From the IMG/VR virus record IMGVR_UViG_3300030102_003387, positions 1-51,760 of that record: a stretch of 51,760 nucleotides of DNA. One strand, 5' to 3'. This document shows, in pieces, positions 1 through 51,760 of the stretch (the first letter of the stretch is position 1; each line of letters starts with the position of its first letter). The DNA is from a virus. A program made the translations under genes and the position numbers. The notes beneath the pieces are model-generated. The model searched no databases, was not told the DNA's origin, and saw nothing but the letters and a program-made list of their open reading frames with translations.

Positions 1-372
1 AGATACATATTAGGATTATTATTATTTCTTTCTGTTACATTAGGACAAGTAAACGACAAAAACTTTAAACAGAATGTAAATGGTGGTATGGTTGTTGTAG
101 TTGTCACAGCTGAGTGGCAAGAACAAGAATTAGATGAGGATATTCTAAAGGGTGTAAAGGGATATCAAGATTGTAAGATTATCAAAGTAAAGAGTGAAGA
201 CGCCCCAAAGGTTGTAAAAAAATTAAGGTTTAGAAACTTTCCATCTCTGGCTTTATTCTATGATGGTTCTAAGAAAGAAACTTGGAAAGCAGATATGGAT
301 GGAGAGTTGGACATAACCAACAAAGATATAAAAGGCTCTATAGACGATGTACTAGCAGAGGATGTATTTTAA
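1..372 (+). CDS. Secreted thioredoxin-fold protein without the CxxC motif (5' partial)
   Basis: The reading frame is open from base 1, so the gene starts upstream of the window; the ATG at 88 is internal. The visible N-terminus is a hydrophobic run (ILGLLLFLSVTLG) that looks like a signal peptide, so the protein is probably exported. The rest resembles a small thioredoxin fold: a beta strand (MVVVVVTAEW) where thioredoxins have the strand before the active site, and FRNFPSLALFYDG, matching the thioredoxin cis-proline loop and following strand. The active site WCxxC is replaced by WQEQE, so it cannot do dithiol redox chemistry. A binding or structural role is more likely, which is inference. 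Its stop overlaps the ferredoxin start (TAATG), suggesting co-translation. Confidence 0.6.
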   Translation, partial: RYILGLLLFLSVTLGQVNDKNFKQNVNGGMVVVVVTAEWQEQELDEDILKGVKGYQDCKIIKVKSEDAPKVVKKLRFRNFPSLALFYDGSKKETWKADMDGELDITNKDIKGSIDDVLAEDVF

Positions 373-656
373 TGTATGTAATTGTAGAACCATGCGTTGG
401 AACCTGTGATACTGCTTGTGTTGAAGTCTGTCCAGTTGATTGTATTCATGGGCCTTTTGATAAAGAGGGAGCTGGTGAGGAAGCTAAAGCAGATGGATTT
501 AATCCTGATGGACTACAGCTATACATCAATCCCGAAGAATGTATAGATTGCGGTGCTTGTGAACCTGAGTGTCCTGTTGAGGCTATATTTGAGGAATCTG
601 AGATACCAGCCGAATGGGAAAAATATATTGAAATAAACGCCGATTTCTTTGCGTAA
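372..656 (+). CDS. Bacterial-type ferredoxin (3Fe-4S/4Fe-4S)
   Basis: A 94-residue soluble electron carrier. The N-terminal half has cysteines at 8, 12, 16, 20 and 24 in the context EPCVGTCDTACVEVCPVDC; the C-terminal half carries CIDCGACEPECP, a standard Cx2Cx2Cx3CP motif for a [4Fe-4S] cluster. In seven-iron ferredoxins Cys8, 16 and 20 bind the 3Fe cluster and Cys24 joins the second cluster. Here residue 11 is Thr and Cys12 is an extra cysteine. The ATG at 372 overlaps the stop of the upstream gene and gives the family-typical start MYVIVEPC; an upstream in-frame ATG at 282 would add a tail unlike ferredoxins. It is probably an auxiliary metabolic gene feeding electrons to a host enzyme; no phage partner is visible. 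Confidence 0.85.
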   Translation: MYVIVEPCVGTCDTACVEVCPVDCIHGPFDKEGAGEEAKADGFNPDGLQLYINPEECIDCGACEPECPVEAIFEESEIPAEWEKYIEINADFFA

Positions 657-668
657 TGGAGAAAAAAA

Positions 669-983
669 TTGGGTAAAGAAGATTTAAATAAAGATTATCA
701 TAAATCAGACCAGAAACATTTTATTAACACTAAGTTAATAGAAATTATGGAATACAGACAATCACGAAAGTGGTATGTCAGTATATCCGTAGTTGCAATA
801 TTTTCTTTTATACTAGCTATGATGATTTATTATATGAGCGAAGGTAAAGATGTAACAGATGGATGGAAAGAAATCCTACTACTAATGTTAGGTGGTTTCG
901 TAGGTTCATTTGCAAAGGTTATTGATTTTTGGTTTAACAATCAAGAGAATGATAACAAGCTCTTAGAACATGCGGATGACTAA
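669..983 (+). CDS. Small membrane protein, possible holin
   Basis: A 104-residue protein with a charged N-terminus (about residues 1-35), a strong hydrophobic segment at about 36-56 (WYVSISVVAIFSFILAMMIYY), a short loop, and a second hydrophobic segment at about 68-84 followed by VIDFWFNN and an acidic tail. Two membrane spans with a short charged tail fit holin-like proteins, and the aromatic IDFWF motif after the second span is common in putative phage holins. The start is TTG at 669, chosen because TGGAG lies 7 bases upstream. No lysozyme adjoins it; the window's lysozyme is at 27461. Holin function is inference. Confidence 0.5.
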   Translation: MGKEDLNKDYHKSDQKHFINTKLIEIMEYRQSRKWYVSISVVAIFSFILAMMIYYMSEGKDVTDGWKEILLLMLGGFVGSFAKVIDFWFNNQENDNKLLEHADD

Positions 984-1198
984 TGAAGAAAAAACATTTG
1001 GTAACACTAGTCAGAACAATAAAAGATATATTATACGCTCACAGAAAAGCGGATTGGGATAATAAAGACGTTGTAGAAACTGTATCCGAAGTTATTACCA
1101 AGAAGTTTGCTAACTACATGAAGGAACAAGAAGGTTTAGAAAGAATGGGTAAAACCGAGGAAGATTTCATGATACCACCGGGTGGGTTAAACAGATGA
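983..1198 (+). CDS. Hypothetical protein, 71 aa
   Basis: A small, charged, mostly helical protein with no signal peptide or membrane segment. It starts at an ATG that overlaps the previous stop (TAATG) and ends inside the start of the next gene, so three genes are probably translationally coupled. The C-terminus ends in a Pro-Gly patch (IPPGGLNR). I do not recognise the family. Its position between a possible holin and a Popeye-like membrane protein suggests a membrane-associated role, but nothing in the sequence proves it. Confidence 0.6.
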   Translation: MKKKHLVTLVRTIKDILYAHRKADWDNKDVVETVSEVITKKFANYMKEQEGLERMGKTEEDFMIPPGGLNR

Positions 1199-1848
1199 AC
1201 ATAGCTACATTAGCAGGACATTTAGCATTTGGATTAATTGCCTTTTCGTTTTTAGTAAAAGATATATTTTGGTTACGTATACTATCTATACTTGCAAGTT
1301 TATTTTCAGTATTTTACAATTACACGATACCAACAGAACCGATGTGGTTGGCTATCAATTGGAACTTTATATTTATCGCTGTTAACATTTATCATATAGG
1401 TGTGATACTTTACGAAAAGCGTGAGGTAAAGATGGATGATAAAGACCAAGAGTTATATGATACATTATTTAAAGAGATGACTCCTGTAGAATATCTAAAG
1501 ATTAGTAGAGCTGCTAAGTGGGAGTTGGTGAAATCGGGACAAAGAATAATAACACAAGGAATGCCTGTACCTGATTTGTATCTTATATACAATGGAACGG
1601 TGGATGTTATTATAGATGACGAATATATTGCCGAGTTAAAAGATGGAGAGTTTGTTGGTGAGATGTCATTTCTAACAGAGAAGGTTGCCACAGCGACCTG
1701 TAAAGTTAAATATGATGCACAATGTTTGGTATGGAAACAAAAAGAATTTAAAGAGTTATTAAAACGTAATCCATCGTTATATTTTACAATACAGTCGGTA
1801 TTGTCAGCTCAAGTATCGGATAAGTTAGTAAGTAGTACTAAAAAATAA
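1195..1848 (+). CDS. Popeye-like membrane protein with a cyclic-nucleotide-binding-type domain
   Basis: 217 residues. Three hydrophobic segments (about 7-22, 27-45, 54-73) are followed by a linker and a beta-roll domain (about 95-205) of the cAMP-binding/Popeye type. Visible landmarks are the strand DLYLIYNGTVDVII, GEFVGEMSFLT (the GE pair, G155-E156, corresponds to the ribose-contacting pair of the phosphate-binding cassette) and a C-terminal helix. The arginine that binds the cyclic phosphate in CAP/PKA domains is absent: TEKVATATCKV replaces the usual RxAT segment. The three-span plus C-terminal domain layout matches animal POPDC proteins and their bacterial relatives. It may sense a nucleotide second messenger at the host membrane, or bind another ligand; that is inference. 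Confidence 0.7.
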   Translation: MNIATLAGHLAFGLIAFSFLVKDIFWLRILSILASLFSVFYNYTIPTEPMWLAINWNFIFIAVNIYHIGVILYEKREVKMDDKDQELYDTLFKEMTPVEYLKISRAAKWELVKSGQRIITQGMPVPDLYLIYNGTVDVIIDDEYIAELKDGEFVGEMSFLTEKVATATCKVKYDAQCLVWKQKEFKELLKRNPSLYFTIQSVLSAQVSDKLVSSTKK

Positions 1849-1856
1849 AGTTATAG

Positions 1857-1864
1857 ATATTTAT
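1857..1864 (+). promoter_or_regulatory. Candidate late-promoter element ATATTTAT
   Basis: The octamer ATATTTAT lies in the 41-base gap between the Popeye-like gene and the first gene of the leader-tagged cassette, 25 bases before the ATG at 1890. The same octamer sits in most other real gaps of the window (13241, 36070, 40511, 41392, 44387, 49390). It may be a phage-specific -10 element; no -35 element is evident. Confidence 0.4.
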
Positions 1865-1889
1865 TTAAGAATAGGTATAGGATTTAGTC

Positions 1890-2354
1890 ATGAATTTAAA
1901 AATGTGGAACAAGTGGAAAGATTTTCGTCTAAATGAAGATTTAAAAGAAGATGGACATACAGACGTACCATCTGCAATTAGAAAATTAAAAACATCTATA
2001 GAAGATGCAAACGAAATTACACAAAAACTTCAGTCAATGTCAGATGAAGAATCTTTACCTAGTTGGTGGAGTGATAAGATTACATTGTCTGCAAACTATC
2101 TTAATAAAGCTCGTGATTACATTTTAAATCCAAATGAATCTGTAAATGAGAATAGGGAAATCGATAAAGTATATGGTGATTTCGAAGTTCTATTAAAAGA
2201 CTTTGAAAAAGAGTTTATTAGTTTATCAGCTCAAGCTGGAAGAGCAAACGATAATAAAGCGGATGAGAGAATTATGATAAAAACACTTAAAAAACATCTC
2301 CCCCCTCTTTACAGTATGGTTCGTTCTTGGAATAGGAGCAGTAAGCGTGATTAA
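1890..2354 (+). CDS. Putative capsid-packaged protein, 154 aa, family unknown
   Basis: A mostly helical, charged protein. The N-terminus (WNKWKDFRLNE, ending at residue 16) resembles a longer capsid-targeting leader ending in a gp21-type site L-N-E. The central part (about 25-80) contains DVPSAIRKLK and LPSWWSDKITLSANYLNKARDY, a helical motif I associate with hypothetical virion-linked proteins of other marine T4-like phages, though I cannot verify that here. It is first in the cassette behind a candidate late promoter. Its last codons overlap the start of the next gene: its TAA (2352-2354) lies inside the next leader. The function is unknown. Confidence 0.65.
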   Translation: MNLKMWNKWKDFRLNEDLKEDGHTDVPSAIRKLKTSIEDANEITQKLQSMSDEESLPSWWSDKITLSANYLNKARDYILNPNESVNENREIDKVYGDFEVLLKDFEKEFISLSAQAGRANDNKADERIMIKTLKKHLPPLYSMVRSWNRSSKRD

Positions 2355-2607
2355 GTTAAAAAAAATATTATCTGAACAAATAAAACCTGCTAAAAAGTCT
2401 GATGTAAAGAAGATGGAAAAGATGGCTAATAAGATTCTTTCAGATATGAAAAAACTTAATAAAATGTTTGAAAAACTTCATGACGCTCGAACTAGTAATC
2501 CAAGTGCATATCGTACATTAAAGGATTGGGAAATGGTACAATCTGATGCAAGTGGTCAATATGGTGGTTGGTTTGAGTATGTATATGATAGTGATAACGT
2601 GGAGTAA
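2347..2607 (+). CDS. Leader-tagged putative internal head protein, 86 aa
   Basis: It begins with MIKLKKILSE, exactly ten residues ending in L-S-E, which fits the (L/I)-x-E consensus of T4 gp21 and the ten-residue length of the T4 internal-protein leader. The start is GTG at 2347. The rest is a lysine-rich helical segment (about 11-55) and an aromatic C-terminal part (GQYGGWFEYVYDSDN). No enzyme motif is seen. It is predicted to enter the prohead core and be ejected with DNA; that role is inferred only from the leader. Confidence 0.65.
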   Translation: MIKLKKILSEQIKPAKKSDVKKMEKMANKILSDMKKLNKMFEKLHDARTSNPSAYRTLKDWEMVQSDASGQYGGWFEYVYDSDNVE

Positions 2608-2609
2608 TT

Positions 2610-3719
2610 ATGAGTAAAGTAAAAGAATTTAGAATACCTGCGGGTGAACAAAAATTAGTTTACCAATTCAAAGGATTTACAGCATCACAGATGGATGAAC
2701 TAGAAGCTATGTTATCTAGAGCAGGAATAGTTACTACACCTGACTTTAATAAAAGAACCATAACTACATATTCAAATAGAGATGCCATGAAGTTAAAAAA
2801 GAATAAGTCAATACAAAGATTTATAAAATCAAAAGGTGGAAAACAAATCAAAGAAGGAACTTGTGGTTACGGGTTAGATGGTAAACTTGGTGAAGAACCA
2901 GCCGGTCCCAATTTAAGAAAAAAAATAAAAGATATATCTAAAGATAAAAAAGAAAGTAGAAATAAATCTTTAGGTGAAAAAGATTTGATGAAATACTTAA
3001 TGAAAAGATTTAAGTTTAGTAAAAAGAAAGCAATTGATACTATGAAGAAAGCTGGATTCAATACTTCTATGTTAGATGAGAGACTTAAAAAAGGTCAAAA
3101 AATAATTGCAGTAAATCCTAAAGATAAAACACTAAAAGGAAAAGATGGAGTAATATATGATGTAGGTATAGGTAACTCTCAATCTTATATGGTACAGGTT
3201 GGAAAAGGAAAGAAAACTAGATTTGCAATTATGACTGATAAAGAAATAAAACTAAAAGAATCTGTATTTGATTTAGACGAAGCTTGTCAAAAAGGATATA
3301 TGACACATCCTACTCGTAAGACAAAGATTATGTTTGGTAAGAGATATAGGAATTGTGTAAAGAAAGAAGGAGTTGATACCACAATGACTTTGGAACAAGC
3401 TGGTAGGATTGTAGATAATATCTGTGTAAATTGTGGTGACTTTGCAAATGAAAATTTAAGAAAATGGTTTAAAGACCGTTGGGTTAATATTGGTAAAAAG
3501 AAAAAGGGTGGGGGACATCCACCGTGTGGTACAAGTGGTAAAAAAAGAGCGTATGCTAAATGTGTTCCAGCCTCTAAAGCAGCTCGTATGACAGATAAAC
3601 AAAAGAAAAGTGCAACATCAAGAAAAAGAAGAGCACAGAATAAAGCTAACAGAGGTGGTAAACAATCAGCAGGACAAGGTAAGAAACCAATATACGTTTC
3701 TACTAAACCAAAGAAATAA
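2610..3719 (+). CDS. Basic multidomain protein with a C-terminal Cys/Lys-rich domain (DUF5872-like)
   Basis: 369 residues, strongly basic. The N-terminal region (about 1-75) is a small alpha/beta segment; the middle (about 110-150) is a lysine-rich helical pair; about 155-215 resembles a small beta domain (QKIIAVNPKDKTLKGKDGV). The C-terminal approximately 90 residues (RKWFKDRWVNIGK, then HPPCGTSGKKRAYAKCVPASKAARMT and a Lys/Arg tail) match my memory of a small domain found in many phages and giant viruses (DUF5872 type), probably nucleic-acid-associated. A cysteine pair (ICVNCGD) is near residue 273. It has no ten-residue leader but sits inside the leader-tagged cassette. It could be a DNA-condensing internal protein; that is inference. 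Confidence 0.65.
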   Translation: MSKVKEFRIPAGEQKLVYQFKGFTASQMDELEAMLSRAGIVTTPDFNKRTITTYSNRDAMKLKKNKSIQRFIKSKGGKQIKEGTCGYGLDGKLGEEPAGPNLRKKIKDISKDKKESRNKSLGEKDLMKYLMKRFKFSKKKAIDTMKKAGFNTSMLDERLKKGQKIIAVNPKDKTLKGKDGVIYDVGIGNSQSYMVQVGKGKKTRFAIMTDKEIKLKESVFDLDEACQKGYMTHPTRKTKIMFGKRYRNCVKKEGVDTTMTLEQAGRIVDNICVNCGDFANENLRKWFKDRWVNIGKKKKGGGHPPCGTSGKKRAYAKCVPASKAARMTDKQKKSATSRKRRAQNKANRGGKQSAGQGKKPIYVSTKPKK

Positions 3720-3720
3720 T

Positions 3721-4434
3721 ATGATTAAGTTAAAAGATTTATTAACAGAAGCACCTAAGATTAAAAAAGTAAAGAATCTTTCAGTTCAGTATATGGATGC
3801 TGAATTTGTTGGTGATGTTGATTTTAGACCTGTCAGTAAAGCTTGGGTGTATAAAAAAGATAAACCGAAAAATAGTTATTTTTTAGTTGTTATAACTAAA
3901 ACGAAAAATAAATATGAAATAGATTTAGGTAAACACAAAAACTCTGAAAGTGCAAAGAAATTTGCTAGTGGGTATTTAAAAAGAAAATTTAAACCAATGG
4001 AATCTATTGAAGAAAGTGTATCTGGTGATATATTAAGACAATCAGCACCTGGTGGTTCCAAACAGTTTCTGAGAGATTTTGACAAAGTGTTTAAGAAGAG
4101 GTCTAAAGAAATGGGTTACGGTAAATTGGATAAGAACGTTCAGACTACTAATGTTCAAGTTTCTAAACCAGCAGGTTTTGATAAAGCCATAAAGTTTGAA
4201 AAGAGACAAGGTATAGAACTTAGTTATCAATTCGATGAAGGGGTAATACCAGGTAGACCATCTCGTAAGTATTCATTGGATGATTTCAAAAAAGATTTAA
4301 AAAAGTTCAGCGGATATAAAATACAACAGAATTTACCAGTAATATTTACCTTAACCAAAGGTAAATTTGTATATAGGGTATCCTATATCGGAGCTATAAG
4401 TGGAGTTTTTGTTCATGGGGGTACAAGAGTATGA
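3721..4434 (+). CDS. Leader-tagged putative internal head protein, 237 aa
   Basis: It begins with MIKLKDLLTE followed by A, the closest match in the window to a T4 capsid-targeting leader (ten residues, L-T-E then A). The ATG at 3721 is chosen over in-frame codons from 3610, which lie inside the upstream gene and would bury the leader. After the leader comes a small basic alpha/beta region, then a possible second cleavage area (PMESIEESVSG, about residues 94-104), then a Lys-rich C-terminal region ending in a hydrophobic strand pair (VIFTLTKG, VYRVSYIG). No known fold is assigned. Its TGA stop (4432-4434) lies inside the leader codons of the next gene. Confidence 0.7.
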   Translation: MIKLKDLLTEAPKIKKVKNLSVQYMDAEFVGDVDFRPVSKAWVYKKDKPKNSYFLVVITKTKNKYEIDLGKHKNSESAKKFASGYLKRKFKPMESIEESVSGDILRQSAPGGSKQFLRDFDKVFKKRSKEMGYGKLDKNVQTTNVQVSKPAGFDKAIKFEKRQGIELSYQFDEGVIPGRPSRKYSLDDFKKDLKKFSGYKIQQNLPVIFTLTKGKFVYRVSYIGAISGVFVHGGTRV

Positions 4435-4940
4435 TTAAACTAAAAGAAATAATCAAAGAAGGTAAGTATTGGGAAAACAGAGAATTTGGACAACCTCTAC
4501 CAAAACTCAGGTTGGAACAAGATGTCGATGATAAACCAGAAAATAAAATTCCATCACATTTCGGTAGTGGGAAGGAAATAACAGTAAAAGGTTACAAGAC
4601 GAAACACTTTGATATCTGTGCATCGGCCGTCAGTTTGTTTACAAAATTAGATAAAGTAGATAACGAAGAAGCTGATAAATACATAGTTGAAGCCGCAAAG
4701 GGTATGGATCACATTTTCGAGATGGAAAAAGCCGTTGTGAGAAGGGAAGCGTTGAATCACGACCCGATAAAACATGGAATAGAACTTACCAACAAAGTGT
4801 CATATCAGTTGGGGTATGTAGCTAAAATTATCGGTGATGATTTCATGGATGAGACACTATTTATACCTGACCACGTTATGGTCATGGTCAAAAGAATAGA
4901 CAGTATCAAGATAGATGATACGGAGAAGGATGATGATTAA
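4431..4940 (+). CDS. Leader-tagged putative internal head protein, 169 aa
   Basis: It starts MIKLKEIIKE, with I-K-E at positions 8-10, followed by G. Just after the leader it carries WENREFGQPLPKL, nearly the same as WNRKFGEPLPTL after the leader of the gene at 39260, so the two share a second short module. The remainder is acidic and helical (about 50-140), with no catalytic motif recognised. The start codon overlaps the upstream stop (ATGA), and its own TAA (4938-4940) lies in the leader of the next gene. Packaging in the capsid is inferred from the leader. Confidence 0.65.
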   Translation: MIKLKEIIKEGKYWENREFGQPLPKLRLEQDVDDKPENKIPSHFGSGKEITVKGYKTKHFDICASAVSLFTKLDKVDNEEADKYIVEAAKGMDHIFEMEKAVVRREALNHDPIKHGIELTNKVSYQLGYVAKIIGDDFMDETLFIPDHVMVMVKRIDSIKIDDTEKDDD

Positions 4941-5436
4941 ATTACAAGACCTACTTAAAGAAGAAAAAATAACAGAAGAAGCCGGTGTATTTAAAAACAA
5001 AGACGCCGACGCTTATCTGAAAGAACTACTTGATAGTTTAGGGGAACCCACTTATAAAAGTGAAAAGGAATACGGTTGGTACAATGTAACATTGAAAGAT
5101 CCCTATTATGTTAAAAACCTTGACAAGGTTTATGTCATAGATGAATCCATACCACACTCATTTCCTGCTGACCATAGAGATTTTTGTTATTCACAATATA
5201 CAGTACCAGAGTGGGCACCGAAAGAAGGTCAACACACAATTGATGCTCAGCTGTTTGAGGATTTTGCTAAGGTAACGGGTTCGATAATCATAGATGGACT
5301 GAAAGGTACTGTGACGGCTAGATGTGGTGATTTGGTGGCAAATGATGTTACGATAAATTTTGTTCTCGATGTGGTTGCTGGAAAGACAGAACCATCGAGA
5401 GATGAGTATAAAAAAAGAATATTAGCAACGAGGTAA
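4933..5436 (+). CDS. Leader-tagged putative internal head protein, 167 aa
   Basis: The leader is MIKLQDLLKE, followed by a second candidate gp21 site (KITEEAG, after residue 15 or 16). In-frame ATGs exist at 4915, 4930 and 4933; 4933 is chosen because GGAGAAGG lies a few bases upstream and it restores the ten-residue leader. The body is an alpha/beta protein of about 150 residues rich in aromatic and acidic residues (YGWYNVTLKDPYYVKNLDKVYVIDE). No family is recognised. It may be an inhibitor or modifier delivered on infection, but that is speculation. Confidence 0.65.
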   Translation: MIKLQDLLKEEKITEEAGVFKNKDADAYLKELLDSLGEPTYKSEKEYGWYNVTLKDPYYVKNLDKVYVIDESIPHSFPADHRDFCYSQYTVPEWAPKEGQHTIDAQLFEDFAKVTGSIIIDGLKGTVTARCGDLVANDVTINFVLDVVAGKTEPSRDEYKKRILATR

Positions 5437-5438
5437 AT

Positions 5439-5753
5439 ATGGACAAATACAATAAATCTGTACAACATAACTGATTTCATCACGCAACTTGGGGGGACTC
5501 CAAGTATAAAAGTGAAGGTGTGGGAAAGGTACTTTGGCATTCTTTAACAGAGGATGGTAAGGTCGAAATAGTAAATATTCAGTTCGGAGATAGTGTATAC
5601 GAGGGTGTAAGCGTCAAACATCTTAAACCTATCAAAATGGAAGCTCATGGACATCCAGCAGCAAAAGAAAAAGAAAAAAAGGTTGATGATGATGACAAGA
5701 ACGAAGTAAAAGAGATTACTATAAATGGAAAAAGATACAGAGCTGTTAAGTGA
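5439..5753 (+). pseudogene. Small gene interrupted by an in-frame TGA
   Basis: An ATG at 5439 with a good ribosome site (GAGG, 5 bases spacing) opens a frame that hits TGA at 5472 after 11 codons. The same frame then continues to 5753. Read through, it runs YNKSVQHN-stop-FHHATWGDSKYKSEG and on into VGKVLWHSLTEDGKVEIVNIQFGD, a plausible continuous small beta domain ending in ITINGKRYRAVK. A TGG-to-TGA change (Trp) would explain it. Alternatively, translation restarts at GTG 5520 (77 aa), which has a poorly spaced ribosome site. TGA is used as a normal stop elsewhere (for example 1196-1198 and 7564-7566), so the code is not reassigned. It could be a true nonsense mutation, a base-call error or programmed readthrough. 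Confidence 0.5.
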
Positions 5754-6540
5754 AAAAAGCTGGAGTAAAAGGTACAAGAAAAGTATAGATTGTAATAATC
5801 CGAAAGGATTCAGTCAGAAAGCACATTGTGCAGGAAGAAAGAAAAGGGAGAGTAAAATGAGTTCAAAGTTAGAAGAGTTGGTAGGTAAACCAATTACAGA
5901 AGAACAATTTGATGAAGCAGCTGGTAAGAAAGATGCTTGTTATCACAAAGTTAAAGCTCGTTACGATGTATGGCCATCAGCATACGCAAGTGGTGCTCTC
6001 GTAAAGTGTCGTAAAGTCGGTGCAGCTAATTGGGGAAACAAATCTAAGAAAGAAGGTTTGGGTGACAGAATGTCAAAGAAACTCAAAAAGCTCAAAGGTG
6101 TAAATCTAAAAAAGAAAAAAATTAAACTAAAAGGTAGAGGAGTCTATCAAGATTATGATGGATTAAAAGAAGACGTTTTTATAGAAACAAATACCAATGG
6201 TAAATTAAAAACAACTCACGTATATTACGAATCAGACGGTAAGGGTTACGGATACACTCTTGAGTTTGTAAACGAATTAAACGAAGCTGAATATCAAGGT
6301 CGTAAGGTAAAACTTGGTAAAGTCATGCAAGGTGATGTTAAGAAGTTTAAGGTATATGTAAAGAACCCAAAAGGTAATGTTGTTAAGGTAAACTTTGGAC
6401 AAGGTGGTGACGCTAAAGGTGGAACTATGAGAATCCGCAAGTCTAATCCTAAAGCTAGAGCTAACTTCAGAGCCAGACATAATTGTGACAATCCAGGACC
6501 AAGACATAAAGCTCGTTATTGGTCTTGTCGCAAATGGTAA
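5725..6540 (+). CDS. Multidomain Cys/Lys-rich protein with a leader-like N-terminus, 271 aa
   Basis: The first ten residues are MEKDTELLSE, ending in L-S-E exactly where a capsid-targeting leader ends, which supports the ATG at 5725. Three short domains follow that I recall as widespread in phage hypothetical proteins: KRYKKSIDCNNPKGFSQKAHC (about 15-35), DACYHKVKARYDVWPSAYAS (about 70-90, continuing to GALVKCRKVGAANW), and a C-terminal basic domain (about 188-271) ending in ARHNCDNPGPRHKARYWSC. A perfect candidate gp21 site, L-N-E then A, lies at residues 185-188, directly before the C-terminal domain, which could thus be released. Paired Cys/His residues suggest zinc binding. The gene overlaps both neighbours. 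Biochemical function is unknown. Confidence 0.65.
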   Translation: MEKDTELLSEKSWSKRYKKSIDCNNPKGFSQKAHCAGRKKRESKMSSKLEELVGKPITEEQFDEAAGKKDACYHKVKARYDVWPSAYASGALVKCRKVGAANWGNKSKKEGLGDRMSKKLKKLKGVNLKKKKIKLKGRGVYQDYDGLKEDVFIETNTNGKLKTTHVYYESDGKGYGYTLEFVNELNEAEYQGRKVKLGKVMQGDVKKFKVYVKNPKGNVVKVNFGQGGDAKGGTMRIRKSNPKARANFRARHNCDNPGPRHKARYWSCRKW

Positions 6541-6677
6541 ATCATCTCAAAGATAATAACTTAGGATATTGGGAACATTGGTGGAGAGCTATGAAGTTAA
6601 GTGGAGCTCTATTTATTCATGCGTTCTTACCTGATGTTCTAACTGATTACGCATCTAAGGAACTTAATGATGATTAA
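6534..6677 (+). CDS. Small protein, 47 aa, DUF6356-like
   Basis: A short frame that overlaps the previous gene by 7 bases and the next gene's leader by 8. It encodes MVNHLKDNNLGYWEHWWRAM, then KLSGALFIHAFLPDVLTDYA and a short acidic tail. The pattern of an aromatic YW-HW helix followed by a hydrophobic LFIHAFLP segment matches small phage and bacterial proteins of the DUF6356 type, as far as I recall. One hydrophobic segment (about 21-34) suggests membrane association. The function is unknown. It fills what would otherwise be a gap between two cassette genes. Confidence 0.6.
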   Translation: MVNHLKDNNLGYWEHWWRAMKLSGALFIHAFLPDVLTDYASKELNDD

Positions 6678-7566
6678 GTTAAAAGATTTACTAAACGAAG
6701 AGTGGTTAACACATAAAGGTAAAACGATGTGGTTTCCAGCTCATACCAAGCCTACTATAGATTGGATATCAGGTGGACAACATGTTGCTCTTTATCCTAA
6801 ACAGATAGAATCATTGTTTGGAAAACAACCTATAAGTTCATTTCATGTTACATCACCAGAACATCTAAGACAATTAGGTAAGATAATCGGTAAGAAAAAA
6901 ACCATATCAACATTTACTCGTGCTAATAACGATTCACCATTGGCAAAAGGTAGAGGTATTCAGACAGGCCTTGGTGGTATTATATTTTATATGAAAGGAA
7001 CATTGTTAGCAAAGAACTATATGGACTTTGAAACAAAACCTGATAAGACAGGTCGTAGATGGGTTGAAGCTCATTACTTTACAAAGGATAGAATGAAGTT
7101 TTATAGGGCTATGAAGAAAGGTGGTATTGTAAAAAAAAGACAAAAGTTTTTTGATGATATATATGATGTAAAACAAAAGTATGAAAAACAATGGATGGAT
7201 GGTGATATTGAATATGATGACTACCATAAACGTGTGGAAAAAGAAAGTGGTGTTTTTATAAACAAGTTTATCAAAGATTTCTTTGATTGGCAAAATAAAT
7301 ATTTAGAAAGAAACAAAGCAGCTATAAAAAAGTTTCTTAGAACACCAGACGACAAACCATCTGCTTGGTGGAACGAAGCATTAATATATGATACTAAAGT
7401 CATAGATGCTTTTGTAATGAGTAGGATAACAAAATCTCCTGAATGGGAATACAAACATAAAAAAGAAATGTTAAAATATGTTCCTGAAAGTAAAATAACT
7501 ATAGGAACACCAAAAAAGTTTAGAGATTGGTACAAAGCTAGAGAAGGTATAATAGACCAGATATGA
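6670..7566 (+). CDS. Leader-tagged protein, 298 aa, possible ADP-ribosyltransferase-like fold
   Basis: It starts MIKLKDLLNE followed by E, a clean ten-residue leader. ATG 6670 is preferred over ATG 6667 because AAGGA lies 7 bases upstream of it. After the leader, residues about 55-130 (FHVTSPEHLRQLGKIIG, KKTISTFTRANN, GIQTGLGGIIFYMKG) form a pattern seen in many leader-bearing phage proteins. The strand ISTFTR following a helix resembles the STS strand of ADP-ribosyltransferases, and T4 packages its own ADP-ribosyltransferase, Alt, by such a leader. The C-terminal half (about 140-298) is Lys-rich and helical. A clear catalytic ExE is not seen, so the enzyme call is weak; the packaging call rests on the leader. 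Confidence 0.65.
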   Translation: MIKLKDLLNEEWLTHKGKTMWFPAHTKPTIDWISGGQHVALYPKQIESLFGKQPISSFHVTSPEHLRQLGKIIGKKKTISTFTRANNDSPLAKGRGIQTGLGGIIFYMKGTLLAKNYMDFETKPDKTGRRWVEAHYFTKDRMKFYRAMKKGGIVKKRQKFFDDIYDVKQKYEKQWMDGDIEYDDYHKRVEKESGVFINKFIKDFFDWQNKYLERNKAAIKKFLRTPDDKPSAWWNEALIYDTKVIDAFVMSRITKSPEWEYKHKKEMLKYVPESKITIGTPKKFRDWYKAREGIIDQI

Positions 7567-8348
7567 TTAAGTTAAAAGACGTATTATTATTAGAAAACGA
7601 TAGTAAGGACAGAGGTGGTGTCTTGTACTCTTGGAATGGTAAGTATTTACTATGTAAAGGAGAAGCATCTGGTAAATGGCATGTACCGAAAGGTCACATA
7701 AAAGAAGGTGAATCTCCGTTAGAAGGCTCTGTTCGAGAGTTTTTAGAAGAAACTCAAATATCATTACAAGGAATACCAAAACTATTAGATTCTTGGAATA
7801 ATAAAGGTGGAAAGTTTTATTTATATTCACTAAAAGGTACGAAGAGATTAGTGCCTAGATTAAATCATGAACACACAGATTGGGGATACTTTTCTTCGTA
7901 TGAATTACCATCACCAATGAACAAAGATATTGAAAAAATTATAAAACAAAAACATGGTATTTCAGAAACGTATTATGGTACAGTTATGAGAAATGTATTA
8001 TTAGAAAGAGTTGACTATTATGATACTGCACAACAACTCGTAAAACAATACGGGTTAAAATCAAAAATAAAAATGGGTAGAGGTAAAGACTTTGGTGAAT
8101 ATGTACCTGAAACAGACACCATAACTTTACGACCATCATATCCTAATATAAAAGAATTTTTAATGACCATATTACACGAAATAGGTCACGCGTTAGACGC
8201 TAAAAGATTGGGTGTAAAAAAATATATAAAGAAGTATACACAGGCTGGAACTATGGCTACGTATCATGGTTTAGATCCTCATGACGATAATAAGTGGGAA
8301 GAAAAAGCAGAAAGGTTTGCTAGAAAAGAATTATCAAAGTGGTTGTAA
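7563..8348 (+). CDS. Leader-tagged Nudix hydrolase fused to an HExxH metallopeptidase-like domain
   Basis: 261 residues in three parts. Residues 1-11 are a leader (MIKLKDVLLLE). Residues about 15-130 are a Nudix domain with a complete Nudix box: G44, E50, R58-E59 and E62-E63 in KGHIKEGESPLEG and SVREFLEETQI; only the late Gly is replaced (Q65). Residues about 150-261 contain HEIGHALD (H205, E206, H209), the zinc motif of gluzincin-like peptidases, with E247 or E250 as a possible third ligand in a WEEKAERFA helix. A gp21-type site, L-L-E at 146-148, falls exactly between the domains. Nudix enzymes hydrolyse nucleoside diphosphate-linked substrates (including NAD, ADP-ribose or capped RNA); the substrate here is unknown. 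The inference is that both enzymes are packaged and perhaps separated. Confidence 0.8.
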   Translation: MIKLKDVLLLENDSKDRGGVLYSWNGKYLLCKGEASGKWHVPKGHIKEGESPLEGSVREFLEETQISLQGIPKLLDSWNNKGGKFYLYSLKGTKRLVPRLNHEHTDWGYFSSYELPSPMNKDIEKIIKQKHGISETYYGTVMRNVLLERVDYYDTAQQLVKQYGLKSKIKMGRGKDFGEYVPETDTITLRPSYPNIKEFLMTILHEIGHALDAKRLGVKKYIKKYTQAGTMATYHGLDPHDDNKWEEKAERFARKELSKWL

Positions 8349-8424
8349 AAAAAAATTGTATTTGGTGTTTTTAATTGATAGTTATAAATGGTTCCCTTTT
8401 AAAACCAAAAGAAAAGAATAATAT

Positions 8425-8760
8425 ATGAAACCTCGTTCGGCAAAGAATAAAGGTAAAAGGTTACAAAACAAAGTTAGAGATTTAATACTCGAAAAATTTA
8501 ATCAACTAGAACCAGATGATGTTCGTTCAGTTACTATGGGAGATAGTGGTGAAGATATTTTATTATCACCTGCAGCTCGTAAACTATTTCCTTTCTCCGT
8601 AGAATGTAAAAATCAAGAGAAACTTAACATCTGGTCTTCTCTAGAACAATCTGAAACAAATAGTGGTAATCATATACCTATCGTTATATTTAAAAGAAAC
8701 AGAAGTAAGACTTTTGTAGCATTAGAATTTGAAAAACTATTAGAATTATTAAATGAATAA
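8425..8760 (+). CDS. PD-(D/E)XK-type nuclease, 111 aa
   Basis: A small basic protein. The N-terminus is a Lys/Arg helix (KPRSAKNKGKRLQNKVRDLI), followed by GDSGEDILLSP and FPFSVECKNQEKLNIW, where D44 or E43 and the E-C-K triad form the D...ExK metal site of PD-(D/E)XK nucleases. A Gln-rich helix (SSLEQSE) and the strand PIVIFKRN complete the fold. Similar small proteins next to phage replication genes are often annotated as Holliday-junction or VRR-like nucleases. It overlaps the primase by 8 bases, so it probably acts in replication or recombination. The 76-base gap upstream has no leader-type start and no ATATTTAT element; it holds a TATAAATG at 8383 and a weak hairpin only. Confidence 0.7.
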   Translation: MKPRSAKNKGKRLQNKVRDLILEKFNQLEPDDVRSVTMGDSGEDILLSPAARKLFPFSVECKNQEKLNIWSSLEQSETNSGNHIPIVIFKRNRSKTFVALEFEKLLELLNE

Positions 8761-9688
8761 AATCGTAAATCTTCTTAACAGAGTCATTGGTTCGAATGGA
8801 AACAAGTTAAGAAAAAGAGATGAGTATATGTATTGGTCACCATTCATCTCACATCATAAACCAAAGTTACAGATAAACATATCTACAGGTAAATGGCATT
8901 GTTGGGTATCTAATGTCGGTGGTCGTAATCTATTTCAACTTCTAAAAAAGGTTGGAGCTACAAAAGAGCAATTCTCTGAACTATCTGAACTAGTTGATGA
9001 TATACCTAAATATAAACCAACAGACGATAAGATAGAATCTGTACAACTACCCAAAGAATATAAACCTCTTTGGAATGGTGGGGATAGTATTGTTAAAAGA
9101 CATGCTCTTAGTTATTTATATAAACGTGGAATTACAGATGAAGATATTTTAAAATATGATATAGGATATTGTGATTCTGGTTTATACTCTAATAGAATCA
9201 TTATACCGTCATATGATTCGGATGGTAAACTAAACTTTTTTGTCGGTAGAGATTTTTATAATAGTAAGATGAAATATCGTAACTCTACCACAAGTAAAGA
9301 TATTATTGGGTTTGATTTATTTATTAATTGGGATGAACCGATAATACTATGTGAGGGTGTTTTTGATGCAATGGCATTTAAAAGAAATGCAATACCTTTA
9401 TTTGGTAAAACTGTAATGACAAACCTAAAGAAAAAAATAATTGAATTTAGAGTTAAAATTATATATTTAGCATTAGACAATGATGCAATATTAGATGCTG
9501 TCAAAATATCAGATGAGTTTATATCAAATGGTATTGAAGTTAAAATGATGAAATTTGATGAAAAAGATCCTAGTGAAACAGGTTTTTCAAAGTTGTTATA
9601 TTTAATTAATAGAACAACAGAAACTAGGTTTTCAGATTTAATGAGGATTAGATTAAATGGCAAAACAAAGAGACATATGGAAATTTAA
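8753..9688 (+). CDS. 61: DNA primase, T4 gp61-like (TOPRIM)
   Basis: 311 residues, near T4 gp61 length. The TOPRIM domain is visible: PIILCEGVFDAMAF (about 197-210, with the catalytic Glu) and YLALDNDAILDAV (about 240-252, the DxD-type metal site), followed by a conserved Asp near EKDPSE. The preceding part has a DnaG-like core region (SYLYKRGITDEDILKYDIGYC and NRIIIPSYDSDGKLNFFVGR). The N-terminal zinc-ribbon position is recognisable (YMYWSPFISHHKPKLQINIS, KWHCW), but the expected CPFH and CxxC cysteines are missing, so zinc is probably not bound. It would make RNA primers for lagging-strand synthesis with a gp41-type helicase not in this window. Confidence 0.8.
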   Translation: MNKIVNLLNRVIGSNGNKLRKRDEYMYWSPFISHHKPKLQINISTGKWHCWVSNVGGRNLFQLLKKVGATKEQFSELSELVDDIPKYKPTDDKIESVQLPKEYKPLWNGGDSIVKRHALSYLYKRGITDEDILKYDIGYCDSGLYSNRIIIPSYDSDGKLNFFVGRDFYNSKMKYRNSTTSKDIIGFDLFINWDEPIILCEGVFDAMAFKRNAIPLFGKTVMTNLKKKIIEFRVKIIYLALDNDAILDAVKISDEFISNGIEVKMMKFDEKDPSETGFSKLLYLINRTTETRFSDLMRIRLNGKTKRHMEI

Positions 9689-9875
9689 TGATGACGAGTG
9701 GAAAGTCCATATTAGTGATGATAAAGTGTGTGAGGAATTGGTTAACCGCTTCGGTTTACTACGTTCTACTATATACTATGAAAATGGTAGATTATCTGAA
9801 GAGACTTCTTGGGATGTGATAGTGCCAAATTCTAAAATTGACAAAGTTAAAAAGTTCATAAAGGATAATACTTGA
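9657..9875 (+). CDS. Hypothetical protein, 72 aa
   Basis: A small acidic alpha/beta protein starting at ATG 9657 inside the end of the primase gene and ending within the TTG start of the nuclease fusion. The N-terminus (RDIWKFNDDEWKVHIS) and strand TSWDVIVPNSKIDKV give a beta-alpha-beta look. I do not recognise it. Its tight overlap with both neighbours implies coupled expression with replication and recombination genes. Confidence 0.6.
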   Translation: MAKQRDIWKFNDDEWKVHISDDKVCEELVNRFGLLRSTIYYENGRLSEETSWDVIVPNSKIDKVKKFIKDNT

Positions 9876-12800
9876 TACAAGAAAAAGTTAAAGTTCCGTT
9901 TCGTAAATTAAAATACATACATCATATATCAGACATACAGATTCGTAATCTGAAACGGCATAAAGAATACGAAGAAGTATTTGAAGGTCTGTACAAAGAG
10001 GTAAGAAAAAACAAAGATAATGCAGTAGCATATATCGGTGGTGATATAGCACATTCTAAGACAGACATGTCACCAGAACTTATCGACCAACTATCTAGAT
10101 TGTTTAAGAATTTAGCTGACATATGTCCAACAATTATAATAGCTGGTAACCATGATTGTAATCTAAACAATCTAAATAGAATGGATTGTCTAACACCAAT
10201 CGTTGATAATCTAAACCATCCTAATTTACATTACTTAAAAAGAACAGGTGTTTACACTTGTGCTGATACTGATTTTATCGTATGGGATGTATGGGACAAG
10301 GAAAAAGATTATATAAAAGCAAAGGATGTACCTGGTGATAGAACTAAGGTCGTATTGTTTCATGGAACTGTGGATAAGTGTGAAACTGATTTAGGATTCA
10401 ACCTACCATCAGATGTTAAAATAACAAAGTTTAAAGGGTATGATTTAGGACTGCTTGGTGACATTCATAAAAGACAACATTTGAATAAAGAAGAAACGAT
10501 ATCTTATTGTGGTTCATTAGTTCAACAGAATCATGGTGAGGATATTGGTAAAGGTTATTTACTATGGGATGTTCCAACTCGTAAATCAAAATATATAGAG
10601 ATACCAAATGACTATGGTTACTATACAATCAATATAGATAACAATACTTTGCCAGATTTATCAGACCTACCAAAGAAACCAAGACTAAGAGTTAGAGTTT
10701 CAAACACGAAACCATCAGAGTTGAAAAAACTTATGGCAAAAGTACATAAAATGGGAAAGGTTCAAGAGTCAGTAATAAGTAGAGTTGATGGTTTATCGAC
10801 AGAGAAAGTTCGTAATAATAAAATTAATATCGGTGATGTAAATAGTGTTGATTATCAATTAAAACTAATTAGTGAATATTTAAACAACAATTATTTTATT
10901 GATGATGAGATGATGATAAAGATAAAAAATATTTTAACGGAGCTAAATACTAACATACCCGATGCAGATGTACAGAGAAACATAGATTGGAAACTAAAGA
11001 AGTTTGAATTTGATAACATGTTTAGTTACGGAGAAAATAACGTTGTAGATTTTACAAAGTTAAATGGTATCATTGGAATGTTTGCACCAAACGCTACTGG
11101 TAAATCTGCTCTATTAGATTCTCTTTGTTTTTGTTTATTTGATACTTCGTCACGTGCTTATAAAGCTGACAATATAATTAATAATTCAAAAACAACAATG
11201 TATTGTAAAGTTAATTTTGAGATTGATGGTATAGATTACTTTATTGAAAAAAGAGGTAAAAAGAATTTACGAACAGGTCATGTAAAAGTAAATGTAGATT
11301 TTTATCTTATTGATGAGAGTGGTGAGAGGGTAAGTTTAAATGGTGACCAAAGAAGAACGACACAGAAAAACATACAAAAGGTAATTGGTAGTTTCGATGA
11401 GTTTATTCTTACCACCATGAGTTCACAAAATAACTCAACTGTATTCATAGATAAAACACAGAAAGAGAGAAAAGAGTTATTATCTCAGTTTATGGGTTTA
11501 ACCATATTTGATAGGTTGTATACACAAGCTGCTGAGGATATCAAAGAGGTAGACACTCTACTGAAAAACTTTAAGAAAGCAGATTACGATACTGAGTTGG
11601 CTAGTATAACACAAGATTTATCTATACTAGAAGATAAACATAAACAATTCAAATCTGATGAAAGAAAAGTTAAAAAAGAAATACGAGAAGTGTTATCTAA
11701 GATAAAAGAACAAACTGTTAGACTAAAACCTATAGATACTAATGTTAGAGATATAACTTTACTTACCGAAGAAAAGAAAAAGTTAGATGGTCTTCTGTAT
11801 AAAGTTGATGAACAAACAGCAAATACAAAGACACAAGTAAAAACTTTTGCATTAAAACAAAAAGATTTGAACACTAGAATATCTCAATATGAAAAAGATA
11901 ATGTAAATGAAAAGTATGCTAAACTAGAACAACTAGAAGAAGAAAGAGATTTATTTCAGATAGAGATTGATAAGTTAAAGGTAGAGGTTAGACAAAAACT
12001 AGATAAGATTGAAAAACTAGGTAATCTAACTTATGATGAAGATTGTGATAATTGTATGAGTAATCCATTTACATTAGATGCAATAGAAACTCAAAAGAAT
12101 CTTGATAAAGATAAATTATTAGCTCAACAATATGTTTCTAAAAAACAAAAGATGGAAGATAGAATACAGAAGATGTTTAAGGTCAGAGCTTACAAAGGTG
12201 ATTTAGATTCTTTAATGGAACAATTAAGTTCGTTAAATTTAGAAGAAACTCATACATCAACTCAACTTAATTTGTTAGAAGAAAAAAGAACAAACATATT
12301 TAATCAATTAAACTCTGTAAATTCTGAAATACAAAAATATCATAACCATGAAAAAGATATTTTGTTTAATTCACAGATAGAATCTGAGATAGATAATCTA
12401 CAAAATCAGAGTGATAATTTAGATTATCAATTAGATACCGTTTCTAATAAGGTAAAGAAGTTGTATGCTGACATTAAAGTTCTCAAGACAAATGAGGAAA
12501 ATATAAATAGTAATATTAAGAAAGTAGCAAAGTTAGAGGGTGACCATCAGGCTTATCAGTACTTACTAGAAGCAATTAGAAGGGATGGTGTTCCTTATGA
12601 CCTTATCAGTAAATCACTTCCAACTGTTGAAGGTGCTGTAAATGACATCCTTTCACAGATTGTTGACTTTAGTATCATATTTAACATGGATGGTAAGGTT
12701 ATTGATACTCATATTGTGTACGATGATGATAGGGTTTGGCCACTTGAACTAAGTAGTGGTATGGAAAGATTCATATCATCACTTGCTATTCGTGTTGGAT

Positions 12801-13027
12801 TGATAAATGTTTCTAACCTACCACGTTCTAATTTCTTGGCAATTGATGAGGGTTGGGGTACAATGGATAGTGAAAATATTAATTCTGTTTATAGTTTATT
12901 TCAGTATCTAAAAACACAATTTCAATTCACTATGATTGTATCACATATAGATTCAATGAGAGATGCAGTTGATACTTTATTAGAAGTAAAGAAAACAAGT
13001 TCACATAGTAATATTATTTTTGATTAG
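9872..13027 (+). CDS. 47/46: Fused Mre11/Rad50-type recombination nuclease (gp47-gp46 fusion)
   Basis: 1051 residues that join two normally separate T4 proteins. Residues about 14-330 are a calcineurin-type phosphoesterase (gp47/Mre11/SbcD): HHISDIQIRN, YIGGDIAHS, AGNHDCN, LFHGTVD and LLGDIHKRQ. The His expected two residues after the first Asp is Gln. Residues about 380-1051 are the Rad50/gp46 ATPase: Walker A FAPNATGKSALLD (about 404-417), coiled coils, a CxxC zinc hook (DEDCDNCMSN, about 722-731), signature LSSGMERFI (about 958), and Walker B FLAIDEGW (about 987). The complex resects DNA ends for T4-type recombination-dependent replication. TTG 9872 has AAGGA at good spacing and overlaps the upstream stop. 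Confidence 0.9.
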   Translation: MIQEKVKVPFRKLKYIHHISDIQIRNLKRHKEYEEVFEGLYKEVRKNKDNAVAYIGGDIAHSKTDMSPELIDQLSRLFKNLADICPTIIIAGNHDCNLNNLNRMDCLTPIVDNLNHPNLHYLKRTGVYTCADTDFIVWDVWDKEKDYIKAKDVPGDRTKVVLFHGTVDKCETDLGFNLPSDVKITKFKGYDLGLLGDIHKRQHLNKEETISYCGSLVQQNHGEDIGKGYLLWDVPTRKSKYIEIPNDYGYYTINIDNNTLPDLSDLPKKPRLRVRVSNTKPSELKKLMAKVHKMGKVQESVISRVDGLSTEKVRNNKINIGDVNSVDYQLKLISEYLNNNYFIDDEMMIKIKNILTELNTNIPDADVQRNIDWKLKKFEFDNMFSYGENNVVDFTKLNGIIGMFAPNATGKSALLDSLCFCLFDTSSRAYKADNIINNSKTTMYCKVNFEIDGIDYFIEKRGKKNLRTGHVKVNVDFYLIDESGERVSLNGDQRRTTQKNIQKVIGSFDEFILTTMSSQNNSTVFIDKTQKERKELLSQFMGLTIFDRLYTQAAEDIKEVDTLLKNFKKADYDTELASITQDLSILEDKHKQFKSDERKVKKEIREVLSKIKEQTVRLKPIDTNVRDITLLTEEKKKLDGLLYKVDEQTANTKTQVKTFALKQKDLNTRISQYEKDNVNEKYAKLEQLEEERDLFQIEIDKLKVEVRQKLDKIEKLGNLTYDEDCDNCMSNPFTLDAIETQKNLDKDKLLAQQYVSKKQKMEDRIQKMFKVRAYKGDLDSLMEQLSSLNLEETHTSTQLNLLEEKRTNIFNQLNSVNSEIQKYHNHEKDILFNSQIESEIDNLQNQSDNLDYQLDTVSNKVKKLYADIKVLKTNEENINSNIKKVAKLEGDHQAYQYLLEAIRRDGVPYDLISKSLPTVEGAVNDILSQIVDFSIIFNMDGKVIDTHIVYDDDRVWPLELSSGMERFISSLAIRVGLINVSNLPRSNFLAIDEGWGTMDSENINSVYSLFQYLKTQFQFTMIVSHIDSMRDAVDTLLEVKKTSSHSNIIFD

Positions 13028-13169
13028 AGTATAATATCCTTTTTGTACATTTTTGTTTTATTAGTTCTTCTAACAGAGCATACATTTTGTATCCATGATG
13101 TTTAGAATAATCTTTTAACATATCACGATACTCTTCTCTAATTTTTATATTTACAAATTTATCTTCCAT
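13014..13169 (-). CDS. Small ribbon-helix-helix-like DNA-binding protein (minus strand)
   Basis: The only convincing minus-strand gene. It encodes 51 residues: MEDKFVNIKIREEYRDMLKD, then YSKHHGYKMYALLEELIKQK and a basic tail. A short strand (FVNIKI), a helix, a turn with Gly, and a second helix (MYALLEELIKQ) fit the Arc/MetJ ribbon-helix-helix fold. A GTG at 13184 (complement of 13182-13184) would add five residues and has AAAAAGGA at proper spacing, so it may be the true start. The 3' end overlaps the convergent gp47-gp46 fusion by 14 bases. The rest of the 248-base gap up to 13276 holds only its upstream region and the fibre promoter. A repressor role is inference. Confidence 0.55.
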   Translation of the reverse strand: MEDKFVNIKIREEYRDMLKDYSKHHGYKMYALLEELIKQKCTKRILYSNQK

Positions 13170-13240
13170 ACTTATAATTATCACTTACATCCTTTTTACC
13201 TACTTTTTAGATACTTTTAATTTATAATTTTGTCTTGTAG

Positions 13241-13248
13241 ATATTTAT
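13241..13248 (+). promoter_or_regulatory. Candidate late-promoter element ATATTTAT
   Basis: ATATTTAT, preceded by GTAG, lies 27 bases upstream of the giant fibre start. It is in the gap between this start and the minus-strand small gene, where a divergent promoter region is expected. The ribosome site is probably the AAGG at 13260. Confidence 0.4.
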
Positions 13249-13275
13249 ACTTGATATATAAGGATTTTATCATCT

Positions 13276-16200
13276 ATGGGATTTTTACCTAAACGATTAA
13301 CACTACAAAACTTAGACCAAGTTAGTGTCTTTATTGAAGATACAAATAACGAATATTTTAATGTACAAGAAGTACCTGAGACAATAACGCAGGGAAGATA
13401 TGCATTCAAAGTATTTGGTTCTGATTTTTTACGTGAAGGTATAGAATTAAAATTAGAACTTTTAGATTTTGAAGGTAATACCATATATCTAACTCCTGTT
13501 GATTTTATAGGAGAAGAAGTTCCACCATATGTTCCATATCGATATGTAACTATAGAAGTATACTCACCACCAATAAACGTTGCTGGATTAGCAACACTAA
13601 CTATCTTAGGTGAAGTAAATCCAGACATAGTTGATGTTCCAATAGAGTTTCAAAATGCTTATAATGTTAGATATCAAAAAACTATAAACGTTGATTTATC
13701 TTCTACGATAAACACACAACCTATAAGATTCTTTAAAAACCCAACCACAGAGTTTGAAGAAATAGTACAACCAAAAACAGTTTTAACTCCTGTAAGTGAA
13801 TCTATAGTAATATCAACAGGACAAGGAATACCACGTTCAGACTTAAAGGGTAAAACTATAGAGATACAATCTGGTAGTTTAGAAAAAGAGGCACTACCAA
13901 ATGAGGTATCAGATACATTCAAAGACCTTAGAAGATTTAAGGATGAGTATAAATATAAGACAGGACTTAGAGGTAAAGTTCCAGCCATAATAAAAAGACG
14001 AGGATTGTCTAGAAGATTTGCTTCTTTAGAAGAACCAAAATTTAAAATAAAATCAGATAGTGCTGTTTTCAAATCTGATATGCAAGGTGGAACTATAGAA
14101 ATACCTGAAAGGACCGTGACGATAGTAAAAACAGATTCACAGACAGGTCGTGCGATAGAAGAGGTAGTAACTGTACCTAAGTTCAAAACAAAAATATTAG
14201 AGGTAATAGATGAGAACACGATAGTTCCTGAAGAACCACCAACCGTACCATTACCAACAGGAAGTCAGCCTGTAGGAACTGATATACAAGAAGTTACCAT
14301 AGAAGATTTTTCAAATACACCAATAACAGCTTCATTTAATGTTACCGATACATCACCATCTCAGTCATCTGTTCATTTTGATTCTATGTTAGATTTAACA
14401 ATAAAAGATATGAGAACTTTTTCAGGTGACATTTATAGAATTAGAGTACATGGAAATAGTGAAGCTGCTGGTAATGATTTTACAGTTTTATCTGATGTAA
14501 TAGTAGAGTCTCCTGAACTTTTAGTTGATAAGGATTCTTCATCTGGTACATTAAGAACTGGATATTTTATAAATCAAAGTCACATAAACACGTATTGGAA
14601 TACATTTTCAATAAACGAAAGTGTAAAAAGTACAAAAGTTTCTGCAACACATACTGGTAGTCAATTCATTGACTCGTTACTAATAAGTGGTTCTACTTCT
14701 GGTTTGAATGAGAGTGTCGTTATAGAAACAAAACCGTTGAAATCATTTACATTGAGGAAAGATGTTGCTTACACTTTATCTGCAAAAGTAAAAGGAAAGA
14801 CCACACAAAAAGTAATATCATCAGATGGTTCAAAGTCTAGAAAAGGTAAACTGTTTTTTCATTTGTCTGGTTCAAATCTTAATACATCTCAAATAATAAC
14901 ATCACATACAAACTTTGGTTCTGAGTTAACAGATGAAGCCACAAGTGAACCAGTTGTACTACAACTAGATGAAGATGTAGATGGTATACAAAACTTTGAA
15001 ACCATAGAACATACGTTTAAACCTAGATTTAAACTAGACAAAACTGTAAGTACTGATACAATTTTACAAATAAGAGCAGAATCTGGTGAATGGTTTATTA
15101 GTGACATATCCCTAAGACCAGCGATGGACACTGGTTTTTCACCTGATGAGTTTAATCTAAAAGTTCCGATACCTCGTTCTACTAGACCTGATAGATTTGA
15201 TTTTTTAATAGAATATTTTGATATAAATAATAATGTAGCTGAAACTGTAACCGTTTTACAAGATGTACCAATATCAGGATCGGCTTTGGTTATAGATGGA
15301 GATGGTAATCTACTAACTGGTTCAATGTTTATGGGTAACGCACTCGATTCTGGTATTGAAATGGCTGGTGTAAACTCTGCATTTATGAGGTCAGTTGGGT
15401 ATGAAGGATTTGAAAGTGCTTCTTTAGCTGGTAAGGGTGGATTCATGATATTTAGTGGTTCTGTCTTACCAGATGCACCTGATAATTACGAGGGTGCTGG
15501 TATAGAAATTCATGACGGTGTAATTGGAGATGATGAAAGTTTTTTAAAGTTTAGAACAAATCCATCTGTATTCGATGTAAAAACATCTAAATTTTTCTTA
15601 GGTGGTTCAAATCAATTCATTAGTGGTTCGAATGGAAACATAGAGATAAGTTCTAGTAAGTTTCATATTCAACCTGATGGTGATATTGTAGTTAGAGAAA
15701 TACAAGCTGATACTGGTACTGTTGGTGGATTTGATATTGATGATGGTTCATTAAAGGCTGGTACTGGTAATAGTGCTATAACAATGAGTGCAACAGAAAA
15801 AATTATATCAATGGGAAGTGGTTCTACTTTTGATAAGGGCAGTCTACAAGGTGGTTTCAGAGTAGGTATTGATACAGATGGTCAGTTTAAATTTGCTATT
15901 GGAAATGCTGGTTCATTTATTCATGCAGATGAAAGTGGTGTAAGTATTAAATCTGATAGTTTTGTTGTTACTGCTTCAGTTGCAGAAATTGATGTTGATG
16001 TATATAAATTAAGTGCTAATAACTTATTTATAAGTTCAAGTGGTGGTGGTTTTATATCTGCTGGTAATCCAAGACCTACTGGTATTAATGGTACGAACAA
16101 GGGAATATTCCTAAGAGGTAATCCAGCTGCAGCATTAATAGGTGATGCAAATGGTAGTCATATCAAATTTGATGGAACAACTACAAGCATAAGTTCATCT

Positions 16201-19200
16201 GAATTTGTATTGGGTGGTTCTGATAATTTTATAAGCGCTTCACTTGGAAATATTAAGATATTTAATACTGGTGAAACTACATTAAGTGGTAGTTCTGTAA
16301 ACATACAAACTCCTAAATTTTTCTTAGGAGGAAACTCTCAGTTTGTTAGTGGTTCAAACGGTAACGTAGAAATAAGTTCATCAAACTTTCATCTTGATAA
16401 CGATGGAAACGTTACAATGCAAGGAACTATAACTGCAACAGCAGGTGAGATTGGTGGGTTCTCCGTAACCGATGATGCTTTATCTTCAAATAACTTTTTA
16501 ATTAGTGGTTCTTCTACTGGTAATAATTTCTTTATATCTTCATCTAACTTCAATGTTAAAGCAACAGGAGACGTAACTGCATCAGCTTTAGATTTAACTG
16601 GTGGTTCTGTAGGTGGGTTGACAGTATCAACTGGAGTGGTATCTGTTGGTGAAATATTAAAACTAAAAGATAGTGGACAGATAACTGGTTCTCAAGTATT
16701 ATTTACAGGTGGTAAGATTGGTGGTTTCACAGTAGATTCTGATGAAATAAAAACTACAGAATTGTTGATAGATTCTTCTAATCAAAGAATTACACTTGGA
16801 GCATCAAACTCTATAAAATTACAAGGTGGTTCTGATAGTTTTATTTCAATGGGTAATAAGTCTACCTTTTCAAATGAAGGAACAGGAACCTCTGGTATCA
16901 TTATCGGTATGGATTCTACAAATCCACAAGCAGAGTTTGTAAAAGATGCCAATAATTATTTTATATTTGATGACGGTATCGACATTAAAACAGACACTTT
17001 ACGGGCTAGTGGAAGTAACATTGTTTTAGAAGCTCCAAGATTTTTTCTTGGTGGTAATACAAATTTTATTAGTGGTTCAAATAATAATCTAAGAATATTT
17101 AGTTCAGGTAACACAACACTTAGTGGTAGTCAAGTAAGAATAGAAACTCCTAAATTTTTTATGGGTGGAACTCAACAGTTCTTAAGTGGTAGTAACGGTA
17201 ATTTAGAGATAAGTTCAAGTGGATTTCATTTAACACCACAAGGAGATGTTTCTGCTAGTAATATACTTTTAGGTAATAAATCAATCGGAGACTTCTTGGA
17301 GTTTGTTGACGGTGTATTGACCGTACAAGGTGAAGTATCAGCAAATGCTATAAATACTCCTGCGTTAGCACCAACACCAAGTGCTTCAATAACTGCAGAC
17401 GGATTTGCTAGTTTTGTTTCTGCATCTATTGCTAATTTTGAGGTATCAACCGATGAAATAAAATCATCCAATGAAAGTTTAAGACTAAAATCAGGTGGAC
17501 AAATTACAGGTTCAAACGTATTATTTAGTGGTGGTACAATAGGTGGATGGACTATTAATTCAACTAACTTTGCAAGTTCAGGTGGTGGTGGAATCAGACT
17601 TAATTCAAACGGAAATAATGCAGAGATATCTATAAACTCACACTCCTTTGGAAATGAAGGAATACAATTAGGATTTAATAGTGGAGCTCCAAGATTCTAT
17701 GTTGGTGATGGTGGCCAGAACTTTTTGAAATACACAACAAGTGGTGGTGTGGATATCAAAACAATTAAATTTGAATTAGATACACCTGGTCTTGAAATAT
17801 CATCGGCAGTGCCTTCTATGTCTTTAGGAACAAGTCAAGAAATAATGATGAGGGGTGTAAGTAATAGTCCATATATTGCGTTACAACCAAGTGTAGCTCT
17901 TGTAGATAAAGCTTTTGGAGAAATAGGAGTATTCTTTGGAGTAGCGGGAGGTTCAACACCATTGTTTTCAGCAGTGGGTAGTGGTGGTCATTTAAAATTT
18001 AACGGAAGTACCATTGATATTAACACTAATACTGCTGTTATAAGTGGTAGTTCAATTAGATTAGAGACACCAAAATTTTTCTTAGGTGGTAGTGGACAAT
18101 TTGTAAGTGGTTCAAATGGAAACGTAGAAATAAGTTCTTCTAATTTTCATTTAGATAATCAAGGTAATGTTGTCATGTCTGGTAATATTACAGCCACAAC
18201 AGGTGATATTGGTGGTTTTACAATTGGTGACGATTTATCAAATAGTGGTGGTTCGACTTTAAAATTAAAAGGTAGTAGCGGTCAAATTACAGCGTCAGCT
18301 GCTCAGATTACAGGAGATATAACTGCTAATACGATTACAGCAAATACTGCTGGTACAATTGCTAATTTTCAAATAAGTTCAGCTGAAATAAAATCATCTA
18401 ATAATATATTAAGACTAAAGTCTAACGGTCAAATATCGGCATCACAAGCACAAATTACAGGAAAGATTACTGCAACAAGTGGTCAAATAGCTGGATTTAC
18501 GATAGACGGTAATCAATTAACTGCTACAAATTTTGCTTTAGATGCTAGTGGTAAATCAATTTCTTTAGGAACTGGAGATACAATTTTTATAGCAGATGCA
18601 GATACTGGTATTCAACTAGGAGACTCTACGTTTGCTGATGCACCATTTAGTGTAACTACTGCTGGTGTTTTAAAATCTGTGTCTGGTACTATAGGTGGAT
18701 GGACTCTTGGTTCTAATACAATAGTTGGTAATAATTTAACTTTAAATTCAAGTGGACTTATTGAGACTAATGATTTTGCTAGTGGAGTTAAAGGATTTAG
18801 ATTAGATTCATCTGATAATGGGACTGCTGAATTTGAAAACATATCTATTCGTGGTACTTTAAAAACAACTGTGTTTGAAAAAGAAACTGTAAACGCCGTT
18901 GGTGGTCAACTATATGTTGCTAACTCAACCACATTGACTGGTTCATTGGCTATTTCAGCGAGTGCTGCAACAATGAGTGTTGTGAATGTAAGTGGTTTTA
19001 CTGGTAGTTATAGTAATGATGGTGAGATATTAGTTGCTAAAAAGATTACAGATACTGGTTTTTCAACAGAGTATATTTTAGTACAAAGTGCATCAAGAGA
19101 TGAACCAAATAGTGATACCAATTTTGCTGGTAAACTATATGTTGTTAGAGGTTATAATAGTGGTAGTAGTGGTGACTTTTTAGGGGATAATGCAAATCAA

Positions 19201-22200
19201 TCACAATCACTTTCACCAGGTCAAGTATTAGCTTCTACTGGTAGAATAGGAACTGGTTATATAAGACTAAATGCAAATCCAAACGATACAACAACACCTT
19301 TCATAGACATTGTTGAAAGAACTGGTAGTGGAGTTTATGATGTAGATTTAAAAGCTAGACTTGGTGATTTAAGTGGACTAAGTACGGATAGATTACATGG
19401 TACAAATCCTGCAAATGCTGGTTTTGGTTTATATAGTCAGAATGTTTTTCTAGAGGGTGGTATAGTTGCAAACACAGGTTCTATTGCTGGAATAGAAATG
19501 GAATCTAGTAAACTATATACTGGTACAGGAACTCATGGAAACTCTAATACTGGATTTTATATAGATAGTGGTAGTAAATTTAGTTTAGGTGATAAGTTAG
19601 TTTGGGATGGTAGTACCTTAACAGTAGAAGGAGCTATTAATATAACAGGTGGTGGAGCGGTTGCAGACCAATTAGCTGCATTAAATACAGCAACTGGTTC
19701 TTTACAAAATGATATAAATACCGTTGAATCAAATGTATCTGGTGCTTTTACAGAAGCTTCATCATCTTTAGCATCCGATATTGTAACTGTGGAGTCTAAC
19801 GTATCAGGTGCATTTACATCAGTTTCAGAATCAATTGCAGAAAAGTTAATCACAGATTCAAAAGGTTTGTTATTAGACATACCAAATTCACCAAGTGGAC
19901 AAGGACTATTTTTAAACCATCCTTACATGGGATTCTACGATAACTCTGAGTTCACCGCTTTTATTTCTGCTAGTGGTGGTTTCTTATTTAAAGCAGATGA
20001 CAATAATCTTATATCATTTGGACAATCTGTAACTGGTGGTGATGGTTTATCAACCAAGTCGTTTGTTCTTAAATCAGACAATGTTTTCTTGAGTGGTTCA
20101 AAAGTAAATATTTTAGGAGAGAAATTTTTCTTGGGTGGACAATCTCAATTCGTAAGTGGTTCAAACGGAAACATAGAGATAAGTTCCTCTAATTTTCATT
20201 TGGATAGATCTGGTAATGTAGATATGTCTGGTAAGATTACTTCTACAGAGGGTACTATAGGTGGTTTTGATATTGGTTCAACTCAAATATCTAGCTCTAA
20301 TGGTGGGTTGATATTAAATGCAGATGGTGGTATTACTGGTTCTAAGTTTAAGTTAGAAGGTGGTATTATTACTGCTGATGTTACGATAGAAGGTGACTTA
20401 TCAGCTAATAGTATTTCAACACCAACTGGTGGTTCACCTACAGCACAAATTACTGCACAAGGATTTGCAAGATTTGTCTCTGCTTCAATAGGTGGGTTTA
20501 ATGTTTCTGATAATCAAATCAATGATAATGATGAAGATTTGGTATTAAAGTCAACTGGTGAGATAACTGCTTCTAACGCACAGATTTCAGGTGATATAAC
20601 GATAACTGGTGGAAGTGCAAAATCACACCTAGAAGCTCTAGGAGAACAAACTGCATCATTAGATTCTAGTATAGAAGCCTTAGGTCAAACCACAGCTTCA
20701 TTGAATAGTGCTACTGCATCATTACAGAGTAATATAGATACAGTCGAAACAAATGTATCAGGTGCTTTTACAGACACTTCTGCTTCTATAGCTTCATCGG
20801 TAAACACGGTACAGAGTAACTTAGATAGTGGACTAGCTTCTGTTAGTTCATCTGTATCAGGTGCATTTACATCTACATCAGCTTCAATAGTATCTACGAT
20901 TACAGAAGTTTCCTCATCAACTGTAGAGAGGATAATGACAGATGCAACTGGTTCAATATTACAAGTGCCACCCTCACCCGCGGGAAGTGGACTGTATCTA
21001 AACTTTCCACATTTAGGATTTTACGATGGTGCAGAACCATCTAGTACAACGTATACAGTTACAGCACCAGGTGGTTCGGGTGGTGGATATTATATAGATG
21101 GTGTTCAAAGAGCAACAGTAGAATTACAAGTTGGTTACACATACAGATTTGATACTTCTGATGGTAGTATGGGTAGTCATCCATTTAGATTTTCAACAGA
21201 TTCTGGTAATAGTTCACAATACACAACTGGTGTTACCGTTGGTAGTGGGTATGTAGATATAATAGTTACTTCAAGTACACCATCAACTCTATATTATTAT
21301 TGTACAAATCATGGTGGAATGGGTGGACAGGTGAATGTCGTGGATAATTCAGAATATAAAGCTTTTATATCAGCATCTGGTGGATTTTTATTCAAAGCTG
21401 ATAATAATAACTTAATATCATTTGGACAGAGTGTAAGTGGTGGAGATGGAACCGATACAAAATCATTTGTTCTTAGGTCTGATAACGTATTTCTTAGTGG
21501 TTCTAACGTAAATATTTTAGGAGAAAGATTTTTCTTAGGTGGTTCAAACCAATTTGTTAGTGGTTCAAACGGAAACATAGAAATAAGTTCTTCAAAGTTT
21601 CACGTACAACCAGATGGTGATGTGGTAATGAACGACATAACTGCATCCAACGCTTTAATATCTGGTAACATAACAATAACTGGTGGTAGTGCTAAACAAC
21701 ATTTAGAAGCCTTAGGTGACCAAACCGCTTCACTTGATTCTAGTATAGAATCTTTAGGTCAGACAACAGCATCATTAAATAGTGCAACCGCTTCATTACA
21801 AAGTAATATAGATACGGTTGAAGCAAATGTGTCTGGTGCGTTTAGTGAAACATCAGCTTCTATAGCTTCAGATATAAACACCGTAGAGACTAACGTATCA
21901 GGTGCATTTACCGCTACGTCAGAATCAATAGCAGAAAGATTAATTACAGATTCTAAGGGACTGTTATTAGACATACCAAATTCACCAAGTGGAGAGGGAC
22001 TATACTTAAATTATCCATATGTAGGATTCTATGATGCACCAACAATTACTGATACCACATATGTAGTTACAGCTCCAGGCGGTTCGAGTGGTGGATACTA
22101 CATAGATGGTGTTCAAAGAGCAACAGTAGAATTACAAGTTGGTTACACATATAGGTTTGATACATCTGATAGTTCAAATGGTGGTCATCCGTTTAGATTT

Positions 22201-25122
22201 TCAACAACATCCAATGGTTCACATGGTGGTGGAAGTGAATATACTACAGGTGTTACTGTTGGTAGTGGATATGTAGACATAGTGGTTACTTCAAGTACAC
22301 CATCAACTTTGTATTACTATTGTACTGCACATGGTGGAATGGGTGGACAAATAAATGTGGTTGATAACTCAGAGTTTAAAGCGTTCATATCAGCTAGTGG
22401 TGGTTTCCTATTCAAAGCTGATGATAATAATCTAATATCTTTTGGTCAATCGGTTAGTGGTGGTGATGGAAGTAGTACAAAGTCTTTCGTATTAAAATCC
22501 GATAACGTATTTTTAAGTGGTTCAAAAGTTAACATTCTAGGTGAACGTTTCTTCTTAGGTGGTGGTAGTCAGTTTGTAAGTGGTTCAAATGGAAACATAG
22601 AAATAACGTCTTCCATGTTTCATCTCAATCCATCCGATAATAAGGTAGCAATTAGTGGTTCAATAACCGCTACAGATGGTACGATTGGTAACTTTACATT
22701 AACAGAAAATACCATATCTAGTTCAGCAAATCCTGGTGATGGTTCTACAATTACATTGGTTGTTACTGCAAATGGTAGTAGTAACTATATCATAGACGGA
22801 GTTGCTCAACCAGCACTAAACTTTTTAGCTGGTAACACATATAGATTCGATGTTTCAGATGATACAAATGGTAGTCATCCTCTTAGATTTACATTATCAG
22901 ATGGTGGTACTGATTACTATACTACAGGAGTTACCATTAATGGAACTCAAGGAGATCCTGGATCTTACGTACAAATAGCAGTAACAAAAAATACACCATC
23001 TATTTTATATTACAGATGTACCGCTCATGGTAATATGCGTAATTCAATTACGATTGATAAAACATCACCATTAATTCTAGACGGTAGTAAAGGTCATGTA
23101 AGTGCTTCAAGATTCTTATTTACAGGTGGTAAGATTAGTGGTTCTAGTGTAGAGATAGATGTTGAAAATGTAAACATAAGCGGTAGTTCGGTTGACATAA
23201 GTACACCAAAATTTTTCTTAGGTGGTGACGCTCAATTCATTAGTGGTTCGAATGGAAACATAGAAATAAGTTCTAGTAAATTTCATCTAACAAAAGATGG
23301 TGATGTTTCAATGGAAGGAACTGTAACTGCAACTACTGGTGAAATAGGTGGATTTGCTATAACATCAAACGCTATATCAGAGTCTAACAACCGTTTAATA
23401 CTAAGGTCAGATGGTAGGATAACCGCTTCGTTTATGCAAATGACTGGTGAAGTAAATATAGCTGGTGGTTCTGCACAGACTCACTTAGAAAACATTGGAG
23501 AACAGACAGCTTCGTTAAATACCAGTGTTGTTGCTATAGGAAATACAACAGAGTCATTAGATGCTAGTGTAGTTTCTATCGGACAGGCAACAGAGTCGTT
23601 AGATGCATCTGTAGTTTCTATCGGACAGGCAACAGAGTCGTTAGATGCAAGTGTAGTATCGATTGGAGAGTCTACCCAATCCTTAGACGCTAGTATAGTT
23701 TCAATTGGTGAAACGACATCATCACTAACCACAGCATCTCAATCTATGGCGTCAAGGGTTTCATTAACAAGTACTGGTGTTGATATTTTTGATAACTTAA
23801 GTAATAAATTAGCTGAATATACAGATACCGTTACGTTAGGTAGAACTGATGGGACAAATCAAAATGTTTTTATAGATAGTAATTCTGTTGATGTAAGAAA
23901 AGGAAATCAAGTTACTGCGTCATTTGGTGAAACAACAACTGTAGGTCCTACATCAGGTAGACACGTTAAGATTACCAGTAATGCTTTAGAGATAAAGACA
24001 GATGCAAACACAACAGTTTTATCAGCATCTGCTGCTGGTCTAGAGATGGAGGGTACTGTTACCGCTACAACTGGTGAAATAGGTGGATTTGCAATTACAC
24101 CAACTGCTATATCTGAATCAAATGATAATCTTATATTGAGGTCAGATGGTAGAATTACTGCATCATTTATGCAAATGACTGGTGAAGTAAACATCGCGGG
24201 TGGTTCTGCACAGACTCATTTAGAAAACATCGGAGAACAAACTGCATCACTAAATACAAGTGTTGTATCGATAGGAGAATCTACTCAATCACTAAATACA
24301 AGTGTTGTATCGATAGGAGAAGCCACAGAATCACTTGACACGAGTGTGGTATCCATCGGAGAACAAACTGCATCACTAAATACAAGTGTTGTATCAATAG
24401 GAGAAGCCACAGAATCACTTGACACGAGTGTGGTATCCATCGGACAGGCAACTCAGTCATTGGATGCAAGTGTTGTTGCAATAGGTGAGACTACAGCATC
24501 ATTAACCACAGCATCATCATCTATGGCGTCAAGGGTTTCATTGACAAGCCAAGGTGTTGATGTGTTTAATAGTTCCGATGAAAAAATATCTTCATTTTCA
24601 GGAACGGTTACGATTGGTAGAAATGCTAATAATGAATCAAGAGTATTTATAGATTCGGACTCTGTTGATGTGATAACAAAAAGTAGTGGTACAGACCAAA
24701 CACATGCATCGTTTGGAGCTACAACTAGGATAGGTCTAGAAAGTAGTGAACATGTAAAAATTACATCTAACGCTTTAGAAATAAAGACAGACTCAAACAC
24801 AACCGTGTTGTCAGCATCATCTGCTGGTCTAGAGATGGAAGGTACGGTTAAAGCAACTGCAGGTGAAATCGGTGGTTTCTTTATATCAGAAAACGAGATA
24901 TCAAGTTCTCTAACACCGAAAAGAGGATTGGTGTTAAAACCAGGTGATTCTATTAGTGGATTTGGAAACTCAGCACATACCACAAAAACTGTAGAGGGAA
25001 TGTTTAGTTTTGGAGTTGCTTCTGTATCACCACCAGTTGGTTCTGATGGGAATCGTCTTCTAAGAAGTTTTAATGCAGATGACTTAACATTGTTACAAGC
25101 TGAAGAACCAGCAACACCATAA
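13276..25122 (+). CDS. Giant repetitive tail fibre / adhesin, 3948 aa
   Basis: The largest gene of the window. Residues 1 to about 770 are non-repetitive beta-rich domains, probably the base attached to the virion. From about residue 770 the chain is built from recurring modules: FFLGG-x2-QF(V/I)SGSNGN(I/V)EISSS-xFHL, an IGGF segment, and ITAS-type strands; about ten copies are visible. Three cupredoxin-like domains lie at bases 21049-21351, 22057-22371 and 22747-23060. Coiled-coil-like stretches (SLNSATASLQSNIDTVE) separate modules, and two tracts of 14-residue repeats lie near the C-terminus. The composition (Ser, Gly, Thr, Asn, few Cys) is typical of trimeric fibres. Two nearly identical blocks of about 1 kb show recent internal duplication. 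It likely recognises the host surface; no catalytic domain is recognised. Confidence 0.85.
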   Translation: MGFLPKRLTLQNLDQVSVFIEDTNNEYFNVQEVPETITQGRYAFKVFGSDFLREGIELKLELLDFEGNTIYLTPVDFIGEEVPPYVPYRYVTIEVYSPPINVAGLATLTILGEVNPDIVDVPIEFQNAYNVRYQKTINVDLSSTINTQPIRFFKNPTTEFEEIVQPKTVLTPVSESIVISTGQGIPRSDLKGKTIEIQSGSLEKEALPNEVSDTFKDLRRFKDEYKYKTGLRGKVPAIIKRRGLSRRFASLEEPKFKIKSDSAVFKSDMQGGTIEIPERTVTIVKTDSQTGRAIEEVVTVPKFKTKILEVIDENTIVPEEPPTVPLPTGSQPVGTDIQEVTIEDFSNTPITASFNVTDTSPSQSSVHFDSMLDLTIKDMRTFSGDIYRIRVHGNSEAAGNDFTVLSDVIVESPELLVDKDSSSGTLRTGYFINQSHINTYWNTFSINESVKSTKVSATHTGSQFIDSLLISGSTSGLNESVVIETKPLKSFTLRKDVAYTLSAKVKGKTTQKVISSDGSKSRKGKLFFHLSGSNLNTSQIITSHTNFGSELTDEATSEPVVLQLDEDVDGIQNFETIEHTFKPRFKLDKTVSTDTILQIRAESGEWFISDISLRPAMDTGFSPDEFNLKVPIPRSTRPDRFDFLIEYFDINNNVAETVTVLQDVPISGSALVIDGDGNLLTGSMFMGNALDSGIEMAGVNSAFMRSVGYEGFESASLAGKGGFMIFSGSVLPDAPDNYEGAGIEIHDGVIGDDESFLKFRTNPSVFDVKTSKFFLGGSNQFISGSNGNIEISSSKFHIQPDGDIVVREIQADTGTVGGFDIDDGSLKAGTGNSAITMSATEKIISMGSGSTFDKGSLQGGFRVGIDTDGQFKFAIGNAGSFIHADESGVSIKSDSFVVTASVAEIDVDVYKLSANNLFISSSGGGFISAGNPRPTGINGTNKGIFLRGNPAAALIGDANGSHIKFDGTTTSISSSEFVLGGSDNFISASLGNIKIFNTGETTLSGSSVNIQTPKFFLGGNSQFVSGSNGNVEISSSNFHLDNDGNVTMQGTITATAGEIGGFSVTDDALSSNNFLISGSSTGNNFFISSSNFNVKATGDVTASALDLTGGSVGGLTVSTGVVSVGEILKLKDSGQITGSQVLFTGGKIGGFTVDSDEIKTTELLIDSSNQRITLGASNSIKLQGGSDSFISMGNKSTFSNEGTGTSGIIIGMDSTNPQAEFVKDANNYFIFDDGIDIKTDTLRASGSNIVLEAPRFFLGGNTNFISGSNNNLRIFSSGNTTLSGSQVRIETPKFFMGGTQQFLSGSNGNLEISSSGFHLTPQGDVSASNILLGNKSIGDFLEFVDGVLTVQGEVSANAINTPALAPTPSASITADGFASFVSASIANFEVSTDEIKSSNESLRLKSGGQITGSNVLFSGGTIGGWTINSTNFASSGGGGIRLNSNGNNAEISINSHSFGNEGIQLGFNSGAPRFYVGDGGQNFLKYTTSGGVDIKTIKFELDTPGLEISSAVPSMSLGTSQEIMMRGVSNSPYIALQPSVALVDKAFGEIGVFFGVAGGSTPLFSAVGSGGHLKFNGSTIDINTNTAVISGSSIRLETPKFFLGGSGQFVSGSNGNVEISSSNFHLDNQGNVVMSGNITATTGDIGGFTIGDDLSNSGGSTLKLKGSSGQITASAAQITGDITANTITANTAGTIANFQISSAEIKSSNNILRLKSNGQISASQAQITGKITATSGQIAGFTIDGNQLTATNFALDASGKSISLGTGDTIFIADADTGIQLGDSTFADAPFSVTTAGVLKSVSGTIGGWTLGSNTIVGNNLTLNSSGLIETNDFASGVKGFRLDSSDNGTAEFENISIRGTLKTTVFEKETVNAVGGQLYVANSTTLTGSLAISASAATMSVVNVSGFTGSYSNDGEILVAKKITDTGFSTEYILVQSASRDEPNSDTNFAGKLYVVRGYNSGSSGDFLGDNANQSQSLSPGQVLASTGRIGTGYIRLNANPNDTTTPFIDIVERTGSGVYDVDLKARLGDLSGLSTDRLHGTNPANAGFGLYSQNVFLEGGIVANTGSIAGIEMESSKLYTGTGTHGNSNTGFYIDSGSKFSLGDKLVWDGSTLTVEGAINITGGGAVADQLAALNTATGSLQNDINTVESNVSGAFTEASSSLASDIVTVESNVSGAFTSVSESIAEKLITDSKGLLLDIPNSPSGQGLFLNHPYMGFYDNSEFTAFISASGGFLFKADDNNLISFGQSVTGGDGLSTKSFVLKSDNVFLSGSKVNILGEKFFLGGQSQFVSGSNGNIEISSSNFHLDRSGNVDMSGKITSTEGTIGGFDIGSTQISSSNGGLILNADGGITGSKFKLEGGIITADVTIEGDLSANSISTPTGGSPTAQITAQGFARFVSASIGGFNVSDNQINDNDEDLVLKSTGEITASNAQISGDITITGGSAKSHLEALGEQTASLDSSIEALGQTTASLNSATASLQSNIDTVETNVSGAFTDTSASIASSVNTVQSNLDSGLASVSSSVSGAFTSTSASIVSTITEVSSSTVERIMTDATGSILQVPPSPAGSGLYLNFPHLGFYDGAEPSSTTYTVTAPGGSGGGYYIDGVQRATVELQVGYTYRFDTSDGSMGSHPFRFSTDSGNSSQYTTGVTVGSGYVDIIVTSSTPSTLYYYCTNHGGMGGQVNVVDNSEYKAFISASGGFLFKADNNNLISFGQSVSGGDGTDTKSFVLRSDNVFLSGSNVNILGERFFLGGSNQFVSGSNGNIEISSSKFHVQPDGDVVMNDITASNALISGNITITGGSAKQHLEALGDQTASLDSSIESLGQTTASLNSATASLQSNIDTVEANVSGAFSETSASIASDINTVETNVSGAFTATSESIAERLITDSKGLLLDIPNSPSGEGLYLNYPYVGFYDAPTITDTTYVVTAPGGSSGGYYIDGVQRATVELQVGYTYRFDTSDSSNGGHPFRFSTTSNGSHGGGSEYTTGVTVGSGYVDIVVTSSTPSTLYYYCTAHGGMGGQINVVDNSEFKAFISASGGFLFKADDNNLISFGQSVSGGDGSSTKSFVLKSDNVFLSGSKVNILGERFFLGGGSQFVSGSNGNIEITSSMFHLNPSDNKVAISGSITATDGTIGNFTLTENTISSSANPGDGSTITLVVTANGSSNYIIDGVAQPALNFLAGNTYRFDVSDDTNGSHPLRFTLSDGGTDYYTTGVTINGTQGDPGSYVQIAVTKNTPSILYYRCTAHGNMRNSITIDKTSPLILDGSKGHVSASRFLFTGGKISGSSVEIDVENVNISGSSVDISTPKFFLGGDAQFISGSNGNIEISSSKFHLTKDGDVSMEGTVTATTGEIGGFAITSNAISESNNRLILRSDGRITASFMQMTGEVNIAGGSAQTHLENIGEQTASLNTSVVAIGNTTESLDASVVSIGQATESLDASVVSIGQATESLDASVVSIGESTQSLDASIVSIGETTSSLTTASQSMASRVSLTSTGVDIFDNLSNKLAEYTDTVTLGRTDGTNQNVFIDSNSVDVRKGNQVTASFGETTTVGPTSGRHVKITSNALEIKTDANTTVLSASAAGLEMEGTVTATTGEIGGFAITPTAISESNDNLILRSDGRITASFMQMTGEVNIAGGSAQTHLENIGEQTASLNTSVVSIGESTQSLNTSVVSIGEATESLDTSVVSIGEQTASLNTSVVSIGEATESLDTSVVSIGQATQSLDASVVAIGETTASLTTASSSMASRVSLTSQGVDVFNSSDEKISSFSGTVTIGRNANNESRVFIDSDSVDVITKSSGTDQTHASFGATTRIGLESSEHVKITSNALEIKTDSNTTVLSASSAGLEMEGTVKATAGEIGGFFISENEISSSLTPKRGLVLKPGDSISGFGNSAHTTKTVEGMFSFGVASVSPPVGSDGNRLLRSFNADDLTLLQAEEPATP
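21049..21351 (+). repeat. Cupredoxin-like domain 1 within the giant fibre
   Basis: It contains GYTYRFDTSD, HPFRFST, and LYYYCTNHGGMGG. The His, Cys, His and Met are spaced as the type I copper ligands of plastocyanin-like proteins. It is almost identical to domain 2. Confidence 0.65.
22057..22371 (+). repeat. Cupredoxin-like domain 2 within the giant fibre
   Basis: Same layout as domain 1 (GYTYRFDTSD, HPFRFST, LYYYCTAHGGMGG). Long nucleotide stretches are unchanged, for example the block encoding DGVQRATVELQVGYTYRFD, indicating recent duplication. Confidence 0.65.
22747..23060 (+). repeat. Cupredoxin-like domain 3 within the giant fibre
   Basis: A more diverged copy: GNTYRFDVSD, HPLRFTL, LYYRCTAHGNM. 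The four putative copper ligands are retained although the surrounding sequence differs. Confidence 0.6.
23494..23730 (+). repeat. 42-bp tandem repeats, tract 1
   Basis: Five to six units encode variants of SLDASVVSIGQATE (14 residues, 42 bases). Adjacent units around 23550-23660 are nearly identical at the DNA level. Alternating hydrophobic residues and regular spacing suggest a coiled-coil or beta-helical spacer in the fibre. Confidence 0.75.
24226..24498 (+). repeat. 42-bp tandem repeats, tract 2
   Basis: About seven units of the same 14-residue motif (SLNTSVVSIGEATE and variants). Two 84-base blocks are almost the same at DNA level (around 24245-24345 and 24355-24445). The flanking sequences are also alike to tract 1, so a larger block was copied and the unit number then changed. 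Confidence 0.75.
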
Positions 25123-25151
25123 TCAAAGGTTAATAGTAAGGAGTAAAAAAA

Positions 25152-27440
25152 ATGGCAGATTATCCATTTAAAATAAATATACAAACAAAAGACGGAAGTA
25201 AATTTTCATATTACACCTCTAGTTTTGCAACTGATGCGACTGGAGCGTTAAGTGCATCTGTTGTAGAAAATATTATTTCAACAGATCTACGTGCGGTTCA
25301 GTATACTGAGAGTATTGATGCACCATCTGCAGATGTGGCTGCAGATCATTTTGGCCATTCATCAGGTGGAGGAGTATATCTCTCAACATCAGTATCTGGT
25401 CCAAATACAGGTAGTATTATTTTTACTGATACCGAAACTACAACAAATGGGGGATTAGACCATTATATTTTTTACGGAACCAAAGTTTGTTCTGTTTTAG
25501 GATTACCAGAAGGAATAAAAATAAGACCTGAAACCTTTAGATTTTCAGATGATGACAATAATCCTGATAACTACATGTCTGGTGATTTAATATCAGATAG
25601 TATACAACTAAAACAAGGTTTTAAGATGGCACCACAGGCTCGTATGCAAAGTAACTTGGTTTGGGATGATTTAAATGGTGAGGGATTTATACAATGGGTA
25701 AGTGGTAGTAAGAGAAGAGCTTTTATGGGTTACGATGAAACTAAAGACTTATATTCTCTATTAGTATCTCAAATAACAGGTTCAACCGTAAAAGCAACAA
25801 CCTTTACTGGTGCTCTTGCTGGTAATGCTACTAGTGCTACAACTGCTACAAACTTGTCTAATGGTACAGTATCACTTGGTCTAACCCAATCTGGTCCTGA
25901 TAGTCCAGGTTTTGTTTTTAAAATATCGACATTAGGTAGTCAAACAGGCCTAGATGATAATGCAGTTCCTGAAGCTCAATATCCAATTGTAATATCGGGC
26001 TCTAATAATGGTGTAGGTCATGGTGGTGATATAATTTTACAAGGTGGTCACAATCAACTACATAGTGTTGGAAATGTTAGAGGGGGTAACATTACAGTTA
26101 GACCAGGTACTACAGGATTAGGTCAAGGTGGAATTGGAAGACCAGGATTTTTCTCAGATGGAAAGTTTGTAGTCAGCGGTAGTTCGGAGATTACTGGAGA
26201 TATAACAGGAAGTGGTAATTTATCTATAGGCGGAACCTTAAATGGTAGAACCATATCAACACTACTAGATGGTACAAACGGAACTGATAATGAGATAGCA
26301 GTGTTCACAGATGCAAACTCTGTGGAAGGTGATGCTGATTTTACTTGGGATGGTGATATACTTAATATAAAGTCAGGTACATCATCTAGACCTCAGGTAA
26401 TTATAGATAATAGTAATAGTAATGCAAATGGTGCACAGCTCATTATTCAAAAATCAACAACTGGTGAGGCTGATAATGATTCTATTGGTAACATAATATT
26501 TCGAAGTAATAATAGCTCTCATGCTATTCATTCTATCTGTAGGATAAATGCTACCGTAAGGGATGTATCAGCTGGTACTGAAGATGGTGAGATGGTATTT
26601 TACGCTCATGTAGCTGGAACAGAAACGGATATCTTAACCTTGGCTGATGGTACAGGAGCAACATCTTACTTTAGTAATCCACTTGGTGTAGGAGCTGCAG
26701 TTTCAACTGGTACTCTTTACATAAAACCAACATCTCAACAGAGAGCTAGTTTAGCTGCAGCTGTAAATAGAGGTTTACATTTATCAACTTTTAGTGATGT
26801 AAATGCAAATGATGAATTTTTTCCACCGGTAGTATGGCATTCTAACGATCCTGATTTGGATTCTGGTTATGATAATGTTGCTTTTATAACAGCTATAGCT
26901 CATGATGCTCACAATGGAACTACTAATAGGTCAAAGTTAATTTTGGGAACTGCAAATAATTCTACAGGTATGACAGAACACTTTAGAATTGACTTTGATG
27001 GGACTCTAACTGCTACGGACACAACTATCTCTAGTAACTCTGATATAAGAACTAAAACTAATATAGTAGATTATACAGGACCTACAACAGGTTCGATGTC
27101 AGGTTCCACATCTTTAGAATTGATAGAATCATTGAATATGAAACACTTTGAATATAATGGTGACTATGGTTCTATAAAGGGTAAAAAGAGAGCTGGTGTT
27201 ATTGCACAAGAGATAACAGGTTCAGTTCCTTACATAGTAACTTCTGATAACCATCGGATAGATGAAAATTGGTACACAGAAAATGAAGATGGTAGTAGAG
27301 TTATGGTTACACCCACTGGTTCTATGACAGAAATATACAATGTTGCTTTAGGAGATTTAGTACCAGATATGATAAATGCTATAAAAGATTTGTCTCAACA
27401 GGTAAAAGAACTAAGAGCACAAATAAGTGGGAGTGGATAA
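25152..27440 (+). CDS. Tail fibre with C-terminal S74 intramolecular chaperone, 762 aa
   Basis: The N-terminal about 220 residues form a non-repetitive domain (IQWVSGSKRRAFMGYDETKD near its end). The middle is a Gly/Ser/Thr/Asn-rich beta fibre (GNATSATTATNLSNG and similar). The last about 140 residues are an endosialidase-type chaperone (peptidase S74): SNSDIRTKTNIVDY with the likely self-cleaving Ser before Asp-Ile-Arg (about residue 630), then KRAGVIAQEITGSVPYIV and a C-terminal helix. Such domains help a fibre trimer fold and then cut themselves off. A GGAG precedes the ATG, 30 bases after the giant fibre stop, so it is probably co-transcribed and may be the distal partner of that fibre. 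Confidence 0.85.
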   Translation: MADYPFKINIQTKDGSKFSYYTSSFATDATGALSASVVENIISTDLRAVQYTESIDAPSADVAADHFGHSSGGGVYLSTSVSGPNTGSIIFTDTETTTNGGLDHYIFYGTKVCSVLGLPEGIKIRPETFRFSDDDNNPDNYMSGDLISDSIQLKQGFKMAPQARMQSNLVWDDLNGEGFIQWVSGSKRRAFMGYDETKDLYSLLVSQITGSTVKATTFTGALAGNATSATTATNLSNGTVSLGLTQSGPDSPGFVFKISTLGSQTGLDDNAVPEAQYPIVISGSNNGVGHGGDIILQGGHNQLHSVGNVRGGNITVRPGTTGLGQGGIGRPGFFSDGKFVVSGSSEITGDITGSGNLSIGGTLNGRTISTLLDGTNGTDNEIAVFTDANSVEGDADFTWDGDILNIKSGTSSRPQVIIDNSNSNANGAQLIIQKSTTGEADNDSIGNIIFRSNNSSHAIHSICRINATVRDVSAGTEDGEMVFYAHVAGTETDILTLADGTGATSYFSNPLGVGAAVSTGTLYIKPTSQQRASLAAAVNRGLHLSTFSDVNANDEFFPPVVWHSNDPDLDSGYDNVAFITAIAHDAHNGTTNRSKLILGTANNSTGMTEHFRIDFDGTLTATDTTISSNSDIRTKTNIVDYTGPTTGSMSGSTSLELIESLNMKHFEYNGDYGSIKGKKRAGVIAQEITGSVPYIVTSDNHRIDENWYTENEDGSRVMVTPTGSMTEIYNVALGDLVPDMINAIKDLSQQVKELRAQISGSG

Positions 27441-27460
27441 AATTAAAAAGGAGAAATAAA

Positions 27461-27943
27461 ATGTTAACAAAATTTGAGGACATAATAGAAATAACCTTAC
27501 ATCACGAGGGTGGATATGTAAACGATCCTGATGATTTAGGTGGAGAAACCAATTTTGGTATCGCAAAACGCTTCTATCCAGACGTAGATATAAAAAATTT
27601 AACGAAAGATGAAGCTTCAGATATTTATAGAAGAGATTATTGGGATAAAAATAAAGTAGATGAGATGCCCGAACAACTCAGGCACATATACTTTGATATG
27701 TGTGTAAATCAAGGTAAGGGAACTGCAGTCAAAGTTTTACAAAGAGCTTGTAATTCTAAGAAAGCTGGTCTTAAGGTAGATGGTGGTTTAGGTCCTAAGA
27801 CGTTAGGAGCCATAAAAGAATATAATCCGTCTCTACCAAGAGTTCGTTGCTATAGACTGAAACATTATTATGATTTAGTAAACAGAAAACCTGAACAAGA
27901 AAGGTTCTTGTTTGGTTGGTATCGTAGAACAATGGAAGTATAA
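27461..27943 (+). CDS. Endolysin, GH108-type N-acetylmuramidase
   Basis: 160 residues with the N-terminal signature of glycoside hydrolase family 108: FEDIIEITLHHEGGYVNDP (catalytic Glu16) followed by DLGGETNFGIAKRFY. The C-terminal half (VNQGKGTAVKVLQRAC, DGGLGPKTLGAI) is the family's peptidoglycan-binding-like part. It cleaves the glycan backbone of the cell wall. There is no signal peptide, so it needs a holin or acts as a virion-bound lysozyme; its place between fibre genes and a predicted packaged protein leaves both open. AAAAAGGAG lies ideally upstream of ATG 27461. It adjoins the next gene without overlap (TAA then ATG). Confidence 0.85.
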   Translation: MLTKFEDIIEITLHHEGGYVNDPDDLGGETNFGIAKRFYPDVDIKNLTKDEASDIYRRDYWDKNKVDEMPEQLRHIYFDMCVNQGKGTAVKVLQRACNSKKAGLKVDGGLGPKTLGAIKEYNPSLPRVRCYRLKHYYDLVNRKPEQERFLFGWYRRTMEV

Positions 27944-30900
27944 ATGGACAAACTTACAGAGTGGTTGACAAAACCTTTTTTAGAAGAAGACATACTAAAC
28001 GAAGGAGCTAGAGATCCTGGTATCTTTAAGGCTATCTTTTTAGCTGGAGGACCTGGTAGTGGTAAATCCTTTGTAGCACAGAAGCTATTCGGTATACCTG
28101 AAAAGATAAATGTATCTAAGACAGGTTTAAAGATGGTGAATCAAGACTCTGAGTTAGAGATGTTACTGAAAAAGTACTTCGGTACTACGGATATCGATAA
28201 TATGCCTGATGAGTTATTTCAAGATTTAACTGGTGTAGATAAAAAAGGTAAACCTGTTGACTATGACACAAGTGGATTAAGAAAATTTGCTAAAGATTTA
28301 AGTCAAGAAAGATTGAGACTATACACAAAAGGTAAGTTGGGTGTTATCATAGATGGTACTGGTCATAAGTTTGATAAAATAAAGAAAAGAAGAAAAGAAC
28401 TGATGGATATGGGTTATGATACCTATATGGTTTTTGTAAATACCTCACTGCAGATAGCTAGAGAAAGAAATGAAAAAAGAGATAGAGTTGTACCCGATAG
28501 TATTGTAAGAAAAAGTTGGGAAGATGTACAGGCTAACTTAGGTGCTTTTCAAGGTTTATTTGGTGGTTCTAATTTTATGATTGTTCAAAACAACAAAATG
28601 TTATCAGACGCTCAAATTAAAAAACATTTCAAGATGTTGGTTAGTAAAGGAATAGATAAGTTTCTTAAAAAACCACCAAAAAATAAAATAGCAAAAAAAT
28701 GGATAAGAAGGGAAAAGAAACATCAGAAGATATTCAAAGATCCTGGTCAGTCTAAGTTTTTTGAATCCATAAAGATACCAGTAAAGGTTGGTGATACAAT
28801 ACTTACAGGTAGATTTAAGAATAAAAAGGTAAAGGTAAAGTCAATAGGAACAGATGACCACGGTATGCCAACAATAAATGGTAAAAAGGTTACTACATTC
28901 AGAACAACAAAGGTAGATGAAGCTCCACGAGTTCCAAGAAAGAAGGGACAACATCGTGGTTCAAAGTCTCATTCAGATTTATACACAGACGAAAATCCAA
29001 AAGGAACAATCAAAGGATTGAAGTTTGCCACAGTAAAGGATGCCAAAGCTTCTGTAAGTAAAATTAAAAATAGTGGTAGAAGTCATGCACATAAGATACA
29101 GGCTGCGGTTGCTATGGAACAGAGAGCTCGTGAGATGGGTAAAGCTTCACAAGCTGCTGTTTATAGGGCTTATATCAATAAGATGAAAAAGAAGACCAAG
29201 AAGAAAACTGAAATGTTAAACTATCCGTATTATGCAAAAAATGTTGGTAACATACCACAAAACAATCCTGATGGTGAACATAGATATTACGATCCTGATT
29301 TAGAAGAAGAATTTGGATTACCACCAGGTGAAATACCATCACCGAGTCGTAAGATGGTAAAGAAGATGAAGAAGAAGGGTAACACCTCAGTCCCTTATGG
29401 TAGTGGTTACAAAAAGGTAAATGAAAATAAAAAAACAATCGATTCCATACATAAAATCTTAACACAACATGGAAATTCTGCCAGTAAAGCCACAGCCATG
29501 ATTAAAAAGTATTATAAAAAAGTTAAAAAACAATTCAAAGGAGATTCCGATAGGGATTTAGCTGTGGCTATTGTAGGGTACGACATTTTAGGGGAGAATA
29601 ATAAAGCTGAATTATATAAATTGTATAGTAAAGCCATGAGAATGATGCCTGGTTCATCAAATCAAAAAAAGATTCAGAAACAAATCGATATTCTACGAAA
29701 AAAATTAGGAATGAACGAAAACAAAAAAATTAAAAAGGTTATCGGTGTATTCGGTGGTAGGTTTCAACCATTTCATAGTGGACATCTTGCTACATATAAG
29801 TGGTTGTCAAAACAAGTTGACGAGGCTTACATAACCACATCAAACATCAAACAATTACCAAGACATCCAATGGACTTTAAGGAAAAGGTTCGTCACATGG
29901 TAAAGATGGGTATTCCAAAAAATCGTATTGTTATGGAAAAGACACCTTATGTTGCAAACAACGTTTTAAAGAAGTTCGATCCTAAAACAACGGCGGTAGT
30001 CTATGCGTTTGGTCAAAAAGATGCTGGTAGACTTAAGGGTGGTACGAAAAAAGGTGGTGGTAAAACTTACTATCAAGAGTTTAACAAGAATAAGAAGAAC
30101 CTAGAGGGATACGAAACACATGGATACATAACAACTGCTCCACAATTTGGTAAAGTTAGTGGAACTATGATGAGAAAGTTGTTAGGAGATCCAGATGTAA
30201 AGGATGACCAAAGGGTAAAAGGATTTAAAAAGGTATTTGGATACTATGATAAAGGTATCTACAATATGATGACTAACAAATTTAGAAAACTGTTTGAATC
30301 TATTGATGGATTTTTGTCAGATGTTGATTTTAAAAAGATAATAAATGAGGGAAGTTTTACTGCAGTAAATCCAACAGATGATGGGCCACCTACTTTTTAC
30401 AGAGGTTTTAGTGACTATAAGAAATTTTCTAAAAAGTGGTTAGATGATATGTATAGAGATACCGGTTGGGAAGTCGTACAATATATTTTAAGTGATGGTG
30501 CCACAAATCCAGACTTTGATTATACCTTAAACTATAACGTAGTACCTGCAGTTGCATATGGTCACAAACAATCTGGTGAATATGGAACTAGATTTGGTAC
30601 AAACAATCCAATAAAATCTTACAAAGATTATATAGAGGGAACTGTACTACATAACATAGGTTATGAGTTAGTAAAATGGATGGGTATTACACCAGATGGT
30701 AAAAGTTATACTGGTGTAGAGGTAGAAACACCTGTTTTACCTGGTGTTGGTGATGATAATGTAGGTAATACCGAAAAGAAAAAACTAAAAGAATCAATTA
30801 ATTTAGATGAAGAGGTAAAGTTACTAATTGAGGGTGGAGCTTATGGACACCTTAACCATCCTTTTGATGACAAAAATCTTACATTTTCAGATTTTAAACA

Positions 30901-32062
30901 ACTAATTATTAATACACTACAAGGTAAACTTGATAGTGAAGGTGCGGTTACAGAAAAAACAGATGGTCAAAACATAATGATAAGTTGGAAGAATGGTAAA
31001 CTTATCGCAGCTCGTAACAAAGGACATATTAAAAATCATGGTGCTAATGCTCTTAGTATTAGTGGTATAAAAAATATGTTTGCTGGTAGGGGTGATATAG
31101 AATATGCATTTGTATCTGCAATGAGAGACTTACAAAAAGCTTTAAAGGGTTTAAGTAAAAAACAAAAAGATAAAATATTTGCTGAAGGTAAAAAATTCAT
31201 GTCATTAGAAGTTATTTATCCTAAAACTGCAAATGTAATACCTTATGATAAATCATTATTACAATTTCATGGTACGATTGAGTACGATTCTGCAGGTTCA
31301 CCAGTTGGAGAGGACAGAGGTAGTGCTAGAATGTTAGCTGGTATGATAAAACAGATAAACCAAAACATACAGAAGACGTATAGTATCACAAAACCGTTTA
31401 TAACTAACCTACCACAAGTAAAAGACTTCTCAAAAAGACAAAGTTACTTCTTAGGTAAGTTAAAAAAATTACAAAACCAATATAACTTGGGTGATACGGA
31501 CACTTTAGCAGACTATCATCAGGCATATTGGATGGAATACATCTATAATGGTGCAAAACAGACCGATTATAAGAATCCGTCTAACGATATCATCATGAAA
31601 TTAACAAAAAGATGGGCGTTTTTTGATAAATCTTATAAAATTCAACAAATTAGAAAGGATTTAGAAAAATATCCTAAATTTTTAGACTGGTTTTTGACCA
31701 CAGACAAGATTGACCACGCAAAACTACAAAAACAACACATAAGAGATTGGGAAGTTTTGTTTTTTGAACTAGGAGCAGAGATTTTGTCCAATCTTAGTGA
31801 CTTTATAGCAGCAAATCCATCAAAAGCAGCTCAAAAGATAAGAAAAGACCTAAAAACTGCAATAAACAAAGTAAAAAAGTCAAAAGACCCGAAAGTTTTG
31901 AATACATTGAAGGTTCAGTTGGATAGATTGAATGCAATTGGTGGTTTAAAGTCAGTTGTACCGAGTGAAGGTATAACTTTTGTTTATAAAGGTAAATTAT
32001 TTAAGTATACAGGTGCTTTTGCACCAGCAAACCAAATTTTAGGTATGTTAAAGTTCGTATAG
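27944..32062 (+). CDS. Multidomain kinase / nucleotidyltransferase / RNA-ligase-like protein with candidate gp21 sites
   Basis: 1372 residues. Residues 1-20 resemble a capsid leader ending in I-L-N-E. About 28-235 is a P-loop kinase of zeta-toxin/polynucleotide-kinase type (AGGPGSGKS 34-42; IIDGTGH 135-141). About 275-325 is a small beta domain (KVGDTILTGRF). About 328-420 is a Lys-rich helical domain (KGQHRGSKSHSDLYTDENPK). About 597-785 is a nucleotidyltransferase with GGRFQPFHSGH (HxGH motif) and VSGTMMRKLL. About 960-1372 is ligase-like: EKTDG with Lys1005, AARNKG, FMSLEVIYP, and SEGITFVYKGKLFKYTG. Sites of (L/I)-x-E type lie near domain borders: E274, E551, E785, E802 and E963 (LLIE then GGAYGH). 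An RNA or nucleotide repair function is inference. Confidence 0.75.
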   Translation: MDKLTEWLTKPFLEEDILNEGARDPGIFKAIFLAGGPGSGKSFVAQKLFGIPEKINVSKTGLKMVNQDSELEMLLKKYFGTTDIDNMPDELFQDLTGVDKKGKPVDYDTSGLRKFAKDLSQERLRLYTKGKLGVIIDGTGHKFDKIKKRRKELMDMGYDTYMVFVNTSLQIARERNEKRDRVVPDSIVRKSWEDVQANLGAFQGLFGGSNFMIVQNNKMLSDAQIKKHFKMLVSKGIDKFLKKPPKNKIAKKWIRREKKHQKIFKDPGQSKFFESIKIPVKVGDTILTGRFKNKKVKVKSIGTDDHGMPTINGKKVTTFRTTKVDEAPRVPRKKGQHRGSKSHSDLYTDENPKGTIKGLKFATVKDAKASVSKIKNSGRSHAHKIQAAVAMEQRAREMGKASQAAVYRAYINKMKKKTKKKTEMLNYPYYAKNVGNIPQNNPDGEHRYYDPDLEEEFGLPPGEIPSPSRKMVKKMKKKGNTSVPYGSGYKKVNENKKTIDSIHKILTQHGNSASKATAMIKKYYKKVKKQFKGDSDRDLAVAIVGYDILGENNKAELYKLYSKAMRMMPGSSNQKKIQKQIDILRKKLGMNENKKIKKVIGVFGGRFQPFHSGHLATYKWLSKQVDEAYITTSNIKQLPRHPMDFKEKVRHMVKMGIPKNRIVMEKTPYVANNVLKKFDPKTTAVVYAFGQKDAGRLKGGTKKGGGKTYYQEFNKNKKNLEGYETHGYITTAPQFGKVSGTMMRKLLGDPDVKDDQRVKGFKKVFGYYDKGIYNMMTNKFRKLFESIDGFLSDVDFKKIINEGSFTAVNPTDDGPPTFYRGFSDYKKFSKKWLDDMYRDTGWEVVQYILSDGATNPDFDYTLNYNVVPAVAYGHKQSGEYGTRFGTNNPIKSYKDYIEGTVLHNIGYELVKWMGITPDGKSYTGVEVETPVLPGVGDDNVGNTEKKKLKESINLDEEVKLLIEGGAYGHLNHPFDDKNLTFSDFKQLIINTLQGKLDSEGAVTEKTDGQNIMISWKNGKLIAARNKGHIKNHGANALSISGIKNMFAGRGDIEYAFVSAMRDLQKALKGLSKKQKDKIFAEGKKFMSLEVIYPKTANVIPYDKSLLQFHGTIEYDSAGSPVGEDRGSARMLAGMIKQINQNIQKTYSITKPFITNLPQVKDFSKRQSYFLGKLKKLQNQYNLGDTDTLADYHQAYWMEYIYNGAKQTDYKNPSNDIIMKLTKRWAFFDKSYKIQQIRKDLEKYPKFLDWFLTTDKIDHAKLQKQHIRDWEVLFFELGAEILSNLSDFIAANPSKAAQKIRKDLKTAINKVKKSKDPKVLNTLKVQLDRLNAIGGLKSVVPSEGITFVYKGKLFKYTGAFAPANQILGMLKFV

Positions 32063-32070
32063 GAGTTATA

Positions 32071-32631
32071 ATGGCAAGAAGTAGAGAAGATGTAAGACAA
32101 AACAAGGCGATGCAACAAATATTAAGAGGTGAAACACCAGATAGACGTATATTTGTAGCCATGGAAGATGTAAATGAACAAAAAGAAAGAAAAAAACTTT
32201 CTGATGAAGAAAGAAAAGAAGCTGAAAAAAGAACAGATGCATTAAAAGAAGCTAGGATGCCTTGGTTTTGTCCTAAGTGTGATAGGGTGATGAAAAGAGC
32301 GGTTGATGATAAAATGTGGAGATTATATGGTCATTGTTCTGAGTGTCAAGTACAATTTGAAAATAGATTGATGATAGATGGTAAATATGATGATTGGGTA
32401 AAGAGTGTTGAGAGAGAAAATAAGATAGCTTGGATTCGTGACCAACGAGATTCAATAGAAGAATTTAAAAATCAAAACGATGTTCAGTTTTTTCAACAGG
32501 TAAGACCAGATGGGTATTCAGTTGATAAAGAAAAGTGGAATATTGATAGAACTGAAATATTGAAAAAAGCAAATGAATATTTAGAATATTTACAACAAAT
32601 GGAAGATTCTTTAGAAAATGAAAAGAAATAA
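32071..32631 (+). CDS. Zinc-ribbon and coiled-coil protein; candidate small terminase or packaging factor
   Basis: 186 residues. A charged helical N-terminus (about 1-62) leads to a zinc ribbon (C67 and C70 in FCPKCDRV, C89 and C92 in HCSECQ). A helical C-terminus follows (about 105-186: DWVKSVERENKIAWIRDQRDSIEEF, EYLEYLQQMEDSLENE). It overlaps the terminase large subunit by 14 bases and occupies the place of gp16 (small terminase) in T4. T4 gp16 is of similar length and coiled-coil rich but has no zinc ribbon, so the gp16 call is only positional. GGAG lies before ATG 32071. Confidence 0.5.
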   Translation: MARSREDVRQNKAMQQILRGETPDRRIFVAMEDVNEQKERKKLSDEERKEAEKRTDALKEARMPWFCPKCDRVMKRAVDDKMWRLYGHCSECQVQFENRLMIDGKYDDWVKSVERENKIAWIRDQRDSIEEFKNQNDVQFFQQVRPDGYSVDKEKWNIDRTEILKKANEYLEYLQQMEDSLENEKK

Positions 32632-34198
32632 ACAAGGACAACTAAAAGAAGTAATAAAAAAAGAGTACATAAAGTGTGCTTCAGATCCTATTTACTTCTT
32701 AAAAAAGTTTTGTTTTATACAACATCCGATAAAGGGTAAGATACCTTTCGCCCTTTACGACTTTCAAGAAAAAACAATTGAGGATTTTCAACAACATCGT
32801 TTCAATATAATTTTAAAAGCTAGACAATTGGGTATATCTACAATTACAGCTGGATATTCTCTTTGGATGATGACTTTTCATCAAGATAAAAATATATTAG
32901 TTATTGCCACGAAACAAGAGGTAGCAAAAAATTTAGTAACCAAAGTAAGAGTAATGCACGCAAACTTACCGTCTTGGTTAAAACAAAAATGTGTTGAAGA
33001 TAATAAGTTATCATTACGATATAAGAATGGTTCACAGATAAAAGCAGTATCGAGTGGTGAGGATAGTGGTCGTTCAGAGGCGTTATCTCTACTAGTACTT
33101 GATGAGGCAGCATTCATTGATAAGATTGATGGTATATGGGCTGCAGCTTCTCAGACACTATCTACTGGTGGTCAATGTATTGCATTATCTACACCTAATG
33201 GTGTTGGTAATTGGTTTCATAGAACATGGATGGATGCAGAAGATAGACTGAACGATTTTAACTTTATTAAGTTACATTGGACAGTACATCCTGATAGAGA
33301 AGATGAGTGGAGAAAAGAACAAGACACACTTCTAGGTCCTTCACTAGCTGCTCAAGAGTGTGATTGTGACTTTATTACTTCTGGTCAGTCTGTGGTTGAT
33401 GGTATTATATTAGAAGAATACAAAAACACACAGGTAAAAGACCCGATTGAAAAAAGGGGTATAGATAGTAACGTTTGGATATGGGAACCACCAAACTATA
33501 CAAAAGATTATATAGTATGTGCTGACGTAAGTCGTGGGGATTCAACAGATTACTCAGCCTTTCACATATTAGACATAGAAAGTTTAGAACAAGTGGCAGA
33601 ATATAAAGGTAGAATGTCTACAAGAGATTTTGGAAACTTATTAGTGAACATTTCTATCGAATATAATGATGCTTTACTAGTTATAGAGAACAACAATATT
33701 GGTTGGGCTACTATACAACAATGTATTGATAGAGAATATCAGAACTTGTTTTATATGAGTAAAGATTTACAAGTGGTTGATGTACATAGACAGGTAAATA
33801 ATAAAATTAATCGTGCTGAAAAACAATTGGTACCTGGATTCACGGTTACACAAAAGACAAGACCACTTGTAGTAGCAAAATTAGAAGAATTTTTTAGAGA
33901 AAAATTAGTAACTGTGCGTTCAACTAGATTAATTGATGAGTTGTTTGTATTTATATATAATGGTAGTAGAGCAGAAGCAATGTCAGGATATAATGACGAC
34001 CTTGTAATGTCTTACGCTATGGGATTGTGGATACGAGAGACTGCATTAAGACTACGTTCTGAAGGTATACAGTTACAAAAGAAAGCAATGAATAGTATAA
34101 CATCTAATCAAGGTGTTTATACACCAACAAATAACCAAAATGATTCTTGGACAATGGAAATAAAAAAAGAAAAAGAATCATTGGATTGGTTATTATAA
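32618..34198 (+). CDS. 17: Terminase large subunit, gp17
   Basis: 526 residues. The ATPase half has an adenine-binding Gln region (YDFQEKTIEDF), a Walker A-like loop KARQLGIST (about 67-75), Walker B LLVLDEAAFID (about 158-168) and the coupling segment LSTPNGVGNW. The nuclease half is RNase H-like: CADVSRGDSTDYSAF (first Asp about 302), LLVIENNNIG (Glu), and YNDDLVMSYAMG (last acidic pair). It pumps DNA into the prohead through the portal and cuts concatemers. It is shorter than T4 gp17 (610 aa), as in many marine relatives. It is followed by the portal gene, with no gp18 or gp19 between. Confidence 0.95.
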   Translation: MKRNKQGQLKEVIKKEYIKCASDPIYFLKKFCFIQHPIKGKIPFALYDFQEKTIEDFQQHRFNIILKARQLGISTITAGYSLWMMTFHQDKNILVIATKQEVAKNLVTKVRVMHANLPSWLKQKCVEDNKLSLRYKNGSQIKAVSSGEDSGRSEALSLLVLDEAAFIDKIDGIWAAASQTLSTGGQCIALSTPNGVGNWFHRTWMDAEDRLNDFNFIKLHWTVHPDREDEWRKEQDTLLGPSLAAQECDCDFITSGQSVVDGIILEEYKNTQVKDPIEKRGIDSNVWIWEPPNYTKDYIVCADVSRGDSTDYSAFHILDIESLEQVAEYKGRMSTRDFGNLLVNISIEYNDALLVIENNNIGWATIQQCIDREYQNLFYMSKDLQVVDVHRQVNNKINRAEKQLVPGFTVTQKTRPLVVAKLEEFFREKLVTVRSTRLIDELFVFIYNGSRAEAMSGYNDDLVMSYAMGLWIRETALRLRSEGIQLQKKAMNSITSNQGVYTPTNNQNDSWTMEIKKEKESLDWLL

Positions 34199-34212
34199 TA
34201 TAGAGGTATAAA

Positions 34213-36054
34213 ATGGCTGATACAAGTTTATTTAGTAGACTACAAAGATTATTTTCAACTAACGTTATTGTTAGAAACGTTGGTGGAAGAAAATTAAAGA
34301 TTAGTGATACTAGTCGTACACAAGCAACTGCTAAAAGTAATTTAGTAGATAGATATCAAAAGATATTTACAGGTGCAGGCCTGAGTGGTTACTCAGATGC
34401 TCTAATGACAAAATCGATGAGATTGAATCTATTTAAAGACTATGAACAAATGGATTCAGATGCTATAATATCCTCAGCTCTTGACATTTATGCTGATGAG
34501 TCAACAATGAAATCCGAGTATGGTGAAGTACTACAAATTAATACAGATAATGAACAAGTAAAAGAAATCTTACATAATCTTTTTTATGACATTGTAAACA
34601 TAGAATTTAATCTATGGCCATGGATTCGTAATATGTGTAAATATGGTGATTTCTTTTTAAAATTAGATATACATGAAAAATATGGTATCACAAATGTAGT
34701 TCCTCTACCCGTTTATGATGTATCAAGGTTAGAGGGATTAGATCCTGAAAATCCTGAATATGTAAAATTCTTAATAGAATCATCAACAAATGAACATAGA
34801 TATAAACAAGAACAATCTGCAACAAAAGAAGAGTTAGAAAACTATGAAGTGGCTCATTTCAGGTTACTTTCAGATTCTAACTATTTACCATATGGAAAAT
34901 CTCAAGTAGAAGGTGCTCGTAAGATATACAAACAGTTAACTCTTATGGAAGACGCTATGTTAATACATCGTATTATGAGAGCACCAGAGAAGAGAATATT
35001 TAAGTTGGATATTGGTAACATACCACCATCAGAAGTTGACAATTACATGCAACAAGTTATTAACAAGATGAAGAAAGCTCCTGTTGTTGATGAGACTACT
35101 GGTGACTATAACTTAAAATACAATATGCAAAATATTACTGAAGATTTTTTCTTACCAGTTCGTGGTGGTGATAGTGGTACAAACATCGAGTCTCTTCCTG
35201 GTTTGACATATGAGGCAACAGAAGATATTGAATATCTAAAAAACAAACTATTATCTGCACTTAGAATACCAAAAGCATTTTTGGGTTTTGAAGACCAAAT
35301 CGGTTCTAAAGCTACTTTAGCTGCAGAAGATGTTCGTTTTGCTAGAACTATAGAAAGGATACAAAGAATAACCCTTTCCGAGTTAACAAAGATTGCAATT
35401 GTTCATTTATACGCACAAGGATACCAAGATTCAGAATTAACTAATTTTGAATTGACTCTTACAAACCCATCCACAATATATGAACAAGAAAAGATTGAAT
35501 TGTGGAATAATAAAACTTCTCTTGCAGAATCAATGGTAAGAGATGGTCTACTTTCTACAGAGTGGATTTATAAAAATATATTTAATTTTACAGAAGACCA
35601 AGTAAAAGAGATGGATGAACAAATAGCTTTTGATTATAAAACAAAATTTAGAAGACAACAGATAGAAACCGAAGGTAACGATCCTGCTAAAACTGGTGAA
35701 TCACAAGGTACACCATCTGATTTAGCTTTAGGTAGAAGTGGTCATGAATTAGATGATAAGGGTGGAGCACCAGAGGGTGGATTCGAAGGTGCTGGTAGAC
35801 CAAAAGAACCTAACAAGTATGGAAAAGATAGTGGTGTTAGGGGAAGAGATCCTCTAGGTTCACATGATAAGAAAAAAGGTGGTAGTGGTGCACCAAAATA
35901 TGGTAAAGCTTTAGCGTTGGCTCATTATGATTCTCTCAAAAAGTCAATGACTTTTAATAAAAAAGAGAGAGAAATCATAACTGAGGTGTCAGAATTGGAA
36001 GAAGAGTACAAAAATGAAGTAAGTTCTTTCAGTAATGACAAATCAAATGATTAA
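34213..36054 (+). CDS. 20: Portal protein, gp20
   Basis: 613 residues. The gp20 core is clear: MRLNLFKDYEQMDSDAIISSALDIYADE near residues 75-105, RIMRAPEKRIFKLDIGNIPP in the middle, and LRIPKAFLGFEDQIGSKATL with AAEDVRFARTIERIQR near 352-390, the most conserved stretch in T4-like portals. The C-terminal about 130 residues are Gly/Lys-rich and low complexity (GGAPEGGFEGAGRPKEPNK), probably flexible. Twelve copies form the channel at one head vertex, start prohead assembly and dock the terminase. It is followed by a gap with a candidate promoter. Confidence 0.95.
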   Translation: MADTSLFSRLQRLFSTNVIVRNVGGRKLKISDTSRTQATAKSNLVDRYQKIFTGAGLSGYSDALMTKSMRLNLFKDYEQMDSDAIISSALDIYADESTMKSEYGEVLQINTDNEQVKEILHNLFYDIVNIEFNLWPWIRNMCKYGDFFLKLDIHEKYGITNVVPLPVYDVSRLEGLDPENPEYVKFLIESSTNEHRYKQEQSATKEELENYEVAHFRLLSDSNYLPYGKSQVEGARKIYKQLTLMEDAMLIHRIMRAPEKRIFKLDIGNIPPSEVDNYMQQVINKMKKAPVVDETTGDYNLKYNMQNITEDFFLPVRGGDSGTNIESLPGLTYEATEDIEYLKNKLLSALRIPKAFLGFEDQIGSKATLAAEDVRFARTIERIQRITLSELTKIAIVHLYAQGYQDSELTNFELTLTNPSTIYEQEKIELWNNKTSLAESMVRDGLLSTEWIYKNIFNFTEDQVKEMDEQIAFDYKTKFRRQQIETEGNDPAKTGESQGTPSDLALGRSGHELDDKGGAPEGGFEGAGRPKEPNKYGKDSGVRGRDPLGSHDKKKGGSGAPKYGKALALAHYDSLKKSMTFNKKEREIITEVSELEEEYKNEVSSFSNDKSND

Positions 36055-36069
36055 TTATTGTTTAACTTT

Positions 36070-36077
36070 ATATTTAT
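36070..36077 (+). promoter_or_regulatory. Candidate late-promoter element ATATTTAT
   Basis: ATATTTAT lies in the 60-base gap between the portal gene and the next gene, 37 bases before ATG 36115. It is extended by TTATGAG. A GGAG at 36101 serves as the ribosome site. Confidence 0.4.
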
Positions 36078-36114
36078 TTATGAGTAAATATATATACACA
36101 TGGAGTAATTTGTA

Positions 36115-36984
36115 ATGGCTCGAAAACTAAAACACTCGAAGATTAAGAATACTGGTATTCTCTTCGAATTATTGACAAGACAGATAACGGCTGACGTATT
36201 GGCTGGTAAATCAACCAAATCAGTTGGAATCTTAAAGAAGTATTTTAATGAAAATACTGAGTTAGGAAAAGAGCTTGAACTATACAAGTTACTTTCTGAA
36301 AAAAATTATACATCAGAGGTTAAGGCTAATGATTTATTGAATGTTGTAATTAAACAACGTCAAAAACTTAGTAACTCTAATCTACGTAGAGAGAAGTATA
36401 ATTTAATAAGTTCTATTAAAGAAAATTATAACGTAACAGATTTCTTTAATGGTCGTATTCCTAACTATAGAATATTAGCATCTATATATAACGTATTCCA
36501 ATCAGAAACTACAAGTGAAAAATTTAAAGCTGACCACATAGTCAATTCTAGATTTACTGTGTTAGAACATATCACTCATAAAAAGGTAGATGAAAAACAA
36601 ATAAAAGAAAAGGTATTAAAGGAATACAACAAAGAAGATAAAGATTTAAGACTTCTCGCTTATCAAATACTTGTAGATAAATTTAATTCTAAATATAAGA
36701 ACTTAAACGAATCACAAAAAAGATTATTAAAGAATTATATAAATAATATTAGTAATACAAATTCTTTAAGAGAGTATGTTGATACAGAGGTTGTAAAAAT
36801 TAAAGAAGAATTAGAAAGTCATTTACCAAATGTAGATGATAAGATTACAAATATTAAATTAACAGAAGCCATAAATCAAGTTGAAAATTTGACAAAGGGT
36901 AAAGTTGTTAATGAAAAACAAGTTTTAACTTTAATGAGATACTACGAACTTATTAAGGAGATTAAGAATGTCCACAAGGGATAA
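36115..36984 (+). CDS. Conserved-looking head-cluster protein of unknown function, 289 aa
   Basis: A charged, almost wholly helical protein. The N-terminus KLKHSKIKNTGILFELLTRQ is distinctive, and coiled-coil-like helices follow (ELGKELELYKLLSEKNYTS, VVKIKEELESHLPNVDDK). No signal, membrane or catalytic motif is seen. Its location between portal and protease is where T4 has the core proteins gp67 and gp68, so a prohead-core or head-vertex role is possible. It is longer than either and I see no direct similarity. Its end overlaps the next start by 17 bases. Confidence 0.6.
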   Translation: MARKLKHSKIKNTGILFELLTRQITADVLAGKSTKSVGILKKYFNENTELGKELELYKLLSEKNYTSEVKANDLLNVVIKQRQKLSNSNLRREKYNLISSIKENYNVTDFFNGRIPNYRILASIYNVFQSETTSEKFKADHIVNSRFTVLEHITHKKVDEKQIKEKVLKEYNKEDKDLRLLAYQILVDKFNSKYKNLNESQKRLLKNYINNISNTNSLREYVDTEVVKIKEELESHLPNVDDKITNIKLTEAINQVENLTKGKVVNEKQVLTLMRYYELIKEIKNVHKG

Positions 36985-37405
36985 ACTCAAAGAGATTATC
37001 AGAGAGTTAATCAGACAAGAACTAGAAGAAGTTTCTGTTACTGGTTCTATTGATGGTGGAGCAGGTCCACCCAAAACTCCTTACGCATTCAGAAGTGGTA
37101 AAAAGAAGGATAAAGAGAAAGAGAAAAAGATAGCTCAAGCCAGTGGGTATTCAAAAGTAAATGAAGGTAGATATCACGACTATAGGAACGATGATACTTT
37201 GTCACCAAAACAAAAGATAGGTCGTTCTATGAGAGAGATTAGAGATAGTCTCAATAATTTAGATAAATTAGTAAAGATGAATGTTCGTCTTAAAAATGAA
37301 TTGAATGTCGATTCTAGGTCATATTGGAAAAATACACATAAGGCTCTAAACAAGATTAGCGAAAGGTTAGTAAAGTTAGCGAACAAGGTCGGTCAACTAC
37401 AGTAG
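36968..37405 (+). CDS. Putative prohead core protein, 145 aa
   Basis: The N-terminus is a helix (STRDKLKEIIRELIRQELEE) ending in Leu-Glu-Glu, a possible gp21 site, followed by VSVTGSIDGGAGPPKTPYAF, a Gly/Pro turn typical of scaffold-like phage proteins. A Lys-rich segment and a C-terminal helical bundle (IREIRDSLNNLDKLVKMN type) complete it. Prohead-core function is inferred from position and composition only. Confidence 0.55.
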   Translation: MSTRDKLKEIIRELIRQELEEVSVTGSIDGGAGPPKTPYAFRSGKKKDKEKEKKIAQASGYSKVNEGRYHDYRNDDTLSPKQKIGRSMREIRDSLNNLDKLVKMNVRLKNELNVDSRSYWKNTHKALNKISERLVKLANKVGQLQ

Positions 37406-37413
37406 GTTTAGAG

Positions 37414-37602
37414 ATGCCTTTTGAAGATAAAAAGAAATCCTATATGGATACTCTTTTTAGTATTGCTACATTGTTAAAGAGATGGCAAGTAGAAATACAA
37501 AATAAAGATGTAGATAAGAATTATATGTTAAGAAGACTTAACCAATGGATAGAACAATTGGAAAGTCTTAAACACGAAATAATGATGGGAAGAGATAAAT
37601 GA
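37414..37602 (+). CDS. Small helical head-cluster protein, 62 aa
   Basis: A 62-residue protein predicted as two amphipathic helices (KKKSYMDTLFSIATLLKRWQ and MLRRLNQWIEQLESLKHEI). No domain is recognised. GGTTTAGAG precedes its ATG, and its stop overlaps the next start (ATGA). The T4 core protein gp67 is of similar size and sits in the same region, but gp67 is strongly acidic and this is not, so no equivalence is claimed. Confidence 0.55.
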   Translation: MPFEDKKKSYMDTLFSIATLLKRWQVEIQNKDVDKNYMLRRLNQWIEQLESLKHEIMMGRDK

Positions 37603-38648
37603 AAATATTAGAGTCTTATACTAGAATGGCAAAACAACTTATAGTTGAACAAGAAGTCGATGATGATAAGATTATTAAGTATAAAGATAAAGAAGGTGAA
37701 TCTCAAGAGATGACAGCTGGTGCAGCTAAGAAACAACCAGATGACCACCCAGCAAAAATAGCATATAACAAAATAAAAGATTCTGATGGTGGTGAAAAAG
37801 ATTCTGATGGTAAATTAGGTGGAAGTGATTTTGAAAGAGATTTTGATGATAAAAGTGATGAACCAAAAGGTAAATCAAAAGATGATAATGCTGAAAGTGA
37901 TGATATAGAAATATCAGATGCTAACTCTGGTCCTATTGATACAGACGATATTATGGATATGTTAAAAAACGATTCTGAAGTTGTCAATAAGATGGGAGAC
38001 GATGTTTATTGGGATGGTACGGATTTAGTTAGTTCAAAGTTTGATGATGATACAATAGCATCTGTAGATGGTAATATGACTTTAGGAGATTTGAAAAAAC
38101 AGATAATGGATTATGAGGGTGAAGAAGATGATGATGAACCAAAAGATTCTAAAGTCGATATAAAAAATATAGATAGTTTTGATGATGCAAAAGAAGTTAT
38201 AGACCATATTGTAGATCGAAAAGATGAAGCTAGTGAAATGGAACAAAATTTTTACGAAGATTCTGAATATCAAAAGGTTGAGGATACATTAGATGACGAA
38301 ACTAAGGATGTGTTTTATGACAATGTTAAAGGGAAATTAACCGACCTCTGGCTTGAACTCGCTAGACATATTGATGCGGATATGGAGTCTGTTCAGTATG
38401 GTGAGTATGATGATGATGAAAATGACCAAAAGGAAATCATTCAACAACTTAAAAAAGAGAATGATAAACTTTCAAACGATGCGAAAGAATTTATTGATAA
38501 TCCAAAAAACTACCTCAAAAAATTAATAAATAGTTTTAATCCAAAAGATGAATCAATAAAAGTAATCAATGGAAAAAAATATAAAGCAATAAAAGAATCG
38601 AAAGAACATATATTTAAAAAAACATATAAAAAGATTGGTGGAAAGTAA
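37599..38648 (+). CDS. Acidic putative prohead core protein, 349 aa
   Basis: Extremely rich in Asp, Glu, Lys and Ser (for example DEPKGKSKDDNAESDDIEIS), as expected of a scaffold or core protein that is degraded in head maturation. The N-terminus (MKILESYTRMAKQLIVEQE) has I-L-E and I-V-E sites near residues 5 and 17. The C-terminus has VINGKKYKAIKES, a short module also present in the interrupted gene at 5439 and, in looser form, in gp22. It overlaps the protease gene by one base (TAATG). No enzyme domain is seen. It could be the functional counterpart of T4 gp67 or gp68; that is inference. Confidence 0.6.
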   Translation: MKILESYTRMAKQLIVEQEVDDDKIIKYKDKEGESQEMTAGAAKKQPDDHPAKIAYNKIKDSDGGEKDSDGKLGGSDFERDFDDKSDEPKGKSKDDNAESDDIEISDANSGPIDTDDIMDMLKNDSEVVNKMGDDVYWDGTDLVSSKFDDDTIASVDGNMTLGDLKKQIMDYEGEEDDDEPKDSKVDIKNIDSFDDAKEVIDHIVDRKDEASEMEQNFYEDSEYQKVEDTLDDETKDVFYDNVKGKLTDLWLELARHIDADMESVQYGEYDDDENDQKEIIQQLKKENDKLSNDAKEFIDNPKNYLKKLINSFNPKDESIKVINGKKYKAIKESKEHIFKKTYKKIGGK

Positions 38649-39259
38649 TGAAACAACTAATAGTAGATTATTTACCTTTTGAGGTAAGACCAGAACAAAT
38701 AAACGAATCCATGAAAGAGAATAGTGGTAAGTTAATTGTAAAAGGTGTTTTACAAAGAGCAGAAGCTAAAAATCAAAATGGTAGAATTTATCCTCGTGAA
38801 ATACTAGAACGTGAGGCAGATAAGTACACAACTGAGTTTATAAAACAAAGAAGAGCAATGGGTGAGTTAGACCATCCTGAATCATCAGTAGTAAATTTAC
38901 AGAATGTTTCTCACAATGTCAAGGAAATGCATTGGGAAGGTGACAATCTATTAGGTACGGTTGAAGTTCTTGGAACACCAAGTGGTAACATATTAAAAGA
39001 ATTATTTAAGAGTGGTATTAAGTTAGGTATCTCTTCTCGTGGTATGGGTTCGGTTGAATCCGTAAACGAGGGTGAGGCTCAAGAAGTACAAGATGACTTT
39101 GAACTAATTGCATTTGACTTCGTATCCAATCCATCCACACATGGTGCTTTTTTACATCCAACTAACGAATCAATAAATGAATCTAAAATAGTTGGTAGAA
39201 CTTGTGGTGATTATTGTAAAGTAGAATCAATAATAAACGACATAATGAGGGGAAGTTAA
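38648..39259 (+). CDS. 21: Prohead core scaffold protease, gp21
   Basis: 203 residues, close to T4 gp21 (212 aa). Family landmarks are present: AKNQNGRIYPREIL (about 40-54), MGELDHPESS with the catalytic His76, LGISSRGMGS with the nucleophile Ser129 or Ser130, and FDFVSNPSTH with the likely third residue Asp157. It is activated during prohead assembly and cuts scaffold, capsid and internal proteins after (L/I)-x-E. Its own N- and C-terminal parts contain such sites (QINE, SINE). It is the protease expected to process all leader-tagged proteins of this window. Confidence 0.92.
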   Translation: MKQLIVDYLPFEVRPEQINESMKENSGKLIVKGVLQRAEAKNQNGRIYPREILEREADKYTTEFIKQRRAMGELDHPESSVVNLQNVSHNVKEMHWEGDNLLGTVEVLGTPSGNILKELFKSGIKLGISSRGMGSVESVNEGEAQEVQDDFELIAFDFVSNPSTHGAFLHPTNESINESKIVGRTCGDYCKVESIINDIMRGS

Positions 39260-39610
39260 TTGATTAAATTAAAAAAAATATTAAACGAATCTGCTTGGAA
39301 CAGAAAATTTGGAGAACCACTTCCAACCTTATCAAGTGTTATGGAAAAACACGATAATTGTGATTGTGGAGGATCTTGTTGTGGCGTAAAAGAAAGTGTT
39401 GAAGATAAAAATAGAGCAAAGAAAAAATTACAATCTCTAATGAAACACGAGGGTGGGTTCAGAGATAAAATGTTTAAGTTAGAACAGGCTTTTTTAGCAG
39501 ATGCAAGACCAGAAAATCGTGAGATTGCAAAACAACTTAAAAAATCTTATAAAGATAATGTGACTAACTTTATGAGAGAAGCTGCTAAGTTAACGAAAAA
39601 ATTAAAATAA
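39260..39610 (+). CDS. Leader-tagged putative internal head protein with Cys cluster, 116 aa
   Basis: It begins MIKLKKILNE, the same ten-residue leader as the cassette at 1890-8348, but about 31 kb away and directly after gp21. The start is TTG 39260, supported by GAGGGGAAG upstream. After the leader, WNRKFGEPLPTL matches the segment after the leader of the gene at 4431. Cysteines 34, 36, 40 and 41 (NCDCGGSCCG) may bind a metal. The C-terminal half is helical and charged. Internal-head location is inferred. Confidence 0.65.
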   Translation: MIKLKKILNESAWNRKFGEPLPTLSSVMEKHDNCDCGGSCCGVKESVEDKNRAKKKLQSLMKHEGGFRDKMFKLEQAFLADARPENREIAKQLKKSYKDNVTNFMREAAKLTKKLK

Positions 39611-40494
39611 TGCCATCAGTATCTAAAAAACAACAAAAGTTTATGGGTATTGTTAGAGCTATACAAAAAGGTGATGCTCCAGCATCTAAGTTTTCTAAGA
39701 AAGCTAGAGATGCTGCAAAAAGTATGAAAGGAAAAGATGTGAAGAAATATGCTTCTACTAAACATAAGGGTTTACCTACTAAAGTAAAAAGTGAAAATAA
39801 ACTTTTTGAAAATCCAGCTGCTATTGCTACTGCTGCTCGTATGGCTATACAAAGAGCAAAAGATAAAGAGATATCTTCTGGTGGAAAAAAAGTAAAAGTT
39901 TCTACAGCTTTATCTAATAAGAGTCATCCTCAACATAAACGAGCAAAAGGTATTATCAGTAGAATAAAAGATAAAGCAAAGTCTATGTTGTCTAAAACAA
40001 AAAAGAAAAAGACAGAACCAAAGAAACAATCCAAGTCTGATGCAAACTTTTATGCTAGACAATTTGGTGGTAAAGTTGAAGGTTTTGGTGGAGAACTTAA
40101 AGGTAAAAAAAAAGTTCAATTTGAAAAGGCTAGAAAACAAAACGGAGAACAGTTAGGATATAAACTCACTGGTAAAAGTGATGTTAATGAAGCCATGAAC
40201 AAACAACAAGCTGGTGAGATGTTAAAACAGTTGGGTGGTAGAAGGTTTATTGCTATGACAGGTGCTAAAAACTTTGCTGTAGGACCAAAGGGAGCTGGAT
40301 TTAAAATTGGTAGAAATGCTAAAAACGTAAATTATGTAAGAATAGATTTGGACAAGGGTAAAGACTTATATGATATGTATTTTAATTTTGTATCTGTAAG
40401 AGGAGTTAAATTGAAATCAAAAGCAAAAGGTGTTTACGCTGACCAATTACAAAAGATGTTTACTAAACATACTGGTATGTACACTAGTTTGTAA
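39610..40494 (+). CDS. Basic two-domain protein, putative internal head protein, 294 aa
   Basis: The N-terminus (MPSVSKKQQKFMGIVRAIQK) is typical of a small widespread phage and bacterial domain (DUF3008-like) that continues to about residue 60 (KHKGLPTKV). A Lys-rich linker (KAKSMLSKTKKKKTEPKK) leads to a C-terminal domain (about 200-294: GRRFIAMTGAKNFAVGPKG, NYVRIDLDKGKDLYDMYFNF) I recall from other phage hypothetical proteins. A gp21-type site, L-F-E at 65-67, lies just after the first domain. The strong positive charge fits DNA binding inside the head. Start ATG 39610 overlaps the previous stop by one base. Confidence 0.6.
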   Translation: MPSVSKKQQKFMGIVRAIQKGDAPASKFSKKARDAAKSMKGKDVKKYASTKHKGLPTKVKSENKLFENPAAIATAARMAIQRAKDKEISSGGKKVKVSTALSNKSHPQHKRAKGIISRIKDKAKSMLSKTKKKKTEPKKQSKSDANFYARQFGGKVEGFGGELKGKKKVQFEKARKQNGEQLGYKLTGKSDVNEAMNKQQAGEMLKQLGGRRFIAMTGAKNFAVGPKGAGFKIGRNAKNVNYVRIDLDKGKDLYDMYFNFVSVRGVKLKSKAKGVYADQLQKMFTKHTGMYTSL

Positions 40495-40510
40495 AAAATT
40501 TAATAAGTAT

Positions 40511-40518
40511 ATATTTAT
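40511..40518 (+). promoter_or_regulatory. Candidate late-promoter element ATATTTAT
   Basis: ATATTTAT lies 20 bases before ATG 40539, in a 44-base gap. An AGAGGA ribosome site follows. The spacing is the shortest of the convincing cases. Confidence 0.4.
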
Positions 40519-40538
40519 ATTAAAACAGAGGATTAGAT

Positions 40539-41189
40539 ATGTCTAAAAAAATTAAGTTAAAAAATTTATTAGAAGAAAACTTTAGTGGTGTAGTAGGTGG
40601 AATAGTCTCACAACCTGCGTTTAGTGATACCATGAGCTTGTCTAAAATGGTAAAAGAAAAGTATGGTGATATCGGTGAAGATAAAATAGATGTAAAAGGT
40701 CTAACTACTGAACTATCACAATACAATGACATAGGTGAAGCTATATTTGGTAAATCAAATATATCTAAAATCTCTGAAAAATTAAGTTGGATTGCTTCTC
40801 AAGCTAAATCTCACACTCTAAGTGAAACAGAAGATTGGTTTGATAAGATTACAGTCAATCGTAATATGAAAGAACTTACTGGTCTATCTAAACAATTTGG
40901 TAAGATTGCTCAAGAGTCTAAATCTTTACAACAAAGACTTGGAGCTCTATATGAAGATATGGGTAATATACTTGGTAGATATTATGAGATTGGTGAGAAA
41001 CACATACCAGGTCACGATTCAGATGATATTGAAACTGTAGATATAGAAGAGAACGCATATCAAAAGTTTTTTCAAGCAGCTATGAAAAAATTTGGTATTA
41101 GTTCACCAGATGAATTAGATGATGATAAGAAAAAGAAATTTTTTAATTATGTAGATAAAAACTATCAGGCTAAGAAAGAAACAGATTAG
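40539..41189 (+). CDS. Leader-like head-cluster protein, 216 aa
   Basis: The N-terminus SKKIKLKNLLEE contains the IKLKNLLE core of the leaders, with L-L-E at residues 10-12. The middle is helical (SKQFGKIAQESKSLQQRLGALYEDMGN split by a turn). The C-terminal 45 residues (NAYQKFFQAAMKKFGISSPD, then DKKKKFFNYVDKNY) form a small helical domain that I associate with several phage structural proteins. It may be a head-internal or core protein. It precedes bS21 by 8 bases, so the two are likely translated from one message. Confidence 0.6.
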   Translation: MSKKIKLKNLLEENFSGVVGGIVSQPAFSDTMSLSKMVKEKYGDIGEDKIDVKGLTTELSQYNDIGEAIFGKSNISKISEKLSWIASQAKSHTLSETEDWFDKITVNRNMKELTGLSKQFGKIAQESKSLQQRLGALYEDMGNILGRYYEIGEKHIPGHDSDDIETVDIEENAYQKFFQAAMKKFGISSPDELDDDKKKKFFNYVDKNYQAKKETD

Positions 41190-41197
41190 GGGGATAC

Positions 41198-41383
41198 GTG
41201 ATATACGTAAAAGTTTATAATAACAATATCGAAAAAGCATTAAGTAAATTTAAGAAAAAAGTTAAAGAATCAAAGTTATTGGTTGAGTTGAGAGAAAGAG
41301 AATTTTATACAAAGAAATCTCTCAAAAGAAAAGAAAAGATAGCTAAGGCTAAACTAAGAAGAAAAAATCGTATCGAAAATTAA
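41198..41383 (+). CDS. rpsU: Ribosomal protein bS21 homologue
   Basis: 61 residues that match bS21 over the full length: a short strand (IYVKVYNN), the first helix (NIEKALSKFKKKVKESKLL), the hinge motif ELREREFYTKKSLKRK, and a Lys/Arg tail (KAKLRRKNR). bS21 sits on the 30S subunit near the mRNA exit and anti-Shine-Dalgarno region and aids initiation. The GTG start has AGGGGG five bases upstream. Phage-encoded bS21 is known from metagenomic and some marine phages. Placed between head genes and the scaffold-capsid operon, it would be made late and could bias host ribosomes toward phage mRNA; the latter is inference. Confidence 0.85.
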   Translation: MIYVKVYNNNIEKALSKFKKKVKESKLLVELREREFYTKKSLKRKEKIAKAKLRRKNRIEN

Positions 41384-41391
41384 TCTTCTAT

Positions 41392-41399
41392 ATATTTAT
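41392..41399 (+). promoter_or_regulatory. Candidate late-promoter element ATATTTAT
   Basis: ATATTTAT, embedded in alternating TATA, starts 9 bases after the bS21 stop. The scaffold gene begins 107 bases later, so transcripts would have a long leader that contains the hairpin at 41417-41441. Confidence 0.4.
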
Positions 41400-41416
41400 A
41401 TATATCAAAACTAAAA

Positions 41417-41441
41417 ACACCGTTCCTATCGCATACGGTGT
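41417..41441 (+). other. Hairpin in the leader of the scaffold-capsid operon
   Basis: ACACCG (41417-41422) pairs perfectly with CGGTGT (41436-41441) around a 13-base loop. No U-run follows, so it is not a typical terminator. It could stabilise the mRNA or serve as a binding site. The 122-base gap around it holds no gene. Confidence 0.4.
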
Positions 41442-41505
41442 AACCGAAATATAATAATTCTATTATAGTTCCAAATAACTATATTAATTCCAAACGGAGA
41501 ATAAA

Positions 41506-42678
41506 ATGGATGATCTTTTAAAAGATGCCATTGCTGATGCTAAAGCTGTTCGTGAAACTGCTTTAGAAAATGCTAAAATCGCTCTAGAAGAAGCTTTTAC
41601 TCCTAGACTACAATCTATGCTTTCTAAGAAGATTCAATCTGAAATCGAAGTTGACGAAGGTGAACACGAAGATGATGAAGATGTTGAAGAAAGAATGCAT
41701 AACGATGATGACGAAGTTGAAGAACGTGGTGAGATGCGTCGTGACGGCGATGAGATTGAAGACGAAGGTGAGATGCGTCGTGACGGTGATGAGATTGAAG
41801 ACGAAGGTGAAGAACGTGGTGAAGATGAAAAAGATGAAGGAATCATTGAAATCGATGGTGTAAAGTATGCTCCTGTAGTTTCTGAAAAAGAAGACGAAGA
41901 TGAGATGGAAGAAGGAGAAGAAAGAGGCAAAGATGACGATGTGGATGAAGACCTAGACCTTGACGAAATTCTTAGAGAATTAGACGAAGAGGAAGTCAAT
42001 GAAGAAGATGAAATAGAAGAAGGTGCTCATGAAGATGACGAAGATGAAAAGAATGAAGACCTTGATGAAAATGATGTATCTTCTGGTATTGGTAAAGGTG
42101 ATAATGCACATGACAAGAAATCTGGTGATTCTACTGATATAGGTAAAGCTGGTAAAGCTAAACATGAGTCAGTTGAGATATCTGAAGGCGAACATGAAGA
42201 CGATGAAGATAAGAAAGACGAGTCTGTCGAAGAAGATATTGACCTAGAAGAGATTGTTAAAGCACTTTCTGAAGAAGAAGACGAGGAAGAGAAAAAGGAT
42301 GAAAATTCTAAACTCCAATCAGAACTTGAAGAGCATCGCAATGTCGTAAAATACTTACGTTCCAAATTAAACGAAGTTAACCTGCTTAACGCAAAACTAC
42401 TTTTCACAAATAAACTATTTCGTTCTTATGGTCTAAATAATGACCAGAAGATGAAAGTTGTGGAAACTTTTGATAGAGCACATAACTTACGTGAAGTTAA
42501 ATTAGTTTACTCTACTTTAGCTGAATCATTTGGTTCGAAACAAACTAAAACTGAAATTAAAGAATCTAAAGGTTCGGCTTCTAAGCCTGTAGCCTCTACT
42601 AAGTCTGAAAAACAGGAAGTAATTTCTGAAGGACATGAGTTGAGAGACAGATTTAAGAAGTTGGCTGGTATTCTTTAA
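41506..42678 (+). CDS. 22: Prohead core scaffold protein, gp22
   Basis: 390 residues. The N-terminus (DDLLKDAIADAKAVRETALENAK, read in two parts, then ALEEAFTPRLQSML) and the C-terminus (HELRDRFKKLAGIL) are typical of gp22 in marine T4-like phages. Between them is a very acidic stretch (about 45-265) full of Asp, Glu and short repeats, longer than in T4 gp22 (269 aa). A coiled coil (NSKLQSELEEHRNVVKYLRSK, about 270-295) precedes the conserved end. It forms the core around which gp23 assembles and is then degraded by gp21. It stands directly before gp23, as in T4. Confidence 0.9.
   Translation: MDDLLKDAIADAKAVRETALENAKIALEEAFTPRLQSMLSKKIQSEIEVDEGEHEDDEDVEERMHNDDDEVEERGEMRRDGDEIEDEGEMRRDGDEIEDEGEERGEDEKDEGIIEIDGVKYAPVVSEKEDEDEMEEGEERGKDDDVDEDLDLDEILRELDEEEVNEEDEIEEGAHEDDEDEKNEDLDENDVSSGIGKGDNAHDKKSGDSTDIGKAGKAKHESVEISEGEHEDDEDKKDESVEEDIDLEEIVKALSEEEDEEEKKDENSKLQSELEEHRNVVKYLRSKLNEVNLLNAKLLFTNKLFRSYGLNNDQKMKVVETFDRAHNLREVKLVYSTLAESFGSKQTKTEIKESKGSASKPVASTKSEKQEVISEGHELRDRFKKLAGIL
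41731..41808 (+). repeat. 39-bp tandem repeat inside gp22
   Basis: Two adjacent 39-base units encode EMRRDGDEIEDEG twice; they differ at only one visible base (GGC versus GGT). This is a recent expansion of the acidic scaffold region. Confidence 0.85.
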
Positions 42679-42702
42679 GACCTCGGTGCAGTCGAGAAAT
42701 TG

Positions 42703-44313
42703 ATGGATGGATATAATCCTTACCGTCAAAGACAAGAGGAAACTCGCGGCTTGATAAGCAAGTGGGAACCAACAGGTTTATTGGAAGGTTTGGACTCCGA
42801 ACAAAAAACAAGCGGAATGGCAGTTCTTCTTGAAAACCAGGCTCGTCAGTTAATTGACGAATCTAGTCATACAGGTACTTCTGCTAATTCTGAAGAGTGG
42901 AGCGGTGTTGCTTTACCATTGGTTAGAAAAATCTTTGGTGAGTTAGCTGCTCAAGAGTTCGTAAGTGTTCAACCTATGAATCTACCTAGTGGACTAATTT
43001 TCTATCTTGATTTCAAGTATGGTTCAGGACAACCTGGATTTAGTAAAGGTGACCAAGTATTTGGTGTCACCTCAGGATCTGGAGATCCAAGTCAAGGTCT
43101 TTATGGAGCTGGTAGGTCAGGATATACTATCAATGACCATATCGGTTCATCAATAATGACCTCTGATATATCAGGTTCAGTAACTTGGGATGATGTAGAC
43201 TATGAACCAGATTTATCTGCTTCAGTATCTGCTGGTAATCTTAAGACTATTGATATACCAATCAGTACTTTATCTAATCCTGATTTAGAAGGTGTAAAAT
43301 CTTTTGTAATTACTGGTTCAACAGCTTTTACTGCTGTCTATCCAGCTTACACAAAAGTATTAGACGGTGACGATGGTAATGTCGTTAACCCATCTGATGG
43401 TAGTGCGTCTCATATACGTTTTATCGTAGATGAAGCTGCCCTTACACCAAGTGCTTCTGTACAATATCACAAGCAGCCTACAGACACCACTCGTGGTGAT
43501 TTTGAGGCTTCAAGTGCAGGAACAGCACTTAATCCTGAAACAGATATTGAGATTCCAGAGATTGATATATCTATGCGTTCAATCCCAATCGTTGCTAAGA
43601 CACGTAAGTTAAAAGCAGTATGGACTCCTGAGCTTGCTCAAGACCTTAATGCTTATCATAGTGTTGATGCTGAAGCTGAACTTACTTCACTATTAAGTGA
43701 GTACGTTTCTATGGAAATCGATTTAGAAATCCTAGACATGCTTCATCTAAATGCTAACGCTAAGACTGAACGTTGGTCAGCTAGAGTTGGATATGAGTAC
43801 AACGCTTCTACTAAGTTGTTTGAAGAATCTTCTGCAAATGCATCTGCATATGTAAAAGGTACTTGGTTCCAAACACTTGGTAACAAGATACAGTCTGTAT
43901 CTAACGCAATACATCAGAAGACTTTAAGAGGTGGAGCTAACTTCATCGTTGTAAGTCCTGAGATTGCTACTATCCTAGAATCTATTCCTGGATACGCTAC
44001 AGATAGTAATGGTGACTCTAACAACAAACAATACGCAATGGGTGTTCAAAAAGCAGGTCTGTTGAACAACAGATTTACTGTATATAAGAACCCATATCAG
44101 TTCGAGAATGTAATTCTATGTGGTTTCAGAGGAAGTAACTTCCTAGAAACTGGAGCTGTATATGCACCTTATGTACCATTGATCATGACACCTCTCGTGT
44201 ACGATCCTAAGAACTTTACTCCACGTAAAGGTGTAATGACACGTTACGCTAAAGAAGTGGTCAGACCAGAGTTCTTTGGTAAAGTTGTCGTTGCTGACGT
44301 TAACTTTGTTTAA
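42703..44313 (+). CDS. 23: Major capsid protein, gp23
   Basis: 536 residues from ATG 42703 (a TTG at 42700 is also in frame). The N-terminal region (KWEPTGLLEGLD, VLLENQARQLIDE) is the propeptide; a gp21 site I-D-E at about 51-53 is the likely maturation cut, with L-L-E at 26-28 and 42-44 as alternatives. Then come FVSVQPMNLPSGLIFYLDFKYG, the conserved core (RKLKAVWTPELAQDLNAYHS, AEAELTSLLSEYVSMEIDLE) and the C-terminal FTPRKGVMTRYAKEVVRPEFFG, all gp23 hallmarks. About 25 bases separate it from gp22. A strong terminator follows. Confidence 0.95.
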   Translation: MDGYNPYRQRQEETRGLISKWEPTGLLEGLDSEQKTSGMAVLLENQARQLIDESSHTGTSANSEEWSGVALPLVRKIFGELAAQEFVSVQPMNLPSGLIFYLDFKYGSGQPGFSKGDQVFGVTSGSGDPSQGLYGAGRSGYTINDHIGSSIMTSDISGSVTWDDVDYEPDLSASVSAGNLKTIDIPISTLSNPDLEGVKSFVITGSTAFTAVYPAYTKVLDGDDGNVVNPSDGSASHIRFIVDEAALTPSASVQYHKQPTDTTRGDFEASSAGTALNPETDIEIPEIDISMRSIPIVAKTRKLKAVWTPELAQDLNAYHSVDAEAELTSLLSEYVSMEIDLEILDMLHLNANAKTERWSARVGYEYNASTKLFEESSANASAYVKGTWFQTLGNKIQSVSNAIHQKTLRGGANFIVVSPEIATILESIPGYATDSNGDSNNKQYAMGVQKAGLLNNRFTVYKNPYQFENVILCGFRGSNFLETGAVYAPYVPLIMTPLVYDPKNFTPRKGVMTRYAKEVVRPEFFGKVVVADVNFV

Positions 44314-44345
44314 TGTCTGTTAGGACTGTACTTTAGGTACGATCT

Positions 44346-44377
44346 AAAAAAGGGGAAGTCTAACTTCCCCTTTTTTT
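44346..44377 (+). terminator. Rho-independent terminator after the capsid gene
   Basis: GGGGAAGT (44352-44359), loop CTA, ACTTCCCC (44363-44370), then seven T; the preceding A-run extends the stem. It lies 33 bases after the gp23 stop and is the only strong terminator seen in the window. Confidence 0.92.
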
Positions 44378-44386
44378 ATGCTCTTA

Positions 44387-44394
44387 ATATTTAT
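44387..44394 (+). promoter_or_regulatory. Candidate late-promoter element ATATTTAT
   Basis: ATATTTAT starts 9 bases beyond the terminator T-run and 35 bases before the next start spacing ends at ATG 44430. Because the terminator closes the capsid unit, a new promoter is needed here, making this the best-supported copy. Confidence 0.5.
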
Positions 44395-44429
44395 TATTGA
44401 ATAAATGTATTTAAATTAGGAGATTTAGT

Positions 44430-45584
44430 ATGGCACAAGAACCTATTTGGCCAGGTAGTGGTTCAGCAGCTAGTGGTTCTACACCTTTTGGGTTGTATGA
44501 TGATGACTCAGATTTTCAAAACGATGCACCAAAGTTTGCAACTTGGTGTGCTCGTAGGTTGGGATATCCAATCATGTCTGTTGAATTACAAGATATACAG
44601 TTTTACGCTTGTCTTGAAGAATCAATAACAGAATATTCCGCTCAAATAAATCAGTTTAATATAAAAGATAATCTATTGTCTTTACAAGGACAACCAACAG
44701 GTTCTAATTTCACACATAAAAGAATAGCAAAAACAATGGGTGAAACTATAAAATTATCCAAACAATATGGAACTGAAGCTATGGTCGGTGGTGATATTGA
44801 TATAAAGAAAGGTTCTATACAAGTGACTAGTGGAAGTCAAGAGTATGATTTAAATGCACTTTTTTCTGAAGTTTCTGAAAGTGGTAAAGCTATTGAGATA
44901 AAGAGGGTTTACTATGAAGGAACTCCAGCGATGCAAAGATTTTTCGATCCTTATGCAACAACAGGATATGGTACTATAAACATGGTAGAGGGTTTTGGAT
45001 TTGGTAACTATTCTCCTGCTGTGTCGTTTACTTTGATGCCATTATATGAAGATTTATTAAGGGTTCAAGCTATAGAATTGAATGACTCTATACGAAAGTC
45101 TTCTTATTCTTTTACTTTAACAAATAACAAGTTAAGAGTATTTCCAGATCCAGAAGAAAGTAGTACAATGTACTTTGATTATGTTGTTACTAGTGATAGG
45201 GACAATCCATTACAAACAGAGTATAGTGGTTCTGCAGACGTTGTTTCTGATTTTTCTAATGCACAATATGATAATATGCCATATAGATTTATTAATGATG
45301 TGGGTAAACAATGGATTAGAAAATATGGATTAGCTTTATCAAAAGAGCTCTTAGGTATAATTAGAAGTAAGTACGGTGCAATACCGATACCTAACGCTGA
45401 AACAAGTTTAGACGGAGATACTTTAAGGTCAGAAGCTTCTGCAGAAAAAGAAACTCTTATCACACAACTTAGGGAAATGTTAGAACAGACAAGTAGAAAA
45501 GCTTTGTTAGAAGCAGATAAAGATGAAGCAGAGTTTTTACAAGAAAAACTACAAAAAGTCCCATATCCAATTTACATAGGATAA
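44430..45584 (+). CDS. Neck/head-completion structural protein (gp13-like candidate), 384 aa
   Basis: The N-terminus is low complexity (SGSAASGSTPFG), then FATWCARRLGYPIMSVELQD and FYACLEESITEYSAQINQFN. The pattern of a helix, the motif LGYP-x5-EL-D and a helix is seen in neck and head-completion proteins of T4-like phages. The rest is mixed beta (ITSGSQEYDLNALF-type strands), and the C-terminus is a long charged helix (LREMLEQTSRKALLEADKDE). It is probably part of the connector between portal and tail. T4 gp13 has 309 residues. The call is by pattern and position before gp14-like and gp15-like genes. AGGAG precedes the ATG. Confidence 0.6.
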   Translation: MAQEPIWPGSGSAASGSTPFGLYDDDSDFQNDAPKFATWCARRLGYPIMSVELQDIQFYACLEESITEYSAQINQFNIKDNLLSLQGQPTGSNFTHKRIAKTMGETIKLSKQYGTEAMVGGDIDIKKGSIQVTSGSQEYDLNALFSEVSESGKAIEIKRVYYEGTPAMQRFFDPYATTGYGTINMVEGFGFGNYSPAVSFTLMPLYEDLLRVQAIELNDSIRKSSYSFTLTNNKLRVFPDPEESSTMYFDYVVTSDRDNPLQTEYSGSADVVSDFSNAQYDNMPYRFINDVGKQWIRKYGLALSKELLGIIRSKYGAIPIPNAETSLDGDTLRSEASAEKETLITQLREMLEQTSRKALLEADKDEAEFLQEKLQKVPYPIYIG

Positions 45585-45588
45585 AATA

Positions 45589-46074
45589 ATGCCAAGTCGT
45601 TTTTATTCACAAAAAGATATTGATACCTTTGATAAATTTAACAAAGAACTTGTGGGTGATTTGTATTCAGGTAAGGATGGTGTAATATATCAACCAGTAG
45701 TCGTATATAAGGTATCAGTATATGATACCGAAGTAAATATGTACGGTGAGACTTCTAGTGGTAAGGTATACAAGCCAGGTGTTGAGGTTAGTGCTGTTGT
45801 GGACGCTGAAGACCAAACAACCACAACAGATGAGTTTGGTCCTGACTTACAACAGAATGCATTATTCTCTTTTGTAAGACAGTCACTTGTTGATATTAAT
45901 TATGTGATAGAGATTGGTGATGTTGTTAATTGGAACAATGGATATTGGGAAATATCTTCAATAAATGAAAATCAGTTAGTAGGTGGACAAACGGATTATA
46001 ATCATTCGGTTGTATGTAACTCATTCTTAGTAAGGATATCAAATTTAAATATTGAACGAGTTAGGAGTATTTAA
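45589..46074 (+). CDS. Neck protein (gp14-like candidate), 161 aa
   Basis: The N-terminus SRFYSQKDIDTFDKFNKEL leads into a beta-rich protein: VNMYGETSSGKVYKPGVEV, then DEFGPDLQQNALFSFVRQSL and IEIGDVVNWNNGYWEISS. The series NMYGE, a gap, DEFG, and GD-x3-WN-x2-YWEI is typical of head-closure or neck proteins that attach between head and tail. It is shorter than T4 gp14 (256 aa). It starts 4 bases after the previous stop and overlaps the gp15-like gene by one base. Assignment rests on this pattern and gene order. Confidence 0.55.
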   Translation: MPSRFYSQKDIDTFDKFNKELVGDLYSGKDGVIYQPVVVYKVSVYDTEVNMYGETSSGKVYKPGVEVSAVVDAEDQTTTTDEFGPDLQQNALFSFVRQSLVDINYVIEIGDVVNWNNGYWEISSINENQLVGGQTDYNHSVVCNSFLVRISNLNIERVRSI

Positions 46075-46850
46075 TGTCTAAAAAACCATTACCACGAAAA
46101 ACGAGAGTTGTAAATCGTGGATATCAATACTCTAGAAAAAAAGAAGACAGAGTAAAGAATATATCGGTGACCTTAAAGGACATTGACTCTGCAGTTATTT
46201 ATTATGTTGAAAACATAATACAGCCATCGGTGGAAGAAAACGGAGAGAATATAAAAGTTCCAATTATGTATAGTTCTTTAGAACGGTGGAAATCAATAAA
46301 ACGTGATGGTTTTTTAAGGGATAAGAAAAGACAAGTTATAACACCATTAATAGTTTTTAAAAGAAATACTATTGATGTAAATAAAAATATGCCGATAGAT
46401 AAGTTAGATGCTAATAATCCACATATGTTCTACACCTTTCAAAAAAAATACTCTAAACAAAACATTTATGATAGACTTGATGCTCAAATAGGAGTTATAT
46501 CACAGAGGGAATATTATAATGTTTCTGTTCCAGATTATGTTACGTTAAATTATACATTTACAATGTGGACATCTTACATTAAACAGATGAATGGTTTGAT
46601 TGAAAAATTTACATATTCTGATGGAGCTTATTGGGGAGATCCTGAGAAGATGAGGTTTAGGAGTATAATAGATAGTTTTGATGATACAACCGAAATAGGA
46701 GATACGGAAAGGTTGGTTCGTAGTACATTCAATCTTACAATGATGGGTTACTTACTATCTGAGGAAGGTAACGATAAAAAACCTACAACTAATAAATTCA
46801 TAACACCACAACGAGTTGAGTTTCGTGAAGAGATAGTAGAAGAGATATAA
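46074..46850 (+). CDS. 15: Tail-completion protein, gp15-like, copy 1
   Basis: 258 residues, near T4 gp15 (272 aa). The recognisable part is PDYVTLNYTFTMWTSYIKQM (about 155-175) followed by YSDGAYWGDPEKMRFRS and DTERLVRSTFNLTMMGYLL, the pattern of the sheath-terminator/tail-completion family. Gp15 caps the contracted-tail tube and sheath and joins the tail to the neck. The next gene is a paralogue: both share RDKKRQ(V/I)ITP, LDANNPHMFYTF and the YSDGAYWGDPEKM block. Two copies could form a mixed ring or take different roles. Confidence 0.7.
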   Translation: MSKKPLPRKTRVVNRGYQYSRKKEDRVKNISVTLKDIDSAVIYYVENIIQPSVEENGENIKVPIMYSSLERWKSIKRDGFLRDKKRQVITPLIVFKRNTIDVNKNMPIDKLDANNPHMFYTFQKKYSKQNIYDRLDAQIGVISQREYYNVSVPDYVTLNYTFTMWTSYIKQMNGLIEKFTYSDGAYWGDPEKMRFRSIIDSFDDTTEIGDTERLVRSTFNLTMMGYLLSEEGNDKKPTTNKFITPQRVEFREEIVEEI

Positions 46851-46851
46851 C

Positions 46852-48528
46852 ATGAGTAAACCATTACCAAGAAAACAAAGAGTGTTGAACAGAGGATATC
46901 TATATTCTCGTAGTGGAGAGGATATAAAAAATCCTGAAGTAACTTTAATTGATATAGATAGTTCTATTTTATTTTATTTTGAAAATGTGATACAACCATC
47001 AATAGAGGAAAATGGAGAAAACATAAAAGTTCCTATTATGTATGCATCACCAGAGAGATGGAGTGCAATAAAAAACAAAGGATTTCTTAGAGATAAAAAA
47101 AGACAGATTATAACACCCGTAATTGTATATCGTAGAACATCAATAACAAAAGATGATACAATACCTCAAGATAAATTAGATGCTAATAATCCACACATGT
47201 TTTATACTTTTGAAAAGAAATTTTCACAAGTAAACAAGTATGACAAATTTTCAACACAAATAGGATTGTTACCACAACGAGAATATTATAATGTGATGAT
47301 GCCAGATTATGTTACTGTGTCGTATGATTTTATTATATGGACTTCGTATATAGAACAGATGAACAAGATAGTTGAAAAGGTAGTTTATTCTGATGGTGCA
47401 TATTGGGGAGATCCTGAAAAGATGAAATTTAGAAGTAGTGTTGAGTCATTTGAAGATGCTACAGAAATTAGTGATACTGAAAGGTTAGTTAGAACAAACT
47501 TCTCTGTAACTCTTAGAGGATACTTGTTACCAAAAGGTAACTTTGACCATAGGTCAACAACACAAAAATTCTTAACACCAAAGAAAGTAATTTTCGGAAC
47601 AGAAACTGTTGATAGTATAACAAAAAATATAGGTAAGAGTGGTCAGTTTCAAGAGGAGTTACCAGAAGAAACAAGTATTAGTAGTGTTCCTAGTGTTGGT
47701 GATTTGGGTGTAACCACAACAAACCCATTAGTTTTGTCTAGTGGAACAGGTGTAAATTTATCAGCTGATGGTATAGAGTTTAATGGAGCTTCTAGGGTAG
47801 AACAGATAATATCAATAGGACAAGACGTTTCTCCAACATCAAATGTTGTATTTAATTCAGTATCTGCAAGTTCTTTATTATTAGGTAGCACTACATTTAA
47901 AGACTCACAAATAACTGGTAGTATTTCTATATTAGGTTCTTTAACCACAACTGATAATTTAACAATTAATGGAAACACCACCGTTGATGGAACGTTAACT
48001 GTTAGGGAGTTACACACGGAGTTTGTTTCTTCATCCATAATATTTGCTAGTGGTTCAACACAGTTTGGAGATACATCAGATGATTTACATGAGTTTAGTG
48101 GTAGTGTTTCTATATCTGGTTCTTTAAGTTTAAATAATTATTCTGTAACAGAAATATCAGATGACAACACATTAAGTGATAGTAGTGCTACGGCATTAGT
48201 TACAGAAAATGCGGTAAAGGGTTACGTAAATACAAATGTTATTGAACCAAACACGTATTTAAGAAAACAAATATTTAAAACTTCTAATAGTATAACTCCA
48301 CCATCTACTGCAAGTTTTAATGCTGTTTCTGCATCTGCTCCAACTGGAATGACGACCACATCTAAAAATGATTTTATATTTTTTATTAACGGTCAATATA
48401 TGGAACATGATGCTTTAGATATTCAACAAGCTGGTTCTACGTTTCATCTTATAGTAAATAATGATAGTATTGGGTATGACTTAGAAACAGATGATGAAAT
48501 ATTGGCTATTGGTAAATTTGATTCGTAG
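46852..48528 (+). CDS. gp15-like protein fused to a fibre-like C-terminal region, copy 2
   Basis: 558 residues. The first about 245 match copy 1 along the whole length (PLPRKQRVLNRGYLYSR, LDANNPHMFYTFEKKF, MPDYVTVSYDFIIWTSYIEQ). After PKKVIFG about residue 248, a new region follows: Ser/Thr/Gly-rich beta strands like fibre repeats (SGSVSISGSLSLNN, NGNTTVDGTLTV), then a C-terminal domain (about 480-558) with DFIFFINGQYMEHDALDIQQ and IGYDLETDDEILAIGKFDS. The next gene shares the fibre-like region. The fusion would place a fibre at the head-tail junction, resembling a neck whisker; that is inference. Confidence 0.7.
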   Translation: MSKPLPRKQRVLNRGYLYSRSGEDIKNPEVTLIDIDSSILFYFENVIQPSIEENGENIKVPIMYASPERWSAIKNKGFLRDKKRQIITPVIVYRRTSITKDDTIPQDKLDANNPHMFYTFEKKFSQVNKYDKFSTQIGLLPQREYYNVMMPDYVTVSYDFIIWTSYIEQMNKIVEKVVYSDGAYWGDPEKMKFRSSVESFEDATEISDTERLVRTNFSVTLRGYLLPKGNFDHRSTTQKFLTPKKVIFGTETVDSITKNIGKSGQFQEELPEETSISSVPSVGDLGVTTTNPLVLSSGTGVNLSADGIEFNGASRVEQIISIGQDVSPTSNVVFNSVSASSLLLGSTTFKDSQITGSISILGSLTTTDNLTINGNTTVDGTLTVRELHTEFVSSSIIFASGSTQFGDTSDDLHEFSGSVSISGSLSLNNYSVTEISDDNTLSDSSATALVTENAVKGYVNTNVIEPNTYLRKQIFKTSNSITPPSTASFNAVSASAPTGMTTTSKNDFIFFINGQYMEHDALDIQQAGSTFHLIVNNDSIGYDLETDDEILAIGKFDS

Positions 48529-48535
48529 GTAAAAT

Positions 48536-49363
48536 ATGGCTAATATTTTTAGAGAACCGTTGACCATTGTACAAGGAACTGGTGTAACAGTAACACCAAA
48601 CAACACGCCTTTAAATGGTTCTTCTAGACAGACAGTAGTAATTAACATTGGAAACGAAGTTTCTACCATTTCCGATCCTGTTTTTCTAAGTTTAACATCA
48701 TCAAATGAACAATTTCAAATAAACAATTTTTTTATAAAATCAAACTCAATTACTGGATCTATAAATCATTTGGGAAGTTTAACTTCAGACTCGATTAGGG
48801 TTAATGGTGATATGAGAGTATTGGGAGTAACCACTGCAGAAAAAATTGAATCTCAGTTAACACAATCTGTGACAATATTTGAAAGTGGTTCTACAAAATT
48901 TGGTGATACATTAGATGACACCCACATACTATCTGGTAGTTTTCTTGAATCAGGATCTTTGTTGTTAAATAATGTTTCATCAACCGATGTATCTGATGAC
49001 ATATATCTATCTATTGGTAGGTCAGAATATTTGGTTACTGAAAATGTCGTAAAAAATTATGTGGATGATAATGATAACACATCTTTACAGTTATATTTAC
49101 GAAAATGTTTTGCTCATACCGGTAGTTTCTCTGATTCTGATACATTTACTTTTAATGCAGTAACCGCCTCAGCACCACCTGGATTTACAGCAACTAGAGT
49201 AGACGACTTTATGTTTTTTGTAAACGGTCAGTTGATGGAAAATGATGGATTGACTATTGAACAAAATGGCTCTTCACTAACTCTTGACATAAACTCTAAT
49301 AGTATTGGTTATGATTTAACAAATGATGATGAAGTTGTGGGTTGGGGTAAATTTAATTCGTAG
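48536..49363 (+). CDS. Fibre-like protein paralogous to the preceding C-terminal region, 275 aa
   Basis: It matches the fibre part of the gene before it: SGSTKFGDTLDDTHILSGSF, VTENVVKNYVDDND, then FTFNAVTASAPPGFT and DDFMFFVNGQLMENDGLTIE, ending NDDEVVGWGKFNS. The conserved end (about 200-275) is a compact domain, probably a knob or trimerisation unit. It lacks any gp15-like part. It starts 7 bases after the previous stop. Likely a fibre that assembles with, or alongside, its fused paralogue. Confidence 0.65.
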   Translation: MANIFREPLTIVQGTGVTVTPNNTPLNGSSRQTVVINIGNEVSTISDPVFLSLTSSNEQFQINNFFIKSNSITGSINHLGSLTSDSIRVNGDMRVLGVTTAEKIESQLTQSVTIFESGSTKFGDTLDDTHILSGSFLESGSLLLNNVSSTDVSDDIYLSIGRSEYLVTENVVKNYVDDNDNTSLQLYLRKCFAHTGSFSDSDTFTFNAVTASAPPGFTATRVDDFMFFVNGQLMENDGLTIEQNGSSLTLDINSNSIGYDLTNDDEVVGWGKFNS

Positions 49364-49389
49364 TTCCACTTTTCTTTTACTACTTCTTG

Positions 49390-49397
49390 ATATTTAT
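49390..49397 (+). promoter_or_regulatory. ATATTTAT copy, uncertain
   Basis: The octamer occurs in the 38-base gap but ends only 4 bases before ATG 49402, so a transcript from it would be leaderless for that gene. It may instead serve the fibre gene at 49713, or be chance. Confidence 0.25.
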
Positions 49398-49401
49398 AAG
49401 T

Positions 49402-49725
49402 ATGAGAAAAAGACATTGGAAAGATAGAAAGAATAGAAAGTGTCCTACTTGTACTAGGATATTAACTTATTCTAGAAAGGATTCCTTTGACAGAGCAGTT
49501 GGTAATAATACGGTTTGTAAATCTTGTGCACAAATGGATAGAAAATTGACTATGGATACTATTCAAAAAATGAAACAACCAAAGTCTGTAGAACACAAAC
49601 ATAAAATTTCTATTGGACAATACAAAAGGTCATATGATAGATATTTATTAGAAGTACCAAAACCAGATTTGTCTTTTCATGAATTTGTTAAGGCTAGAAA
49701 AAAGGGATATAAATGGCAATTTTAA
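49402..49725 (+). CDS. Zinc-ribbon protein with a NUMOD-like segment, 107 aa
   Basis: A small, very basic protein. Cysteines 14, 17, 39 and 42 (KCPTC and VCKSC) form a zinc ribbon. Following it, VEHKHKISIGQYKR resembles the NUMOD3 DNA-binding segment of homing endonucleases (HK-KIS pattern). The C-terminal part is LSFHEFVKARKKGYKWQF. No GIY-YIG or HNH catalytic motif is present, so it could be the DNA-binding remnant of a homing endonuclease or a small regulator. ATG 49402 is preferred over TTG 49387. It overlaps the next start by 13 bases and lies among fibre genes, an unusual place. Confidence 0.5.
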   Translation: MRKRHWKDRKNRKCPTCTRILTYSRKDSFDRAVGNNTVCKSCAQMDRKLTMDTIQKMKQPKSVEHKHKISIGQYKRSYDRYLLEVPKPDLSFHEFVKARKKGYKWQF

Positions 49726-50222
49726 AGAGTAAACAACTAAACCCTAACCTCACAGGTTCATTTGTCCTATCTGGTTCTAATCAATCTTTAATTGGTACAA
49801 CCACCATTGAAGGATTTACTACTGTTAGTGGTTCTTTAGTTTTAAAAGGTCCTTCGGTTGATTTAAACGTAAGACAAAATGATAATACAAATATAGCTAG
49901 ATTATTAACTACAACTGGTGGAACATCGGGATTAGAGTTATATGATAACTTTAATCATAGTACTAACACAAAAACGGTAGATTTAAATTCAAGTAGTCAA
50001 AATGCATTAACAATTAGCTCTGGTAGTTCCACAGTTTTAAATCTAGATAGAGATAATAAAAATTTATTCGTTGATGGAAATGTAAGTGGTTCATCATCTT
50101 TTACAGGTTCATTTGGTAGGGTAGAGACTAGTGGTGATATTAACGCTAGTGGTAGAATTTTTGAACAAGGAACATCGGTAATAGACCATGCTACGGCAAT
50201 GGCTATCGTGTTTGGAGGATAA
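49713..50222 (+). CDS. Small fibre-like structural protein, 169 aa
   Basis: Ser/Thr/Gly/Asn-rich, with short beta repeats (SGSNQSLIGTTTIEG, SGSLVLKGPSVDLNV, GNVSGSSSFTGSFGRVETSG). The N-terminus MAILKSKQLNPNLTGSF is the attachment-like start seen in phage fibre proteins. No enzyme motif. It lies in a run of fibre and decoration genes and starts inside the preceding zinc-ribbon gene. Role as tail or neck fibre subunit is inferred from composition. Confidence 0.6.
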   Translation: MAILKSKQLNPNLTGSFVLSGSNQSLIGTTTIEGFTTVSGSLVLKGPSVDLNVRQNDNTNIARLLTTTGGTSGLELYDNFNHSTNTKTVDLNSSSQNALTISSGSSTVLNLDRDNKNLFVDGNVSGSSSFTGSFGRVETSGDINASGRIFEQGTSVIDHATAMAIVFGG

Positions 50223-50224
50223 TA

Positions 50225-50548
50225 ATGGCTAATACTTTTAAAAATGCTGGAGTCGCTGTTACTAATAGTGCTACAACTATTTACACAGCACCTGGTAGTA
50301 CAACAGGAGTTATTCATGCAGTTTACATCAGTAATGTAGATGGAACGAATGATGCAACAATAGATTTGTATGTAACGGATACAAGCGCTGGTTCTGATTT
50401 CTACATTATGAAAACAGTAGATGTACCAGCAGATTCAACTCTTGTTATTGAGAAACCTATTAATTTAGAAGCTGGTGATGTACTAAAAGCTGTTGCTTCA
50501 GCTAATGGTGATTTACAAGCTTTTGCGAGTGTATTGGAAATAACATAA
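50225..50548 (+). CDS. Small beta-sandwich virion protein, 107 aa
   Basis: It begins MANTFKNAGVAVTNSATTIY, then HAVYISNVDGTNDATIDLYV and VPADSTLVIEKPINLEAGDVL, ending in ASVLEIT. This compact all-beta protein closely resembles a widespread family in marine phages that I recall as annotated structural or decoration proteins. No signal or catalytic residues. It begins 2 bases after the previous stop with GGAGGATA upstream. It may decorate the tail or head surface. Confidence 0.7.
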   Translation: MANTFKNAGVAVTNSATTIYTAPGSTTGVIHAVYISNVDGTNDATIDLYVTDTSAGSDFYIMKTVDVPADSTLVIEKPINLEAGDVLKAVASANGDLQAFASVLEIT

Positions 50549-50549
50549 T

Positions 50550-51760
50550 ATGGCAAACCTAAAATATATAGGTAAAAATATATTAAACCATGACCTTGAG
50601 GTTAAGAATGGTAATATTATCGGTGACCACACAGAGGTTATTCGTGTAACCGTTCAAAGTACAAGTCAAGGAAACAAGTATGTCTTTTTGGGTGCTTTAG
50701 CACCAGACTTAACTTTAAGTGAGGGTAAAACTTATCGATTCGACCAATCAGATAGTACAAATGACAATCATCCTTTTAGGTTTAGTATAGTTAATAATGG
50801 TACTTGGGCTGGTGGTTCCGCGTACACAACTAATGTCACTACTCATGGAACACCTGGTGTAAAAGGTGCTTATACTGAAATTAAGGTTACAAAGGTTACT
50901 CCTAATCATTTATACTACTATTGCACTCAACACCCTAACATGGGTATCTATAATGATAAACCTGGAAAATTTCTAAAGAATGATTTAAATAATCTACATA
51001 GGGTAAGTGGTTCTGCAAAATCCACTGGTTCTTTTGGGCTGGTAGAAATAAGTGGTATAGATTTAGATACAACTGGAGTCTCTCGTGACCAAGTTTTAAA
51101 ATTTAATGGAACCAACTTTGTTCCTGCTGCTTTTGATGCTACCTTTGTGTTTACAATATCAGATTTTGATATGAGTGAATCAACTACTCCACAATTAATT
51201 GGAACAGGTTCGTGGAAAGATGTGGGGGATATTACATTTACAGCAACTTACAACAACGGCCCACCTGATGGGTTTGAAGGAAGTGGTTCAGGTGCACCAA
51301 AAATTAGAGGTTTCGTGGATGGTTCGGTAGAGAGTTCCTATGATATGTTTCCGTTGAGCTCAAGTTTTTCCACAGGTACTAATCCTATGGTTATCAATTA
51401 TCCACCAAGCACTAATGATGATATAAGATTCAAATTGTTTGCTTCTGCCGGAACCGATACCGATGAAGACTTTACAGACCAAAGGATATATTTTAGAAAC
51501 CAATTTGTTTACGGAGAGTTGAGTAAAAACAACGGATTCAATCAAGCAGACATAAGAACATTGGCAGCAGCTAATAGTATTACGGGTACTGATACAACAC
51601 GAACACTTTCTGGATTATCTATCGGTGATTCAAATTATTTATCATTTGCACATAGAACAGGTGATACAAATGTTACACAAGTGTATTGTGGTAATAATCC
51701 AAATAGATTGACTGTTGCTATGGATAGAACAGATGCTACCACTAAAACACCTTTGAGAGA
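50550..51760 (+). CDS. Virion protein with a cupredoxin-like domain (3' partial)
   Basis: The frame opens at ATG 50550 and stays open to the window end (at least 403 residues), so the gene is cut off. Residues about 30-140 are a cupredoxin-like domain: GKTYRFDQSD, HPFRFSIVNN, and LYYYCTQHPNMG with the His, Cys, His, Met set. A short linker follows (SGSAKSTGSFGLVEISG, GVSRDQVLKFNG), then a larger domain (about 205-403) with TFVFTISDFDMSESTTPQLI and a long aromatic-rich beta region. Probably a fibre or receptor-binding protein. It begins right after the small beta-sandwich gene. Confidence 0.7.
   Translation, partial: MANLKYIGKNILNHDLEVKNGNIIGDHTEVIRVTVQSTSQGNKYVFLGALAPDLTLSEGKTYRFDQSDSTNDNHPFRFSIVNNGTWAGGSAYTTNVTTHGTPGVKGAYTEIKVTKVTPNHLYYYCTQHPNMGIYNDKPGKFLKNDLNNLHRVSGSAKSTGSFGLVEISGIDLDTTGVSRDQVLKFNGTNFVPAAFDATFVFTISDFDMSESTTPQLIGTGSWKDVGDITFTATYNNGPPDGFEGSGSGAPKIRGFVDGSVESSYDMFPLSSSFSTGTNPMVINYPPSTNDDIRFKLFASAGTDTDEDFTDQRIYFRNQFVYGELSKNNGFNQADIRTLAAANSITGTDTTRTLSGLSIGDSNYLSFAHRTGDTNVTQVYCGNNPNRLTVAMDRTDATTKTPLR

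Follow-up and report, generated by a model that had tools for sequence, protein, structure and literature searches.

The peptide MIKLKxLLxE, which opens a set of genes with mostly unrelated bodies in the T4-type phage contig analysed here (IMG/VR record IMGVR_UViG_3300030102_003387; the window is the whole stretch of 51,760 nucleotides), is very likely the modular capsid-targeting leader of its lineage, cleaved by the prohead protease gp21, with a cargo that includes many enzymes probably acting early. The analysis shows the sequence pattern itself, selection on the leader peptide, its association with gp21 and the exchange of leaders; that the tagged proteins are targeted, cut, packaged and ejected and act early on the host is inference. 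A T4-type tag-and-cut scheme is already known, and what is new is the tag sequence and a far greater number of cargo kinds.

The strict leader, MIKL(K/Q)xx(L/I)xE, searched for as a regular expression on N-termini, opens seven of the 46 genes of the window, all on the plus strand and at the starts proposed earlier. Six of them belong to one cassette. Gene 2347..2607 (GTG start; MIKLKKILSE, leader 2347-2376) encodes a 76 aa body of unknown function that is also present in L256, and gene 3721..4434 (MIKLKDLLTE, leader 3721-3750) a 227 aa body of unknown function, with leader-bearing relatives in L025, L042 and L091. The bodies of 4431..4940 (MIKLKEIIKE, leader 4431-4460) and 4933..5436 (MIKLQDLLKE, leader 4933-4962) are likewise without a known function. 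Gene 6670..7566 (MIKLKDLLNE, leader 6670-6699; an additional ATG lies at 6667) encodes a 288 aa body of the 'WYPAHT' family, and 7563..8348 (MIKLKDVLLLE, leader 7563-7595) a fusion of a Nudix hydrolase and a zincin-like metallopeptidase. The seventh gene, 39260..39610 (MIKLKKILNE, TTG start), is located directly downstream of the gp21 gene and carries an FG-PLPTL element. Position 4 is Leu in all seven leaders, position 7 is Leu, Ile or Val, and the leader glutamate is residue 10 in six of them and residue 11 in 7563. The long hydrophobic core typical of a secretion signal is absent from the leader sequence.

Four further plus-strand genes have variant leaders, written here with a slash at the predicted cut. 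In 1890..2354 a leader ending in RLNEDLKE precedes the conserved body DGHTDVPSAxRK, and relatives support the junction (LKE/DGHTDV compared with IKE/DGHTDV and IIE/DGHTDV). The 1372 aa multidomain protein of 27944..32062 has the leader MDKLTEWLTKPFLEEDILNE, for which relatives support the junction ILNE/GARDPGIF. The junction KIKLKNLLEE/NFSG of 40539..41189 is supported by a relative in Mel-JY01 L220 and by others from loci retrieved around gp21; among relatives, this family is found in the gp21-gp23 head cluster. The leader of 5725..6540, MEKDTELLSE before the conserved body KxWSKxYKKSIDC (LLSE/KSWSKRYKKS), is only a possible one and the weakest of the variants.

A reading made from the sequence alone had placed these leaders in six cassette genes and in 39260, each ending in (L/I)-x-E, with the Glu at residue 10 or, in one gene, 11; all seven were found at those starts, 7563 being the gene with the Glu at 11. 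Its variant leaders at 1890, 27944 and 40539 held through relatives, that at 5725 less well. The cassette composition needs correction, as genes 2610, 5520 and 6519 have no strict leader. The claim that the bodies are unrelated held in part: they match one another only by short and weak stretches, yet just after the leader 4431 and 39260 have a 13-residue element in common, W-x-R-x-FG-x-PLP-x-L (E 0.004).

The (L/I)-x-E motif, ending at residues 8-20, occurs in 19 of the 46 genes, and therefore the motif alone is no evidence. The full leader was not met in any of 200,000 random N-termini drawn from either residue pool. When the N-termini of the window were compared without a prior motif, 18 high-scoring pairs were obtained, where three internal-segment controls gave 0-1; these pairs formed a single cluster comprising exactly the seven strict-leader genes. 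A leader without any targeting role could arise as a side effect of AT-rich start regions, in which Lys/Ile-rich N-termini aid translation initiation; this possibility draws support from the GC content of 0.30-0.37 and from AT-rich codons that favour MIK starts. Against it stand the absence of chance matches from the N-terminal residue pool, the much greater rarity of a same-composition scramble, and the conservation of L4, L7, L8 and E10 despite synonymous turnover. The scramble and codon tests have already largely refuted this explanation, and it can be all but set aside.

Selection on the leader peptide was shown in the 6670 family, of which 19 members, gathered mainly through the body and down to 26% identity, were aligned. 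Residues M1, K3, L4, L7 and E10 are invariant in all 19. At codons 3, 4, 5, 7, 8 and 10 there are 247 synonymous and 30 nonsynonymous changes, while at codons 11-12 the ratio is reversed (10 and 199), so that the selection ends sharply past Glu10. The same data bear on the view that the leader genes are recent duplicates, or carry a common DNA-level recombination element at their starts, the peptide likeness being a relic. In favour of this view, no direct-repeat family of the cassette ranks above the leader, and the stretch common to 4431 and 39260 exceeds the leader. However, the leader DNA is merely 70-78% identical, the bodies match one another only by short weak stretches, high DNA identity running across leader and untranslated flanks is absent, and the peptide is kept through synonymous changes in a family with members down to 26% identical. 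This view is practically ruled out.

In the structure model of the 6670 protein the body is confident (pLDDT 88) and leader residues 1-8 fall below pLDDT 50. No structural relative was found for the model in PDB and BFVD at E <= 0.001, nor any relative of the body in cultured phages. An ADP-ribosyltransferase was considered for this body, but structure comparison did not show that fold; a weak ART-like match (E 0.64) was not used. A candidate late promoter motif near the cassette, TATAAATA, was also dropped: it has 17 matches on both strands against 9.4 expected, with no clear placement at the leader genes.

Beyond the window, the leader pattern was found at more than 120 loci of IMG/VR viral contigs, compared with 25 for the same-composition scramble. 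The leader count is a lower bound, and the 25 scramble loci come from the entire collection. Some 99 body families, unrelated to one another, were found behind the leader, and 65 of these have a single member. In a scan that did not require the glutamate, most long ORFs retained E10 or a nearby (L/I)-x-E. The domains recognised on leader bodies of the window and its relatives include Nudix, zincin, zeta/PNK-like, ADP-ribosyltransferase, GNAT, HD, lysozyme and phosphoribosyltransferase, ART-PolyVal matches being confined to leader proteins of the relatives; many bodies have no enzyme match.

The window itself encodes a gp21-type prohead core serine protease of family S77 (38648..39259, plus strand; PF03420, E 1.8e-30; phrog_207, E 8.1e-55), which is very likely the enzyme that would cut the leader, cleavage being inferred. 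Outside the window, gp21 is present in 26 of 41 leader records and in 2 of 25 control records (Fisher p 7e-6; p 4e-4 when only records of at least 20 kb are counted), the tallies for both groups resting on partial records. About one third of the leader records have no detectable gp21, and the phrog_207 profile recovered no further gp21 from them; most are likely to be fragments. G008 contains gp23 and no gp21, and the 207 kb G024 neither.

These records favour the explanation that the leader, though a cleavable tag, sends proteins elsewhere (for example to a tail-associated compartment, the host membrane or a partner protein), with gp21 co-occurring through T4-type ancestry only; the co-occurrence is a lineage association and not a functional test. 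This explanation is, however, very improbable in view of the agreement of the leader with positions 4, 7, 8 and 10 of the T4 capsid-targeting sequence (CTS), the absence of a long secretion-signal-like hydrophobic core, and the T4-dialect leader that the kinase body bears in T4-like phages.

That body is part of the 27944 protein, which comprises a zeta-toxin/polynucleotide-kinase-like AAA_33 domain followed by a cytidylyltransferase-like (NMNAT-type) domain (PF13671, PF06414, PF01467). Among relatives, the kinase-like body follows at least 12 different leaders, all with Glu directly before starts of the type G(A/V/I)xDPGI. It recurs in cultured T4-superfamily phages behind other leaders, including the T4-style MKSFKQF...LTE of Klebsiella phages; the junctions read MKSFKQFTESTLTE/A in Klebsiella phage P-KP2, MKSFKDFVSLDE/A in RB43, MKTFAELQE/G in Melnitz and MIPFILKE/G in HTVC008M. 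Leader exchange on one body is thus shown; it is no more than suggestive of the leader sufficing for prohead import. Together with the ~99 bodies, it supports the earlier proposal that the leader is a transferable tag, and the proposal of a T4-like, gp21-cut targeting leader is supported at the sequence level, packaging, cleavage and ejection being inferred. All predictions of a T4-like CTS that could be checked on sequences were fulfilled, namely gp21 and gp23 on one contig, conservation at the T4 targeting and processing positions and its end past Glu10, the ~99 unrelated bodies, the exchange of leaders, and T4-dialect leaders on one tagged body in cultured T4-like phages.

In the capsid-targeting scheme, residues such as 4 and 7 would bind the core or scaffold during prohead core assembly, and this binding would draw each tagged protein into the prohead. 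The S77 protease gp21 would then cut past (L/I)-x-E, whose Glu is residue 10 or 11. The mature protein so freed would stay beside the DNA in the head and probably pass with it into the next host. The leader is modular: different T4-superfamily phages have the same cargo bodies behind leaders of different dialects.

The closest known system is the T4 CTS of IPI, IPII and IPIII, cut by gp21, in which residues 4 and 7 serve targeting, residues 8 and 10 processing, and the motif is L/I-x-E (PMC9026906). Common to both are an N-terminal leader of about ten residues with hydrophobic positions 4, 7 and 8, (L/I)-x-E at 8-10, unrelated bodies behind it and a gp21 S77 protease in the genome. The leaders themselves differ (MIKLKxLLxE here, MKTYQEFIAE in T4); T4 has three internal proteins and the CTS-like gene 61.1, whereas seven strict carriers occur here in a 52 kb fragment, with ~99 body families in related contigs, and fused cargo with internal candidate sites. 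As with Alt, the head-packaged ADP-ribosyltransferase of T4, some leader bodies of relatives match ART-PolyVal, and Atu_ph07 has ten tandem ART-like proteins with the leader M(K/R)WxQL(N/T)E; however, the tagged proteins of the window have no Alt-family match and their leaders are of another dialect. Phage polyvalent proteins, for which injection along with the DNA has been predicted (Iyer et al. 2017, PMC5512222), appear to overlap in domain repertoire (ART-PolyVal, MPTase-PolyVal, GNAT), but most proteins described here have a single domain and a leader of their own, the multidomain cases being 27944 and 7563. The inner-head proteins of phiKZ and SPN3US are also cut past Glu by a gp21-like protease; unlike the leader of about ten residues with (L/I)-x-E, their propeptides are long, exceeding 100 residues in several proteins of SPN3US (PMC5694885), and their motifs are (S/A)-x-E or A-x-E.

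The head gene cluster, on the plus strand, also contains the gp23 major capsid protein (42700..44313; PF07068, E 1.2e-75), with a probable gp21 processing site, ...ENQARQLIDE/SS, at the expected place and kept in relatives. A probable gp22-type scaffold (41506..42678) was recognised by position and sequence character, without a family match. The protein encoded upstream of gp21 (37599..38648) reads MKILESYTRMAKQLIVE/QEVDDDKIIKYKDK, and its relative in L107 begins MIKLKDLLTE/IDDEKIIKYKDK. The 40539 protein may be a prohead core protein; like the 37599 relative, it could serve in the prohead core and not as an ejected weapon. A rival explanation is that the leader brings proteins to the prohead core chiefly to build the head; they would then be scaffold or core parts, cleaved and lost or kept in the structure, and not ejected effectors. 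These two leader-bearing head-cluster genes, the place of 39260 directly behind gp21 and the many bodies without an enzyme match speak for it. Against it, the enzyme domains listed above are unlike scaffold proteins, and ~99 families with 65 singletons do not resemble conserved assembly parts, which makes it unlikely. The large ejected arsenal initially claimed is nevertheless to be qualified, as some tagged proteins may be prohead core parts. The literature searched, supplementary tables not being covered, gave no virion proteomics for this phage or any MIKL-dialect phage. Exact leader strings gave no match in the literature, a weak negative, as papers rarely print such strings.

Both 27944 and 7563 carry two or more effector domains on one polypeptide. 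The Nudix domain of 7563 is well supported (PF00293, E 5.7e-11), while the zincin-like domain is beneath the Pfam cutoff (PF18818, E 0.0035) and reaches 17.9 bits against MPTase-PolyVal (cutoff 27.5); no relatives of the zincin domain were found in cultured phages. A candidate internal site, NVLLE/RVDYYD, lies between the two parts (residues 148/149). In all 56 relatives, fusions included, the zincin part is preceded by (L/I/V)xE, with Glu at P1 in 56 of 56, Leu, Ile or Val at P3 and P2 free. Since (L/I/V)-x-E is conserved between domains of head-to-tail fused cargo, gp21 may also split tagged polyproteins. The 7563 structure model is good for the zincin part only; with the junction in a low-confidence stretch, it is no evidence for or against an exposed cleavage site. 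It is also possible that the Glu at the kinase and zincin junctions is instead a structural residue of those domains.

A bolder reading joins two claims: that T4-superfamily phages share a general, exchangeable loading code, by which whatever protein acquires a leader becomes head cargo, and that within the prohead gp21 splits tagged polyproteins at internal (L/I/V)-x-E sites, so that a single packaged chain yields several effectors. Its lineage dialects would be MIKLKxLLxE, MIRLKxLLxE, MKTYQEFIAE, M(K/R)WxQL(N/T)E and possibly LRFGTKNLSE and FDLKKFLVENKL... We lean slightly against this joint claim; if true, ejected effectors of uncultured phages could be listed from sequence alone.

The course of the first minutes of infection, like the contest with host defences, is decided by the proteins that enter the cell with phage DNA. 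For uncultured phages the set of injected proteins is mostly unknown, and a leader recognisable by eye would mark that set, here ~99 cargo families, most without a known function. The leader yields a list of injection candidates whose predicted mature N-termini can be sought by mass spectrometry, and its dialects offer a test of co-evolution between the leader and the prohead core or gp21.

Reading frames of the window, an IMG/VR viral contig of 51,760 bases whose completeness is not established, were listed and translated to check leader starts. The sequence-only reading had placed strict leaders, the putative capsid targeting sequence (CTS) MIKL(K/Q)xx(L/I)xE, on genes 2347, 3721, 4431, 4933, 6670, 7563 and 39260 (named by start coordinate), and all seven were confirmed at these positions, with non-ATG starts in 2347 (GTG) and 39260 (TTG). 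The pattern M-I-(K/R)-L-(K/Q)-x-(L/I/V/F)-(L/I/V)-x(1,2)-E is matched by exactly these seven of the 46 genes; sampling 200,000 random N-termini from the N-terminal residue pool of the phage, or from its body residues, gave no match. A pattern-blind test, in which every gene N-terminus in the window was scored against every other with internal segments as the control, gave 18 high-scoring pairs versus 0-1 for internal segments, and a single cluster containing only the seven genes. The leader is the strongest direct-repeat family in the cassette, yet its DNA identity is only 70-78%.

The 6670 family was gathered mainly through its body rather than its leader, and all full-length single-domain members carry a leader, with variants such as MVKLKDL and VIKLLDL included. 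Alignment of 19 members showed M1, K3, L4, L7 and E10 to be invariant and residues 11-20 to be variable, with indels. Among 16 leaders, codons 3, 4, 5, 7, 8 and 10 show 247 synonymous versus 30 nonsynonymous pairwise differences and codons 11-12 the reverse (10 versus 199); therefore, the peptide is maintained by selection, which stops sharply after Glu10. The conserved positions are those that mutational work in T4 assigned to targeting (residues 4 and 7) and processing (8 and 10, motif L/I-x-E) (PMC9026906). The 6670 protein gave a confident model (pLDDT 88), for which structure comparison revealed no significant relative.

A degenerate DNA pattern for MIKLKxLLxE, scanned across 2.9 million viral contigs, matched at least 120 loci; a scrambled-order control with the same codons matched 25 in the entire collection. 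Nearly all matches lie at the heads of real open frames. The S77 prohead protease gp21 (PF03420) was found in 26 of 41 leader records versus 2 of 25 control records (Fisher p 7e-6; p 4e-4 for records of 20 kb or more only). The major capsid protein gp23 occurs in 21 of the 41, together with gp21 in 20 of these; in record G008 gp23 was present and gp21 not detected, and in G024 (207 kb) neither was detected. Shared ancestry would yield the same association, so the result supports the leader-gp21 link without proving it. The 221 leader proteins, a count including duplicates because some loci overlap, fall into about 99 families with unrelated bodies, 65 of them singletons. When Glu was not required (a tally mixing loci of both scans), E10 was still present in most long frames, and several frames lacking it have (L/I)-x-E a few residues on, e.g. 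MIKLKELLKLDE↓, MIKLKDLLTLRE↓ and MIKLKDLLNPPVLNE↓ (arrows mark the proposed cut).

The head cluster of the window is T4-type with a T4-like gene order, comprising terminase (32618), a portal-like gene (34213), the gp21-type S77 protease (38648-39259; PF03420, E 1.8e-30) directly upstream of leader gene 39260, a probable scaffold (41506) and gp23 (42700; PF07068, E 1.2e-75). The nearest cultured relatives via gp23 are Microcystis phage Mel-JY01 (55%), Flavobacterium phages immuto (52%) and Rhodothermus phage RM378 (37%), and a candidate gp21 site, ENQARQ(L/I)(I/L/V)xE↓, is kept in the gp23 precursor of every compared relative but RM378. Since the head-cluster protein 40539 and L107, a relative of head-cluster gene 37599, carry the tag, it may also serve core proteins. 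Elsewhere in the window, the product of 1195-1848 is a membrane protein, unusual in a phage, that combines a cyclic-nucleotide-binding domain (PF00027) with a Popeye-domain-like match (PF04831), and a single open frame of 3948 residues (13276-25122) with repeated FFLGGxxQFVSGSNGNIEISSSxFHL units likely encodes a long fibre or an appendage of the tail.

Leaders are exchangeable on one cargo body. The kinase/zeta-like domain of the multidomain protein 27944 begins G(A/V/I)xDPGI, and in relatives it is preceded by many leaders, including ...EEDILNE↓, MDKLTEFLIKPFLTE↓, MIKLMDLLNE↓, MIKLVDLLNE↓, MIKLKDLIQLNE↓, MIKLIDLLNE↓, MIKLKDLLNPPVLNE↓, MIKLKDLLMENIDE↓, MIKLKEILKE↓ and LQEQMIAE↓, or, inside fusions, by internal ISE↓, LKE↓ or IAE↓. 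The domain was found by tblastn in 183 cultured-phage records; the subset examined comprised T4-superfamily phages (Straboviridae, Kyanoviridae) and the T4-related jumbo phage Atu_ph07. T4-style leaders precede it in Klebsiella phage P-KP2 (MKSFKQFTESTLTE↓ALITF) and RB43 (MKSFKDFVSLDE↓ALITF); Melnitz and HTVC008M have different leaders there, with an LxE ending. In the kinase gene on the minus strand of locus L097, an apparent intein splits the P-loop region. The endolysin-terminase slot holds one 1372-residue kinase/nucleotidyltransferase protein in the window (27461-34213) and separate leader-type genes at L264:2135-9071, including Nudix, an NMNAT-like protein and a 6670 relative.

Protein 7563 is a fusion of a Nudix and a zincin-like domain. 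Across all 56 distinct zincin-domain relatives, window included, Glu stands immediately before R(V/I/M/A)D, and the third residue before the cut is L in 48, V in 5 and I in 3, the middle one being free. This rule applies both where the domain stands alone (MIKLSQLLLE↓RIDY) and where very different domains precede it (MGYLLVE↓, MNNLLLE↓, ENKLNE↓). The conserved junction fits a retained gp21 site that would split the fusion; the model is uncertain there and a structural Glu is not excluded.

The yardstick pattern MK(S/T)(F/Y)(K/Q)(E/Q)F found in T4 only ipI, ipII, ipIII and gene 61.1 (MKTFKEFIKE↓), and its backward control matched nothing there; the 54-residue product of gene 61.1 (NC_000866.4, 18966-19130) has in this start a good T4-type CTS. 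In record G026, MIRLKxLLxE-type starts form a cluster, and there is a second common start, MLRFGTKNLSE. As (M)(L/R)RFGTKNLSE, this second motif is shared by several genes (L236 and L239 of G026; L037, L105), sometimes directly after MIKLKN(I/L)LAE, an arrangement resembling two stacked leaders. Two start types in immuto, MKKSQLRQIIKE and FDLKKFLVENKLTxNS (fuller, FDLKKFLVENKLTxNSxxLxE), each occur on about four genes (L221: 2250-3315, 3762-4310, 13144-13902, 17587-18887, 23311-25424) and could be leaders of another dialect. In Atu_ph07 (L347/L358, record positions 41844-49507), CDS 53-62 form a tandem array of ten genes starting M(K/R)WxxL(N/T/I)E, the leader of these about ten related proteins reading M(K/R)WxQL(N/T/I)E. 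Most of the products have a YRG(M/I) motif, which we read as ADP-ribosyltransferase-like, and CDS 53 also has the kinase domain seen in 27944. The array, whose numbering was verified via gp4, gp5 and gp70, lies within CDS 31-76, one of three clusters that together contain most of the virion proteins of this phage detected by mass spectrometry, with 29 identified in CDS 31-76 (PMC6102473); detection of gp53-gp62 themselves is not implied. A second element, (K/R)xFG(E/D/Q)PLP(T/K)L, directly follows the leader in about 20 proteins (window 4431-4940 and 39260-39610; L035, L041, L053, L056, L065, L070, L091, L104, L202, L239, L256 and others), the bodies of some of which differ, and would remain on the mature protein.

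The capsid-targeting interpretation made from sequence alone is supported: recurrence of the leader and its chance level, selection on the peptide, association with gp21, leader exchange and conserved junctions are shown. By inference from T4, the tagged protein would bind the prohead core and then enter, be cleaved after residue 10 or 11, and be retained in the head for later ejection. Most of the 99 family representatives had no Pfam match; ART-PolyVal, NUDIX, AAA_33/zeta, HD, GNAT, phage lysozyme, LysM, phosphoribosyltransferase, MPTase-PolyVal and others were each matched by one or two members, a repertoire like that of the polyvalent proteins predicted to be phage-injected (PMC5512222). 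T4 has an established system of this kind, in which a restriction system is inhibited by IPI and infection of one E. coli strain requires IPIII, probably against an unknown defence (PMC9391042); by analogy, the cargo here would act early against the host. This leader dialect, the wide range of cargo and the possibility that tagged fusions are split appear new, none having been found in the literature searched.
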